Positions 1-64,000 of a stretch of 64,000 nt of DNA are shown in pieces. Numbering within the stretch: position 1 is the first letter of the stretch; the number at the start of each line of letters is the position of its first letter. Under the pieces are notes generated by a model, which ran no database searches, was not told where the DNA came from, and saw only the letters and a program-made list of their open reading frames with translations. The stretch spans positions 22,650,001-22,714,000 of the forward strand of contig NC_089981.1 of NCBI RefSeq assembly GCF_036417845.1, read 5' to 3'. Source of the DNA: Apteryx mantelli (lineage: Eukaryota; Chordata; Aves; Apterygiformes; Apterygidae). Made by a program: the position numbers and the translations under genes.

Positions 1-3000
1 ATCTGTCTATTCTATTTCTGTAGTCTTTCTTCAAGGATCTAAAAGTTAATGCTCTTATAATAAACTCATCTAGGCTCCCCTTACAATACAAAGTGAGAAA
101 TTGAAAAGGAATAATCTTCCAGGGTGACTTAAAGAGACACAGGATGCCTGTATGGATCCTAAAAAAAAAAAATAACTTCTATTTGGTAAATTTTTTTAAA
201 GACAACTACAATTAAGGGAACTGTTCCTTATCTGGGATAATTCAAGAACTTCTTTATAAGGAAAGCCTTTTTCATGGGGGAACAAAATCAGAGTTCTGGA
301 GTTTATATTGTAGCAAGTAAGGGATCAGGAAAGTGGGGGCAGAGGAAAGCCCAGTACTGATCTTAAGGTGCCTAAAATTAAAGGAGGTGATTTTACAGAA
401 TCCAGACAACTTAAGAGCAATAGAGTTTCAAATATTATCTGTAAATAGTTAGTGCACATCCTTACTGGCTTGTAGGCTGCTTAGCAGCTCTTGCTAACAG
501 AGCAAAACTATCCTTTCAGATATTTAGCAGCATGTAAAAGCCAGAGGAACATGTGATTCTCCCTAAATAGTATATTTTGTTATCAGAATTTCATAGGCAA
601 GACAAGCTAGTTAGATTAGTCTCAGTGTGTGGAGACTTTCTCTCTCTTTTTAACAGTTTAAATACAGTCAGCTTTTCTCATAATATTAATTTGGCAGTTC
701 ATGGCTCAGTTTTTGGTAATGATTTTGTTGTTCTACTTTTTTTTAAGTTCAGGTGGCTCCTTTGCTTCTGAAGATGTAACATACATGAGTCTGTAGTCTG
801 ACTTATTTTGTACTCCATCAGAAACTCCCACCCAACCTATTACAGCTGGCCTGAACCAATTAAGGTGTTGAACAAATTCTAAATTTCCTTGCCTCCATTG
901 GCAAGCTGCTCTTCCTGAGTCTCAGATTTCTGTATTATGGTGCTCTGATTCTCCCTTGGCTGTTTGAACGTTTATTTGGCAATCTGGAAGATTCGGCCTC
1001 AAAGACTGTCTGTTTTCTGTTGGTCTGTATTTGTAAAACTACTTGCTGTCAGACAGCAGCTTTATTTACTGTCAGCTGTTGCTAAAGTAGGTTTTCTGCA
1101 GCTAAGTTTTTTTACTTAGTAGTTTAGAAAGGACAGATTCTGTAGAAAGCATCATGCAACTTTACCTGTAGGTATCTTAACGGTTATTCTGCCTGCGTCC
1201 TTCCATTGTCAAGAACAGCTTGAGGTTCATGCCTAGCCACAAATCTTACTGCAGTCTCACTACCAAATAAATCTAGTGTTTTCAACAACTTGACTTCAAG
1301 CTCCAACACTTTTTTTTTTTTAAACCTTGGCTTGGTTGATGGGCAAACTTTACTGTGTTTAAGTAACTTAATTGTTTATTTGCATTTCTCACTAATGAGA
1401 GAGGAATTTGTTATCAAACTAATGTCATCAAACTCTACCTCAGTTTGAAGTGAGGGGCTGTAAACTTTAAATGTGAAAATCCAAATTATGGAAGCTTCCA
1501 CAAGCTAGGGCTCCTGCAGAACCTCACTGCCTACTGCATGTTCTTGCCTCCTTGAAGTGTGAAGGAGGTTCTTTTGGACCTGGTTGCCTCCCTGTTGGAG
1601 TTATCACATTCATGACAGCATGTTTAACTAATTGCAGAAAAGTTCCTAATGGCTCAGACTGTTTAAGTTCTGACTTGCAGGGATACAGTCCAGTTCTTAC
1701 TGGGTGCTTGTAGTCAGATCCTGTTAAACCATACTCTTCAGATAGTAGTTAGTATCTCACGTTCTGTGTACTAGCCCAACTCCTGACCCTTGCACCTGAC
1801 TCGGAAAAGCTCTAATCGTATGTACCTGCAAATTTAAATGGGGCAGATGGATTTAAACCTGTTAACCATAGGAAAGCTAAGCATTCTAAGAAAAAGATGG
1901 CTTACATGTTTCTCATAACACAAAGGAAACTCCATCCACACCCACTACTCTGCATGCTTCTGTAAGCTTGCAAGAGAACTATAGAAATAAGTGAACTGGT
2001 GAATTGTGTGCTGCAGCAGTCAACAAAGCCTTAAAAAAAAAAAAAAACCTTTCTGAGTGCTTTTACTAGTAAAGTGCAGTAAGTAGTATGAGGGCATCAC
2101 AGTGACAAGGAATTCAGTATTTGTCAAAATAGGTCATCCTTTGAGTCTTGCCCTGTGAAAGGTGTGCAAACATGTATTTAAAAGGCTTCTATTATCACCC
2201 CTAAAAGGCTACCTAACACGGTAGAACTAGTCTTCTCTGTTCTTTTACATGAATATCTCTAAAACTGTGTAAGCCAGTATGCTATGAACTGTAGGGAAAC
2301 TTGGCAGTATTGAAGCTCTTAGCTCACTAAGCTGTCATAGTAGGCTTCTCTGGTTAACCTAGGTAGTTCTGTAGCTGTGTTGTATAACTGAATATTCATA
2401 GGTTAAACACTGCTGATGGTGCAGTTCATAAAAACTTGCAAGTTCTGTTGCTAAGTGTTTTGCAAGGTATTTCATGGCTTAAATACAAAAACTTTAAAAA
2501 ATGCCTGTATATCCAGTTAATTCTGCTTCTGTGATTAATCATGATGCAGGGGAGAAATGATCATAGGAAGCTTCAGCTGTGTACAACCATGAAACAGGCA
2601 ATGATAATGGAGTTACTTTCAGTAGAAGTAATGTAACAACTTCATCTTGAGTACCTTGCGTGTAGCACACTCTTATTCAGAATTATTTAAATCTGCTTAA
2701 ATGTAAATTTTGCTGTGCTCAACCCATAACCTGAGTTAAACATCTTCTGACTAAACCTTCCCATAAGTTGTTCTTGCTTTTATTACATAGTATGTATGGA
2801 TTTCGGGTGAAAGTCCTCACTTAACTGTGAGGGCAATAAGTTGATGTACTTTGAAGGAAAATATAAATACTGTGAGCTAGAAAAAGCAGAGTTTAAAGGC
2901 CACAAACAGTTACACAAGCTGTCTAGAGCGTGGGGAGCTGATAGTGGTTTATCTGTCCTCTGCAGAAGCTCTGTATGGGCTGTGTGGGGCTTCCTTGCAG

Positions 3001-6000
3001 AAGGGCAATGTAGGAATACATAGATCTTAGTGATGCATTTTACTTCTAAGTGGAGAATGTTCAATTTAACCCAGTTCCTTTTTATGTAGCTCTGACTTTT
3101 TTTGAAGTTGTGTGGGGTTTTGTGTTTTTTTTTTTTAAATTTGTTTGGGTTCTTAAGTCAGATGTTTGATCATGAATTTGAGATTGAGTCCCTTGCTAAC
3201 TAATTATGGGAAATAGTGGGGCCCTGTGTTAATTACTGTCTGAAGATTTGGCTGTTGGACTGGCTGTGTGCCCATAGTTGGGGAAAGATGCAACTATAAG
3301 AAGCAAGGTTGGTAGTTATACCTCTTGTCACAAACATGTTCTTGCTTGAGAACCCGACGTAAGAGACTGGTATACCATCGTTTCCTTCCTTTGGGCCTTT
3401 ACACCCTTTTAGTGTGCTCTGTTGCAATACCTAGGCCCAAACCCAATGTGGTTCCCAAGAGGTATTCTGATACTCTTACAGACAAAGGTTAAGTATTTCT
3501 TGTTTTGTTTTGTCAGACCAGTCTTTCGGAGGTGGATAACAGGCCTGTTACCCACATCATGTTTGAGGGTAACATCCTATTTACCCTTATACCTAGCAGG
3601 CTGGGATGGGGTTGCAAATCTCTGGAAAGGCCATACTTTTCTTGAACTGGTGGAACCGGTGGACTTGGATCTGGCTTCTGTACTCTAGCTCAGAAGGAAT
3701 ATACTACTTAAAGTGGCTTTATCTGTTGTTCTAGCATGAGGAAGCCCTATCACTGAGGTCAGTGTCCTTGACTGTTGCTTTAAATACTTCTGCACAAACT
3801 GAGACAAGATGCATGTAGCAGGAAGAAAAAAGAAAACTACACCAGTGTAATACAACAGAAGTCACAGAGCTAAGAATTAAGCCCAGGAAAAATATACCTT
3901 TTGTTTTACATCTTTAGACTATAAGCTGTGTGGTTTGGGGTTTTTTTGTTTGTTTTTTTGTGGGTTTTTCCCCTCCTATTCGGAGGGCCAGACTTCTAGT
4001 TTGGCTCAAGAGTATTGATTTATAAGTGAGACCTTCTGGCTTCTTGAGGAAAACTAGATGGTGTATTGATTTGTTACTCAATTTTGATCCCTCAAAGCAA
4101 TGAAGTTGTACACAAAACTATATACTGATTCTGTAAACAATGGAGCTCTTGTTTTCTCCTTGATGCAGGCTTCTTGTTTTTTCCAGATCTGGTGCAAGAA
4201 CCTAGTTTTGTTCTGGTTAGTTGATAGGTTTTTCTCCTTCAAGTAGCTGCTGCATTTAAGACATGCTAGTGTATCTTAGCAATTTTTAGTGGTGCAAGAG
4301 AAAAAACCCTATGTCAACAAATAATGTCTGCTTGTTTGCCTCTGGCTCACTTGTTTTGCCAAGCTCGAGCAAGTCTCCTCTTATCCCAAACTACATACAG
4401 TAACCCATTGTAAGAAGCTCCAGAATACGCCTCTAAATACCTCTTTTAAACAGAAGTTGTGCGACAGTGAATTGCTCTTACAGTATGGCAGGAAAGCAGA
4501 GTCTTCCACTGCTTATATTTAAAATTGGTCCGATGTTTTAGTTGGCAGATGACTGTCAGGTTGTCTTCTGTTTGTCTGAAGAAATGTGTGAAAGCAAAGC
4601 ATCTCTTCACTGACAAAGCAAACTACTGGAAGCAGAACCAGTCTTCGAACATCAGCCGAGTTGTAGGGCTGCTCTAGTAATACTCTGTTTTGGCGGTGGT
4701 AGTGTGGTAACTAAATAATAACTTATGGACTTGTATTGGTTTTCAGCCACAAGTCCTCAATCTTTCAGTTAGAGGGCTTGGACTGAATTGCACTTTTATG
4801 GAAAAGACTATTCTTGTCATGCCTTAAAAGATGTAGATAGCCGTAAAAAGGCAATTGGGTATTTTTTTGGGCCTCTAAGCTATGAGTAGGCCTGCTGTTA
4901 GAGTATTGTACTGGACTGCTATGCCAACTGCATGAATATAGGTCAGTGGCTAAAACTATACAACTTAAGTAACCTAGGAAGGAAGCACTCAATGCAAAGA
5001 AGCACTTAAGGATACTGTCCATTCTACTGCAGTTTTAAAAGCTAAGATATATCTAGTCTTTGAGGTAGCAGTCAACTATGTGGATGCTGGTGAGGCTAGA
5101 CTCTATCTAGTTGGTAGCAGGCTGTGCAACAGGGTGGGTTTTTAAGAGTACTCAATTGGATTAAAAAGTGATGCTTTTTAACTCATGGACTGAATTAGAG
5201 ACAGAAGGCTCTGCTTGGAAAATGAAGAGTTCGGTAATGTTCATGCTTTATTTCTTCCTCTTTGGAAGGCTGCCTGAAAGAGATTCTGGTGTAAATTCCT
5301 GTGGTGTTTACAGAGCTCTAATCAAACAAAACCCAAATCTGTGGTAGATAAGAGATGCACAGAAATGTGGAAGCAATATTTCTGTTCTAATTCATAAAAG
5401 TACCATTTGCTGATCAGCTGCTAGTAGTCTCTTTGCCCTCCCCCACCCCTCTAAAAAAGGCTGGCAGGCTTTCCAGGGAAAGGAAGTAGTCTTCGATGTG
5501 CTCGTTGTGCTTTAAAAGCTGCTGACATGTTCTCTGGATCCTTCCTGTTTCTGTTGACTTGATGTGCAGTGTTTGAAAATGTTCACAAAAGCATTTGAAA
5601 ATGAGCGGAGTTAAGAAAAGTAATTGTGTATTGCAATAAAGGCTGCATAGAATAAGCAAAATCTCCTGTTCTTGTTGTCAAGATGTTTTCTTGGGACTGG
5701 GGGAAGCTGTATTTTATTTATTTATTTTTGAAAGCACATACTTAAGTGATAAGACTTGTTATAACATTTCAAATAGAACCTTGTATAAATGCTGCTTGGG
5801 AGGGAGTGGAATGAATTAGTTAAACTTGAAACTTCCATAACAAACTGAAAGCAAGGCTGCTTCAGAACACGGTTGGAATTAGAAATGTCCAGTGAGACCT
5901 TTGTTACTGTAAAGCTGTCTTTTCAAATTAGACAGCTAAATAAATGATATACATATTCTGTTATCCTGTTTTGTATATGTGCTATTATTGCTGAGAACTA

Positions 6001-9000
6001 AAAGTTTTTAAGAGAGCTAGTGGCTGTCACTTGGCTTAGTTTGTAAGCTTGCCTGTTAATGAGAACCTTCAGTTTGCCATCCTGCAGGAAAAAAGCAGCT
6101 TATTTCTTCTCCATCATGACCTAGCAAAGAACAGTACTGTAAAATCAGTACCTGAAACATTCTTTCCTTAGGACAGAAAAAAATACTTCAAAGCATCTGC
6201 TTTCAAAAGCCTCTGTCCCTTGTATAACAGAACTGGCAATGTGCTTCGAGCTTGGTTGTATGGTGTAGTTTCTATCAAAGATGCTTCAGATACCAGTATT
6301 GTGCGAGTTCAGATTAGCAAGGTCCTTAGATCTTAGGTATCTTGTAAGGATATAAAGCTTTAAATATCTAGGCCCTGATTCTGGGAGGGGAAAAAAGAAG
6401 TGCCAAACTATGACAAATGCTTTCTTGTGAAAGTCAATGCAGTTCAGAGCATACATAGTTTCATCTGCTCATGTTCTTCATTAAGCAATTGGGTTGCTCT
6501 AGTCTATACTCACTGTTCCCTTGTGATTTCAGGAAGTCAGCAGCTGAGCAATTCAGGAAAACAGGAGAAGCCAGTCTATACATGTGAATTCTGTGTATCA
6601 GCTGGCTGTTGTGCACTGTCAGGCAGCAACACTTTAATCTCAGTCCCCTGGAAACACCACTCTTGGGGACTCTGGCTTTCTTGCTTATCCTAAGGTAGAT
6701 GTAAAGCTACTTTCTGACAGCTTTTGATGCATCTGCCTACCTCTCTTCTGAGAGAAGCAACCAGTGATATTAATGATGCTAAACATGATAGCAGGTCCTC
6801 AACTGCATAGATCTTGGCTCCTAGAAGAACCTAGACTAACCTGGATCCAGCTTTAGTGTCCCCTTCTGTGAATCTTAATAAAATTTGATAAAGGTATTCA
6901 GCATAACCCATTCCTTTAATCAGTGACCCCAAAACAGCTGGCTTGTCACTAGTTGTCACTTTTCTCACTGATTCTTTTTCTCCTTCCAGTTCTTAAGGAG
7001 ACAGATTGCTAAAGAGCTGTTAGAAACCTTAAGTTAACAACTAAAAAATGTTAACTCATGCACGCTCGCTTGCTCTCTCTCTTGCTCTCTATCTTGTGTC
7101 TTATTTTTTTGCCTCTTCTAAGCAAAGGAGGTATTTTTGATCTGCATGAATTTGTACGCCTACGATGGTGGGATGGGAAGGAAGCATCTGCTGTTGAATT
7201 CCATTTTCCTGGGAAGATAGTATAACATGAAGTACTACTTTCCCCTGTATAATTGCAGAGGGCTTTCTTCCTTTGTTTCTCAAGCCATAGTTTGAAGACC
7301 ACAGTGGATAAACAGACATGGCTGAACATACCTTGCATATTTTTCCCTTTGGTTGTACTGCTTCCAAAGAAGAAAAAATGGATTTTTCCTAATCTGAATG
7401 TCTTACCCTGGTTCTGCTAATGTTAATTCATATATCCAATAAAACAGACTCTGGATTCTTTTTGCTACTGACTCATCAGGAAAATTGCCTTATGTCAGCA
7501 AACTGAAAGAAAACTGGTTTTAGGCAGTCTTATGCAGAGATGGCTGTTGTCAGCATATCCTGTGTAGCAGGACTTGACCAGCATGCTTACCTTAGTAACA
7601 CTGCTTTCCATATCCACACAAAATATTTGAGTGGCACGTCCTGGCTTCTGCAGTATGGATCTGAAGGTTGCTTTTACCTTAAAGTTGTTTTTATGCTGTG
7701 CAAAGCTTCTTTTTGTTGGCAACTGTTGTCTATGCCAGTTAAATATGTATATATTTTAATCAAGATCAACTACTGTCTAAAGACTTGGATTTTGAAAGGT
7801 ATCACTGTCTATATTAAATCTCTGAAATAATGTGCTTAAATTTGGTCCTTCTGTTAAAATCCCTATCTGTCATGCATGTGGAAAAATGGCAGCTTGAAGT
7901 CTTGAGGGTCAAAAGAGAAAACAACCTCCTAAAACACTGACGTAATTGCAGCCTATAGGCATAAAATTTTCTCTGCTTCAGTGTGCCGGTACACTTTCTC
8001 CTAATTCACTAACATTACAGGACTTAACATGCAGCCAGATGCATTGAAGTTAGTCTTCATTCCTTCAAAAACTTAAGTTTAACTTACAGTGGTGGCGTTT
8101 CTCTTGTTTAGATTTCACACTAAATTAACTGTATCAATAGGAGCTGTAGATGCTTGTGTTGTGGGAAGTCTATTCTGCTTCTCTGCCTGTGGGTGGGGAG
8201 GAAGAAGGGGAGACTTCTGTGCTATTAAGGTTATTTATTATATATTTAACTGCCTGCTACATATATCTGTGATTAAAAAAATACATCTTGGAGCTTTTTT
8301 ATAAAGGTAAAAACTTGGAGATATTTTGTTTAAGCTTCATTTTATGCAATGCTATTCTGGCTGAACTTGCCCATCACTGAGGAATGCACGCTGCTCTGAC
8401 AGATGAGTTGTTCTGGACCCTGAATGCAGAAGCTAAGGAGTGTATATAGCCTTCTAGGCAGCAGCCTCTACGATAATTTTCTTCCCTGACCAAACTGAAG
8501 AATTTGGGCTTTTTGATTTACTGGTGCTCCTCTGCCTGCTGATGGGGGAGGGGAGGAAATGTCCCACAAAAAACATGTGTTCCTATTTAGCCATTTCCTT
8601 ATGAAGGAGGAATGGCTTGCCTGATGAGCTGCGACCTGTTATACTGTGTTGTGACTGGAGACAGAAGAAAATGGTTTAAAAGACCATGCTCTCAAACTTC
8701 TAAAAATACCTCTGTACATCAAGCTAAGGCCGAACCCACATGGAGTGCCTTTTTCTTCTAAAACTGAAACACTTGTGAATGCTTCTATCTTATGAACACT
8801 TTAAAACTGACTTGGTAGTCACATCCCAAGGCCTAAAACATGGAAATGAATCTGGATCATTCTGCCTTTTTAAAAAAGACTTACTGTTTTATTTTGTTGC
8901 TACCTAGTTCTCTACTGTGGAACACTTGAAATCTGCTATGAATAGTATTCAGTCATAACAAAAAAGATAATTTGCTTATAAAACTTGTGTTGCACCAGCT

Positions 9001-10056
9001 CTGTAGCTTAGAGGCCTATGGTCTTCCTACTGTATGGATTAGTATTAGTAGTTGGGAAGGATCCTTTCCTGTGATAAAGTTTGAACAGTTGGTTTAACAG
9101 GAGAACAAGTGTACAGAAGGCATGTACCTGTTCTTTGATCAATTTTTACTTTTTCTATTTTAATTAAGAGACATGTACTGACTCTCAGTAAGAAAACCTT
9201 TTAAGGACATATTGGGAGAATTCAGAGACTAGATGGAAGGGTTGGCTTGTTTCATGGCTGGGTCCTTTAGGATACAGATGATGGCAATAGTAAATGGAGC
9301 TAACACTGAAGTCTTCAGGTTCTTTTCTCATACAAATACTTGTCTAAATATCAAACTAATATAAAACTGATACCATGTGAATGTTTTGTAGATTTGGTGA
9401 CAACTCTGCTTTTTGAGAGTTGTGCCTCTTTCTCCTGTTTCAGACCATTAGAAAATGCTACAAGCTACTTGTGTCCCACAACTGGGAATAATTTTTAAGT
9501 CCAAGTGGCAAGTTACTTGACTTGTCTGACATCCGTTAGTGATAGCTTGTGATAACTTTCATGTGTTTAGCACAAAATGGTGCAAAGTTTTTAGTCTTTT
9601 TAGGTGAGTGTTAAGAGGATTTTTCACAATTTATTCAACATAGAGTTTCATAAATTACCTTTCCACTGAAAAGATGGAAACACCTAGTGATTTGCCTCTA
9701 CCCTATGCTTGCATATGTGGGATGGTACTTCTGAGATTGAAAGCTTATTGTACTGTTGGGTTTTTACATTTACTGTTAACTGAATGCTAAGACTGATGTT
9801 ACGTAAAATGCAATTACCTTAGTTATAGTGAAACTCTCGACATTTGTATTTCTTATGCAGCATTGTACATAGTGAATCAAATGCCAATCATCATTACTAA
9901 ATGCTACTATAAATCTTTTTACCCTATCTAAGACATGATGAGGTACTTCAGTGGAGCTGTTTACCTTTGCAGGGGGGCAGATGTCAGGTCTCAGTGGGGG
10001 ACCTGAAATATAGGAACAACACAGGCTTAATCACTCTTTGTTTCCTTGCTTTCTAG
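1..10056 (+). other. AP2A2: AP2A2 intron 2 (partial), no exon seen
   Basis: This stretch precedes exon 3, whose first codon is split (phase 1), so it is the 3' part of intron 2. I looked for the exon 2 coding sequence (residues around KRINKELANIRSKFKG) and found nothing resembling it. The open frames here are short, AT-rich and without recognisable domains. Short T-rich and A-rich runs are the only repeats that stand out. No RNA gene or mobile element was recognised. Confidence 0.8.
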
Positions 10057-10199
10057 GTGACAAGGCTCTGGATGGCTACAGTAAGAAAAAATATGTCTGC
10101 AAGCTGCTTTTCATCTTTCTCCTGGGGCATGACATTGACTTTGGTCACATGGAGGCTGTAAACCTGCTCAGTTCTAATAGATATACAGAAAAACAAATA
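10057..10199 (+). CDS. AP2A2: AP2A2 exon 3
   Basis: Acceptor ttctag, donor gtgagt; 143 bases, enters in phase 1 and leaves in phase 0. Encodes residues 47-93, from [15 protein letters not shown] to RYTEKQI. It contains the basic patch Lys55-Lys56-Lys57-Tyr58 and Lys61, which family knowledge identifies as the alpha-subunit PtdIns(4,5)P2 site. Confidence 0.97.
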
Positions 10200-13100
10200 G
10201 TGAGTGAATGCCAGCTCTATAAAAGACAAGGCATACTGTCTAATATCCTGCCTCAGATGTATAATCTGTATTTAAACCCCCGCCCCCCGGACTTTCCTCA
10301 AATTAAAGTCTTGTTTTGGATCTAGCAGGGACTCAAAAACACCTGTTGGTGCAGAGGGTTTCTTGTTCTAGTAAATGATTCAAGAGGTTGTGTTCCTATA
10401 GTGCCTAAGTAAATTATGCTAATTGTAACAGCTAAGAACATGTACTCTGCCTAAAAGTTACTTGTTAGGAAAACTGCCTTGTCTCCAGTGTTCAGGTAGA
10501 ACTTGAGGCTTTATAGAAAGTCATTCAAAGAAATGCGTTAATGCCTACTAATAAACTGTGGTGCAAGCATGAGTTCCAGTGCAAGTTTTGTGTGGTAGCT
10601 AGCTATAAAGTATTTGAACCAGAATAAGGCAAGCACCTTCTACATTTTCAGAATATCCCCTTAAATTTTCCCAGGGAAGGTCAAATTTATCAGGTAAATG
10701 TAGTCCAGTGATGTCTGAACAGTAAGCCAAATTCTTGATTTGCTTCTCGTTCAAATACTATCCCATTCATGAGAAATGATCTAACTGGGTATAAGCTGAA
10801 ACAGATTGTGATCTGCAGGCCCTGAGCCCTGCATCTTTTTCACAGAAAAGCAATGATCTGGGGAAACACTAAACTATATGCACCCGTGCTTACTTCATTT
10901 GATCTTTCTAGCCTTTACTGTGGTATCTTAAGTATCTAACTATTTCTGCCCATTCCTCCAGTATTGGAGGAGAACTGTGATGTGCTCAAATAATTATTTG
11001 TGACATTAAAGGAAAACATAAACTAAGTCAGCTAAAATCAATTTTCCTTTTCCTTTCTCTGAATCACAGGGGTATCTCTTCATCTCTGTACTAGTGAACT
11101 CTAACAGTGAGCTGATTCGCTTAATAAACAACGCGATCAAGAATGATCTGGCCAGCCGCAACCCCACCTTCATGGGCCTGGCTCTGCATTGTATTGCTAA
11201 CGTGGGTAGCCGGGAGATGGCGGAAGCATTCGCTGGAGAAATTCCAAAAATACTTGTAGCCGGGTAGGTATGACAGGCCTCCTTCAAATACAACACCAAT
11301 AAGCCTTTTAAACCACTCAGTTCATCAGGAACAGCTGAATCTGTACTTAGATGTATGCAACCCTGTGTCTTGTAATGAAAATACTGACAGTTCCCAGTAA
11401 CTGTGGATGCTCTGACATACCTGAGCATGGGATTGCATGCACAATATATAAATAAAACATGGGAGTTAAGACTATGTCAGTATCTCAGATAGACTTTTAG
11501 AGCTCTGTGTAACAATAGTCTTTTTTTCTATTTAAAAGTTTAGTAGTGAAAACCTCTGAAGCATGTACGTTTTGCTTTTCGCATCTCTCCTGATGCGAAG
11601 AGGAGCAATAAATGGATCTAAATATAGAGACTTAAACTACAAATCTCACTATAAAAGGAAGCTGTTCTTGATGAATGTCATGACCATTTGAATGTGCAAG
11701 TATTCTTTGTACAGCAAGCATTCTGGCTTCCTCTGCTAGCCATGTGAATTGTCTGGGTAAGGGTAGCGATTTCTGTATAAAGTAGACGACTCTGACTACT
11801 TGTAGTTAAATAAACATAGTGAAACCTGTGATTGCAGGGCTATTTTATTTTGAAACGTAAAGCTTCCAAACAGTACATTTAAACTGTTATAGATATTACA
11901 TGTTTTGAAATGTGTATGGATCTTTGTTTTACAGTAAGCTGATATCTGACACTAATGTTACAAAGTAGTATGTTGCATAAGAACTGTATTAATACTCTAA
12001 ATGTCAAGCCCTGGAGCTTAAAAATGTTGAAAATGCATTTGTTTATGCAACGCTAATTCTGACTTTGTCTATGTGCACTGTCTGAGCTGGGGATAAAGGG
12101 AAGGATATGGTGTGATATCTAGGAGTTGTTCAAGAGTTCGCTTGAATTTTGCTGCTATTGAAATAGTGCCATTGTAATGCCACATCTCTGTCAATTCTTT
12201 GTGTATAACAAGTAAGGTTTGAACATTATTAGTGTTTTGCAGTGCTGAAACTTAATATGGGCTGGAAAGAGAAGAGGAATAAGCAGCCGGCACCTGATGC
12301 TCTCTCTGTGTCTGGGCTGGTGGATGAAATGGCAGAGAATCCATCCCAGAACTTCACCTTTCTCAGTAAATGTGGCATTTCCTGAGTAAGAGTGGGTCTG
12401 AAGAAAACAAATTCTAGGGCTCGGTCAGGCTCGCTGCATTCCTCTCCTGCAATGTCCTTGTCAGTTGTTGGGGATGTGCAGTTTTGGGGAGGTCTGAGCA
12501 ATTAACCAAGAGTGCAATGTATAAATTGGCTCTTAAAACTTTCAGCACTAGTGGTCTGTACATTCCTGACTGTTGTGATTGACAGAATGTGTAAAAACAA
12601 ATATTTAACTGACTGTTTTGTGGAAGGGAGTTCACTGAACTATGGTTGTAGCATGCTGCTCTCAAAATAGTAAATTCCAGTGTTGTCAGCTTGAACAGCA
12701 AAGCGAAAAGATCAGTAGGTAGCATGCTAGGTGATATTTAGCTTACTTGGATGCTAGCCAAAGGTCCTGAAGCTGTTGAGTAGGCCCAGTGTATTAGAAA
12801 TTGTTAACTCTGGAGGTCCAGGTTTGTACCCGTGCATAACTTGAAATGCACCTTAACTGTGTGACTTGAGTCTCTTCAGAAGAAGCTTGCACTCATGATG
12901 CCTAGTGAACTTCTGACTCTAATGAATGACTTTCAGCTCTAGTGAAGAGGTGTGAAGTGTCGCTCTAAGTTTTTTAAAAAACAAAACAAAAAAAAAAACA
13001 ACCCACCCACATGCATTACAGAGGATACAAGAAATGCAATGGTTTAACTAGTCAAGTTTTCAACTGACCTGACAATTTTAAAGAACAAATGCTCTTAGCA

Positions 13101-16100
13101 TAGAAAGAATCTAGTTAACTAACTTCTGTTTCCATATACTTGAATAGATACTACTTCACTAGGGATGTTGCAGCAGTGCAAAGACTAGCCTAATGCTGGC
13201 CTGTGAGTATTGCTGTGACTTTAATACAAATTAAAACATGATTGTGTCTTGCAGAGATACTATGGATAGTGTGAAACAGAGTGCTGCGTTATGCTTGCTG
13301 CGTCTCTATAGAACTTCTCCTGACCTTGTCCCAATGGGAGACTGGACGTCCAGGGTGGTGCATCTCCTCAATGACCAGCACTTGGTAAACTAGTTTAGTT
13401 TACTTCCGTTTCTTGGGCCTACTCTGTATAGATAATGATAACTGTTAAATGCATTCTGAATTTATTCCCTTCTGAGTCTTTTGAGCATGTGAGTGGGTTG
13501 CTGTTCTCTTCAGGCTTAGGGATAGAGATGGAAGAAGGTTGTCCTTCTCCTAATTAATGTGTATTAATTTCTGATAAAGCCCTGCTTTATTAGACTTGTC
13601 AATATAAGAATAGTATGCGTAAGCTTGTCTTCCTTTGCTATGACTGTAAATAGCTTAATCTTGTGCCTTGTGATCATAAATCATATGTGTAGGTGTAATG
13701 TTAATTATTTTCAGGCCTCTCTGAGGATTAGAGCTGCACTGAAAATGCAAAGCCTGATTTGCCAGTGCTTGGACTTCACTGTCCTGTGGTCTCCAAGTGG
13801 TCATTTTTATCCTACAGGTTCAAAAAACCCTATTGGTCTAAATAAGAAAGCCTATTTTCCCCATCCTTTATGAATATAGGGCTACTTGGACCTGCACTTC
13901 AAAAGTAATAGGAGTACTTTAGTCTGTAGTGATTTCAAATGTGAAATATTAAAATATAATGAAATGTAGTGAATATTATTAACATATATGTAAAATATAA
14001 AAGCTTAAAAATTTTTATTTTAATTTTATTTTAGTAATTTTAATTTTATAAAATATATTATACAAATCTTTTCTCTCTTTTCTTTTTTTTGTTTCATGTG
14101 GGGTTGTCAGAGTTTTTTCCTGGATGATCTGCTGTGTGCTGCCTTTTTTTTTTTTTCTTTAAGCATATTTCTCTGAATTTATTTTAGGTGGGCTAATCAA
14201 ACATGAGCCACAACTAATACAAAAATGGTATAAAATACTTTGCAAGTATGACAGTATCACATTGCTAATGCTCAAAGAACAAATGCTTGTTGATTTTAAA
14301 AAATGTATACTTAGTCTAGCTGTTGGCTAAGTGAAGGGTTTTCTAATTTGGGGCTTTGTCATTGGGATAAACTTAGTTTTCTTGTATATTAGAAATCCTT
14401 CAAGTGAAAGATGCTGTTAATTAGGACCATCTTAAACTGTTACAAAACTGAACTTAAGGCTTTGTTCTTCTTTCTAGGGTGTGGTTACTGCAGCTACAAG
14501 TCTGATTACTACTTTGGCACAGAAGAATCCAGAAGAGTTCAAAACTTCAGTCTCCTTGGCAGTGTCAAGATTAAGCAGAGTAAGTCTAATGTTAACCCTG
14601 ATAATACTTCACTGTTTAACTTACTCTGCTCTCTAGGTCACGTTAACCTAGAAAACTCAGTAAATCAACAGTAAGCTAGATTAGTTTGCTGTGCTGTTAA
14701 AAATGAGGATCATTCGATTTCACTGTGTGTGTATGGAGATATAAATATATATCTCCATATATACGCATGCACACAGACAGAGCTAGTTCAGTTAGCCTGT
14801 CTTAATATTTGTTGCTTACAGTGATGAAAAACTATATTAGCTTGCACAAATTTTTTGAGGGTACCTCTTGCTACATGCCAAGTCTGCGTAGTTGAACAGT
14901 CTCGCGTTCTCCCTGCTGCAAGAATCCTCACAATGCAATTAAGGCTTTTATCCTTGTTTTCTGTTACTGTAACACTAAAGAGTAATTGGATCAAAAATTA
15001 ATTCTGGAAACTTCTGCATGGAACCTCCCAAAATACAGCCCATGCTTTTAATTTTATATAAACTTCATACAAGATAATGAATCTTCTTCCTACTCATTCT
15101 TGTGTTGCTGCTAAACTAATATTCATAAGCATTTAATATTCCGTAAATGGATGTATGAGGTTAAGCAGGGGGAAGAAGCACTGAAACATTTCTTGGATGT
15201 GAAGCTTTTTTTCTTAAAAGCCAGGGAATTCTAAGGGAAAATGAATAGCTGTTTCATAAAGGAGCAGCAACCATCAGGTGGAGTGTCTCTGAGCAAAGCT
15301 AATGCCAGACTTGTGCTTACTCTGTAATCCTTACACTGTGTGTGTGTGGGGGGGGGGGGAATCTGAAGAGAAGTAGTTCCTCTGAAACCCAAGGTAATCC
15401 TTGTCACATTTCACTATGTATATAAACTTTTCTGTAAAAGTAAAATGTTCTTTACTGTGGAGCATGAATGTTAATGGAGGAGTAATTGGTCCTTCTGCTT
15501 TTTAAGTTCAATCTATCAATAATTCTCATATTTAAAGATGCCATGTTCACCTGTCTATGGTCAGTAAGGTGTAGCAGTACGTTTAGTGTTTTGGCTGAAT
15601 CTCAATAATTGTGGTCAAGATGCATCATTAAACCAATGCAAGCCAAGCTTCTGGTTAAACATTTGGTATTACATTATGGTCATGTTTCTTTCTAAGGAAA
15701 GCACAGAATGATTCTGGGAGGAGCTCCCTGGACTACTGTATCAATAAAACTGAATTCATCTGATTAGAGAACCTGACAATGTACTGATAGTATAACAACT
15801 TGAACTTAATTAGTCTACTTGATTAAACATTGCCAGTGGCATAGTTCTATAAACCTCTATCAAAGGTGACCTACAGTGCGCTTTTTTGTTGAGTGCTTCT
15901 ATTAATTGCAAATCACTTGAAACTGCAGTAGCTGAGGTGCAATCTGCTTATTTTACAGATTGTAACCTCTGCATCAACAGATCTTCAGGACTATACTTAT
16001 TACTTTGTTCCTGCTCCTTGGTTGTCTGTGAAACTTCTGAGGCTGTTACAGTGCTATCCACCTCCAGGTAATGCACAAATCATAACAGTTGTCACCTCTT

Positions 16101-19100
16101 ATGCAGTGCGTCATATCCAGAGGGCCACTGTGGTGGTGTATGAACACAACCTGGAGTGCAAGCACAGTGTCTTAAGATCTGGATACTGAAGCTTGTGCTC
16201 TTCAGGAGTTTCAGATTGTTCAAATGGCTGTTTTAGGTGGATTGCAAGATGCATGTTGATTTAACACTTTGCTCTAAGACACCTAGCTCTTCAAATTATG
16301 TTGCAAGTGTTTAATATTCTTTAATGTTATCAACGATATTGAAGTCTTGAAATACATGACAGTGCAGATAATGTTTGGCTTTTGTTCTTGCCCAAGTAGA
16401 AGTGTGGCTTAGACTTCCTTGTCAAATGTGTATTAGGGGAGGGTGAACTGTTTAACACAATAATATTGCCTCAATTTATTCTCCAAGATTAGCAGGGTGG
16501 AAGGCCTAAAGCAGGGGTTGGGGTGTTGAGTGAAATGAAGTTGTCCAACAGCTTGTTCTTCTCCAGAAGACCCTGCGGTACGTGGTCGTCTCACAGAATG
16601 CCTGGAAACTATTCTTAACAAAGCTCAGGAGCCACCAAAATCTAAGAAAGTACAACACTCGAATGCAAAGAATGCTGTGCTGTTTGAGGCAATAAGCTTA
16701 ATTATACATCATGACAGGTGAGCAGTGAGAATATTTTCATTACAACAGTGTTTTGGTTTTTGTTTGTTTTAATGGAAAACCATGACTTTATCTTGAATGC
16801 TAAATAGAATTTTGCTAAAAGGGAAAATCAGAGCATGAAGTTGCTGGCCAGGTTGGAACATCACCTGCAGCACTGGATTTGAAAAGTATTAATGAACTAT
16901 GTCACTACTAGCAATTTTTTTATTGCTGTTTCCTGCTCTTTTCTAGTGTTTAGTTTTGTGTTGTGACCCACGACTCTAATCCAATAGAGATGATTCACTC
17001 ACAGTATCTGAATTTTCATTTCACCAGCAGGATGTTCTAGCAGCCACTTTTTGAGGCACTTTAAGAAACTTGCACTGCAGAAACAGTATTCTGTATCCAG
17101 TGTTCTCGTATCTGTTGCTTTTAACCCATTCACTTTCTCTCCTGTTCTGTGCAGTGAGCCAAATCTACTAGTCCGTGCCTGTAACCAGCTAGGTCAGTTC
17201 TTGCAGCACCGAGAAACTAATTTGCGTTACCTAGCACTGGAAAGCATGTGCACGCTTGCCAGCTCTGAATTCTCACATGAGGCTGTGAAAACACACATAG
17301 AAACAGTTATCAATGCATTGAAGGTAAATATTAAGTGTACAGTCTGTTTTAAGTCCTTCTTCATGTCCCCCTCCCCTCCCCACCCCATTTAGGCTAATAA
17401 TACTTGGGGACCAAATGAGTTATTTCTAGAAGTTTGCTGTAGTTTTTCTTTAATTCTGCAAAATTATGCTGTGCTTATAACAATAAAAGTTAACTTCAAT
17501 TTACTTTTGCAAATTACTGGTGGATCTGATACTTGTTGTTGAGGCTCCAAAATGTTACAGGGGTCATAAGCTGGAGACTGAAGACAAATGAGTCTTTCAA
17601 AAAAGTTGAAATTCAAAACAAAGAATGCTCAGGAAGACTTTGTCCTGTTGCTATCTCTGTTGATAAAAACAGACATTACCCCTTCACTGCAGCAACTTGT
17701 GGGAAGCAGTAGAGTAGGTGATCAGCTTCCCCTACAGAATTTTAAGCTTTTTCAAAAGTCAGGAAACCATAAAGCTGTATCTCCAGCAGAAATTGAAACA
17801 GGAAGACTTATTTGCACCTAGTTTTGCTTGGCAGTGCAAAACGCTTCAGTGTTTATGTGTAATGTTTCCTTCCAAGCTCATCCTGTAGCATATTAATACA
17901 TTTGTCTAACCTTAAAGCATGTATCTCTGTTTCAGCTGAGCCTCTATTGATTTGAGGCAAGCTCAGTGCTAAAGCTCCAGATAGTTAATTGTCCATTGGC
18001 CTGATGAGTTTGACCATCTTGGCTGGTTCTTAATGCGTTTGTGACAAGGGGCGCAGGTTACCCTATGTGCAGTGCACCACGAGCTCATTAACCCTTGGAG
18101 GGCAATAGTGGAGTTCTGTGCAAACTCTTCCATACTCTCAGCACTTGCCCGGATTTGAATATGTATAGTATGTAAACAAAACCTCATGGTTTGATGTTAA
18201 AATTAAATGTTATATAAAACCAGTAAGCCCTCTGAGTCTCCAGTGACCTCTCCCTAGGTGACTGAAAGTGGGAATAACATGAGAAACTTGTAGCTCATGT
18301 CAACGGCATTTCAAAGTTTTGAACAACTTCATTCTGCATCTGAAAGCTTATTAAAAGGCATTTGTCTTAAATTTGACTGTGAATAATAAAATGTGGAAGT
18401 TTATTTGGAAAGCATGTGCAACTTATTGAACAGATTAAAGGTGAAATCATCATGACCTGCTTTGTCTCCTTTTGCAGACTGAAAGGGATGTGAGCGTACG
18501 GCAGAGAGCTGTAGATCTCCTGTATGCAATGTGTGACCGAAGCAATGCTCAACAGATTGTGGCTGAAATGCTGAATTATTTGGAGACTGCTGATTATTCC
18601 ATTAGAGAAGAAATTGTGAGATATTTATATTTTCTTAATTTTTTGTATCTGACCACATGGGATGCAGGGTAGTCTGTGACAGAGATTCTTTGAAGGTGGT
18701 TTAAAAAAAAAAAAAAGCAAAACTTCATAAAGGCTGTATCTAATAATGACATCTTTGTTTAGGTTAAACTAAAGAAAACACTTGAAATGGGGAATTTTAA
18801 AAAGTAATTTTGGTCTCAGGCCATTGAATAGAGACATGAACTGAATTTTATTAGTGCTCAAGCAAATACAATCTCTAGTTGTACCGAGTTATGTCTTATC
18901 TCTAGACAACTATTTTTGTTTCAAAACTTAGTGTGATAAATGCTTATTTTTGTATGTAGAATTTTAAACTGTGTGCTGTGAGAACATTCCCCTAGCCTAA
19001 GGATTCCCAAGAACTCTGCCTTATATGATGAGTTAAAAGGGAGGAATGTTATCTACCTCCTTTCTCGCAGCGAAAAAAGATTAAATACCCAGTGAGTGAC

Positions 19101-22100
19101 GTTCCTATAAGTATAGCCATAGTCTGTATTTACGGTAGTTATTTAGTTAGGACTAAGCTGCTAAAAGTTCTTGATCAGATTAACGTAGAATAGAAAGTTA
19201 CTTGATTTACCTCTTATACTGTCTCGTTGCTGTTGGCAGACTACACTGACTTTGCAGATAATGTGAATTTCATTCTGTTAACTTACTGCTCCTAAAAGAA
19301 CTGGCTAGTACAGATGCAACCCAGTCCAAATGATGTGGTAGCCTCTTCCTAATGCTGACCCTTTGCTGCAGGATATATGAATCTTGACATTATCTGAAAT
19401 GACAACTATTTTGGTGACTCTGAGTTGTCTCCACTAGCTTGAATATCCAAATTTTTTTAAGAGTTCTTCAGATTCCTACTTAGTGCTGTCTCAGTGATGG
19501 TTTCGATGCTTTTATAGCAAAGAATATTTTTTTCAATAGCTTGTTCTTGATCACTTAGTTCATCTGTGGCTCTTCAACTGTGTACTACTTGCAGCACACA
19601 CTAATGCACCCCTAGGACTTTATGTGCCTGGCAGCAGGCAATTTCTGGCACAGAGCTTCAATATTCATCTTTCACCTTAGCTTGGGGAGCAAGTGAGCTA
19701 GCAGAGACAGCTGAAGCAGATGTTTCTGGGTTGCTATGAGGCTTCACTGAATACATAAAAATGAATCTTGTTTCACAGCTTATAGAATCACAGCTTATAA
19801 AATCAAGAAGACTGAATAGTTTCTGCTGTCTTGTCTTCTGTGTTTGCTCAGGTTCTGAAAGTTGCAATTCTAGCCGAGAAGTATGCCGTGGATTATACGT
19901 GGTATGTGGATACGATCTTGAATCTAATTCGGATTGCTGGTGACTATGTCAGCGAAGAAGTATGGTACCGAGTTATTCAGATTGTCATTAACAGGGATGA
20001 TGTTCAAGGGTATGCAGCAAAGACTGTTTTTGAGGTGAGAATAACTCTTCTGCGTTTGCTTTCAAAATGGTGTGGAAATTGAGCAAACACCATGTAGTCT
20101 AGCAGCTGTGCGTGCTTTCCCATGTTAGGGAGGAATAAAAATCTGCTCATGAATTATTTCAAGAAAATACTGCGGGAGCTTTGCATAAGTCTAGCATCAG
20201 ACTTTGAGCCAGAGACTAGATTAGGAGGATGAAAAGCTGCTCTGGCTTAGGTAAGTAATGTAGAATTACCTGGTTGTTTATAGGCTTTTGGGGAGGGAGG
20301 ATGGATTGTGCCTTTAAAAAAAAAAAAAAAAAAAACTTATTGCCACACTGAAAAAAGAGGTTTTTTTGAGTGAATAGCTTAGTAAGGAAACTGCATTACC
20401 TGGAAAAATACTGAAACAGAATAAAAACAGGAGGCTCTTGCAAGTTTTTTCAGTTTTCTGGGCTGTAGGAATCCAAACACTCAAGATAACTTGGTGATCC
20501 TTCTAGAGTATGTGCCCATTCCTGCTGTTTAGGATCTCATACAACTGGAATTTGAGCTATTAATGGAGACTTTTCCAAATAGCTGACCTTATTGCTCTGA
20601 CTCTGCTTGGATTCTTCATGTGGGCTTTCTACTTTCTTGGTCTCCTTGTCTAAATGCTTAAGTTGACTTTCAGAACTCATCCCTGCTGTGGATGCCTTCA
20701 TATTTAAAAAGGCAGTATTTACATCTTGGACAACCTCAGCACACTCCCGCAAGAATCTAATTAAACATATTGACATACTTCTGACTCTCCTAAGGATGTT
20801 AGGAAAATCCAGGTGGTTGTATCTGTCCTCAGAAGTCCACAGTGCTGCTAGGTGGGCTTTAAGAATGCTCCTGGGTTAGTAACACTTATGTTAGGTATGA
20901 CTTAGCTTGGTTAATCTTTGTATATTTTATAGAAAAATCTCCACCATGTTTTTGCATAAGTGGCTCTCTAGCTCCTAGACCTATGATCTGCAGACCAGGA
21001 AACTGGACATGGAACTGACAGGTGAAGTAGAACTCTTTGACGTATTACAGATCAATGACCAACTATTAATGTGTTCTTACAGGCCCTTCAAGCTCCAGCA
21101 TGCCATGAGAATCTTGTAAAAGTAGGTGGCTACATTTTGGGAGAATTTGGAAATCTGATAGCAGGTGATCCAAGGTCCAGGTAAAATGCCTTTTAAAGAC
21201 GACCATTTAAAATATGCAATTGGAATAGTAATACCTCTTTTGTAAAGAATTACTGTCTGTTTAATGTTCTTAAGCTCATAAACAAATGATTTGGCACTTG
21301 ATAGTAATGCATTTAAGAATTATCATCTCTATGAAAACTGAACAAATGATTTTTTTCTTATCTTTTAAGTCCCCTCATCCAGTTCAACTTGCTACACTCC
21401 AAGTTTCATCTGTGTAGTGTTCCTACCCGAGCTCTGCTTCTGTCTACCTACATCAAGTTTGTGAACCTGTTTCCAGAAATCAAAACTACAATTCAAGATG
21501 TATTGCGCAGTGACAGTCAGCTAAAGAATGCTGATGTTGAGCTGCAGCAGAGAGCTGTTGAATATCTGAGGCTCAGTACCATTGCCAGTACTGATATCTT
21601 GGTAGGTGTAGAGATTTTTTTTATTATGGAGAACTCTTTAGCTATGTGAACATCAAATCCAATTCTGGATCTTCTGTCAATGAATAAAGCTCCACTAAAC
21701 CTTAGCTGATTACTTAAAAATCTTCCTTCAAATTAAGGATCCGCAAATTGGCTGCTTTTTTTTTGTTTTTTTTGTTTGTTTGTTTTTTGTTTTTTTTCTA
21801 TCTGTGTACTGAATTTAGCTGCAGCCATCTTTGACTTAGAGCTAAAAATCAAAGTTGTTATTGCTCTGGTGGAAAAGTAAGACTTAATGCATGTTAATCT
21901 GGGCTTGGTGAAAGCTGGCATAGTACGAAGCCCTACACTATTTGTACACTGAAAGGCTGGTGCCTTATATTCTGAAGCCTTTTACATTTCAATATTTGTA
22001 TGTTCTTCTGTAGCCTGCTCACTAGGTAGCTGTAACTTTGACGAAATTAGAGCTGGCTGATAGCTGTGGCTGATGCAGAGTCCTGTGTCATTGGACAGTT

Positions 22101-25100
22101 CAGGTTACTGAAGTGCTGAGCTCTGGCTTGAAGGAAGCCTGTGTGCTTAGGGAAAGTCTTGCCATGGGCAGTGTAGTGGTCGAATGACATGCATATGGTG
22201 TTTAAAGCTTAACTGGGGTAGTTTGTGTGCTTTTAGAGGAGGGTTGGGAACACCTGACTGGGTGAATTTGTAAGAAGCAGATCAACATGCAAGCATGGAC
22301 AGCTTTTACTAAAGCGTACGAAGCTGGAGTTCTTGGCTCAATGGAAGTGAGCTGTCAAAGTCTGGAAGTAGATAATAATCACTTAAAAGCACGTGCGCGC
22401 TACAACCATATACATGCAGAACCTGTAAGATGTCAACACTGAGTATTACATAAAGAGAACAGTATGAGAGCTGTGTGCTGATGGCTTGTATATTAAAGTA
22501 TGTTTTTTCAAAGATTTGATTAGAGTTTCAAAGATGTAATTATCGGATCAAGCCTTCAAAGTATGAAATCTCTTTTCCCTTCGAGTCCCTGGTCTAATTG
22601 TTTTGTATCGTTTAGTTCTGCAAGGATTGAAAAGTTAATGGCAGCTCTTTGAGGTCTGGAAAAGAAAGATGTTGAAGGGTTCTTTAAGCTATGATAAAGT
22701 GAATACATAACTCAAGACTAAATGGAATTATAAGTCTGCCACTTAATGCTTGGGTTTTCTTTAACAATTAGTCAAAACTCATGTAGACTATAGGTTGGCA
22801 GGCAGGAAACTTGCAATTCTCTGTGCAGAACTCTTTGTCCCCAGAAGTTCCCAGACAGTGTTTTAACTTGGCGTTCTCAGGTCTGGCCAGAGCATGTCAC
22901 CCTCAGTCTTGTGACTGGTAATAAATGTTTAGGTCTCAATAGGTCCTAGTCTGGGTAGTCTTCAGTGGCTCCAGTCTAGGTCTGCTTTACCTAAGAACCT
23001 TTAGGTCTGCTGTGATCCAAGCTTGTTGGTGGTGTGTGGTGTGTTGTGTTTAGGTGTGGGGGTTTTTTTAATAGCACTTTACTAGAGAGGTAATCTGCAC
23101 CTGTTTTTGTAAGCACCTCCTTTGGGAAGACTGTTTTCAAAATTATGCTCTGTGTATCTTCAAGGTTAGGTCAGTTGTCTGTGGAAGGTGTCATGAAGAA
23201 GGTGAAAGAAGGAAGGGCATTTCAGTGAAAGCTCCCAGGTTGCCAATCAGAAAGTAGACTTCAGAAAATTTTGAATATTTTTTTAAAGACAAATCTACTC
23301 TACCACTGTACAACAGACTGCATAGTGGTTTTCTGTATAGGTAGTTCTACTCTTGCCTGAACATCATGCAATGTATAAGGGTGTTTCTCTTCAAAGACTA
23401 GAAAGTTGATCTGGCTTTCTTTGTCAATGTAACTAATATACCTCTTCTGTGATAAGGCTACAGTGCTAGAAGAAATGCCTCCCTTTCCGGAGAGAGAATC
23501 TTCTATTTTGGCTAAGCTCAAGAAGAAGAAGGGTCCTGGCACGGTTACTGACCTGGAAGAGATCAAAAAGGAGAGGAGCTCTGATATGAATGGAAGTGCT
23601 GAACCTGCCTCTGTCAATGCCAGTGCTGTTGTGAGTTTAAAAACTGTTCTTATTTCAGTAGTTGATGAGGTGTGGAAGTGAAGAGGGAACTGCTTCCTTA
23701 AAGTGACTTGGAACTTTTGGTCTTAAATTTAAGACTATGGGTGTTTGCTATAAAGTATCAGGGGAACCCATAGCTGCTTCCCCTGCATGCTTGTATTCAA
23801 CTTTCCTTTGGAAAATTTACCCACAGTGTAAATGGGGAAGAATTGTCTGCAGTCTGGAAAAAAATCCTTTTTATGTTTTTACTCTGAGAAATATTGCTGC
23901 AACCTTAGAAATGGGAATATCCTTCTCTGGTTAAATTGCAGTGAAGGTGAGGTGCTAAAATGAACATATTTAAAAGGAGTGTCTTGAATTTCTAAGCATC
24001 AACTGTTCTTCTGCCTCTTCTAGCATGATAGATATTTTTGCATCTTGTTTTAGGTTATTTTTGTTTTCACTAGAAGTGAACAGCACTTTACTTAATGTGG
24101 GTGCTCATAAACTATAATGATGAGGTTATAGAAATGTATTTGACACAACTGTTTGAGTTCCAGTATGGTAGACAAAGCCTCTGTCTTGTTTGTTGAGCTG
24201 CAACTTCTCACTTTACTGTCAATTAAGGCTGGTAGGATGAATCACTCCCCGAACATAATACTTCAGCTTCCAGTTTTAATAACAAGGATAACTTTATAAT
24301 TACAATTGAGGTGTAGTAGTAGATTACTTAAGAGGAAGAAGTGCTTTGGCACATTCCATACACATTTTTTTTAAAACTTAATCCTTTAACCTTGTCACTG
24401 CAGTATCTAGGAGTATCTGTGCTACTTACTAGTCACTTAAGTGCAACATCATTGAGTAGATGGAAGTACCTTTCCACCGGAGAAGTTGCGTGGTTTTTTG
24501 CATGCCAAACTGACTGAGGCAACTAGTATTTTAAATTGTGGAATGCCTTACCAGCTTCACTTTCTGTAGGTTAATAGCAGTGTAAGAAAGTCTGCTACAT
24601 TACTTTCATCAGTGCCTTTGGTGTGACACCATCTTAGATGGCAAGAATATGGTCTAACTCAGAGTTCGGCCGTTTGTTTTGAACAGTTCTTAATGACTGG
24701 CTTCTGAAAAATCTTAGAGAATTTTTGGTTATCCTGCATCAAATTCAGTCTTTGGAGTACATGATAACCTTGAGTTGACTTGCATTTGGATGAGCTACTT
24801 AATAAAGCTAACTGTCGTGTCTGCTGCAAGTCTAAAATCTTATTCTTTTATCTTGTAACTCATTTTTAGTATATCTGGCATATTGTAGACTTAATATCTA
24901 ATGCATAAACACTTTGGCTACTACCAGTCTGTGCTTTGTTCTTGTATGTGACTCCTGAATGCACACATGAGGCCTCTGATGGTGCATGATTCTGTGCCCT
25001 GGCTACTTCATTTGCTCCATTTATGAAAAATCTTCTTAAAGGTCTCACCTCTACCTTTTACTGCTTGTAGTCTAAACTAACTACAGGCTCTGCTTTTTTT

Positions 25101-28100
25101 TGCTGGTTAGATTTTTTTGAAATGTTTCTAAGGTTTGTCAAGCTCTGAAACCCTCAGGACTAAACTGATGGTCAGCTTAAGATGCTGTGATGTTTTGATT
25201 CAGGCTTACATAAAGGCAGTGCTGAATTCTTCAGGGAAGAAAAGGAGCATGTTAGAATTTTACTCCCTACAGTACTTAGTTTCTCTTGATTTCCACAGAA
25301 TCAGAATCCAGGTCTACAGGTCTTGTTTTTTTTGTTTAACTTCTAGGTGGTGATAACTCAATTCAAGGGGAGGGGGAAGGAACCCTACATTGTCTGTTAA
25401 TGACTTAAATTGAAACCCAAGGCGGTAACTGCGTTTATGAAGTCTGCCATTGCCAAAACCTTCATGGGGGAGGGAAGCACTTTGCCATAGCAAAAGGCAG
25501 CTCTGTTCTAGTCTTGTTATAGTTCGACTCTGAAGTGTCTTGTCTTCCCTAGTCTACTCCTTCTCCATCTGCGGATCTGCTGGGTCTGGGTGCAGCCCCT
25601 CTCACCAATTCAGCTCCCCCACCTGCCTCTAGCGGTAGCCTGCTCGTGGATGTATTTTCAGATTCGGCTTCTGCAGTTGCACCTCTTGCTCCTGGTTCTG
25701 ATGACAACTTTGCAAGGTAATTGAAATTGAGACGCTCTGTAAGGACTCTGGGGAAGTATTTGCCTGCTAAAACAGGATTAGAGAAGAGAATACATCCAAT
25801 GAATAACTTTCAGTTTTCTTCCAGCTACTTGAATGCATTCCCGGGTGGTAGTTGTGGAGCAGAAGGGGTGTTTTTGAACTCTTTATGCTGAATATCCTAT
25901 CGTTATTGAATACCTTTGCTCATGCAAAACTGAGTCTGTAGTAGTCAGCCTGAGGATATTAGCCACAGTCTTGCCTAGTTTTCTTGCTGGTTTTGCTTCT
26001 TTGTTAAATTAAGCTGCTCGTGCATCTCAGTAATACATGCTAAACTTTGGGGTTATCTGGCCCAACATGAATACATTGTTCTTGTACATCATATCCTGTT
26101 TCCATAAAGTGTTCTTGCATCACCTCACGGCAAACTTGCACTGGAACAGTGGGTTGGGTTGTTCCTAGCTATATATCCAGAGATAGTGTGTCTCAGTTTC
26201 AAGAAATACTTACATTGCTCTGCTACTGTCTGACAAACAGGCCAGAAAAAAAGGTTTTCTTTTTTTGGGAGCGGGAGATTTGATTAAAACTATCTTCCTA
26301 CTTGCATTGCCAACTGTAGTATCAGGCATAATGTGTTATTAATTCCTTTAATATTAAATAGCCTGTAGCTATACTCAAATGTCACTTGGCTAAAATTTTG
26401 GAAGTAAATAGAATAAGATGACAGTGCATCTTTCAAAATCTATCTTCTTATTGGCTGAAGAGCATAATATTAATATTATCAAGGATGTTACGTCATGATG
26501 TGATGATGCACTTGCAGGGCATCTTAATATAAGAGGCATAATTAGTGAAACTAATCTGCCTGGACCATGTTGCCTTTCATCAAAATTTTATACAAGGCCA
26601 GGCACTGTTGCAGGTTTGCAGTGATTAAAACTTGATCCTACATTTCTCTTGAAAAGCAGTAAGTGATGTATATTTGTGCTATGCAGTACCAAAATTTTAA
26701 GAAGCTATGCAAGCTTGTTAGAGCTTTTTTTTAAGAAAAACTAAGCTTTTTTTAAACCAGACTAGTAGCTTCATAAGAAAAAGGTACTTAAACTGAGTTT
26801 CCTCTTGCTGCAGAGGAAAGTTTAGCATTGTCCAACCATGGTCTGTCTGTCTAAGGTGAAACACTCCTTCAGCACTATTGCAAAGTTGCTTTCTGTAGTT
26901 TCCTGCTGCTTTTTTAGTGCTGTTGTCACTTTTGCTTCTAATCTGTTACTTGGCTTAGTCATACACCATGTGCCCATGTACTGTTGCCTACGCTTTAAAT
27001 ATTTGTGGGTTTCTTTTTAAGAACAGACTGTGCAATCATCATTAGGAACTCCATTAATGTTGATGAGGTCTGTTTCAAAATGCAGGTTTGAAGTCGTTAA
27101 TATACATCTCCATTTATGCTTTTGAACTGAAAAACTGTCACAAATAATTAAACGCCTAAAAGGATTTGGTTGTTTAAGAGGTATAAACTTAAGCTGCTGA
27201 ACATCTTCAGCATCTCCTCTCTTCAGGAGGAATTCGTGGTTCCTAATAGTCATGGAGTGGGGTGGGGGAAAGAAAAGGAGGAAAATAATCACTTAATGCC
27301 TAAAACCTTTCCAGGTGTACTCAGCTAGGGCAGCTAATAAACTTCTCATGCATTAAATTCTCACAAGTGCCATTTTTGAGGAAGGAGGTAAAGGAAATAA
27401 CTAAGCACTAAGCTGTCTTTACTAACTCCTGCTATCTCTGTCGCTACCACCTTTCTTCCTTTGTGCTGCCTGAACTAGCCCTGACCTGGCTTCATCTGAG
27501 GTAGTTTCTGAGGAACCAGCTGATACTGTGCATGATGCTGATGAGCTTTTTCACAAGTAAGCAACACTAAAACCTTGCAAGGCTGGGCAAATTCCAGAAT
27601 ATAGTTACAAAGAAAAAGTATAGTGTGCATTAACTTAATGCTAGCGAAATTGGGCAGAAACATATATATGTATCTATATTGTCAGACTTCTTGTGACCAG
27701 AACATTTCTGTAGATGCTGTGCGTTGTATGACACGCTCGTGAATCCACAGCTTAGAGTTGCCTGTTAAGAGTCAGTGCTATCACATGTGACTCTAAAATG
27801 AGACTTTTATGACAACTCTAGCTGTATATTAAGCTTTGCAACTATTTGCAAATACAGACAACTGTTTTAAAAGGGTAAGAATTTACCAAAAGTACTGATA
27901 TTTGCAAGCATGATTTTGTGTAGTGCCGTGTATGAAAAGGCTAATATTCGTTGACCACCTCTTCTGCTTTTAAGTGAAGGGTAGGAGGACTGAAATACCT
28001 GCAGAATGGGCTTGCTCTCTCAAAATAAAAAAAACCCACAACTGTCAAGTCAACATACATGATACAGAATTGATGAAACAAGGGGGTCTTTTATGTTTAA

Positions 28101-31100
28101 ACAGTCAGAGCTTCAAACTTTTAATTCTGCGCCAGCCTAGTGAATTCCAGAAGTTGCCAAAAATAAGAGAAGTAAGTCTGTTGCCTAGTCCTTCTTAGTG
28201 TGTGTCTCTAGCATATTGTGGCTTCCTCCGTAGTTTCTCAGGTATCCTATTGAATAGAAACTCAGTTATTTTAGTGTTCTACAATTGGTGGTTTTAACTG
28301 TAAAATGTATTCCTCTTTTAACTCTGCAATTTTCTGCAAAGGCCTCTCTCACAGACTGATGCGCTTTAGGTTAACCAGTCTTCATCCTCTGTGTAAACCA
28401 TGAATTTTGTGGTTCTAAACACTCTTTTATTTTGTCTCAATTAAAATGCATGTTGCCTCTTTTCCTCTAGGTTTGTGTGTAAAAATAATGGAGTCCTATT
28501 TGAAAATCAGTTGCTACAAATTGGACTGAAATCCGAATTTCGACAGAACCTGGGTAAGAGCTTTCAAGCAGAGTGGTTAGTTATTTGTGCATCAGCTTCA
28601 ATGTCAACGTGATATTGAGTGTAAGGCTGACTTTTCAGCTGCTTTGAAAGGGGAGTCTGATTTCAGGCCTAGCTGTCTTAGGATCTTCTCTGTTTGTGGC
28701 TTCTGCGTGGGTTCTTGTTTTCTTTAACTTTTCCTCTGCTTTTGGTAGCTGAGATGAAATGGGAGCGTAGGTGGTACTGTGAGTTCTAGTCTTACTGCCT
28801 CGTCATAAGGCTGGTACAGCCTGGGTTATGAGTGACCTTTCTCTTGAGTGTGTCTATTTTACAGCAGAGCTTTTTGTAACCATATGGTATAGAATGTATT
28901 TCAAGCATACTTCTACCAAAATAAATTAATGCACAGGGTACTGAATGTGTCTAGTAAAGAGCTGGGAATAGAACATAAGCCAGAACAAGGAAAGCTTGCA
29001 TCACTTTTGGTACCACAATAGCGCTTTTAATATAAAAAACAAAAATTTAAAAAATCCTAGTGATTGAAAGACTTCCATGGATTATTTTAGTGCCTGTGTG
29101 ACAACTGTGGTGGGAAAGCTCTAATGGTTTGTTTTCATGTTATCTCATTTTGAGCTGTGACTATCCCAGCAAGATAAGCGCTATAATTATATGCAACACT
29201 TCTGCTCTCTAACGTTTTAAATGGAAATAGGTTAAGACTTGAAGTATACATTGAAGGCCTCTCAGTGAAGGTTTCTGTAGGTTGATGTATTAGATGTGTC
29301 TGGTATATTTATATGTATATATTGTCTGATATATACAGTATGTACATATGTATAGTGTTTGCTATGTTAGAGATGTATATGCCATGTCTGTTCTTGGATG
29401 AATAAATCATGCTTGCTTTCTTAGTTATTTCAAAGAAGGGTAGAAAGGCAATGTGTTAGATCTGTGAACCACACAGTGCAATGTAATTGCATGGGATGTA
29501 CCTAAGAGACTTCTGATGCCTTTACTCTCTCTCTCTTTTTTTTTTAATAGGGCGTATGTTCATATTCTATGGCAATAAGACATCAACGCAGTTCCTGAAT
29601 TTTACTCCAACAGTAATCTGCTCAGATGAGCTTCAGTCAAATATCCTTAAATGCAATAGTGTCTGTCTGTTCTTTGGTTTTGTGCTTTATGCGGCACAGA
29701 AGGGCAATAAAGCTGCCAGATCAAGGTTTGGTGTCCTCAGACATGAAGAAATGAGCAATTTGCTGAATAACTTAGAAAACTTTGTAGAAAAAAAAAGTCT
29801 TTAGCAGAAATAGAAGATTCTCTCTTTAGAGCTGTGGTTACAGGGACAGCTTTTACTGTTGATTTGAGGATATATTATTCTGAATAAATATGTAACATAA
29901 CTCTGTAGGTTGTCCACTGACGTGAAGTAGCAGAGGCACAGGTATGATGTCTTTCCAGTCCTGCATTAGCAGATGACTTCTGATTTGAAAGGGAGGTAGA
30001 GGAATGTGTGTGCACAAGCATGCCATACCTTAAAATAAGCTGGGTGTTTTGTTGTTGTTTGGGTTTTTTTTGTTTTGGGGGTTTTTTTTTGGTGTGTTGT
30101 GTTTTGCGTTTAACTCTTGATATTGACAACTTAGGATTTCTGAGAGAGCATGTAATCTAGCTTGTTTGACTTAAAGCATCACTGTAACATTTGGATCAAA
30201 ATAAGATAGTGTTGGGGTTTTTATCTTAAAGTCCAGGCCTTCATACCATTTTGATGGCATCCTTTTTTAAGGATATTCCTATAATTAGAATTTGGGGGGG
30301 GGGGGGTATTGCTTCTTGCTGTGTCAACAGGAAAAGAAAATATTTTACTGTGTAAGAACTGAGCTTTGGATTTTCAGTAGCAGGGAACCAGCAGATGCAA
30401 TGTTAATTCCTTTATGGAGTTTGCCAGTAGAAATTACTGGTTTTAAGCTATTAGCTCATTGATTAGTTTTCTTAACTACATCTCATGCCTGAATCTTCAG
30501 ACAAAACCTGTTGACCCCACAGTGGATGGAGGTGCACAGGTGCAGCAGGTTGTGAACATTGAGTGTGTGTCAGACTTCATGGAAGCGCCAATCCTGAACA
30601 TTCAGTTTAGGTAAAATACAGTATCTTAAACCTGCTGAATTCATTACGTAAATGCTTAAGTTGGCCTGGGCCTCTGACCGAGACGCACAAAATCAAAAGC
30701 TGTCTTGGGCAGGTGACTTTCCTGAAAACTTGATCTAACAAAGCTTTAAACTACGGAGGGAGGGAGGGAAGCAACTTTTGGAACAACAACTTTAAAAAAC
30801 AATAACTTATCAAGAAGCAGCTTCTGTTAGTGTCCCCATGACTTCTGTTTCCACTGTCTGTATAAAACAGCAGTCTTCCTGTTTGCTCAAGAAACCTTGA
30901 CAGGAATGTATGTCATAGATCAATCTCACTTCCAGAAACGAGCATCTCAAATTAAAAAAAAAAAAAAAAGCTTGGATGAAGGATGCACACAGCCAAAAAC
31001 AATCTTATGTCCACTCAATGGCAGCCTTTGGAAAGACTCATATTTGCAGTCCTGATTTCTGGACTATGTTCTGTTGCTCTAGCCTAAACTGGAGTTTTTT

Positions 31101-33617
31101 TAATTGGTGTATTTTCACAAGAATATCTCTGTGCCCCCTTGCAAGGTGCTATTTAAAGGGATAAGTATCTGTGGTGAAACTGAGTGACATCCTCATAAGA
31201 AGTTCTACCAATTCACTTTCATGTTCTGTCTAGGTAGAGCAGATAAAATCACTTAATGGTGGATTAAAATTTGCAGCTTAAAAATCACATGATCTGCAAT
31301 TTCTCAGTTAAGACAGTTGATAACACTTTTTTAATCATTAAGTAATTGTACCTTAGTATTCATCCTCAATTGCTTGGTTGATATACGCTGAGACTGCTGA
31401 CAGTTTGTACTACATGCCCCATGTTCTGTCTGTTCTGCATTCAGGTATGGTGGAACATTTCAAAATCTTTCAGTAAAGTTACCCATCACACTGAACAAGT
31501 TTTTTCAGCCTACAGAGATGTCTTCTCAAGACTTTTTCCAGCGTTGGAAGCAACTGAGCAAGTAAGACCCTGTTTATGACTGGGCGTGGGGCTTTTGGGG
31601 TGGGTCAAAGAGCAGAAAAAGGTTTCCTGTGAATGCAGCTAGTGCAGTGCCCCATTCTGTACTTAATGCCTGTGAGTTAAAACCTCCCCCAGTACAGGTA
31701 GTACAGATAGCTGTTAAATGATGCTGTGAATTACACAATACACCAAAATATTCATCTGTGCTTTGCCTTGCAGTCCTAAACAAGAAGTACAGAATATCTT
31801 TAAAGCGAAACACCCAATGGATGCAGAGATCACAAAAGCAAAGGTGGGTAGTAGCATGGTATTTCTAATTCATAATATAAAGGTAGTGGTATAAACAGAC
31901 TTTGCCTGTCTTGGTCTTTGTGGCACTTGGCTCAAGCTATTAAACAGTCTGAGTGGTGTAACCGGCCCTTGGCAGGCTGGGTTGGATGGACTGCTTCTCA
32001 GTATGGCTTGAGTTAGATATAGTCTTCAACAGCAACTGGAAACTTAAAGCTATTTATGAAAATGTGAATTCCATGCTTAAGGCTTGAAGTATCTTCTGCT
32101 TTAATTTGTACTAGATTTGTGCTAATTTCAAAAGAAAACAAGATAGTATTGTGACTTTTTGTAAAGCTGACTGCCTTCAGCAGAACAGAGACAATGAGAG
32201 TAAGGCAGGGAAGACTGTATCATAATTAAACAGGGGAGAATTAAGTCACATCAAAATTATTTCTCAGTTGTTTTCCAAAGGAATCTTATTTCAGGAACAG
32301 CTCAATATCAGGAGTCACTGTCCTTTTAAAAGTTCCCATTGTAATAAAATTGGTATTGGGTAGTTGCTAAAGTTCTTTAATTTCTTGAACACTTCAAATA
32401 AAAACTAAGTCTCCTACTTGACTTGCTATTTGGTTGTGGCTGTGCTGGGGTAGACTGTCAGTTCCATTAGTGATCGAGGTTACTTGGTACTGCTGTCCTT
32501 CTGTCCCTGCTACATCTAAAAATCTTCTGGGTTTCTTTGATAGATAATTGGCTTTGGATCTGCCCTGCTGGAGGAGGTAGATCCCAACCCTGCTAACTTT
32601 GTTGGTGCTGGTATCATACATACAAAAACTACTCAGATTGGATGCTTGCTGCGTCTTGAACCCAATCTGCAGGCACAGGTATCTGTTTCTGTATCTACAG
32701 CTTAAATATAAGTTCTTGTTTGCACTAAATAAGAATATATATATATGTGAAAATCCTTAAGGTGTTTTAGAATCACTATTGCAATGGCTAATTGTGACTG
32801 CAGACTAACCAGGAGATTAAACTTTAGCAGCTGGTCCTGGCCTAGCTTGGTAAGCTACTTTTCAATAGTAATTCTCTTCCCTGTTGTAAGGGGTCACTGT
32901 GTTATTCTAGACTGTCCAGAGTGTCGTCTTCTCTTGAAGGTTGGAAACATTTAGGTTTTTCCTTTTATGCACCTTGGACAAGGTTAAGTACAATTGTTTG
33001 TCATGTTAAATTAACAGAAGAATGCTGTGGCTAAAAGAAAATATTAGCACATGGACACAAGGCTGATAAGAATTTCTTTCCTCTGACTCAAAGCCTCTTG
33101 ACAGAGCTTTTATCTAAGTTCATTGAGGCTGTCTTGTCTCATATGGTAGTAACCATTTGTCTCTAAAAATAAGCTGTGGGTGATGGATCTCCTGTTTTCT
33201 GATCAAGTAGTGGTAAAGAGGCCTTGGACTATTCAAGAACACTTTCTTCCCTTAAAGGCAAAAACAAATTTTGGACATCACCTTGCTGTTAAAAGCTGAG
33301 AAATAGTAGAACAATGTTTTTTTTCTGTTTTTCCAACAAGAAATTAAAGACTTACTCAGGCCTGTACTTTGAAAGAGCTGTATTACATGATAGTTGGTTG
33401 CTTTTGAATGTTTTAACTTGAGGTCATTTCCTACCAAATCTAACAAAGCTAAGTGGTGACTGGTTATCTGTGCAGTTCATTTAACATCAAACTGGTTTTT
33501 TTTTCAAAAAATAATGAGGTATTTTATCTTCCTTTTCAGATGTATAGGCTCACACTACGAACAAGTAAAGAAGCTGTATCTCAGAGATTATGTGAATTGC
33601 TGTCAGAACAATTTTAA
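10057..33617 (+). CDS. AP2A2: AP2A2, AP-2 adaptor alpha-C subunit (exons 3-22, 3' part of the gene)
   Basis: Large alpha subunit of the AP-2 heterotetramer, which links clathrin to PtdIns(4,5)P2 and cargo at the plasma membrane. Twenty exons join in phase: 10057-10199, 11070-11263, 13255-13384, 14478-14579, 15959-16067, 16567-16717, 17155-17323, 18478-18615, 19852-20034, 21083-21180, 21370-21601, 23457-23630, 25553-25716, 28471-28553, 29551-29640, 30487-30610, 31445-31561, 31774-31843, 32544-32678, 33540-33617. With the missing first 46 residues the product would be 939 residues, the usual length of alpha-C. Order: alpha-solenoid trunk (to about residue 595), Pro/Ser-rich hinge (about 596-708), beta-sandwich and platform of the ear (about 709-939). 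The sequence follows alpha-C rather than alpha-A, for example [13 protein letters not shown] in the ear. Exons 1 and 2 lie upstream of the window. Known from family: trunk, hinge and ear roles. Seen: exon chain and splice sites. Confidence 0.97.
11070..11263 (+). CDS. AP2A2: AP2A2 exon 4
   Basis: Acceptor atcacag, donor gtaggt; 194 bases, phase 0 in, phase 2 out. Residues 94-157 plus the first two bases of Gly158 ([16 protein letters not shown] to PKILVAG), helices of the N-terminal trunk solenoid. Confidence 0.97.
13255..13384 (+). CDS. AP2A2: AP2A2 exon 5
   Basis: Acceptor cttgcag, donor gtaaac; 130 bases. Residues 159-201 ([10 protein letters not shown] to LLNDQHL), trunk solenoid. Completes the split Gly158 codon with its first base and ends in phase 0. 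Confidence 0.97.
14478..14579 (+). CDS. AP2A2: AP2A2 exon 6
   Basis: Acceptor tttctag, donor gtaagt; 102 bases, phase 0-0. Residues 202-235 ([15 protein letters not shown] to LAVSRLSR), trunk solenoid. Confidence 0.97.
14732..14759. repeat. Perfect 12-base inverted repeat, 4-base loop
   Basis: TATGGAGATATA, loop AATA, then TATATCTCCATA, inside AP2A2 intron 6. GT-rich and CA-rich flanks would partly extend the stem. Probably an AT-rich simple-sequence palindrome; no RNA gene is implied. Confidence 0.75.
15337..15359. repeat. (TG)n followed by a G12 run
   Basis: A short TG microsatellite runs into 12 consecutive G in AP2A2 intron 6; likely length-variable. Confidence 0.8.
15959..16067 (+). 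CDS. AP2A2: AP2A2 exon 7
   Basis: Acceptor ttttacag, donor gtaatg; 109 bases, phase 0 in, phase 1 out. Residues 236-271 ([15 protein letters not shown] to LQCYPPP), trunk solenoid. Confidence 0.97.
16567..16717 (+). CDS. AP2A2: AP2A2 exon 8
   Basis: Acceptor ttctccag, donor gtgagc; 151 bases, phase 1 in, phase 2 out. Residues 273-321 ([15 protein letters not shown] to SLIIHHD), trunk solenoid, including the Lys-rich [10 protein letters not shown] loop. Confidence 0.97.
17155..17323 (+). CDS. AP2A2: AP2A2 exon 9
   Basis: Acceptor tgtgcag, donor gtaaat; 169 bases, phase 2 in, phase 0 out. Residues 323-378 ([15 protein letters not shown] to ETVINALK), trunk solenoid. Confidence 0.97.
18478..18615 (+). 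CDS. AP2A2: AP2A2 exon 10
   Basis: Acceptor tttgcag, donor gtgaga; 138 bases, phase 0-0. Residues 379-424 ([15 protein letters not shown] to DYSIREEI), trunk solenoid. Confidence 0.97.
19852..20034 (+). CDS. AP2A2: AP2A2 exon 11
   Basis: Acceptor tgctcag, donor gtgaga; 183 bases, phase 0-0. Residues 425-485 ([15 protein letters not shown] to AAKTVFE), trunk solenoid. Confidence 0.97.
21083..21180 (+). CDS. AP2A2: AP2A2 exon 12
   Basis: Acceptor cttacag, donor gtaaaa; 98 bases, phase 0 in, phase 2 out. Residues 486-517 ([15 protein letters not shown] to LIAGDPR), trunk solenoid. Confidence 0.97.
21370..21601 (+). CDS. AP2A2: AP2A2 exon 13
   Basis: Acceptor cttttaag, donor gtaggt; 232 bases, phase 2 in, phase 0 out. 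Residues 519-595 ([15 protein letters not shown] to TIASTDIL), the C-terminal end of the trunk. Confidence 0.97.
23457..23630 (+). CDS. AP2A2: AP2A2 exon 14
   Basis: Acceptor gtgataag (preceded by a pyrimidine-rich cctcttct), donor gtgagt; 174 bases, phase 0-0. Residues 596-653: [15 protein letters not shown], the basic KLKKKKG run, then the start of the Ser/Ala-rich hinge. Confidence 0.96.
25553..25716 (+). CDS. AP2A2: AP2A2 exon 15 (hinge)
   Basis: Acceptor ttccctag, donor gtaatt; 164 bases, phase 0 in, phase 2 out. Residues 654-707 ([13 protein letters not shown] to GSDDNFA), a Pro/Ser/Ala-rich flexible hinge; the LVDVFSDS segment leads toward the ear. Confidence 0.96.
27479..27556 (+). 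CDS. AP2A2: AP2A2 candidate cassette exon in the hinge (exon 15a)
   Basis: Within the 25717-28470 intron, a long pyrimidine tract and acceptor tgaactag precede a 78-base open segment that ends at an excellent donor, aagtaagc. It enters and leaves in phase 2, exactly the phase of the flanking exons, so inclusion adds 26 residues without changing frame: S, then [26 protein letters not shown]. The peptide is acidic and Ser/Glu-rich, and fits a hinge. A short hinge insert in a tissue-specific form of alpha-adaptin is known for the alpha-A paralog; use here is an inference from the splice sites and phase. Confidence 0.72.
28471..28553 (+). CDS. AP2A2: AP2A2 exon 16 (start of ear)
   Basis: Acceptor ttcctctag, donor gtaaga; 83 bases, phase 2 in, phase 1 out. 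Residues 709-735 ([15 protein letters not shown] to EFRQNL), first strands of the ear beta-sandwich. Confidence 0.97.
29302..29372. repeat. TA/TG-rich simple sequence
   Basis: Alternating tatat/tgtat segments in AP2A2 intron 16, without one clean period. Confidence 0.6.
29551..29640 (+). CDS. AP2A2: AP2A2 exon 17 (ear, ends at a U12-type donor)
   Basis: Acceptor tttttaatag; 90 bases, phase 1 in, phase 1 out. Residues 737-765 ([15 protein letters not shown] to CSDELQS), ear beta-sandwich. No GT donor gives a frame compatible with the next exon; the only consistent boundary is directly before ATATCCTTAA at 29641. Confidence 0.92.
29883..29888 (+). terminator. AP2A2: Candidate intronic poly(A) signal in the U12-type intron
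   Basis: AATAAA 78 bases after the first in-frame stop (29802-29804) reached if the intron is retained. See findings. Confidence 0.3.
30294..30306. repeat. G13 homopolymer
   Basis: Thirteen consecutive G inside the U12-type intron of AP2A2. Confidence 0.85.
30487..30610 (+). CDS. AP2A2: AP2A2 exon 18 (ear)
   Basis: Start set by frame and by the U12-type intron end; donor gtaaaa; 124 bases, phase 1 in, phase 2 out. Residues 767-806 ([15 protein letters not shown] to APILNIQF), ear beta-sandwich. The first codon is split as A|GC (Ser). The exact first base is less certain than the other exons because the 3' splice site is unusual. Confidence 0.88.
31445..31561 (+). CDS. AP2A2: AP2A2 exon 19 (ear platform)
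   Basis: Acceptor tgcattcag, donor gtaaga; 117 bases, phase 2 in, phase 2 out. Residues 808-845 ([15 protein letters not shown] to RWKQLS). It carries the Phe and Trp of DFFQRW, which in mouse alpha-C (Phe837, Trp840) form the site for DPF/W and FxDxF motifs of accessory proteins. Confidence 0.97.
31774..31843 (+). CDS. AP2A2: AP2A2 exon 20 (ear platform)
   Basis: Acceptor ccttgcag, donor gtgggt; 70 bases, phase 2 in, phase 0 out. Residues 847-869 ([15 protein letters not shown] to EITKAK). Confidence 0.97.
32544..32678 (+). CDS. AP2A2: AP2A2 exon 21 (ear platform)
   Basis: Acceptor tttgatag, donor gtatct; 135 bases, phase 0-0. Residues 870-914 ([15 protein letters not shown] to EPNLQAQ). 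Confidence 0.97.
33540..33617 (+). CDS. AP2A2: AP2A2 exon 22, C terminus and stop
   Basis: Acceptor ccttttcag; reads [17 protein letters not shown] then CELLSEQF and TAA at 33615-33617. This is the conserved alpha-adaptin C terminus; no extension. Confidence 0.97.
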
Positions 33618-36600
33618 TATTAACCATGTCATTGTTTTGTTTTTCCATTTATATCATTGTTATCATACTGCAAATAAATGTCTTGTACATCACTGTCTGA
33701 GTACTGCAATGTTAACCAATACCAGCTCCCTGCCTTAATAGGACTTGTCCCTTGTTTGAAATTAAGACTATAAAATGTACAGTAGGGGGAAGTGGTTTTT
33801 AATATTAAAAATGGCTTTTGTGCCCATTACACAAAGGGTGGGAGAGCTGTCTTGTGCTCCATTTTGCAGAGGTCAGGCTTTTAAATGTATTAAAGGGAAA
33901 CTAATTAGATGTGATAACTAAGGATTTCAACTGGAAATGGCTAGTAACATTCTGCCTTAGTGCCTTTAACAGGTACTCGCTCTGCTCTGAGCTAAAAGAA
34001 ACCAACATAATGCAGCTCAGTAAGGTTAATTTGGATGTTAATATAAAGCCAAAATGACTGAGAGCAATGAAGTCATGAGTCGGCTTCTCGTTGCATGGCT
34101 TCTGTTTTAACTGAATTTGTAAATGTTTTGAAATGTTGCCACAAGTTTTGGATTGGATGAAATGGGCAGATTACAAGATTTGAATCTGGTTTAAGTGAGC
34201 ACTTATGCTGAATGTCACTTTTTTTTTGGTTTGTTGCATGTGAAAAATACCACAGGACCAAACTCTTAATTTAATAATCTTGTAATCCTTTAGGCCTTTT
34301 CTTCTAGTTTTTGAAAAGTGGATGCAACACAAAGACTATTCTTATTACTTGAGATAAGCAGAAGGATTGAGATGAGCTTCTATGGCAGGCAGTGAACCAG
34401 TACGTACTTGTTCATTATTAGTCAAACAGGTTAAAAAGTCTGTTCTGTGGTTTTTGTTTCCATCAAATTTAGCAAATAGCAGTCCTGATGATGTGATATA
34501 ACTAAATGCAGAGAGAATGGGTTCTGATCACTGTGGTATTGTATAAAAGTAGAGGGAAGAAAAAGGCCCTTGAAGGCTGTAAGGCATGCACTTTTTTCCA
34601 GACACAAATCTAATTTTAAACATTTTTTTTCCCGGTGTATAGTCATGACAGAACTCAATTGGTTGAATAGCTGATACCTGAACAGTTTCTTGTCTGTCAG
34701 TGGTGATGAAAATATCCAGTGTGGTGTAGGAGGTTTGTGTTGGTTTCTTCTAGATCAAGAGTAGAAAGGCTGAAAATGTTCAGTTTTTACAGTGGCTTTT
34801 ACAACCAAAGCCTCTGTAGCTTGTTCCACATCAGCCAGCAAACTCTTTGCAGCTTCTCTGCAGAAATAATTGGACATAACTTTGGTTTCCATCCTTCAAG
34901 CCTTCAGATGCCCCAAAGGCTACTAAAGCAAGGCAGGTGAGGGCCTGCAGTTAGAAACTGTGGGCAGTTATCAACAAGGGAGCGCTGGTCAGGGTGAATC
35001 AACAAGTCAGCTGCTGCTCACATTAAAAGCGAATCTTGTATCAAGACTCCCTGAAGGTTATTTAAAGGAAGCCTGTGACTGTCTCGCAATGCGTACAGTC
35101 AAGTTTGTCCATGCAATGAAGGTTTCAGGTAATAGTAATGAAGTTGAAACTGCATGTTTGAATGAGGCTCCTGTCATGCTGCCCAGTGCACTCCAGGGAC
35201 AGGAGTCCACATGGCTGAATGTGCCTTGCTCCCTCCCACCCTGTGTTTCGAGTTAAGTGATAGAACTGGATGATTCTCATTTGGTTCAGTGAAAAGTGAG
35301 GAACAAAGCTTTTTGCTCCAGCAGTGGTTGGTAACTATGGATGTTATGACTGAAAGCTTGTCTATAGACCAGGGTTTTCTGAAAGTTTTTCTTGAGCAAT
35401 TGGCCCTTTGGTAGCCTTTCAAGTAGCTAATCGAAGCTCAAATCACAAAAATTGTCTTTGAAAAATCTTCATGAGGACTTCCTGCAGTCAGGTTGGGCAG
35501 TTGAAAAAAATGCTACCGAACTACCTTGTGTGTGTTGTCTTTTGGACACGGTAGGTCCCTTTACTAGTCCCATGATCTTGTCCCTGTGCTATTGGCTGCT
35601 GCATTGAAAATCTGATGTGCTGAACTAAGCTCTGCAAAAGGGAGTTTTAGCAGGGACAGGGAAGAGCTGCTATTTCATCTTTAAGTCATGTTGTACATCT
35701 GTCCCTCTGAAAATGTTCTGTGCCCTCATTAAAGGACACCTTGAGATATGCTGTACTACTTTATTTCACTTAGCTTTGGTTCAAGCTGTGCTAAAATGTG
35801 TGTTAAACATCAAGGAGGGGGGTAAGGGGAAGTCTCTTTTGCGTGGTGGCTGTATTAAGCTTATGACTGTTCACATTTTGTGTTAGATGATGTCAGCTCA
35901 GTGAAGCCATGGGCAAAACAGTGAACAAACTAAGGAAAAATACTTGATGATTTTTTTTTGTGAATGATGGTTGATTTACCAAAGTGATGTATCCTTTCAA
36001 GCAGACAAAGTAACTTTCTGCAGTAAACAGTGTTATTGTTTTAAAGTACAGTATTTTTGGGCGTTGACATGTGAAAACTGAATAGCAAGACAGATAGCAT
36101 ATGTGCATTCTTGACCTACACTCCAGTATGTAACATTTATGGTGACTGTCTTATTTGTATAAAACAAAAGTTCTGTCAAATTAAGTGGAGAATTTTCATA
36201 TAGAAGACTATATATTAGACAATATATTCATCAGAACATGTGAAGATTAAATAAATGATTAGAACAGTAATCATTGTCCTTTTTTGTCTGGGGAAGCGGG
36301 AGCATAAAGAATTTGCATGAAATGGTTGATTTGTGCAAAATGTTTATGGAACAAAAGTTTTGTATGTAATGTTAAAATTTTTGTTGTAGATGACTGGTGG
36401 ATTGTGTTCAGCTCAGTCTTACCTGGTCCATGGACTTCTTGTCCCCCACAGAGTTAGTTTTTAATTGTCGCATGTTATAACTTAGAATTCCACTGTTTCT
36501 TGATAGAAAATCTTTCTTCCTATAGTCTTTAACACTAAGTATACCAGCAGTGTATGCTACAATAAACGGGTGTAACTCAACAGAATACCTTTTTGTACCT
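33618..36600 (+). other. AP2A2: AP2A2 3' UTR region with candidate poly(A) signals
   Basis: No coding exon follows the AP2A2 stop. AATAAA occurs at 33673-33678 (56 bases after the stop), 36250-36255 and 36561-36566. The last is followed by a T/GT-rich stretch and is the best candidate for a long 3' UTR of about 3 kb; the first could give a very short one. Which is used cannot be told from sequence. The right end given here is an estimate. Confidence 0.55.
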
Positions 36601-37443
36601 TTAACAATTGCTGTGTTTACACTTGCTCTTTGGACTTCAGTTTATTTCAAAACAGGGGTTTTGTTATTGTTTTCATTAATCTATAAGGAGGGAATGCCCA
36701 TTTACATGGTTTCTCGTGTGTTGCCTTCCATGTTACTGCACTTGAACAGTTGAGTAAGGTAGAGTCTATAAAAGCATGCACCGATATTATACACAGACAG
36801 GATTTATGAAGAGTTGGGTGTCTTAGTAAAAACTGAAAGAGTAGCTGAACACTTAAGTAACTTGACTCAAACTTTACCTTTATGGTTCAGATTCTTAGAA
36901 CTCCTTTAAAACTTGCTTAAAAAAAAACAAAAAACAAAAAAACCCCACCTAGATACTATGAGCTTCTGTACTTTCATACAGCTTTTTCTCAAATGAATTG
37001 CAAACAAATTGTTTGGGTGAACCACCTGTCTTCTGTTAAACTTGCAGTCTGGTCCTGGTAATTATTTTGGACTCTTCTGGCAGAAAAATGCCCTGCAAAC
37101 TACCACTTTATCCAAAGGTCACTGCACACCTCTGTTAATGGCGTTTTTGGAACCGCACTGCGCTGGGGGTGCATTTAGAAACCCCCCTGCAATGAGCTCT
37201 TTGGTTCATGTAGCACCTCGCTTTCTGATAACAGCTATGTGCTGATGATGACAAAAGGAAGTGCTGAGTCTGGTTTCAGAGAGAAGGAAAGAGCACACCT
37301 CAGTTGCTTCTTCTCCCTGTTCATATAGTAATGGGCTACTCTACAGCTTCTAGTTCAACTGTAGTGAACCTTACAGACTATTTTCAGTTTAAAAAAAAAA
37401 GTCAAACAATGAGAAATGAGTTAACAAATTCAATTCCTTCTAC
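36601..37443. other. Intergenic gap between converging AP2A2 and MUC6
   Basis: Between the last candidate AP2A2 poly(A) signal and the MUC6 poly(A) signal. Only short unsupported open frames; no RNA gene, repeat family or regulatory motif recognised. Confidence 0.5.
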
Positions 37444-37449
37444 TTTATT
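37444..37449 (-). terminator. MUC6: MUC6 poly(A) signal (AATAAA on - strand)
   Basis: TTTATT on + reads AATAAA on the - strand, about 340 bases past the MUC6 stop codon. It is the nearest canonical hexamer downstream of the stop that I found. Confidence 0.55.
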
Positions 37450-37790
37450 GGAAAATCAAATTTCTATTGCACAGTGCATAGGCAAGCTTTTAGCCTCTGG
37501 TTAAATATTGCCCTGAGCAAGGCTAGACCATCTCAGACATGGTCTTCCCTCCCATCCCCCACTCATCCTTTTTTCCTCTGCCCCAGGATTAGGCATAGTT
37601 TATCATTCAGTGAACTTCATTGACGCTCCAGGTAGCTGCTCAGAAGTCTCCTGGCAAGGCTAACCTTTATAATCAATACAGGAGAGAACTCCCAGCAATG
37701 AGCAGTCATTGCAGAAGTGTTAACTGTTAAGTTATAATCAGCATTTAATTAAAAAAAAAAATCTGTATCTGAAGCAGTCTGGAGGTCTGG

Positions 37791-37968
37791 CTAGTGTATG
37801 CAGCTGTCAAAGTCACAAACACAGCCACCAAATATGATTATTTCTGTAATGAGCTTTTTTCCAGGATTATCTGGATCTTGGCATGGTAGCTGGAGTTCTT
37901 TCTTTTGAAGTGCAAGTGGCATACAGCAGCCACATACTGTGGTGACCATCATGTTTTCAACATTCAAC
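37791..37968 (-). CDS. MUC6: MUC6 cystine-knot exon 2, C terminus and stop
   Basis: Acceptor ttccaaacag; 178 bases with TAG at 37791-37793. (K)LNVENMMVTTVCGCCMPLA then LQLPCQDPDNPGKKL and GGCVCDFDSCIH. CGCC, the single CQDP cysteine and the final CVC...C complete the cystine knot. The protein ends right after the last cysteine, as in MUC6. Confidence 0.96.
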
Positions 37969-40900
37969 CTGTTTGGAAGAGAGAGGACCAGTTAGGACTT
38001 CTATATAGCTTTTTAGTCTTCACTTGGGAATTGATATGATGAGTTGTGACCAGTCTTCTACAAGATATGTAGAAGCAGTTGAACCAGATGGCGCTGTGCC
38101 ATTTAGTAGTGTTGTAAAATGCAGAAGTGAAACAAAAGCAAATCCTGGGGGTTGTATGGAGGATTAACAGGCTTGTAATATTTTAAAAGGCAATATACAG
38201 ACTTGGTTATTTAAAATCTGCACTTGGTTAGCCCTGAAGTCAAAATGCTTGTTAAAGTTCTTTAATATTTGGCCCTAACATGCCAAAATGCAAGATGGAG
38301 AGGGAAAAAAAAAAAAGAAAACCTGCAAGTAGATCTCTTTTAAAGCCTTGTCACTTTTCTTTAAACAAAATATTTGAACATCATTTCCTTTTACCTCTAA
38401 GTTTAGAGGAAAGAGCACCATCCTTAGTTAAAGGGTTCTACCAATCTACACAGACAGTGCAGCAATTTGTTCTATTTCAAGTTCTGATGATGACTCCTAC
38501 TGCAGGAGGAGTTCAGGTATATTGAGCTTTTGCCTTCCTTTTTAGGGCTGAATTTTTGAAGGGCTTATAGATGTTAGGCCTCAGGCCTCACTGGAAAATA
38601 ATACAATTTGATTTCCTCATTCTCCTTAAACTTCACTGAAAATCCCAAAGTAGCATAAATATTTCAATCTTTAGCTATTCCAGTGCACAGCTTTTAGTTT
38701 GTAAAAGGTCTCTGGTACAATCTGTTAGTAAAGATGTTAAATTGTACATGATTCTTTTGCACAGTTCATGGAGGAAGGGAGGAAAAAAAACCCTTCTTTT
38801 TCTTCCTCTGAAATGTAAGTACCAGCATCTAAGCTGATGACTGAATAATGTTATTTACTGGCTGTGAGGTCAGTTAACAGATAATAAGTAATAACATTTG
38901 CACAGTTTTTGTTGCTTTAACAGGAATAAAGCACAGGTTAAATAAATGATAGCTTGAATAAACAGATAAGATTTAAATTCTCTTCCAATAGTACTGTTAT
39001 CCTTGCAGTTGCTTTTCTGACCATGTTTGGCCACACGTTTAAGAGCCACGGTGCTGCCAGACTTGCTTCTATCTAATTTTTTTTAGTCAGTGGGAAGTTG
39101 CATAAATGTGGACTAGAATTTGGCTGGAAGTGGTTCCCTTCAGCTAAGGGAACTATAAACTCCTGGGGAAAAACTCTTTGCTGTAAGAATGGCAGTAAAG
39201 CGGAGAAAAGTCTGTGTGACTTTCCATTAAAACAAACTATTTTAATCGCCACTTTTCTTAGAGATTCTGATGAATGTTAAGCCTAGAGGAGCTTTAACAA
39301 CCCTTTTGAGAACTCTCAAGATACAAAGCTGATCGCTCAGTTTTCAAAATGCTGGGGGACACCTGAGCTCACTTTGAAAGGGAAAGGTTTTTGCTTCAGG
39401 ATTAAATTAATTGTTGTAAAAACAAAATCCTTCACTGCCTTCCCTTTCTTGAACATACTATTTGCTAAGATTACTGGGAATATCATAGCAGTTCTAACTT
39501 TTTTTTCCCCTAAATAACTGTGAGCCCTGCAATAGTGCTGCAGCTGAGTTCAAGATTATTAGTTTTATTGAAGCCATGACTTCCTGTCTGAAATGGTTTC
39601 CTAACAAGCAAGCAGAACTGCACAGACTGAGAGATGCCACACCTGTAACAGTAAAATGCCCCCAAGTTACACTATCAGGAAAACCTTGTGAGGCACCTGA
39701 CACTTCTCTCACCTAAACACATAATGTAATGTTTTGGTGTCCTCTCTTGGTGGTTTGAAAATGGGTATTTAGTAGTCTAACTGACCTTTTCCATCTTCTA
39801 CGAACCTGCAGCTTTGTCACTCTATGCATTGGCCTCTGTTTTTTAAATCTTGAGGAAGTGAGAAGACATTCACTGTTTAAATTGCAAATCTCTCCCCATT
39901 TACCCCATTACTGCTCATAGATTCTTCCTAGTTAGCTGGCTTGTACTGCAGGAGTACATTGCTGGATAGATACCAAACACATTTTTCTGCTTGAATTATA
40001 AAGGGGTGGTAGTTAATAAATAATAGTGCTTAAAGAGTGCCAAATAATAAAATGAAACAATTGTAGTATCAGTGCTACAGAAGTTCTCAAATATCCTTAC
40101 TTTGCTGAAGATGGACATGATCCTTCACATCGGACCAAAGTGATGTTTACAGAACAGCCTTTGTAAGTTATTTTGTCTTCATATTCAACCTCTCTACAAA
40201 GCTCTGTCAAATGTAAAAAGAAAAAAATGATAGCAGAAATTTATCGTGGTCTTTTAGAGTGACCTTGCTGGATGCAAAAGCCTCTGTACTGAGTTTCACA
40301 GAAAACCATTCCTATTGCATGACTTCAGTGGGACTGAGGGATAATTCACAAGTCACAAGGGAATAACACAGCAAGAAAGGATTTAAACTAGACACTGAAG
40401 TTGCATAAGATAAGGGGGCTCAGAAGGACAACTAAGAAAAACCAAGCAGCTGGAAAAACAAGAGTAAGAGACTTGCCTTTAAGAATGAAGTGCAAATTAT
40501 GTCCAGGAGGAAAAAACTCTAATCCACTGATGAGAACATACAGATGCAAATAAAACGATCATCTGACTAATTCTGGTGGAATTATTTCTGGTCCATAAAC
40601 TCCTTAATAGGTTTGACATATCAGAAAAACACATATATTTGCTCTTTAAAGGAGTTATTTATTTCTAGACACACTATATAATTGTCAGTCAAAAGCTCAT
40701 ACCTAAAACACCTGTCCCCCCCCAAAAAAATTTTTTTTCTTTCCTTCTTCCTTTACTAGATACAACACATAGTGCTACTTGTTAAGTAATAATTATATGT
40801 GCCGATGTTGTCTTTTTTTCTGGTCATCTCTTGACTTAGTGAGATGTTAAGCCCTGTATTCATACGAGTTGATGGAAGGCCTAAGCTGTCTGAAGAGTTG

Positions 40901-43900
40901 AAAGATTATTGTGTTTAAAAGTTGCTGTATTAAGAATACTACAAAGGCAGTTCATGCAGGTGTACCTCTTGCACTATGTTCTTTGTGCGCACTTAGGTTC
41001 CTTGCTTGAAGAAAGATTACGGAAGGAACTTGAATGTTGGTTATTTTTCAGTTAATACTATAGTAGGAAGTTGACAGTTCATCCTTGGAAAATAAGGAAA
41101 CTAATTGGACAACAGGGTCATCTACCTGTATCTCACAATCTAAGCTTAGACCCAGACAAGCATTTAACCTCTAACCATTCATTTTGGACTGAAAATTAAA
41201 GTGTTTTGAAAGGTATTGCTAATATTCTGCAACACTTGGAAGCACCTGAATTTTTCATTTAGGTCTGAAAAATGTGCAGAGAAGAGAAAATCCTCTGGAC
41301 TCATGAAACAAATAATAGGAGGCACTGCCTGTTAACTGCAAGGAAGTAACCTGGTAAGAGTATGGTTGGGAAGGTACTGTTTTGAAGCACTTTTCTTAAA
41401 AAAGGAAAATGAACATGAATGAAACCCAAAGCAGGCACCAAAACAGATTCGGGATTATTAGGGAAAATCCTTCTGCTTACAAAGTTCATACTTAGATTCC
41501 CTTTTTGTGAGGTGAAAATTGTGGGGAGGTGGGGGGAGGAAGGTCAAAGCTAGTGCAACAACAGAAAGCACCCCTCATCACTGTGTTAGACTGCCATTTC
41601 CTCATGTGCAGCTGGTCAGCCAAGTCTAGCCTGCTCTCTGCTTAAAAAGGTTGAAATTGAGCTGTTTGGTACTGCGTTATTTGGGAATAACAACAACGGG
41701 AATGGAAGCCAACTGTTAAGCTTTAAATCTATTGAAATAAAAGCTGGGTTTCTGCATGGAAGGGAATGGGGAATAGCTAAATAGTCTAAAGCATCTTGAA
41801 AAAGGCAAAAATTTGAAGGGGGAAATATCTCATGTGTGCTTCAGGAAATTCATCTATTCCCCCACAGATTTCTGAGCTTTTTAATAGTATTATTTTTCAT
41901 AATAGAAGGGTGGCCTAGTGTGTTTAAAAAAAAAATCAAGTCACAATAACTAAATGAATAAGAGAACTGCTTTATATGAGAGGATGGATGACAGATTGTG
42001 CATTCAACTGCTTGCTCTAGGCACACTCTCAATGCACAATTCTACCATGCCTCATGGCTGATTTCTACATGCTGCACTCTGCTGACATGGTTAACAGTGA
42101 AAATGTAGATGAAACAGGTCTCTGCTACGGGTGACTAAACCTACCGTTATATAGTGATGGTCACATCACCGTCTGAGAGAAGCAGTTAGTCATAAATACA
42201 GTTTCTTTAGTTGACTTTTTGAGACCCTGTATATAAATCAGTTTTGTGGAGTAAGACTCAGCCGATGACCTAGTTGGATGAGCGTGGTGTTCTGCTCTGT
42301 GCATTTTTTGTTGCTGTTAAGGACAAGGATATGCTTCTGGTTCAGTTGATCTGATTGTAATGAAGGAATGATGGACTTCATGTGAAGGTTCAATATGATT
42401 AAGGAAATGGTATACAGGTTTGATAAAAGATTTTGGATGCTTGACTCAAAGGTAAAAAAGATGCAAATGTTTATAGTCCCCTCATTATCAAGCAGTGTAG
42501 AAAAGGGCAGACCTCCAAGAATGCCACATACCTCCCATAATTCTTGAAAAAGATGACGAAGCAAGTGAAGATAGTAACTTGCCAGAGGTGAGCTTTCTTT
42601 AGGAGGTGTGCAAACAGAAAAGGAGAACAAATACTGAAAGTAGTATGTGACAGTAAAGATGAAACAGTAATAGGGAAGAAGGCAGTATGATAAGGGTAAA
42701 GTACACTTTTCTAATAGCTTCTCCCTTGTATGTTGAACTAACCCAAAACAGAATGTAGTAAGTAGCTGAAATTCAGAAATCAACTCTTCTCTGGATCCTC
42801 TAACAGCAGTTAAAACAAACATACAAAAAAATAACCATCGAGGAAATCCTACTTCCACTCACAGATTGAAATACACACTATTCATTCTGTTTCTTTCTTT
42901 TTTTCCTTAAAAGGTTAGTCTGTATTCCAGGAGGTGTTGAATGAAAACTGTTGTCTTCACTCTTTCTTCATAGGAGTAGAAACTATGGTTCTGCTACCCA
43001 TATGGAATATCATTATAAATGCATAGGTAACTCTGTGCGTTCACACCAGCGTTCCTGATTCCTATACCATAGTTCTTAAAGTAGGATAGTTCTGTTTCAG
43101 AGCAGTAGAGAGATCAGTAGGAGTCTGTGTGCCTTTCTTTCCAAGTTATGCAGAAACTGTTGAGTGTGGTATTCCTTCAGTCACTACATGTTAGGTTATA
43201 ATTATGCACAGGAACCAAAGACAATCACTGTACCTAGAAAACTGAGAAAAAGGTACCCTGCAGAGCAGGTACCAGTCAACTTCACATGTGAAAGAAGACA
43301 ATATGAGAGAGAACGGGAGGACTGCAAGATTCAAAGGATGGTCTGCCCAGATAAATGATGTCTTAAACAGCTTAACAGGGATTTTAAGATAAGAAACATT
43401 CTTGATTCTACAGCTCTCATTCTGATCTGCATCTTGTCATCAGCCTTAACTCATCTTTCTTCATGTATACATAAGTATATATCTAGGAGCCTGCTGTTAC
43501 AAACACAAGGACATTCAGAAAGCTACTCTACAAAAAAAAAAAAGGCTGAAGAAAAAAAAAAAGAGCAAATGTATATACAGTCTTTGGTTATGACATCACT
43601 TGTAACAATTCAGAAGTATTCATACACTGATGAAAATATATGGCTAAAGGCAAAAAGATGATATAGGAAATAATACATTACCTTGTGGTACTGTTACTGA
43701 TCTAGCAGAAGCTGAGGACCTTGTGAGTATGGAAGTGAAAGAAGGAAAAGATGTGGTGCGAGTGGAGGTTGGTGCTGTGGTTTGCAACGAAGTCCTTTCA
43801 ACAGATGGGATCTCTGTAGAAGCACTAGTAATGAGAGTGGAAGCAAAAGTAACTCTTGTAGGTAAGACACTTGCTATCACAACCGGAGTGGACTTGCCAG

Positions 43901-46900
43901 ACATACTAGTAGGAATTATTATTGATGAAGTTTGGCTGTGTAAAGTAGAGGTGCTTGTAGTGTTTGGGGAGGAAGAAAAAGATGTGGTACTCCTTGTAGA
44001 CCTGAAGCTTGAAGGAGGAAGGGTTGTAGGCGTGGGCTTTGGCCTAGTCGTTGTGGGAGACTTGGTCGAGACTGTGGACGGGGCGGCAAATGGCACGTGG
44101 GTGCTGAGCGGCGTGCTGGAGGCCGAGGTGGTGGGAGGAGAGCTGGGGATCCGCGTCGTCCTTGTCAGCGGCACTTTGGGGCTGGTGGTGGGGCTGGTCG
44201 CTCTGGACACGGAGGTCTTGGAGGTGGTGCTGGGGGACGTGGCCGGGGTGGTTCTCCGGGTGGTCAGATGTGGCAGAACATGTGGCACAGTTGGCTTTTT
44301 GTGGGTGACGGCTGCCAGGAGGAAAGTGCAGCATGACTGACGGTGGTAGGGCAAGAGGCGGAAGGCAAGCGAGGCGAGCAGCTGACCCGGCACCAAGCTC
44401 CGCGTGGGGGGCAGTGACAAGAAAGGCAGGACTGGGCCCCTCCGAGTCTTGGGAGGCACAGACGGAGGAGTGGGGCAATGCCTGGGGCCGTGTCCCTCCC
44501 CATCCTCCTCCTCTCTTGGAACGCGGCGCAGGGACTGGGCCTGAGGGATGCCCACCAACAAGTGAGCTCCTCCTGCCTCTTCCTGGAGCTCCTGAGCAAG
44601 GAAGAAGAGCCTCCATGCACATGTGTGACTCCCTCCAAGCAGCATGGAGAGGGTACTGTCCGCCTGCTCCAGGCTGGGCGGGGAAGGCTCTCTGGCAGAG
44701 GCCTGTGGCCCAGGGAAAGACCCGGAAGGGTCAAGGGCAGAGGACGCAGTCAGGGGCAACGTGCGGGCCAGATCCAGGACCCCTCCAGGTCCAAGGAGTC
44801 CCAGTGCCAAAGGCAAGGGGGAATGGAGCACAGCTACACTAACCAGAAGCCCCCACGGAACGTGCTGCTGGGGAGAGGAGGGCGCACGCTGGAAAGAGCA
44901 GGCAGAGCAGCAGGAGGGCAGGAGCAAGACTTACCGGGATGCGATGGGCTCGGCGGTGTTGAGGACACAGTTGAGGAGGGGGAAGAAGCAGACGACGGGA
45001 GGGGGCTCGTTTTGGCCGTGGAGGGTGCGGAGGACTCAGCTGGGAGAGTCTCTGTTGAAACACTGGTCGTTGCGGGAGAGGCTCTGGACGTTAGCGTTGT
45101 AGGCGTGGGCTTTGGCCTAGTCGTTGTGGGAGACTTGGTCGAGACTGTGGACGGGGCGGCAAATGGCACGTGGGTGCTGAGCGGCGTGCTGGAGGCCGAG
45201 GTGGTGGGAGGAGAGCTGGGGATCCGCGTCGTCCTTGTCAGCGGCACTTTGGGGCTGGTGGTGGGGCTGGTCGCTCTGGACACGGAGGTCTTGGAGGTGG
45301 TGCTGGGGGACGTGGCCGGGGTGGTTCTCCGGGTGGTCACAGGCGGCACGGTTGGCTCTTTGGGGGTGACGGCTGCCAGGAGGAAAGTGCAGCATGACTG
45401 ACGGTGGTAGGGCAAGAGGCGGAAGGCAAGCGAGGCGAGCAGCTGACCCGGTACCAAGCTCCGCGTGGGGGGCAGTGACAAGAAAGGCAGGACTGGGCCC
45501 CTCCGAGTCTTGGGAGGCACAGACGGAGGAGTGGGGCAATGCCTGGGGCCGAGTCCCTCCCCAACCTCCTCCTCTCTTGGAACGCGGCGCAGGGACTGGG
45601 CCTGAGGGATGCCCACCAACAAGTGAGCTCCTCCTGCCTCTTCCTGGAGCTCCTGAGCAAGGAAGAAGAGCCTCCATGCACATGTGTGACTCCCTCCAAG
45701 CAGCATGGAGAGGGTACTGTCCGCCTGCTCCAGGCTGGGCGGGGAAGGCTCTCTGGCAGAGGCCTGTGGCCCAGGGAAAGACCCGGAAGGGTCAAGGGCA
45801 GAGGACGCAGTCAGGGGCAACGTGCGGGCCAGATCCAGGACCCCTCCAGGTCCAAGGAGTCCCAGTGCCAAAGGCAAGGGGGAATGGAGCACAGCTACAC
45901 TAACCAGAAGCCCCCACGGAACGTGCTGCTGGGGAGAGGAGGGCGCACGCTGGAAAGAGCAGGCAGAGCAGCAGGAGGGCAGGAGCAAGACTTACCGGGA
46001 TGCGATGGGCTCGGCGGTGTTGAGGACACAGTTGAGGAGGGGGAAGAAGCAGACGACGGGAGGGGGCTCGTTTTGGCCGTGGAGGGTGCGGAGGACTCAG
46101 CTGGGAGAGTCTCTGTTGAAACACTGGTCGTTGCGGGAGAGGCTCTGGACGTTAGCGTTGTAGGCGTGGGCTTTGGCCTAGTCGTTGTGGGAGACTTGGT
46201 CGAGACTGTGGACGGGGCGGCAAATGGCACGTGGGTGCTGAGCGGCGTGCTGGAGGCCGAGGTGGTGGGAGGAGAGCTGGGGATCCGCGTCGTCCTTGTC
46301 AGCGGCACTTTGGGGCTGGTGGTGGGGCTGGTCGCTCTGGACACGGAGGTCTTGGAGGTGGTGCTGGGGGACGTGGCCGGGGTGGTTCTCCGGGTGGTCA
46401 CATGTGGCAGAACATGTGGCACAGTTGGCTTTTTGTGGGTGACGGCTGCCAGGAGGAAAGTGCAGCATGACTGACGGTGGTAGGGCAAGAGGCGGAAGGC
46501 AAGCGAGGCGAGCAGCTGACCCGGCACCAAGCTCCGCGTGGGGGGCAGTGACAAGAAAGGCAGGACTGGGCCCCTCCGAGTCTTGGGAGGCACAGACGGA
46601 GGAGTGGGGCAATGCCTGGGGCCGTGTCCCTCCCCATCCTCCTCCTCTCTTGGAACGCGGCGCAGGGACTGGGCCTGAGGGATGCCCACCAACAAGTGAG
46701 CTCCTCCTGCCTCTTCCTGGAGCTCCTGAGCAAGGAAGAAGAGCCTCCATGCACATGTGTGACTCCCTCCAAGCAGCATGGAGAGGGTACTGTCCGCCTG
46801 CTCCAGGCTGGGCGGGGAAGGCTCTCTGGCAGAGGCCTGTGGCCCAGGGAAAGACCCGGAAGGGTCAAGGGCAGAGGACGCAGTCAGGGGCAACGTGCGG

Positions 46901-49900
46901 GCCAGATCCAGGACCCCTCCAGGTCCAAGGAGTCCCAGTGCCAAAGGCAAGGGGGAATGGAGCACAGCTACACTAACCAGAAGCCCCCACGGAACGTGCT
47001 GCTGGGGAGAGGAGGGCGCACGCTGGAAAGAGCAGGCAGAGCAGCAGGAGGGCAGGAGCAAGACTTACCGGGATGCGATGGGCTCGGCGGTGTTGAGGAC
47101 ACAGTTGAGGAGGGGGAAGAAGCAGACGACGGGAGGGGGCTCGTTTTGGCCGTGGAGGGTGCGGAGGACTCAGCTGGGAGAGTCTCTGTTGAAACACTGG
47201 TCGTTGCGGGAGAGGCTCTGGACGTTAGCGTTGTAGGCGTGGGCTTTGGCCTAGTCGTTGTGGGAGACTTGGTCGAGACTGTGGACGGGGCGGCAAATGG
47301 CACGTGGGTGCTGAGCGGCGTGCTGGAGGCCGAGGTGGTGGGAGGAGAGCTGGGGATCCGCGTCGTCCTTGTCAGCGGCACTTTGGGGCTGGTGGTGGGG
47401 CTGGTCGCTCTGGACACGGAGGTCTTGGAGGTGGTGCTGGGGGACGTGGCCGGGGTGGTTCTCCGGGTGGTCAGATGTGGCAGAACATGTGGCACGGTTG
47501 GCTTTTTGTGGGTGACGGCTGCCAGGAGGAAAGTGCAGCATGACTGACGGTGGTAGGGCAAGAGGCGGAAGGCAAGCGAGGCGAGCAGCTGACCCGGCAC
47601 CAAGCTCCGCGTGGGGGGCAGTGACAAGAAAGGCAGGACTGGGCCCCTCCGAGTCTTGGGAGGCACAGACGGAGGAGTGGGGCAATGCCTGGGGCCGAGT
47701 CCCTCCCCAACCTCCTCCTCTCTTGGAACGCGGCGCAGGGACTGGGCCTGAGGGATGCCCACCAACAAGTGAGCTCCTCCTGCCTCTTCCTGGAGCTCCT
47801 GAGCAAGGAAGAAGAGCCTCCATGCACATGTGTGACTCCCTCCAAGCAGCATGGAGAGGGTACTGTCCGCCTGCTCCAGGCTGGGCGGGGAAGGCTCTCT
47901 GGCAGAGGCCTGTGGCCCAGGGAAAGACCCGGAAGGGTCAAGGGCAGAGGACGCAGTCAGGGGCAACGTGCGGGCCAGATCCAGGACCCCTCCAGGTCCA
48001 AGGAGTCCCAGTGCCAAAGGCAAGGGGGAATGGAGCACAGCTACACTAACCAGAAGCCCCCACGGAACGTGCTGCTGGGGAGAGGAGGGCGCACGCTGGA
48101 AAGAGCAGGCAGAGCAGCAGGAGGGCAGGAGCAAGACTTACCGGGATGCGATGGGCTCGGCGGTGTTGAGGACACAGTTGAGGAGGGGGAAGAAGCAGAC
48201 GACGGGAGGGGGCTCGTTTTGGCCGTGGAGGGTGCGGAGGACTCAGCTGGGAGAGTCTCTGTTGAAACACTGGTCGTTGCGGGAGAGGCTCTGGACGTTA
48301 GCGTTGTAGGCGTGGGCTTTGGCCTAGTCGTTGTGGGAGACTTGGTCGAGACTGTGGACGGGGCGGCAAATGGCACGTGGGTGCTGAGCGGCGTGCTGGA
48401 GGCCGAGGTGGTGGGAGGAGAGCTGGGGATCCGCGTCGTCCTTGTCAGCGGCACTTTGGGGCTGGTGGTGGGGCTGGTCGCTCTGGACACGGAGGTCTTG
48501 GAGGTGGTGCTGGGGGACGTGGCCGGGGTGGTTCTCCGGGTGGTCACATGTGGCAGAACATGTGGCACAGTTGGCTTTTTGTGGGTGACGGCTGCCAGGA
48601 GGAAAGTGCAGCATGACTGACGGTGGTAGGGCAAGAGGCGGAAGGCAAGCGAGGCGAGCAGCTGACCCGGCACCAAGCTCCGCGTGGGGGGCAGTGACAA
48701 GAAAGGCAGGACTGGGCCCCTCCGAGTCTTGGGAGGCACAGACGGAGGAGTGGGGCAATGCCTGGGGCCGTGTCCCTCCCCATCCTCCTCCTCTCTTGGA
48801 ACGCGGCGCAGGGACTGGGCCTGAGGGATGCCCACCAACAAGTGAGCTCCTCCTGCCTCTTCCTGGAGCTCCTGAGCAAGGAAGAAGAGCCTCCATGCAC
48901 ATGTGTGACTCCCTCCAAGCAGCATGGAGAGGGTACTGTCCGCCTGCTCCAGGCTGGGCGGGGAAGGCTCTCTGGCAGAGGCCTGTGGCCCAGGGAAAGA
49001 CCCGGAAGGGTCAAGGGCAGAGGACGCAGTCAGGGGCAACGTGCGGGCCAGATCCAGGACCCCTCCAGGTCCAAGGAGTCCCAGTGCCAAAGGCAAGGGG
49101 GAATGGAGCACAGCTACACTAACCAGAAGCCCCCACGGAACGTGCTGCTGGGGAGAGGAGGGCGCACGCTGGAAAGAGCAGGCAGAGCAGCAGGAGGGCA
49201 GGAGCAAGACTTACCGGGATGCGATGGGCTCGGCGGTGTTGAGGACACAGTTGAGGAGGGGGAAGAAGCAGACGACGGGAGGGGGCTCGTTTTGGCCGTG
49301 GAGGGTGCGGAGGACTCAGCTGGGAGAGTCTCTGTTGAAACACTGGTCGTTGCGGGAGAGGCTCTGGACGTTAGCGTTGTAGGCGTGGGCTTTGGCCTAG
49401 TCGTTGTGGGAGACTTGGTCGAGACTGTGGACGGGGCGGCAAATGGCACGTGGGTGCTGAGCGGCGTGCTGGAGGCCGAGGTGGTGGGAGGAGAGCTGGG
49501 GATCCGCGTCGTCCTTGTCAGCGGCACTTTGGGGCTGGTGGTGGGGCTGGTCGCTCTGGACACGGAGGTCTTGGAGGTGGTGCTGGGGGACGTGGCCGGG
49601 GTGGTTCTCCGGGTGGTCAGATGTGGCAGAACATGTGGCACAGTTGGCTTTTTGTGGGTGACGGCTGCCAGGAGGAAAGTGCAGCATGACTGACGGTGGT
49701 AGGGCAAGAGGCGGAAGGCAAGCGAGGCGAGCAGCTGACCCGGCACCAAGCTCCGCGTGGGGGGCAGTGACAAGAAAGGCAGGACTGGGCCCCTCCGAGT
49801 CTTGGGAGGCACAGACAGAGGAGTGGGGCAATGCCTGGGGCCGTGTCCCTCCCCATCCTCCTCCTCTCTTGGAACGCGGCGCAGGGACTGGGCCTGAGGG

Positions 49901-52900
49901 ATGCCCACCAACAAGTGAGCTCCTCCTGCCTCTTCCTGGAGCTCCTGAGCAAGGAAGAAGAGCCTCCATGCACATGTGTGACTCCCTCCAAGCAGCATGG
50001 AGAGGGTACTGTCCGCCTGCTCCAGGCTGGGCGGGGAAGGCTCTCTGGCAGAGGCCTGTGGCCCAGGGAAAGACCCGGAAGGGTCAAGGGCAGAGGACGC
50101 AGTCAGGGGCAACGTGCGGGCCAGATCCAGGACCCCTCCAGGTCCAAGGAGTCCCAGTGCCAAAGGCAAGGGGGAATGGAGCACAGCTACACTAACCAGA
50201 AGCCCCCACGGAACGTGCTGCTGGGGAGAGGAGGGCGCACGCTGGAAAGAGCAGGCAGAGCAGCAGGAGGGCAGGAGCAAGACTTACCGGGATGCGATGG
50301 GCTCGGCGGTGTTGAGGACACAGTTGAGGAGGGGGAAGAAGCAGACGACGGGAGGGGGCTCGTTTTGGCCGTGGAGGGTGCGGAGGACTCAGCTGGGAGA
50401 GTCTCTGTTGAAACACTGGTCGTTGCGGGAGAGGCTCTGGACGTTAGCGTTGTAGGCGTGGGCTTTGGCCTAGTCGTTGTGGGAGACTTGGTCGAGACTG
50501 TGGACGGGGCGGCAAATGGCACGTGGGTGCTGAGCGGCGTGCTGGAGGCCGAGGTGGTGGGAGGAGAGCTGGGGATCCGCGTCGTCCTTGTCAGCGGCAC
50601 TTTGGGGCTGGTGGTGGGGCTGGTCGCTCTGGACACGGAGGTCTTGGAGGTGGTGCTGGGGGACGTGGCCGGGGTGGTTCTCCGGGTGGTCACAGGCGGC
50701 ACGGTTGGCTCTTTGGGGGTGACGGCTGCCAGGAGGAAAGTGCAGCATGACTGACAGTGGTAGGGCAAGAGGCGGAAGGCAAGCGAGGCGAGCAGCTGAC
50801 CCGGCACCAAGCTCCGCGTGGGGGGCAGTGACAAGAAAGGCAGGACTGGGCCCCTCCGAGTCTTGGGAGGCACAGACGGAGGAGTGGGGCAATGCCTGGG
50901 GCCGTGTCCCTCCCCATCCTCCTCCTCTCTTGGAACGCGGCGCAGGGACTGGGCCTGAGGGATGCCCACCAACAAGTGAGCTCCTCCTGCCTCTTCCTGG
51001 AGCTCCTGAGCAAGGAAGAAGAGCCTCCATGCACATGTGTGACTCCCTCCAAGCAGCATGGAGAGGGTACTGTCCGCCTGCTCCAGGCTGGGCGGGGAAG
51101 GCTCTCTGGCAGAGGCCTGTGGCCCAGGGAAAGACCCGGAAGGGTCAAGGGCAGAGGACGCAGTCAGGGGCAACGTGCGGGCCAGATCCAGGACCCCTCC
51201 AGGTCCAAGGAGTCCCAGTGCCAAAGGCAAGGGGGAATGGAGCACAGCTACACTAACCAGAAGCCCCCACGGAACGTGCTGCTGGGGAGAGGAGGGCGCA
51301 CGCTGGAAAGAGCAGGCAGAGCAGCAGGAGGGCAGGAGCAAGACTTACCGGGATGCGATGGGCTCGGCGGTGTTGAGGACACAGTTGAGGAGGGGGAAGA
51401 AGCAGACGACGGGAGGGGGCTCGTTTTGGCCGTGGAGGGTGCGGAGGACTCAGCTGGGAGAGTCTCTGTTGAAACACTGGTCGTTGCGGGAGAGGCTCTG
51501 GACGTTAGCGTTGTAGGCGTGGGCTTTGGCCTAGTCGTTGTGGGAGACTTGGTCGAGACTGTGGACGGGGCGGCAAATGGCACGTGGGTGCTGAGCGGCG
51601 TGCTGGAGGCCGAGGTGGTGGGAGGAGAGCTGGGGATCCGCGTCGTCCTTGTCAGCGGCACTTTGGGGCTGGTGGTGGGGCTGGTCGCTCTGGACACGGA
51701 GGTCTTGGAGGTGGTGCTGGGGGACGTGGCCGGGGTGGTTCTCCGGGTGGTCAGATGTGGCAGAACATGTGGCACAGTTGGCTTTTTGTGGGTGACGGCT
51801 GCCAGGAGGAAAGTGCAGCATGACTGACGGTGGTAGGGCAAGAGGCGGAAGGCAAGCGAGGCGAGCAGCTGACCCGGCACCAAGCTCCGCGTGGGGGGCA
51901 GTGACAAGAAAGGCAGGACTGGGCCCCTCCGAGTCTTGGGAGGCACAGACGGAGGAGTGGGGCAATGCCTGGGGCCGAGTCCCTCCCCAACCTCCTCCTC
52001 TCTTGGAACGCGGCGCAGGGACTGGGCCTGAGGGATGCCCACCAACAAGTGAGCTCCTCCTGCCTCTTCCTGGAGCTCCTGAGCAAGGAAGAAGAGCCTC
52101 CATGCACATGTGTGACTCCCTCCAAGCAGCATGGAGAGGGTACTGTCCGCCTGCTCCAGGCTGGGCGGGGAAGGCTCTCTGGCAGAGGCCTGTGGCCCAG
52201 GGAAAGACCCGGAAGGGTCAAGGGCAGAGGACGCAGTCAGGGGCAACGTGCGGGCCAGATCCAGGACCCCTCCAGGTCCAAGGAGTCCCAGTGCCAAAGG
52301 CAAGGGGGAATGGAGCACAGCTACACTAACCAGAAGCCCCCACGGAACGTGCTGCTGGGGAGAGGAGGGCGCACGCTGGAAAGAGCAGGCAGAGCAGCAG
52401 GAGGGCAGGAGCAAGACTTACCGGGATGCGATGGGCTCGGCGGTGTTGAGGACACAGTTGAGGAGGGGGAAGAAGCAGACGACGGGAGGGGGCTCGTTTT
52501 GGCCGTGGAGGGTGCGGAGGACTCAGCTGGGAGAGTCTCTGTTGAAACACTGGTCATTGCGGGAGAGGCTCTGGACGTTAGCGTTGTAGGCGTGGGCTTT
52601 GGCCTAGTCGTTGTGGGAGACTTGGTCGAGACTGTGGACGGGGCGGCAAATGGCACGTGGGTGCTGAGCGGCGTGCTGGAGGCCGAGGTGGTGGGAGGAG
52701 AGCTGGGGATCCGCGTCGTCCTTGTCAGCGGCACTTTGGGGCTGGTGGTGGGGCTGGTCGCTCTGGACACGGAGGTCTTGGAGGTGGTGCTGGGGGACGT
52801 GGCCGGGGTGGTTCTCCGGGTGGTCAGATGTGGCAGAACATGTGGCACAGTTGGCTTTTTGTGGGTGACGGCTGCCAGGAGGAAAGTGCAGCATGACTGA

Positions 52901-55900
52901 CGGTGGTAGGGCAAGAGGCGGAAGGCAAGCGAGGCGAGCAGCTGACCCGGCACCAAGCTCCGCGTGGGGGGCAGTGACAAGAAAGGCAGGACTGGGCCCC
53001 TCCGAGTCTTGGGAGGCACAGACGGAGGAGTGGGGCAATGCCTGGGGCCGTGTCCCTCCCCATCCTCCTCCTCTCTTGGAACGCGGCGCAGGGACTGGGC
53101 CTGAGGGATGCCCACCAACAAGTGAGCTCCTCCTGCCTCTTCCTGGAGCTCCTGAGCAAGGAAGAAGAGCCTCCATGCACATGTGTGACTCCCTCCAAGC
53201 AGCATGGAGAGGGTACTGTCCGCCTGCTCCAGGCTGGGCGGGGAAGGCTCTCTGGCAGAGGCCTGTGGCCCAGGGAAAGACCCGGAAGGGTCAAGGGCAG
53301 AGGACGCAGTCAGGGGCAACGTGCGGGCCAGATCCAGGACCCCTCCAGGTCCAAGGAGTCCCAGTGCCAAAGGCAAGGGGGAATGGAGCACAGCTACACT
53401 AACCAGAAGCCCCCACGGAACGTGCTGCTGGGGAGAGGAGGGCGCACGCTGGAAAGAGCAGGCAGAGCAGCAGGAGGGCAGGAGCAAGACTTACCGGGAT
53501 GCGATGGGCTCGGCGGTGTTGAGGACACAGTTGAGGAGGGGGAAGAAGCAGACGACGGGAGGGGGCTCGTTTTGGCCGTGGAGGGTGCGGAGGACTCAGC
53601 TGGGAGAGTCTCTGTTGAAACACTGGTCGTTGCGGGAGAGGCTCTGGACGTTAGCGTTGTAGGCGTGGGCTTTGGCCTAGTCGTTGTGGGAGACTTGGTC
53701 GAGACTGTGGACGGGGCGGCAAATGGCACGTGGGTGCTGAGCGGCGTGCTGGAGGCCGAGGTGGTGGGAGGAGAGCTGGGGATCCGCGTCGTCCTTGTCA
53801 GCGGCACTTTGGGGCTGGTGGTGGGGCTGGTCGCTCTGGACACGGAGGTCTTGGAGGTGGTGCTGGGGGACGTGGCCGGGGTGGTTCTCCGGGTGGTCAC
53901 AGGCGGCACGGTTGGCTCTTTGGGGGTGACGGCTGCCAGGAGGAAAGTGCAGCATGACTGACGGTGGTAGGGCAAGAGGCGGAAGGCAAGCGAGGCGAGC
54001 AGCTGACCCGGCACCAAGCTCCGCGTGGGGGGCAGTGACAAGAAAGGCAGGACTGGGCCCCTCCGAGTCTTGGGAGGCACAGACGGAGGAGTGGGGCAAT
54101 GCCTGGGGCCGTGTCCCTCCCCATCCTCCTCCTCTCTTGGAACGCGGCGCAGGGACTGGGCCTGAGGGATGCCCACCAACAAGTGAGCTCCTCCTGCCTC
54201 TTCCTGGAGCTCCTGAGCAAGGAAGAAGAGCCTCCATGCACATGTGTGACTCCCTCCAAGCAGCATGGAGAGGGTACTGTCCGCCTGCTCCAGGCTGGGC
54301 GGGGAAGGCTCTCTGGCAGAGGCCTGTGGCCCAGGGAAAGACCCGGAAGGGTCAAGGGCAGAGGACGCAGTCAGGGGCAACGTGCGGGCCAGATCCAGGA
54401 CCCCTCCAGGTCCAAGGAGTCCCAGTGCCAAAGGCAAGGGGGAATGGAGCACAGCTACACTAACCAGAAGCCCCCACGGAACGTGCTGCTGGGGAGAGGA
54501 GGGCGCACGCTGGAAAGAGCAGGCAGAGCAGCAGGAGGGCAGGAGCAAGACTTACCGGGATGCGATGGGCTCGGCGGTGTTGAGGACACAGTTGAGGAGG
54601 GGGAAGAAGCAGACGACGGGAGGGGGCTCGTTTTGGCCGTGGAGGGTGCGGAGGACTCAGCTGGGAGAGTCTCTGTTGAAACACTGGTCGTTGCGGGAGA
54701 GGCTCTGGACGTTAGCGTTGTAGGCGTGGGCTTTGGCCTAGTCGTTGTGGGAGACTTGGTCGAGACTGTGGACGGGGCGGCAAATGGCACGTGGGTGCTG
54801 AGCGGCGTGCTGGAGGCCGAGGTGGTGGGAGGAGAGCTGGGGATCCGCGTCGTCCTTGTCAGCGGCACTTTGGGGCTGGTGGTGGGGCTGGTCGCTCTGG
54901 ACACGGAGGTCTTGGAGGTGGTGCTGGGGGACGTGGCCGGGGTGGTTCTCCGGGTGGTCAGATGTGGCAGAACATGTGGCACAGTTGGCTTTTTGTGGGT
55001 GACGGCTGCCAGGAGGAAAGTGCAGCATGACTGACGGTGGTAGGGCAAGAGGCGGAAGGCAAGCGAGGCGAGCAGCTGACCCGGCACCAAGCTCCGCGTG
55101 GGGGGCAGTGACAAGAAAGGCAGGACTGGGCCCCTCCGAGTCTTGGGAGGCACAGACGGAGGAGTGGGGCAATGCCTGGGGCCGAGTCCCTCCCCAACCT
55201 CCTCCTCTCTTGGAACGCGGCGCAGGGACTGGGCCTGAGGGATGCCCACCAACAAGTGAGCTCCTCCTGCCTCTTCCTGGAGCTCCTGAGCAAGGAAGAA
55301 GAGCCTCCATGCACATGTGTGACTCCCTCCAAGCAGCATGGAGAGGGTACTGTCCGCCTGCTCCAGGCTGGGCGGGGAAGGCTCTCTGGCAGAGGCCTGT
55401 GGCCCAGGGAAAGACCCGGAAGGGTCAAGGGCAGAGGACGCAGTCAGGGGCAACGTGCGGGCCAGATCCAGGACCCCTCCAGGTCCAAGGAGTCCCAGTG
55501 CCAAAGGCAAGGGGGAATGGAGCACAGCTACACTAACCAGAAGCCCCCACGGAACGTGCTGCTGGGGAGAGGAGGGCGCACGCTGGAAAGAGCAGGCAGA
55601 GCAGCAGGAGGGCAGGAGCAAGACTTACCGGGATGCGATGGGCTCGGCGGTGTTGAGGACACAGTTGAGGAGGGGGAAGAAGCAGACGACGGGAGGGGGC
55701 TCGTTTTGGCCGTGGAGGGTGCGGAGGACTCAGCTGGGAGAGTCTCTGTTGAAACACTGGTCATTGCGGGAGAGGCTCTGGACGTTAGCGTTGTAGGCGT
55801 GGGCTTTGGCCTAGTCGTTGTGGGAGACTTGGTCGAGACTGTGGACGGGGCGGCAAATGGCACGTGGGTGCTGAGCGGCGTGCTGGAGGCCGAGGTGGTG

Positions 55901-58900
55901 GGAGGAGAGCTGGGGATCCGCGTCGTCCTTGTCAGCGGCACTTTGGGGCTGGTGGTGGGGCTGGTCGCTCTGGACACGGAGGTCTTGGAGGTGGTGCTGG
56001 GGGACGTGGCCGGGGTGGTTCTCCGGGTGGTCACATGTGGCAGAACATGTGGCACAGTTGGCTTTTTGTGGGTGACGGCTGCCAGGAGGAAAGTGCAGCA
56101 TGACTGACGGTGGTAGGGCAAGAGGCGGAAGGCAAGCGAGGCGAGCAGCTGACCCGGCACCAAGCTCCGCGTGGGGGGCAGTGACAAGAAAGGCAGGACT
56201 GGGCCCCTCCGAGTCTTGGGAGGCACAGACGGAGGAGTGGGGCAATGCCTGGGGCCGTGTCCCTCCCCATCCTCCTCCTCTCTTGGAACGCGGCGCAGGG
56301 ACTGGGCCTGAGGGATGCCCACCAACAAGTGAGCTCCTCCTGCCTCTTCCTGGAGCTCCTGAGCAAGGAAGAAGAGCCTCCATGCACATGTGTGACTCCC
56401 TCCAAGCAGCATGGAGAGGGTACTGTCCGCCTGCTCCAGGCTGGGCGGGGAAGGCTCTCTGGCAGAGGCCTGTGGCCCAGGGAAAGACCCGGAAGGGTCA
56501 AGGGCAGAGGACGCAGTCAGGGGCAACGTGCGGGCCAGATCCAGGACCCCTCCAGGTCCAAGGAGTCCCAGTGCCAAAGGCAAGGGGGAATGGAGCACAG
56601 CTACACTAACCAGAAGCCCCCACGGAACGTGCTGCTGGGGAGAGGAGGGCGCACGCTGGAAAGAGCAGGCAGAGCAGCAGGAGGGCAGGAGCAAGACTTA
56701 CCGGGATGCGATGGGCTCGGCGGTGTTGAGGACACAGTTGAGGAGGGGGAAGAAGCAGACGACGGGAGGGGGCTCGTTTTGGCCGTGGAGGGTGCGGAGG
56801 ACTCAGCTGGGAGAGTCTCTGTTGAAACACTGGTCATTGCGGGAGAGGCTCTGGACGTTAGCGTTGTAGGCGTGGGCTTTGGCCTAGTCGTTGTGGGAGA
56901 CTTGGTCGAGACTGTGGACGGGGCGGCAAATGGCACGTGGGTGCTGAGCGGCGTGCTGGAGGCCGAGGTGGTGGGAGGAGAGCTGGGGATCCGCGTCGTC
57001 CTTGTCAGCGGCACTTTGGGGCTGGTGGTGGGGCTGGTCGCTCTGGACACGGAGGTCTTGGAGGTGGTGCTGGGGGACGTGGCCGGGGTGGTTCTCCGGG
57101 TGGTCACAGGCGGCACGGTTGGCTCTTTGGGGGTGACGGCTGCCAGGAGGAAAGTGCAGCATGACTGACGGTGGTAGGGCAAGAGGCGGAAGGAGAGTGA
57201 GGTGGGTACTTCCCAGGTAGAGGCACCGGGTGGGGGGCAGTCACAGGAAGGGCGGCATTGGGCCCCACTAAGTCTTTAGAGAAGAAAAAGAGGGGCTGGG
57301 GCCCTCAGTATCTCCCATCCCATTGTTTTTTTTGCCGAAAAATCCATTTGGTCTGAATTGTGCACCCCCAATAATTGAATTCCATCTTCATCTTTCTCGA
57401 GGCCCCAAGTGCAGCATACAAGCTTTCAATGTTGTGTGTGCCCAAGGAACATCAGATAATGCATTATCAGCCTGCTCCAGACTGTGCTGGAAAGCATCAA
57501 TTGGAGAGTCGAGGCTATTGGACAGACAGGCATAGGCCTTGAAGGACTCTTAGCTCTCTCTGAACCAGAGCACTCACCTGTTACTACTTTACTAGTTGGA
57601 GTCTTAGCTCTGGTTGGCTCCCTTGCTACAAAGAAAGGGATGAGAGAAAAGAATGGTTGAGTCCTGGGAAAATGCCTAGGGAAAGCATGTTGTGGCACCT
57701 CCTCAAAGGAGGGTGTTCTTGTTGGCATCAAGAAGACCTGGATGTGGGGAGCCCGACTGGTCTGAGTGTGAGAGGTGTAGCTGGAGTGTGAATGTACATC
57801 TGCCTGCCCACCCTCCACTGCTGATTTTTCCATAGCCTTGGTCAGCATATGGCATCCTTAGCCAGGTGGCAGAGAGTTGGCTTTTTTTGGCCAGTGATTG
57901 TCAAGGGTGTGTCAGGACCTGGGCATCCCTTGGTCAAGAGCATGTCTTGGCCTCTTGTATTTCCCCAAACTGTGCTGAACTTCCCAGAACTGTGTTGAAC
58001 TGGAAACAGGAGATGACTTTCCCCTCTCATTGCCTTCTCTTTGCTATTTTGAGTGTTCTAAGGACAGCACTGCAAGGGGAGGGGGTGGGTATTAGCTAGC
58101 ATCTGGCTGCTGAGTGCAAGGGCAGGAGCTGACAGGGGTCTCTATCCCAAAGAAGGCCTGTGTCCCAGGGCAAACCCCTGAAAGGTCAAGGGCAGAGGAC
58201 GCAGTCAGGGGCAACGTGCGGACCAGATCCAGGACCCTTCCAAGTCCAAGGAGTCCCAGTGCCAAAGGCAAGGGGGAATGGAGCACAGCTACACTAACCA
58301 GAAGCCCCCACGGAACGTGCTGCTGGGGAGAGGAGGGCGCACGCTGGAAAGAGCAGGCAGAGCAGCAGGAGGGCAGGAGCAAGACTTACCGGGATGCGAT
58401 GGGCTCGGCGGTGTTGAGGACACAGTTGAGGAGGGGGAAGAAGCAGACGACGGGAGGGGGCTCGTTTTGGCCGTGGAGGGTGCGGAGGACTCAGCTGGGA
58501 GAGTCTCTGTTGAAACACTGGTCATTGCGGGAGAGGCTCTGGACGTTAGCGTTGTAGGCGTGGGCTTTGGCCTAGTCGTTGTGGGAGACTTGGTCGAGAC
58601 TGTGGACGGGGCGGCAAATGGCACGTGGGTGCTGAGCGGCGTGCTGGAGGCCGAGGTGGTGGGAGGAGAGCTGGGGATCCGCGTCGTCCTTGTCAGCGGC
58701 ACTTTGGGGCTGGTGGTGGGGCTGGTCGCTCTGGACACGGAGGTCTTGGAGGTGGTGCTGGGGGACGTGGCCGGGGTGGTTCTCCGGGTGGTCACAGGCG
58801 GCACGGTTGGCTCTTTGGGGGTGACGGCTGCCAGGAGGAAAGTGCAGCATGACTGACGGTGGTAGGGCAAGAGGCGGAAGGCAAGCGAGGCGAGCAGCTG

Positions 58901-61900
58901 ACCCGGCACCAAGCTCCGCGTGGGGGGCAGTGACAAGAAAGGCAGGACTGGGCCCCTCCGAGTCTTGGGAGGCACAGACGGAGGAGTGGGGCAATGCCTG
59001 GGGCCGTGTCCCTCCCCATCCTCCTCCTCTCTTGGAACGCGGCGCAGGGACTGGGCCTGAGGGATGCCCACCAACAAGTGAGCTCCTCCTGCCTCTTCCT
59101 GGAGCTCCTGAGCAAGGAAGAAGAGCCTCCATGCACATGTGTGACTCCCTCCAAGCAGCTGGTAGAGAGTACGGTGTGCCTGCTCCAGGCTGGGTGAGGA
59201 AGTACCATGAGATTGGCTAAGGTAGGCACTGACATAAGCCATGGGCAAGTCTTATCACCCACCCAACTGGAGCGCTAACCTATTTGGGGCTCATTGGTGT
59301 AGAGCGCGTCTTGGGCTCTTTGCAAAGAAGGCAAGGATGGGTAAGAATGGTTGAGACTTGGGAAGGTGCTTTGTCATAGTAGAAAGTGACACTTCCTCAA
59401 AGGATGCTGTCATTATTGGCACAAGAATACTTGTGTGCGGGCACCCCAACAGGACCGGGTGGGAGAGATGTGGACTGGGGGAGAGTGCGCACCTTCCCTC
59501 CCCTTGTAGCTGACTTCCCTGCATTGTGTACCAGCCTCTGGCATCACTTGCTAGCCCAAGCAAAACAGGTTGTGATACTGCTGCCACAGAGCTGTCCTTG
59601 CTGGCATATGGAGAACTTGACACTCTAAGGCATAATTTCCTTTTTTTTTGGTACGAACTGTGCTGAAATTTTTGTGGGATTTTGTATGCCAGAGATAAAA
59701 GAAGTCCTTATCCATTAACAGAGATATTTGATTACTGATATCTGGAAGTGCCTAAATATACTCAAGAAACATTGTTCTCTCAATATTTTTCTTTGGCAAT
59801 TTAGGATGTCTATCATATTTCTGGGAAAATTTTTGTGATAATTGTGATACTGAGTTATTTTTCATTATTGCACCTTATGCATATGAAACTGGTGAAGTCA
59901 TTTTATCAAGCCAGAAAGGGTATTGCTTACCTCAGAAGCACGTATTAGGACATATATCAGTGCTTAAGTACTAGTTTAGTCACTGACTTAAACTAACCTG
60001 TTGAAGGCGAAGATGTCTCAGGTGTAGTAGTAGTGCTTTCCTCTCCTGCTGTGTAAAGGTAGAAGAGATTAAATGTGTGAATTAAAACATATTAAGAATA
60101 TTCCAAATATAGCAAATTTCAGATCAGAAGATAAATAAACTGCATTCAAAGTATTGTGTTAATTAGTGAGATATTCCTGAAAATGCTTACTATAATATTT
60201 CAGTGTTAAACTTCACATCAAAAGAATTAAACAATGATAAGAAATCAATGCACTTCATAATAATCATGAACATGAGCATGTTTTTGATGCCTTTGTTATG
60301 ATTTTCATGCTTAAGGGCAGCCTCATTTTTCAGGGATAATGGAAACATGTTTTCTGTATGTAAGTGAGGTCACTAACTGTCCTGGGACACAGGTTAGAAT
60401 TGTGTAACATGAAAAAAAATTGGTCTTAAGTTTTTTTACGTCTGCATGAAACTCCAAACTGTGCAGCTGGAGTCTAGCCATAACATTATCTAATCAGCCA
60501 GGTTTTCATAGCAGTACACTGTATGATAATAAATCATGAGATAAAATAATAAAAAATATATCTTAAAAAGGGAATTGCTAAGTAGAGTTCATTAGCTAGA
60601 TCCTCTTCCAGATGCTCCCTTTGTTTAAGAAAGATGTTGAATGCATCTGGGATATACATCTCTGCTGGGGTGGCCCCTCATGCAGATCAGAACACCAGCA
60701 TACTTTCAGAAACACCCAAACTTTGAAAAGTACTGACATTTACACTGAAGGCAATTTTTAATCTTGCTAAATAAATCAATCATGATGATCCAACTTCTGT
60801 ATTTTAGCACTCCCTAGCCTAATCCCTTTTTTAAAATAAGTTATTTTCTGTCCATTGTTTATCAACCAAAGTTTTACATAATAGAAGTACAGCAATAAGG
60901 TTCTTTCAAAGGAGAATTATGCCTGGATTAATCAAGAGATATTAGGAAAAATATCTTCCTTGAGAATACACAGTGGTTTTAGTATTATTTTCTAGTTACT
61001 GTAGAGAAAAAGGGTGAATATATAGGTTTCTCCTCACCACATGGCATGCATTGTCCCTTCTCATGGTCAAAGTATTCATCATGAGAACAGTTGTAACAGC
61101 CTGAAGAAAGAGGAAGATAATTTTGTTTTACATTTCTCAGAGAACAGCATTTCATTTGTACCATTTATAATCTAACTTCTTACACTTCTGTTATTAAAAA
61201 ATTGTATCAATCGTAACACCATATACTTAGGTAAGCACTTCCAACGTCATCCTCTGAAGAAGGGTCTGCATACATAATAACTTTTTTGTTTTCTTCAACT
61301 ATATCCATTGTCTAATAAAAATACTATCTCTCCTTCCACATATTTTCTTACCTAAGAACAGCATATACTCTTGACTGGTACAAATTAGAGGATTCCTCTT
61401 CAAGATAGGCTGAGCTCAATACAAAGCTAGATGTAATACAGGTACTATATCAATTATGTATTAACATTGTAGTTGTAATGTAAAGATTAGTAAAAACTGC
61501 CTCAAAGATAACATTAATTAGAACATTACTATCTAACCGTGGCATGACTGATTAAAACAACAGCAGTGAAAATAATTATCTTATTGTTTCCTGGTTTACA
61601 ACAGTATAGATTATTACCTTCAATGTTGACATATTTGTAGTTTTGATTTGGACAGTTACACGGTCTATAGTGCCAGGTGCAGTTGTCACTGCTGTAGTCA
61701 TAAGAATAAGCATTCTCACTTCCTGATTTTTTATGAGAATTGTAATAGTCACAATAGACAGCTTAAAAAAAAAGGGGAGGCAAAAGAGGAGAAAAGTTTA
61801 AATTTTTCAGTTATTGACATATGCTTTCTCAAAGGCTTAGGAACAGGGAGGACAAAATTCATCAATAGTGTTTGAGCTAAAAATTTTGTCATTGAAGTAA

Positions 61901-63964
61901 TCGCTTATGATGCAAATTGAAATTTATGCTCTAGTGATGTGAGTCTATCCTTTTTGCAAGTGTACTGTCCACGCATTTCTATATATTTTTTTATGCATAA
62001 TAAAGTGACATGTTGAAAAGAAAACATCAAAGATGACAACTCCCAGTACTGATTTACAACACTAATCCTTTTCTTTTCCCCATGTATAGTGTTCTGGAAC
62101 ACACTGCGATTTTTTCCTGTTTTAGAGTGTTCTGGCCAACACAGCTGTCTTTATTTCCTTGAAATACACAGAGAAAGTGATTTCATCATAGCTAAAACAA
62201 ATACACACATATTTTTCACAGTTTCATATTCCCCCGATGACAAATTGACTTGTTCACTATACAACAGCAGCAGGAGAAATATATTGCCTTCTGTAACTGC
62301 ATATTTTCTCTTATTGCTCCACGATAAAAAAGAACATCATAATTTGATTAATTTATTACTAATGAAAAGTGCAAAGTTCAAAACCCAGGTGACAAAAGTC
62401 AACTATTTGTCCATAGAGAAAATGCAACTTCGGAGGTACTTACACAAGCAATTCCGTATGTTGCTGTATTAATATACTCATAGTAATAATAGTCTCTTAC
62501 ACCTCCTTATGTTTCGACCAAGCAAAAACCATACTAAAAGCAAAAAGCTATCAATATACATCACATGAACCTGTTTAAAGACAGCTTAAAAACTTACGAC
62601 AGAATTCAGGGGTCCTCCAGTCAATGCAGAGACCTTTATCTAAGCATGCCATGGCATACACTGCAATGGCATCACACATGCACTCACAATCCCCTCCAAT
62701 GTCACAACCACAAGAGTCTCGGACACAGGCCTCATAATAGGGCATACGGTTCACCTGTGTTGGAAAATTAAGTAGTGAAAATTCTAGGATTCTTTTGTTC
62801 CTGTCTATTTGTTAAGAAAGTGTTTTTCCAGGGCTAAACAATACCTCTTAATCCTGGGGAAAGTGAAGTGCATCTGTTCCATTAAGTGAGAGTAGATAGT
62901 ATTTCCTCTAAACACTAAAACAGTCAAAACAATAACACAGTCCCACTTCAGACAACCATTTTTAGTAAGAATGTAGGTCCCTGAAAACTAACAATAGAAG
63001 CTGATGATATTTTGCCAGATATGAACTTCTAAATCCATACTGATCTTGAACACATTATGTATAGTCATCTAAACAAACCCGCATTCACTCAGGCATGAAT
63101 GTGCAAGTTCATCAGCAGTACACCCTCCATAGATATGTATAACCACTGCAGCTTTACTCATATTTCTCTCTTGTGTTCACTTCTGGAAAATGGAGATTTT
63201 CCTTCAGGAGGCCTGGTTCTGATGAATCTTGTGGTATTTTCATCGACAAAGTGGGTAACTTAAAACAAATAGAAGGGTTCATGATACTTGCTCTCGGACT
63301 GATCTCCTGCATCTTCTAAATAATGCTGTTGATTTACTAATGAGAACAAGGTTGGGGGGGGGGGGTTGTGTTTTTTTTTTTCTAACAAAGCCTAAATGTT
63401 TTCAGAAAGAGTAAACTCTATTAATCAGTGTCAGGTATCATCAATGGACTCACTAATTTCTGATACTGAAGTCTTCTTTTTTTTTTTTCACTCTAATATT
63501 TTAATTATTCAGTTAATACCATACTTAGCTTCTGTACTAACAAAAGGGCAGGTGAAGTACAAATAAGGAAGGATTAAGATTAATGAGAGCCAGAATATAT
63601 TTCATATATGTATCATTAAAACATTTTAGGGAAGAGAAAATCAAGTGCTGGAGTGTGAGCAAATACTGTTTGGCAGACTGTAGATTATGCCTATAAATAA
63701 AGAGAAAGCCAAAGCAATTCTTACCTTATTGTGACAGGCAGAAAAAACTTGGCTGTTGATGACGGAACATGTCTTTTCTGCCCAGGCTTTACGGTAAGGG
63801 TTCTTGCTACAGGGGTCCACTACAAAGTACACATCCCCACAGAGAGGATTCTCTTTCCAAGAATTGACAAACTCCAATTCATTTGATGCCACATACTTGC
63901 TTCGGGTTTCAAAATCATCTTTCATATTGCCATTGTAGTTCCCACACAAACCGCAGATAGTTTC
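37791..63964 (-). CDS. MUC6: MUC6, secreted gel-forming mucin (beta-ovomucin gene of birds), 3' part
   Basis: Large secreted O-glycosylated mucin. Seen here from 5' to 3' on the - strand: end of the third VWD domain, C8, TIL, small linker exon, 13 tandem Pro/Thr/Ser exons with one interposed 48-base exon, a hybrid terminal PTS exon, then a two-exon cystine-knot domain and stop. The lack of any D4, VWC or CysD module between the PTS region and the cystine knot is the MUC6 layout, unlike MUC2, MUC5AC and MUC5B; position beside AP2A2 in tail-to-tail orientation agrees. All exon phases join. About 2,170 residues of PTS sequence are predicted. The D1-D2-D' half lies beyond the right edge. Known of the family: cystine-knot dimers form first, D3 then links dimers. 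Seen: domains, cysteines and splice sites. Inferred: inclusion of every repeat exon. Confidence 0.92.
37969..40100 (-). other. MUC6: MUC6 last intron
   Basis: Between the two cystine-knot exons. AT-rich, with no further open reading of interest and no recognised RNA gene or element. Confidence 0.8.
40101..40203 (-). CDS. MUC6: MUC6 cystine-knot exon 1
   Basis: Acceptor catttgacag, donor gtaagg; 103 bases, phase 1 in, phase 2 out. (E)LCREVEYEDKITYKGC then SVNITLVRCEGSCPSSA. The spacing of cysteines is that of the N-terminal half of a CT/cystine-knot domain, which mediates dimerisation of gel-forming mucins. Asn-Ile-Thr is a candidate N-glycosylation site. Confidence 0.95.
40204..43681 (-). 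other. MUC6: MUC6 intron between PTS and cystine-knot exons
   Basis: 3.5 kb of AT-rich sequence. It contains one unusually long - strand open frame at 42238-42858 (see findings) but no recognisable exon, so the PTS exon seems to splice straight to the cystine-knot exon. Short A-rich runs occur near 43532-43563. Confidence 0.7.
43682..44311 (-). CDS. MUC6: MUC6 terminal PTS exon (repeat/unique hybrid)
   Basis: Shares acceptor and 5' half with the long repeat exons (HKKPTVPHVLPHLTT onward). At about 44023 it leaves the repeat and runs into unique, AT-richer PTS sequence (LPPSSFRSTRSTTSF through SSASARSVTVPQ) ending at donor gtaatg. 630 bases, phase 1-1, 210 residues. The unique half has a candidate N-glycosylation site (Asn-Thr-Thr). 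It joins the cystine-knot exon as VPQ-E-LCREVEY. Confidence 0.9.
44935..45372 (-). CDS. MUC6: MUC6 repeat exon R13 (3'-most full unit, short form)
   Basis: 438 bases, phase 1-1; short form, Thr tag. Last complete repeat exon before the hybrid terminal exon. Confidence 0.88.
45996..46445 (-). CDS. MUC6: MUC6 repeat exon R12 (long form)
   Basis: 450 bases, phase 1-1; Val tag, Thr tag; same tags as R10. Confidence 0.88.
47069..47518 (-). CDS. MUC6: MUC6 repeat exon R11 (long form)
   Basis: 450 bases, phase 1-1; Leu tag. It has the private base change ggcacggttgg (others ggcacagttgg) at about 47495, silent in the protein. Confidence 0.88.
48142..48591 (-). CDS. MUC6: MUC6 repeat exon R10 (long form)
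   Basis: 450 bases, phase 1-1; Val tag (LPHVTT), Thr tag. Confidence 0.88.
49215..49664 (-). CDS. MUC6: MUC6 repeat exon R9 (long form)
   Basis: 450 bases, phase 1-1; Leu tag, Thr tag. Confidence 0.88.
50288..50725 (-). CDS. MUC6: MUC6 repeat exon R8 (short form)
   Basis: 438 bases, phase 1-1; short form, Thr tag; partner of R5 in the three-unit repeat. A private change, gacagtgg in place of gacggtgg, lies just 5' of its acceptor at about 50755. Confidence 0.88.
51349..51798 (-). CDS. MUC6: MUC6 repeat exon R7 (long form)
   Basis: 450 bases, phase 1-1; Leu tag, Thr tag; same tags as R4, its partner three units away. Confidence 0.88.
52422..52871 (-). CDS. MUC6: MUC6 repeat exon R6 (long form)
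   Basis: 450 bases, phase 1-1; Leu tag (LPHLTT) with Met tag (ASPAMTS), a combination seen in no other unit. Confidence 0.88.
53495..53932 (-). CDS. MUC6: MUC6 repeat exon R5 (short form)
   Basis: 438 bases, phase 1-1; VTPKEPTVPPVTT start, Thr tag. Confidence 0.88.
54556..55005 (-). CDS. MUC6: MUC6 repeat exon R4 (long form)
   Basis: 450 bases, phase 1-1; long form with Leu tag (LPHLTT) and Thr tag (ASPATTS). Confidence 0.88.
55629..56078 (-). CDS. MUC6: MUC6 repeat exon R3 (long form)
   Basis: 450 bases, phase 1-1; long form HKKPTVPHVLPHVTT with Val tag and the Met tag (ASPAMTS). Confidence 0.88.
56702..57139 (-). CDS. MUC6: MUC6 repeat exon R2 (short form)
   Basis: 438 bases, phase 1-1, Met tag (ASPAMTS). 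Its 5' intron is divergent beyond about 57193, so R2 is the first member of the homogenised block. Confidence 0.88.
57194..58186 (-). other. Diverged intron sequence of the ancestral longer unit
   Basis: Still resembles the regular unit intron in patches (ggtggggggcagt at 57229, gcctgctccag at 57470) but is clearly older, and it contains about 600 bases absent from the regular units, including the 48-base exon. Confidence 0.6.
57578..57625 (-). CDS. MUC6: MUC6 48-base exon between R1 and R2
   Basis: Acceptor cctttctttgtag, donor gtgagt; 48 bases, phase 1-1, so it fits between the repeat exons without frame change. Encodes (A)REPTRAKTPTSKVVT, basic and Thr-rich. It exists only here as a well-formed exon; the regular 1.07-kb units lack this segment. 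Confidence 0.65.
58187..59158 (-). repeat. Detached array unit (R1) outside the continuous block
   Basis: About 970 bases nearly identical to the regular unit, covering exon R1, most of its 5' intron and the first part of its 3' intron. Both edges are sharp: ggtcaagggcagagg on the left and ctccaagcagc on the right, with diverged sequence outside. Confidence 0.85.
58390..58827 (-). CDS. MUC6: MUC6 repeat exon R1 (5'-most, short form)
   Basis: Acceptor ttcctcctggcag, donor gtaagt; 438 bases, phase 1-1. Cysteine-free PTS sequence of 146 residues, starting (A)VTPKEPTVPPVTTRRTT and ending STPPSPSHP. Carries the Met tag (ASPAMTS). Flanked on the 5' side by unique sequence, so it marks one edge of the array. 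Confidence 0.88.
59280..59315 (-). pseudogene. Decayed or altered copy of the 48-base MUC6 exon
   Basis: The flanks (about 59316-59480) align by eye with those of the 48-base exon at 57578-57625, so this is its paralog in the upstream unit. The original acceptor tag is missing (ctttgcaaag instead of ctttgtag) and the donor is gttagc. A 36-base phase 1-1 reading remains if a shifted acceptor at gcaaagag is used. Most likely skipped. Confidence 0.35.
59316..59997 (-). other. MUC6: MUC6 intron, paralogous to 57626-58186 in its left part
   Basis: 59316-59480 resembles 57626-57790 (shared aagaatggttgag and cacctcctcaaagga-like segments), then becomes unique and AT-rich. No exon seen. Confidence 0.55.
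59998..60048 (-). CDS. MUC6: MUC6 small PTS linker exon
   Basis: Acceptor tttacacag, donor gttagt; 51 bases, phase 1-1. Encodes (A)GEESTTTTPETSSPST, a Thr/Ser-rich peptide that opens the mucin domain. Called from splice sites, phase and composition; the donor is not perfect. Confidence 0.7.
60049..61037 (-). other. MUC6: MUC6 intron, nothing else seen
   Basis: AT-rich intron between the D3 end and the first PTS linker exon. No exon, RNA gene or repeat family recognised. Confidence 0.6.
61038..61100 (-). CDS. MUC6: MUC6 exon: small Cys-rich end of D3
   Basis: Acceptor ctttcttcag, donor gtgagg; 63 bases, phase 1-1. (G)CYNCSHDEYFDHEKGQC then MPC, four cysteines; in frame between the TIL exon and the first PTS exon. 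Confidence 0.9.
61618..61761 (-). CDS. MUC6: MUC6 exon: end of C8 and TIL part of D3
   Basis: Acceptor ttttttaag, donor gtaata; 144 bases, phase 1-1. Reads (P)VYCDYYNSHKKSG to CTWHYRPCNCPNQNYKYV. The CxWHYxPC motif is conserved in gel-forming mucins. It carries a candidate N-glycosylation sequon, Asn-Cys-Thr. Confidence 0.93.
61762..62597 (-). other. MUC6: MUC6 intron, nothing else seen
   Basis: AT-rich intron between the C8 and TIL exons. A 127-codon + strand frame at 62089-62472 has no domain or splice support. Confidence 0.6.
62598..62754 (-). CDS. MUC6: MUC6 exon: C8 domain of D3
   Basis: Acceptor ttccaacacag, donor gtaagt; 157 bases, phase 0 in, phase 1 out. VNRMPYYEACVRDSCGCD followed by IGGDCECMCDAIAVYA and LCIDWRTPEFC. 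The GGDCEC segment with its closely spaced cysteines is characteristic of the D3 C8 module that takes part in mucin multimerisation. Confidence 0.95.
62755..63724 (-). other. MUC6: MUC6 intron with G12 run
   Basis: Contains a run of 12 G (63354-63365) followed by a T run; otherwise AT-rich with no further feature. Confidence 0.6.
63725..63964 (-). CDS. MUC6: MUC6 exon: C-terminal part of VWD3
   Basis: Acceptor tccatttag, donor gtaaga on the - strand; 240 bases, phase 0-0. Begins ETICGLCGNYNGNMKDDF, containing the CGLCGNYNG motif typical of VWD domains, and continues to CSVINSQVFSACHNK. The upstream exons of the domain are outside the window. Confidence 0.95.
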
Positions 63965-64000
63965 CTAAATGGAACCAAGGCATTAATGTCAGTTGAGTGA

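Follow-up and report, generated by a model that had tools for sequence, protein, structure and literature searches.

Gene content of the locus and identity of the mucin

The window analyzed here, a stretch of 64,000 nucleotides from Apteryx mantelli, carries a plus-strand AP-2 alpha gene (11022-30611; e.g., 11022-11264 and 30447-30611) and a minus-strand mucin gene with a tandem array of nearly identical exons. The alpha- and beta-globin exons of the genome also indicate a bird: among natural chains with a single globin, bird hemoglobins are their best matches, although in one search linked human di-alpha chains took first place because two stretches were summed. In the AP-2 alpha gene, Adaptin_N scored 59.6 bits, above the Pfam cut-off, and Alpha_adaptinC2 25.7 bits, below its cut-off of 27.6. 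The best solved chain is AP-2 alpha-2, and with this match and partly by synteny we take the gene to be AP2A2, which has its place in the gene order AP2A2 - MUC6 - MUC2. Adjacency and opposite polarity of MUC6 and MUC2 are described in the 2006 report on chicken Muc13 (PMC1552070). The order AP-2 alpha, MUC6 and MUC2, with MUC6 oriented opposite to MUC2, is found here as well.

Upstream of the array, on the minus strand, lie D3 exons (62578-63964; the frame is open over 63644-63964 and over 62578-62811, with approximate exon ends) that encode the end of a VWD domain (26.2 bits) and a C8 domain (57.8 bits), both above the Pfam cut-offs; the nearest solved chain is Mucin-2, residues 967-1046. 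Three minus-strand VWD sites at C4:22716660, 22724369 and 22734122 exceed the cut-off, each as a partial match (44.4, 31.3 and 32.4 bits, the second of them with one TGA read through), and plus-strand VWD sites begin at C4:22796720. The D1-D2-D3 assemblies that a MUC6 requires thus appear to precede the PTS (Ser/Thr/Pro-rich) domain, traced through partial VWD sites. At the other end of the gene, two minus-strand exons (40101-40203, and 37791-37968 with the stop codon) score below the Pfam cut-offs singly, but when joined score higher than separately and reach 23.6 bits for DAN (cut-off 22), with Cys_knot at 17.6 bits below its cut-off of 24; weak matches to the VWF and norrin knots (E ~0.02) were also obtained. 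The C-terminal cystine knot that MUC6 requires is thus supported. Among the 150 of 184 candidates scored, no VWD site is listed from the PTS exons onward to the 3' end, and the protein is predicted to have neither a CysD nor a D4 domain between PTS domain and cystine knot, the CysD statement covering the called exons up to the 3.5-kb intron in front of the cystine-knot exons.

Because the AP-2 alpha gene lies 3', the VWD and C8 exons lie 5', the gene ends in a cystine knot and opposite-strand VWD genes follow beyond, the assignment of the array to MUC6, already proposed in the earlier note, is supported. MUC6 is a mucin of the stomach, and in chicken the gene encodes beta-ovomucin. Beta-ovomucin is reported to contribute to the gelling of thick egg white (PMC4136736).

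One PTS repeat per exon

The array occupies 44935-58827 of the minus strand and consists of 13 PTS exons, eight of 450 nt and five of 438 nt. In plus-strand coordinates they lie at 44935-45372, 45996-46445, 47069-47518, 48142-48591, 49215-49664, 50288-50725, 51349-51798, 52422-52871, 53495-53932, 54556-55005, 55629-56078, 56702-57139 and 58390-58827. All are phase 1-1, all lengths are divisible by 3, and the phase-1 frame is free of stops in 13/13. Exons of one length class differ from each other by 0-3 bases. They are separated by eleven introns of 623 nt (e.g., 45373-45995), which differ among themselves at 0-4 positions, and one of 1,250 nt; a further 623-nt intron, placed by coordinates and a 12-unit alignment, connects the array to the last PTS exon (44312-44934). 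The tandem unit is consequently one exon plus one intron, together 1,073 or 1,061 bp long.

Splice contexts (30 nt at the acceptor, 15 nt at the donor) do not vary among the 13 exons. Scored with simple position matrices, all 13 donors rank 2-14 among 731 GT sites, and the acceptors are outscored by 28 of 1,073 AG sites. Each of the twelve 623-nt introns contains two higher-ranked AG sites (e.g., 45652 and 45928); if used, these inner acceptors would lengthen the exon by 280 or 556 nt and put the downstream sequence out of frame.

When joined, the called exons read as one open frame of 2,286 codons, which runs from the cysteine-rich exon that follows D3 up to the stop codon; 17 exons take it through the PTS domain, and the two cystine-knot exons complete it. 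The PTS portion amounts to 2,173 residues, none of which is a cysteine. At a GC content of 64%, long open frames come cheaply: three tandem units contain minus-strand open runs of 228-389 codons and plus-strand ones of 322-331 codons. In the two units inspected, Ser/Thr/Pro residues make up 0.55-0.80 of the 20-residue windows within the exon frame, apart from the first window with 0.40-0.45, and beyond the exons the fraction mostly stays under 0.5; the richness tracks the exon frame and declines at the splice sites. Stop codons interrupt the unit intron in each of the six frames. As a candidate, read-through of the intron was rejected, since in both instances of retention examined a stop followed 33 codons beyond the exon.

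The array could in principle be a non-coding or decayed GC-rich satellite in an intron of MUC6, without any exons, and the high GC content of the entire unit, intron included, would fit this. Such a satellite would, however, not be expected to lose its Ser/Thr/Pro-rich frame at the splice sites, to be free of stops in all 13 exons, to be in frame with the exons on either side and with the cystine knot, or to share a single frame with other PTS sequence in the last exon; we regard this reading as highly improbable. The layout of one PTS repeat per exon, each with its own intron, is confirmed.

Edges of the array and flanking PTS exons

The 1,250-nt intron (57140-58389, minus strand) resembles the unit at its ends, with 82.7% identity over 139 bases at one end and 96.4% at the other, and its middle is older and diverged. 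Splice scores and frame place within it an additional phase 1-1 PTS exon of 48 nt, REPTRAKTPTSKVVT, at 57578-57625 (minus strand), with the top-ranked donor (1/731) and an acceptor ranked 14/1,073. The last, fourteenth PTS exon (43682-44311, minus strand, 630 nt) is chimeric: positions 44020-44311 correspond to an array unit (99.3% identical), 43682-44019 to other PTS sequence, and the exon is in frame with the cystine-knot exon. On the 5' side, unit-like intron sequence extends from the first array exon over 58828-59202 (minus strand), where homology to the array stops at about 59202. A diverged relic of an older repeat generation at 59343-59471 shares 72% identity with the stretch 57649-57778 of the long intron. 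The 5' neighbor of the array is a 51-nt PTS exon, GEESTTTTPETSSPST, at 59998-60048 (minus strand, phase 1-1, called from splice scores and frame), preceded between D3 and the PTS exons by a 63-nt cysteine-rich exon at 61038-61100 (minus strand, phase 1-1, called from the frame).

Most of what the earlier note had read from this DNA is borne out by these data: thirteen near-identical 438/450-nt exons, a genomic repeat unit of exon plus intron, uniform phase 1-1, good splice sites and about 2,170 PTS residues. Three points need correction. The interval it gave, 43682..58827, ends not with the array but with the fourteenth exon; its 623-base intron per unit applies to the eleven regular introns between array exons and not to 57140-58389; and it had missed the 48-nt exon.

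Near-identity of the units and the history of the array

Compared with a single query unit, the 11 other full exon-plus-intron units show 98.2-99.9% identity, and the thirteenth exon with part of its intron is 96.4% identical over 686 bases; identities of this degree exclude chance. A 40-mer from the unit has 13 exact matches across the 1.5-Gb assembly, always within the array (reversed control, 0), by which a dispersed repeat was rejected. A whole-unit DNA search of the assembly likewise returned nothing elsewhere, but it carries little weight, as it missed the array's own full units and returned only the array's two edge pieces. Tandem Repeats Finder did not report the array, its longest period being 500. 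Common ancestry of unit intron and exon was considered and dropped (no blastn match at E 1e-3, one intron against one exon), as was a structured RNA (no Rfam match at the gathering score, 43000-64000).

Twelve aligned units have 23 variable columns, 12 of them within one 12-nt indel. Across much of the array the exons follow each other as 438-450-450 triplets, and the best self-match distance in the range of 300-4,500 bases is 3,207, or three units. Diverged copies are found at the right edge of the array and in the long intron.

Units this alike, differing by a few bases per kilobase aside from the 12-nt indel block, are hard to assemble, and the true array might be longer, shorter or partly collapsed. 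We consider an assembly artifact unlikely, since the window contains no Ns, the edges are diverged and the triplets carry unit-specific variants; edges and variants count against a simple collapse and leave the number of units unfixed.

A model for the MUC6 array

Very probably, to judge from the sequence, the array constitutes the PTS domain of bird MUC6, built of exon-intron units that are constitutively spliced and are homogenized and renumbered by unequal exchange and gene conversion. All 13 array exons would normally be included through ordinary constitutive splicing, giving about 2,170 O-glycosylated residues per MUC6 monomer; the D assemblies at the N-terminal end would link the monomers, and the cystine knot at the C-terminal end would dimerize them. 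Unequal exchange and gene conversion between units would keep the copies alike while changing their number, and the observed three-unit variant pattern and diverged edge copies are as they predict. As the units are symmetric phase 1-1 cassettes, gain or loss of a unit would preserve the frame and alter only the length of the glycosylated rod. A change in the copy number of MUC6 units through recombination is well supported. Such an array of nearly identical in-frame cassettes is a simple route to length change in MUC6.

Occasional skipping of array exons would also stay in frame. The earlier note's expectation that the frame survives skipping proved correct: with all 13 array exons and the 48-nt exon dropped, 340 codons still read as one open frame. 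One might go further and propose that the identical cassettes are skipped variably, so that MUC6 would come in many lengths within a single bird, depending on the tissue or at random. The uniform phase of the PTS exons and the 340-codon frame would permit this, and the chicken literature provides precedents, an in-frame MUC2 transcript shorter by 495 bp (PMC3549977) and the same idea put forward for Muc13 (PMC1552070). Yet splice sites identical in all copies offer no sequence cue for a choice among them, and exon and intron GC are practically equal (0.640 and 0.642). Equal GC in exon and intron favors intron retention over exon skipping. Moreover, the chicken MUC2 event involved internal splice sites, and that report detected no further one in Eimeria-infected chicks (PMC3549977). 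Length tuning by splicing is in our estimation distinctly unlikely, and constitutive inclusion remains the preferred reading. The array is a natural test of whether all such exons get used.

Relation to other mucins

The earlier note contrasted the locus with mammals, and for human MUC6 this contrast stands. The human gene has 24 repeat units, the majority 507 bp long and encoding 169 residues, all within the 12,294-bp exon 31 (PMC6269512). The orthologous position in the protein and a similar size of the repeat unit are shared with the bird gene, whereas the human units have no introns between them and each bird unit has one; the single giant exon is therefore not the sole architecture of MUC6. 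The novelty suggested in the earlier note was overstated, as chicken Muc13 and chicken MUC2 already have serial PTS exons. In chicken Muc13, each PTS repeat has one nearly identical exon, with at least 12 repeats and EST support, and length variation through recombination and splicing is proposed (PMC1552070). Nearly identical PTS exons with introns between them are what we find here too. Chicken Muc13, however, is a transmembrane protein with 20-residue repeats, and the MUC6 described here is gel-forming, with units of 146 or 150 residues whose identity runs through the introns as well.

Chicken MUC2 has ten 69-residue PTS repeats over exons 32-45 (or 32-44), and genomic elements recur in the region of exons 32-39 and of exons 41-44; its cecal-tonsil transcript without exon 42, in frame and shortened within the PTS domain, used internal splice sites of exons 41 and 43 and was no clean exon skip (PMC3549977). 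Like the array, chicken MUC2 is gel-forming, belongs to the same cluster and has PTS repeats in serial exons, but its ten units are shorter and form three blocks split by CysD, in contrast to a single array of 13 units without CysD. Among the matches listed from open-access PMC papers, none described a multi-exon bird MUC6. Human MUC16 has five exons per repeat, varied between repeats, and is a membrane mucin. Published accounts of it describe a genomic repeat unit split by introns and an isoform with five fewer repeats, for which splicing as the cause is disputed (PMC3431878, PMC10829539). The MUC6 array is a clean further case of a mucin design already known in birds.

The same design recurs next door. 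In the neighboring MUC2 of the same genome (C4:22824269-22829971), named by position and CysD, three identical 555-nt exons (0 differences) alternate with 1,152-nt introns (0-1 differences), and a 582-nt variant exon is present; the exons encode CysD-PTS (Mucin2_WxxW, 82.4 bits). Like those of MUC6, these are tandem phase 1-1 exon-intron units with GC raised in exon and intron, and over the 20 kb compared nothing matched the MUC6 unit at the DNA level. Exon arrays and giant exons can consequently be compared within one gene cluster. It is conceivable, although quite doubtful, that ongoing (GC-biased) exchange homogenizes both arrays, that copy number makes length differ among individuals and exon skipping makes it differ inside a single one, and that human MUC6 lost the introns or the bird gained them. 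The GC content of the unit, intron included, is 0.64 in MUC6 and 0.57 in MUC2, compared with about 0.34-0.38 in the flanks, and its elevation over the whole unit would, on this doubtful reading, point to GC-biased gene conversion acting on the unit DNA rather than to selection on the protein.

Architecture of the MUC6 array

Thirteen PTS exons (Ser/Thr/Pro-rich mucin sequence; eight of 450 nt and five of 438 nt) are arrayed on the minus strand at 44935-58827, each without a stop in the phase-1 frame and each bounded by the same acceptor, TTCCTCCTGGCAG, and the same donor, CCG/GTAAGT. Of the 12 introns separating these exons, eleven measure 623 nt and differ pairwise at 0-4 bases; the remaining one (57140-58389; 1,250 nt) contains an additional 48-nt exon (57578-57625, minus strand). 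Between the array and the last PTS exon (43682-44311; 630 nt) comes another 623-nt intron (44312-44934, minus strand). When one exon-plus-intron unit is used as the query, identity is 98.2-99.9% in the 11 other full units and 96.4%, over 686 bases, in the 13th exon together with some of its intron; only 23 columns vary among 12 aligned units, 12 of which fall within one 12-nt indel. One 40-mer of the unit has exact matches at 13 places in the 1.5-Gb assembly, all of them in the array. A whole-unit DNA search likewise found no match elsewhere, yet it adds little because it also missed the array's own full units.

The exon calls are supported by their donor ranks, their Ser+Thr+Pro profile and the single frame into which they join. 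When the 731 GT sites in 43600-60100 were scored with a simple donor matrix, the 13 array donors ranked 2-14, and rank 1 went to the 48-nt exon, whose acceptor ranks 14th of 1,073 by a similarly simple score. In the two units examined, Ser+Thr+Pro per 20-residue window amounts to 0.55-0.80 in the exon frame, apart from a first window at 0.40-0.45, is mostly below 0.5 outside the splice sites, and reaches 0.60-0.65 in the non-exon frames in single windows only. Joining 61038-61100, 59998-60048, the 13 units, the 48-nt exon, 43682-44311, 40101-40203 and 37791-37968 yields one frame of 2,286 codons whose sole stop is terminal. The layout and the 1-1 exon phase proposed in the earlier note are both borne out. 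What counts against the calls is that, by the simple score, the acceptors of the array and of the last PTS exon rank only 29-42 of 1,073, and that each 623-nt intron contains two AG sites scoring above the array acceptors; splicing at these would lengthen the exon by 280 or 556 nt and disrupt the frame. An open frame by itself is weak evidence because the array sequence has 64% GC, and stretches of 228-389 codons free of stops occur within three tandem units.

The gene is MUC6, the orthologue of chicken beta-ovomucin as described in PMC1552070. This identity, already put forward in the earlier note, holds. The window corresponds to C4:22650001-22714000, in a genome whose globin exons mark it as that of a bird. 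Plus-strand AP-2 alpha exons, which match Adaptin_N at 59.6 bits and have AP-2 alpha-2 as their best solved chain, are located on the 3' side of the mucin. The D3 exons 5' of the array match VWD (26.2 bits) and C8 (57.8 bits), with Mucin-2 residues 967-1046 as the nearest solved chain. The two minus-strand cystine-knot exons (40101-40203 and 37791-37968), both in the 2,286-codon frame, encode a 93-residue C-terminal end that matches DAN over the cut-off and Cys_knot under it; taken singly, each exon stays under the cut-off. Since the 2,173 PTS residues of the called exons (66% Ser/Thr/Pro) include no cysteine, the cysteine-rich CysD domain is absent from these exons. Among the matches listed, three partial minus-strand VWD sites, one read through a stop, lie further upstream, and beyond them plus-strand VWD sites start at C4:22796720 on the same contig.

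History and composition of the array

The left edge of the array is at 44020, within the last PTS exon, past which other PTS sequence (44% GC) continues in an unchanged frame; the right edge lies at about 59202, in the first intron. Older, diverged copies, mutually 72% identical over 130 positions, are found in the 1,250-nt intron and past the right edge. Over a large part of the array, the two length classes are arranged in 438-450-450 triplets; of the self-match distances scanned (300-4,500 bases), the best is 3,207, i.e., three units. Taken together, we read the edges, the diverged copies, the triplets and this period as traces of what would have been repeated unequal exchange. Recombination that changes copy number while preserving the frame is the best-supported mechanism; all array copies are likely used, and MUC6 length might possibly be tuned by splicing as well.

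The GC content of exon and intron within the unit is alike (0.640 and 0.642), so the protein does not account for it; GC is 0.38 across 1-43000, and the diverged copy in the intron has 0.51. We infer that GC-biased conversion lies behind the composition of the unit. The observed/expected CpG ratio in 44312-57139 is 0.86 in exons and 0.36 in introns, versus 0.16 in 1-43000, which, along with the 64% GC, suggests that conversion is biased or that germline methylation is low.

Comparison with other mucins

According to PMC6269512, human MUC6 carries 24 units, most of 507 bp, within one 12,294-bp exon 31. The bird unit exon (438/450 nt) is of similar size to this repeat, but each bird unit has an intron, whereas none interrupts human exon 31 in that account; intron loss or gain is a possible explanation. 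In chicken Muc13, each PTS repeat is encoded by one nearly identical exon, and its authors proposed length variation via recombination and splicing (PMC1552070). PMC3549977 reports ten PTS repeats of chicken MUC2 distributed across exons 32-45, one transcript in which internal sites of exons 41 and 43 are used so that exon 42 is lost in frame, and no further splicing event in infected chicks. The novelty seen in the earlier note shrinks, because it compared with mammals alone: the difference from the single human MUC6 exon stands, but serial PTS exons already exist in chicken Muc13 and MUC2. Among the matches listed, the open-access literature contains no account of a bird MUC6 whose PTS domain is split over several exons.

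The next mucin gene (C4:22824269-22829971), which by its position we take to be MUC2, contains three 555-nt exons encoding CysD plus PTS (Mucin2_WxxW, 82.4 bits), in phase 1-1 and without mutual differences, trailed by three 1,152-nt introns with 0-1 differences; a fourth exon is a 582-nt variant. A 1,596-codon open run with 84-residue tandem repeats (C4:22832086-22836873) is predicted from its open frame to follow the giant-exon layout. Multi-exon and giant-exon styles would adjoin in this 20-kb stretch, which gave no DNA match to the MUC6 unit.

Outside the window, VWD matches with identical scores recur about every 7.83 kb at C9:15276922-15308494 on another contig, among the matches listed, and would represent VWD-domain exons recently multiplied in tandem, perhaps within an FCGBP-like or zonadhesin-like gene, both names being a guess. 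On a further contig (C67:190000-310000), the listed VWD matches recur on both strands about every 43.4 kb, as would be expected of a larger tandem duplication.
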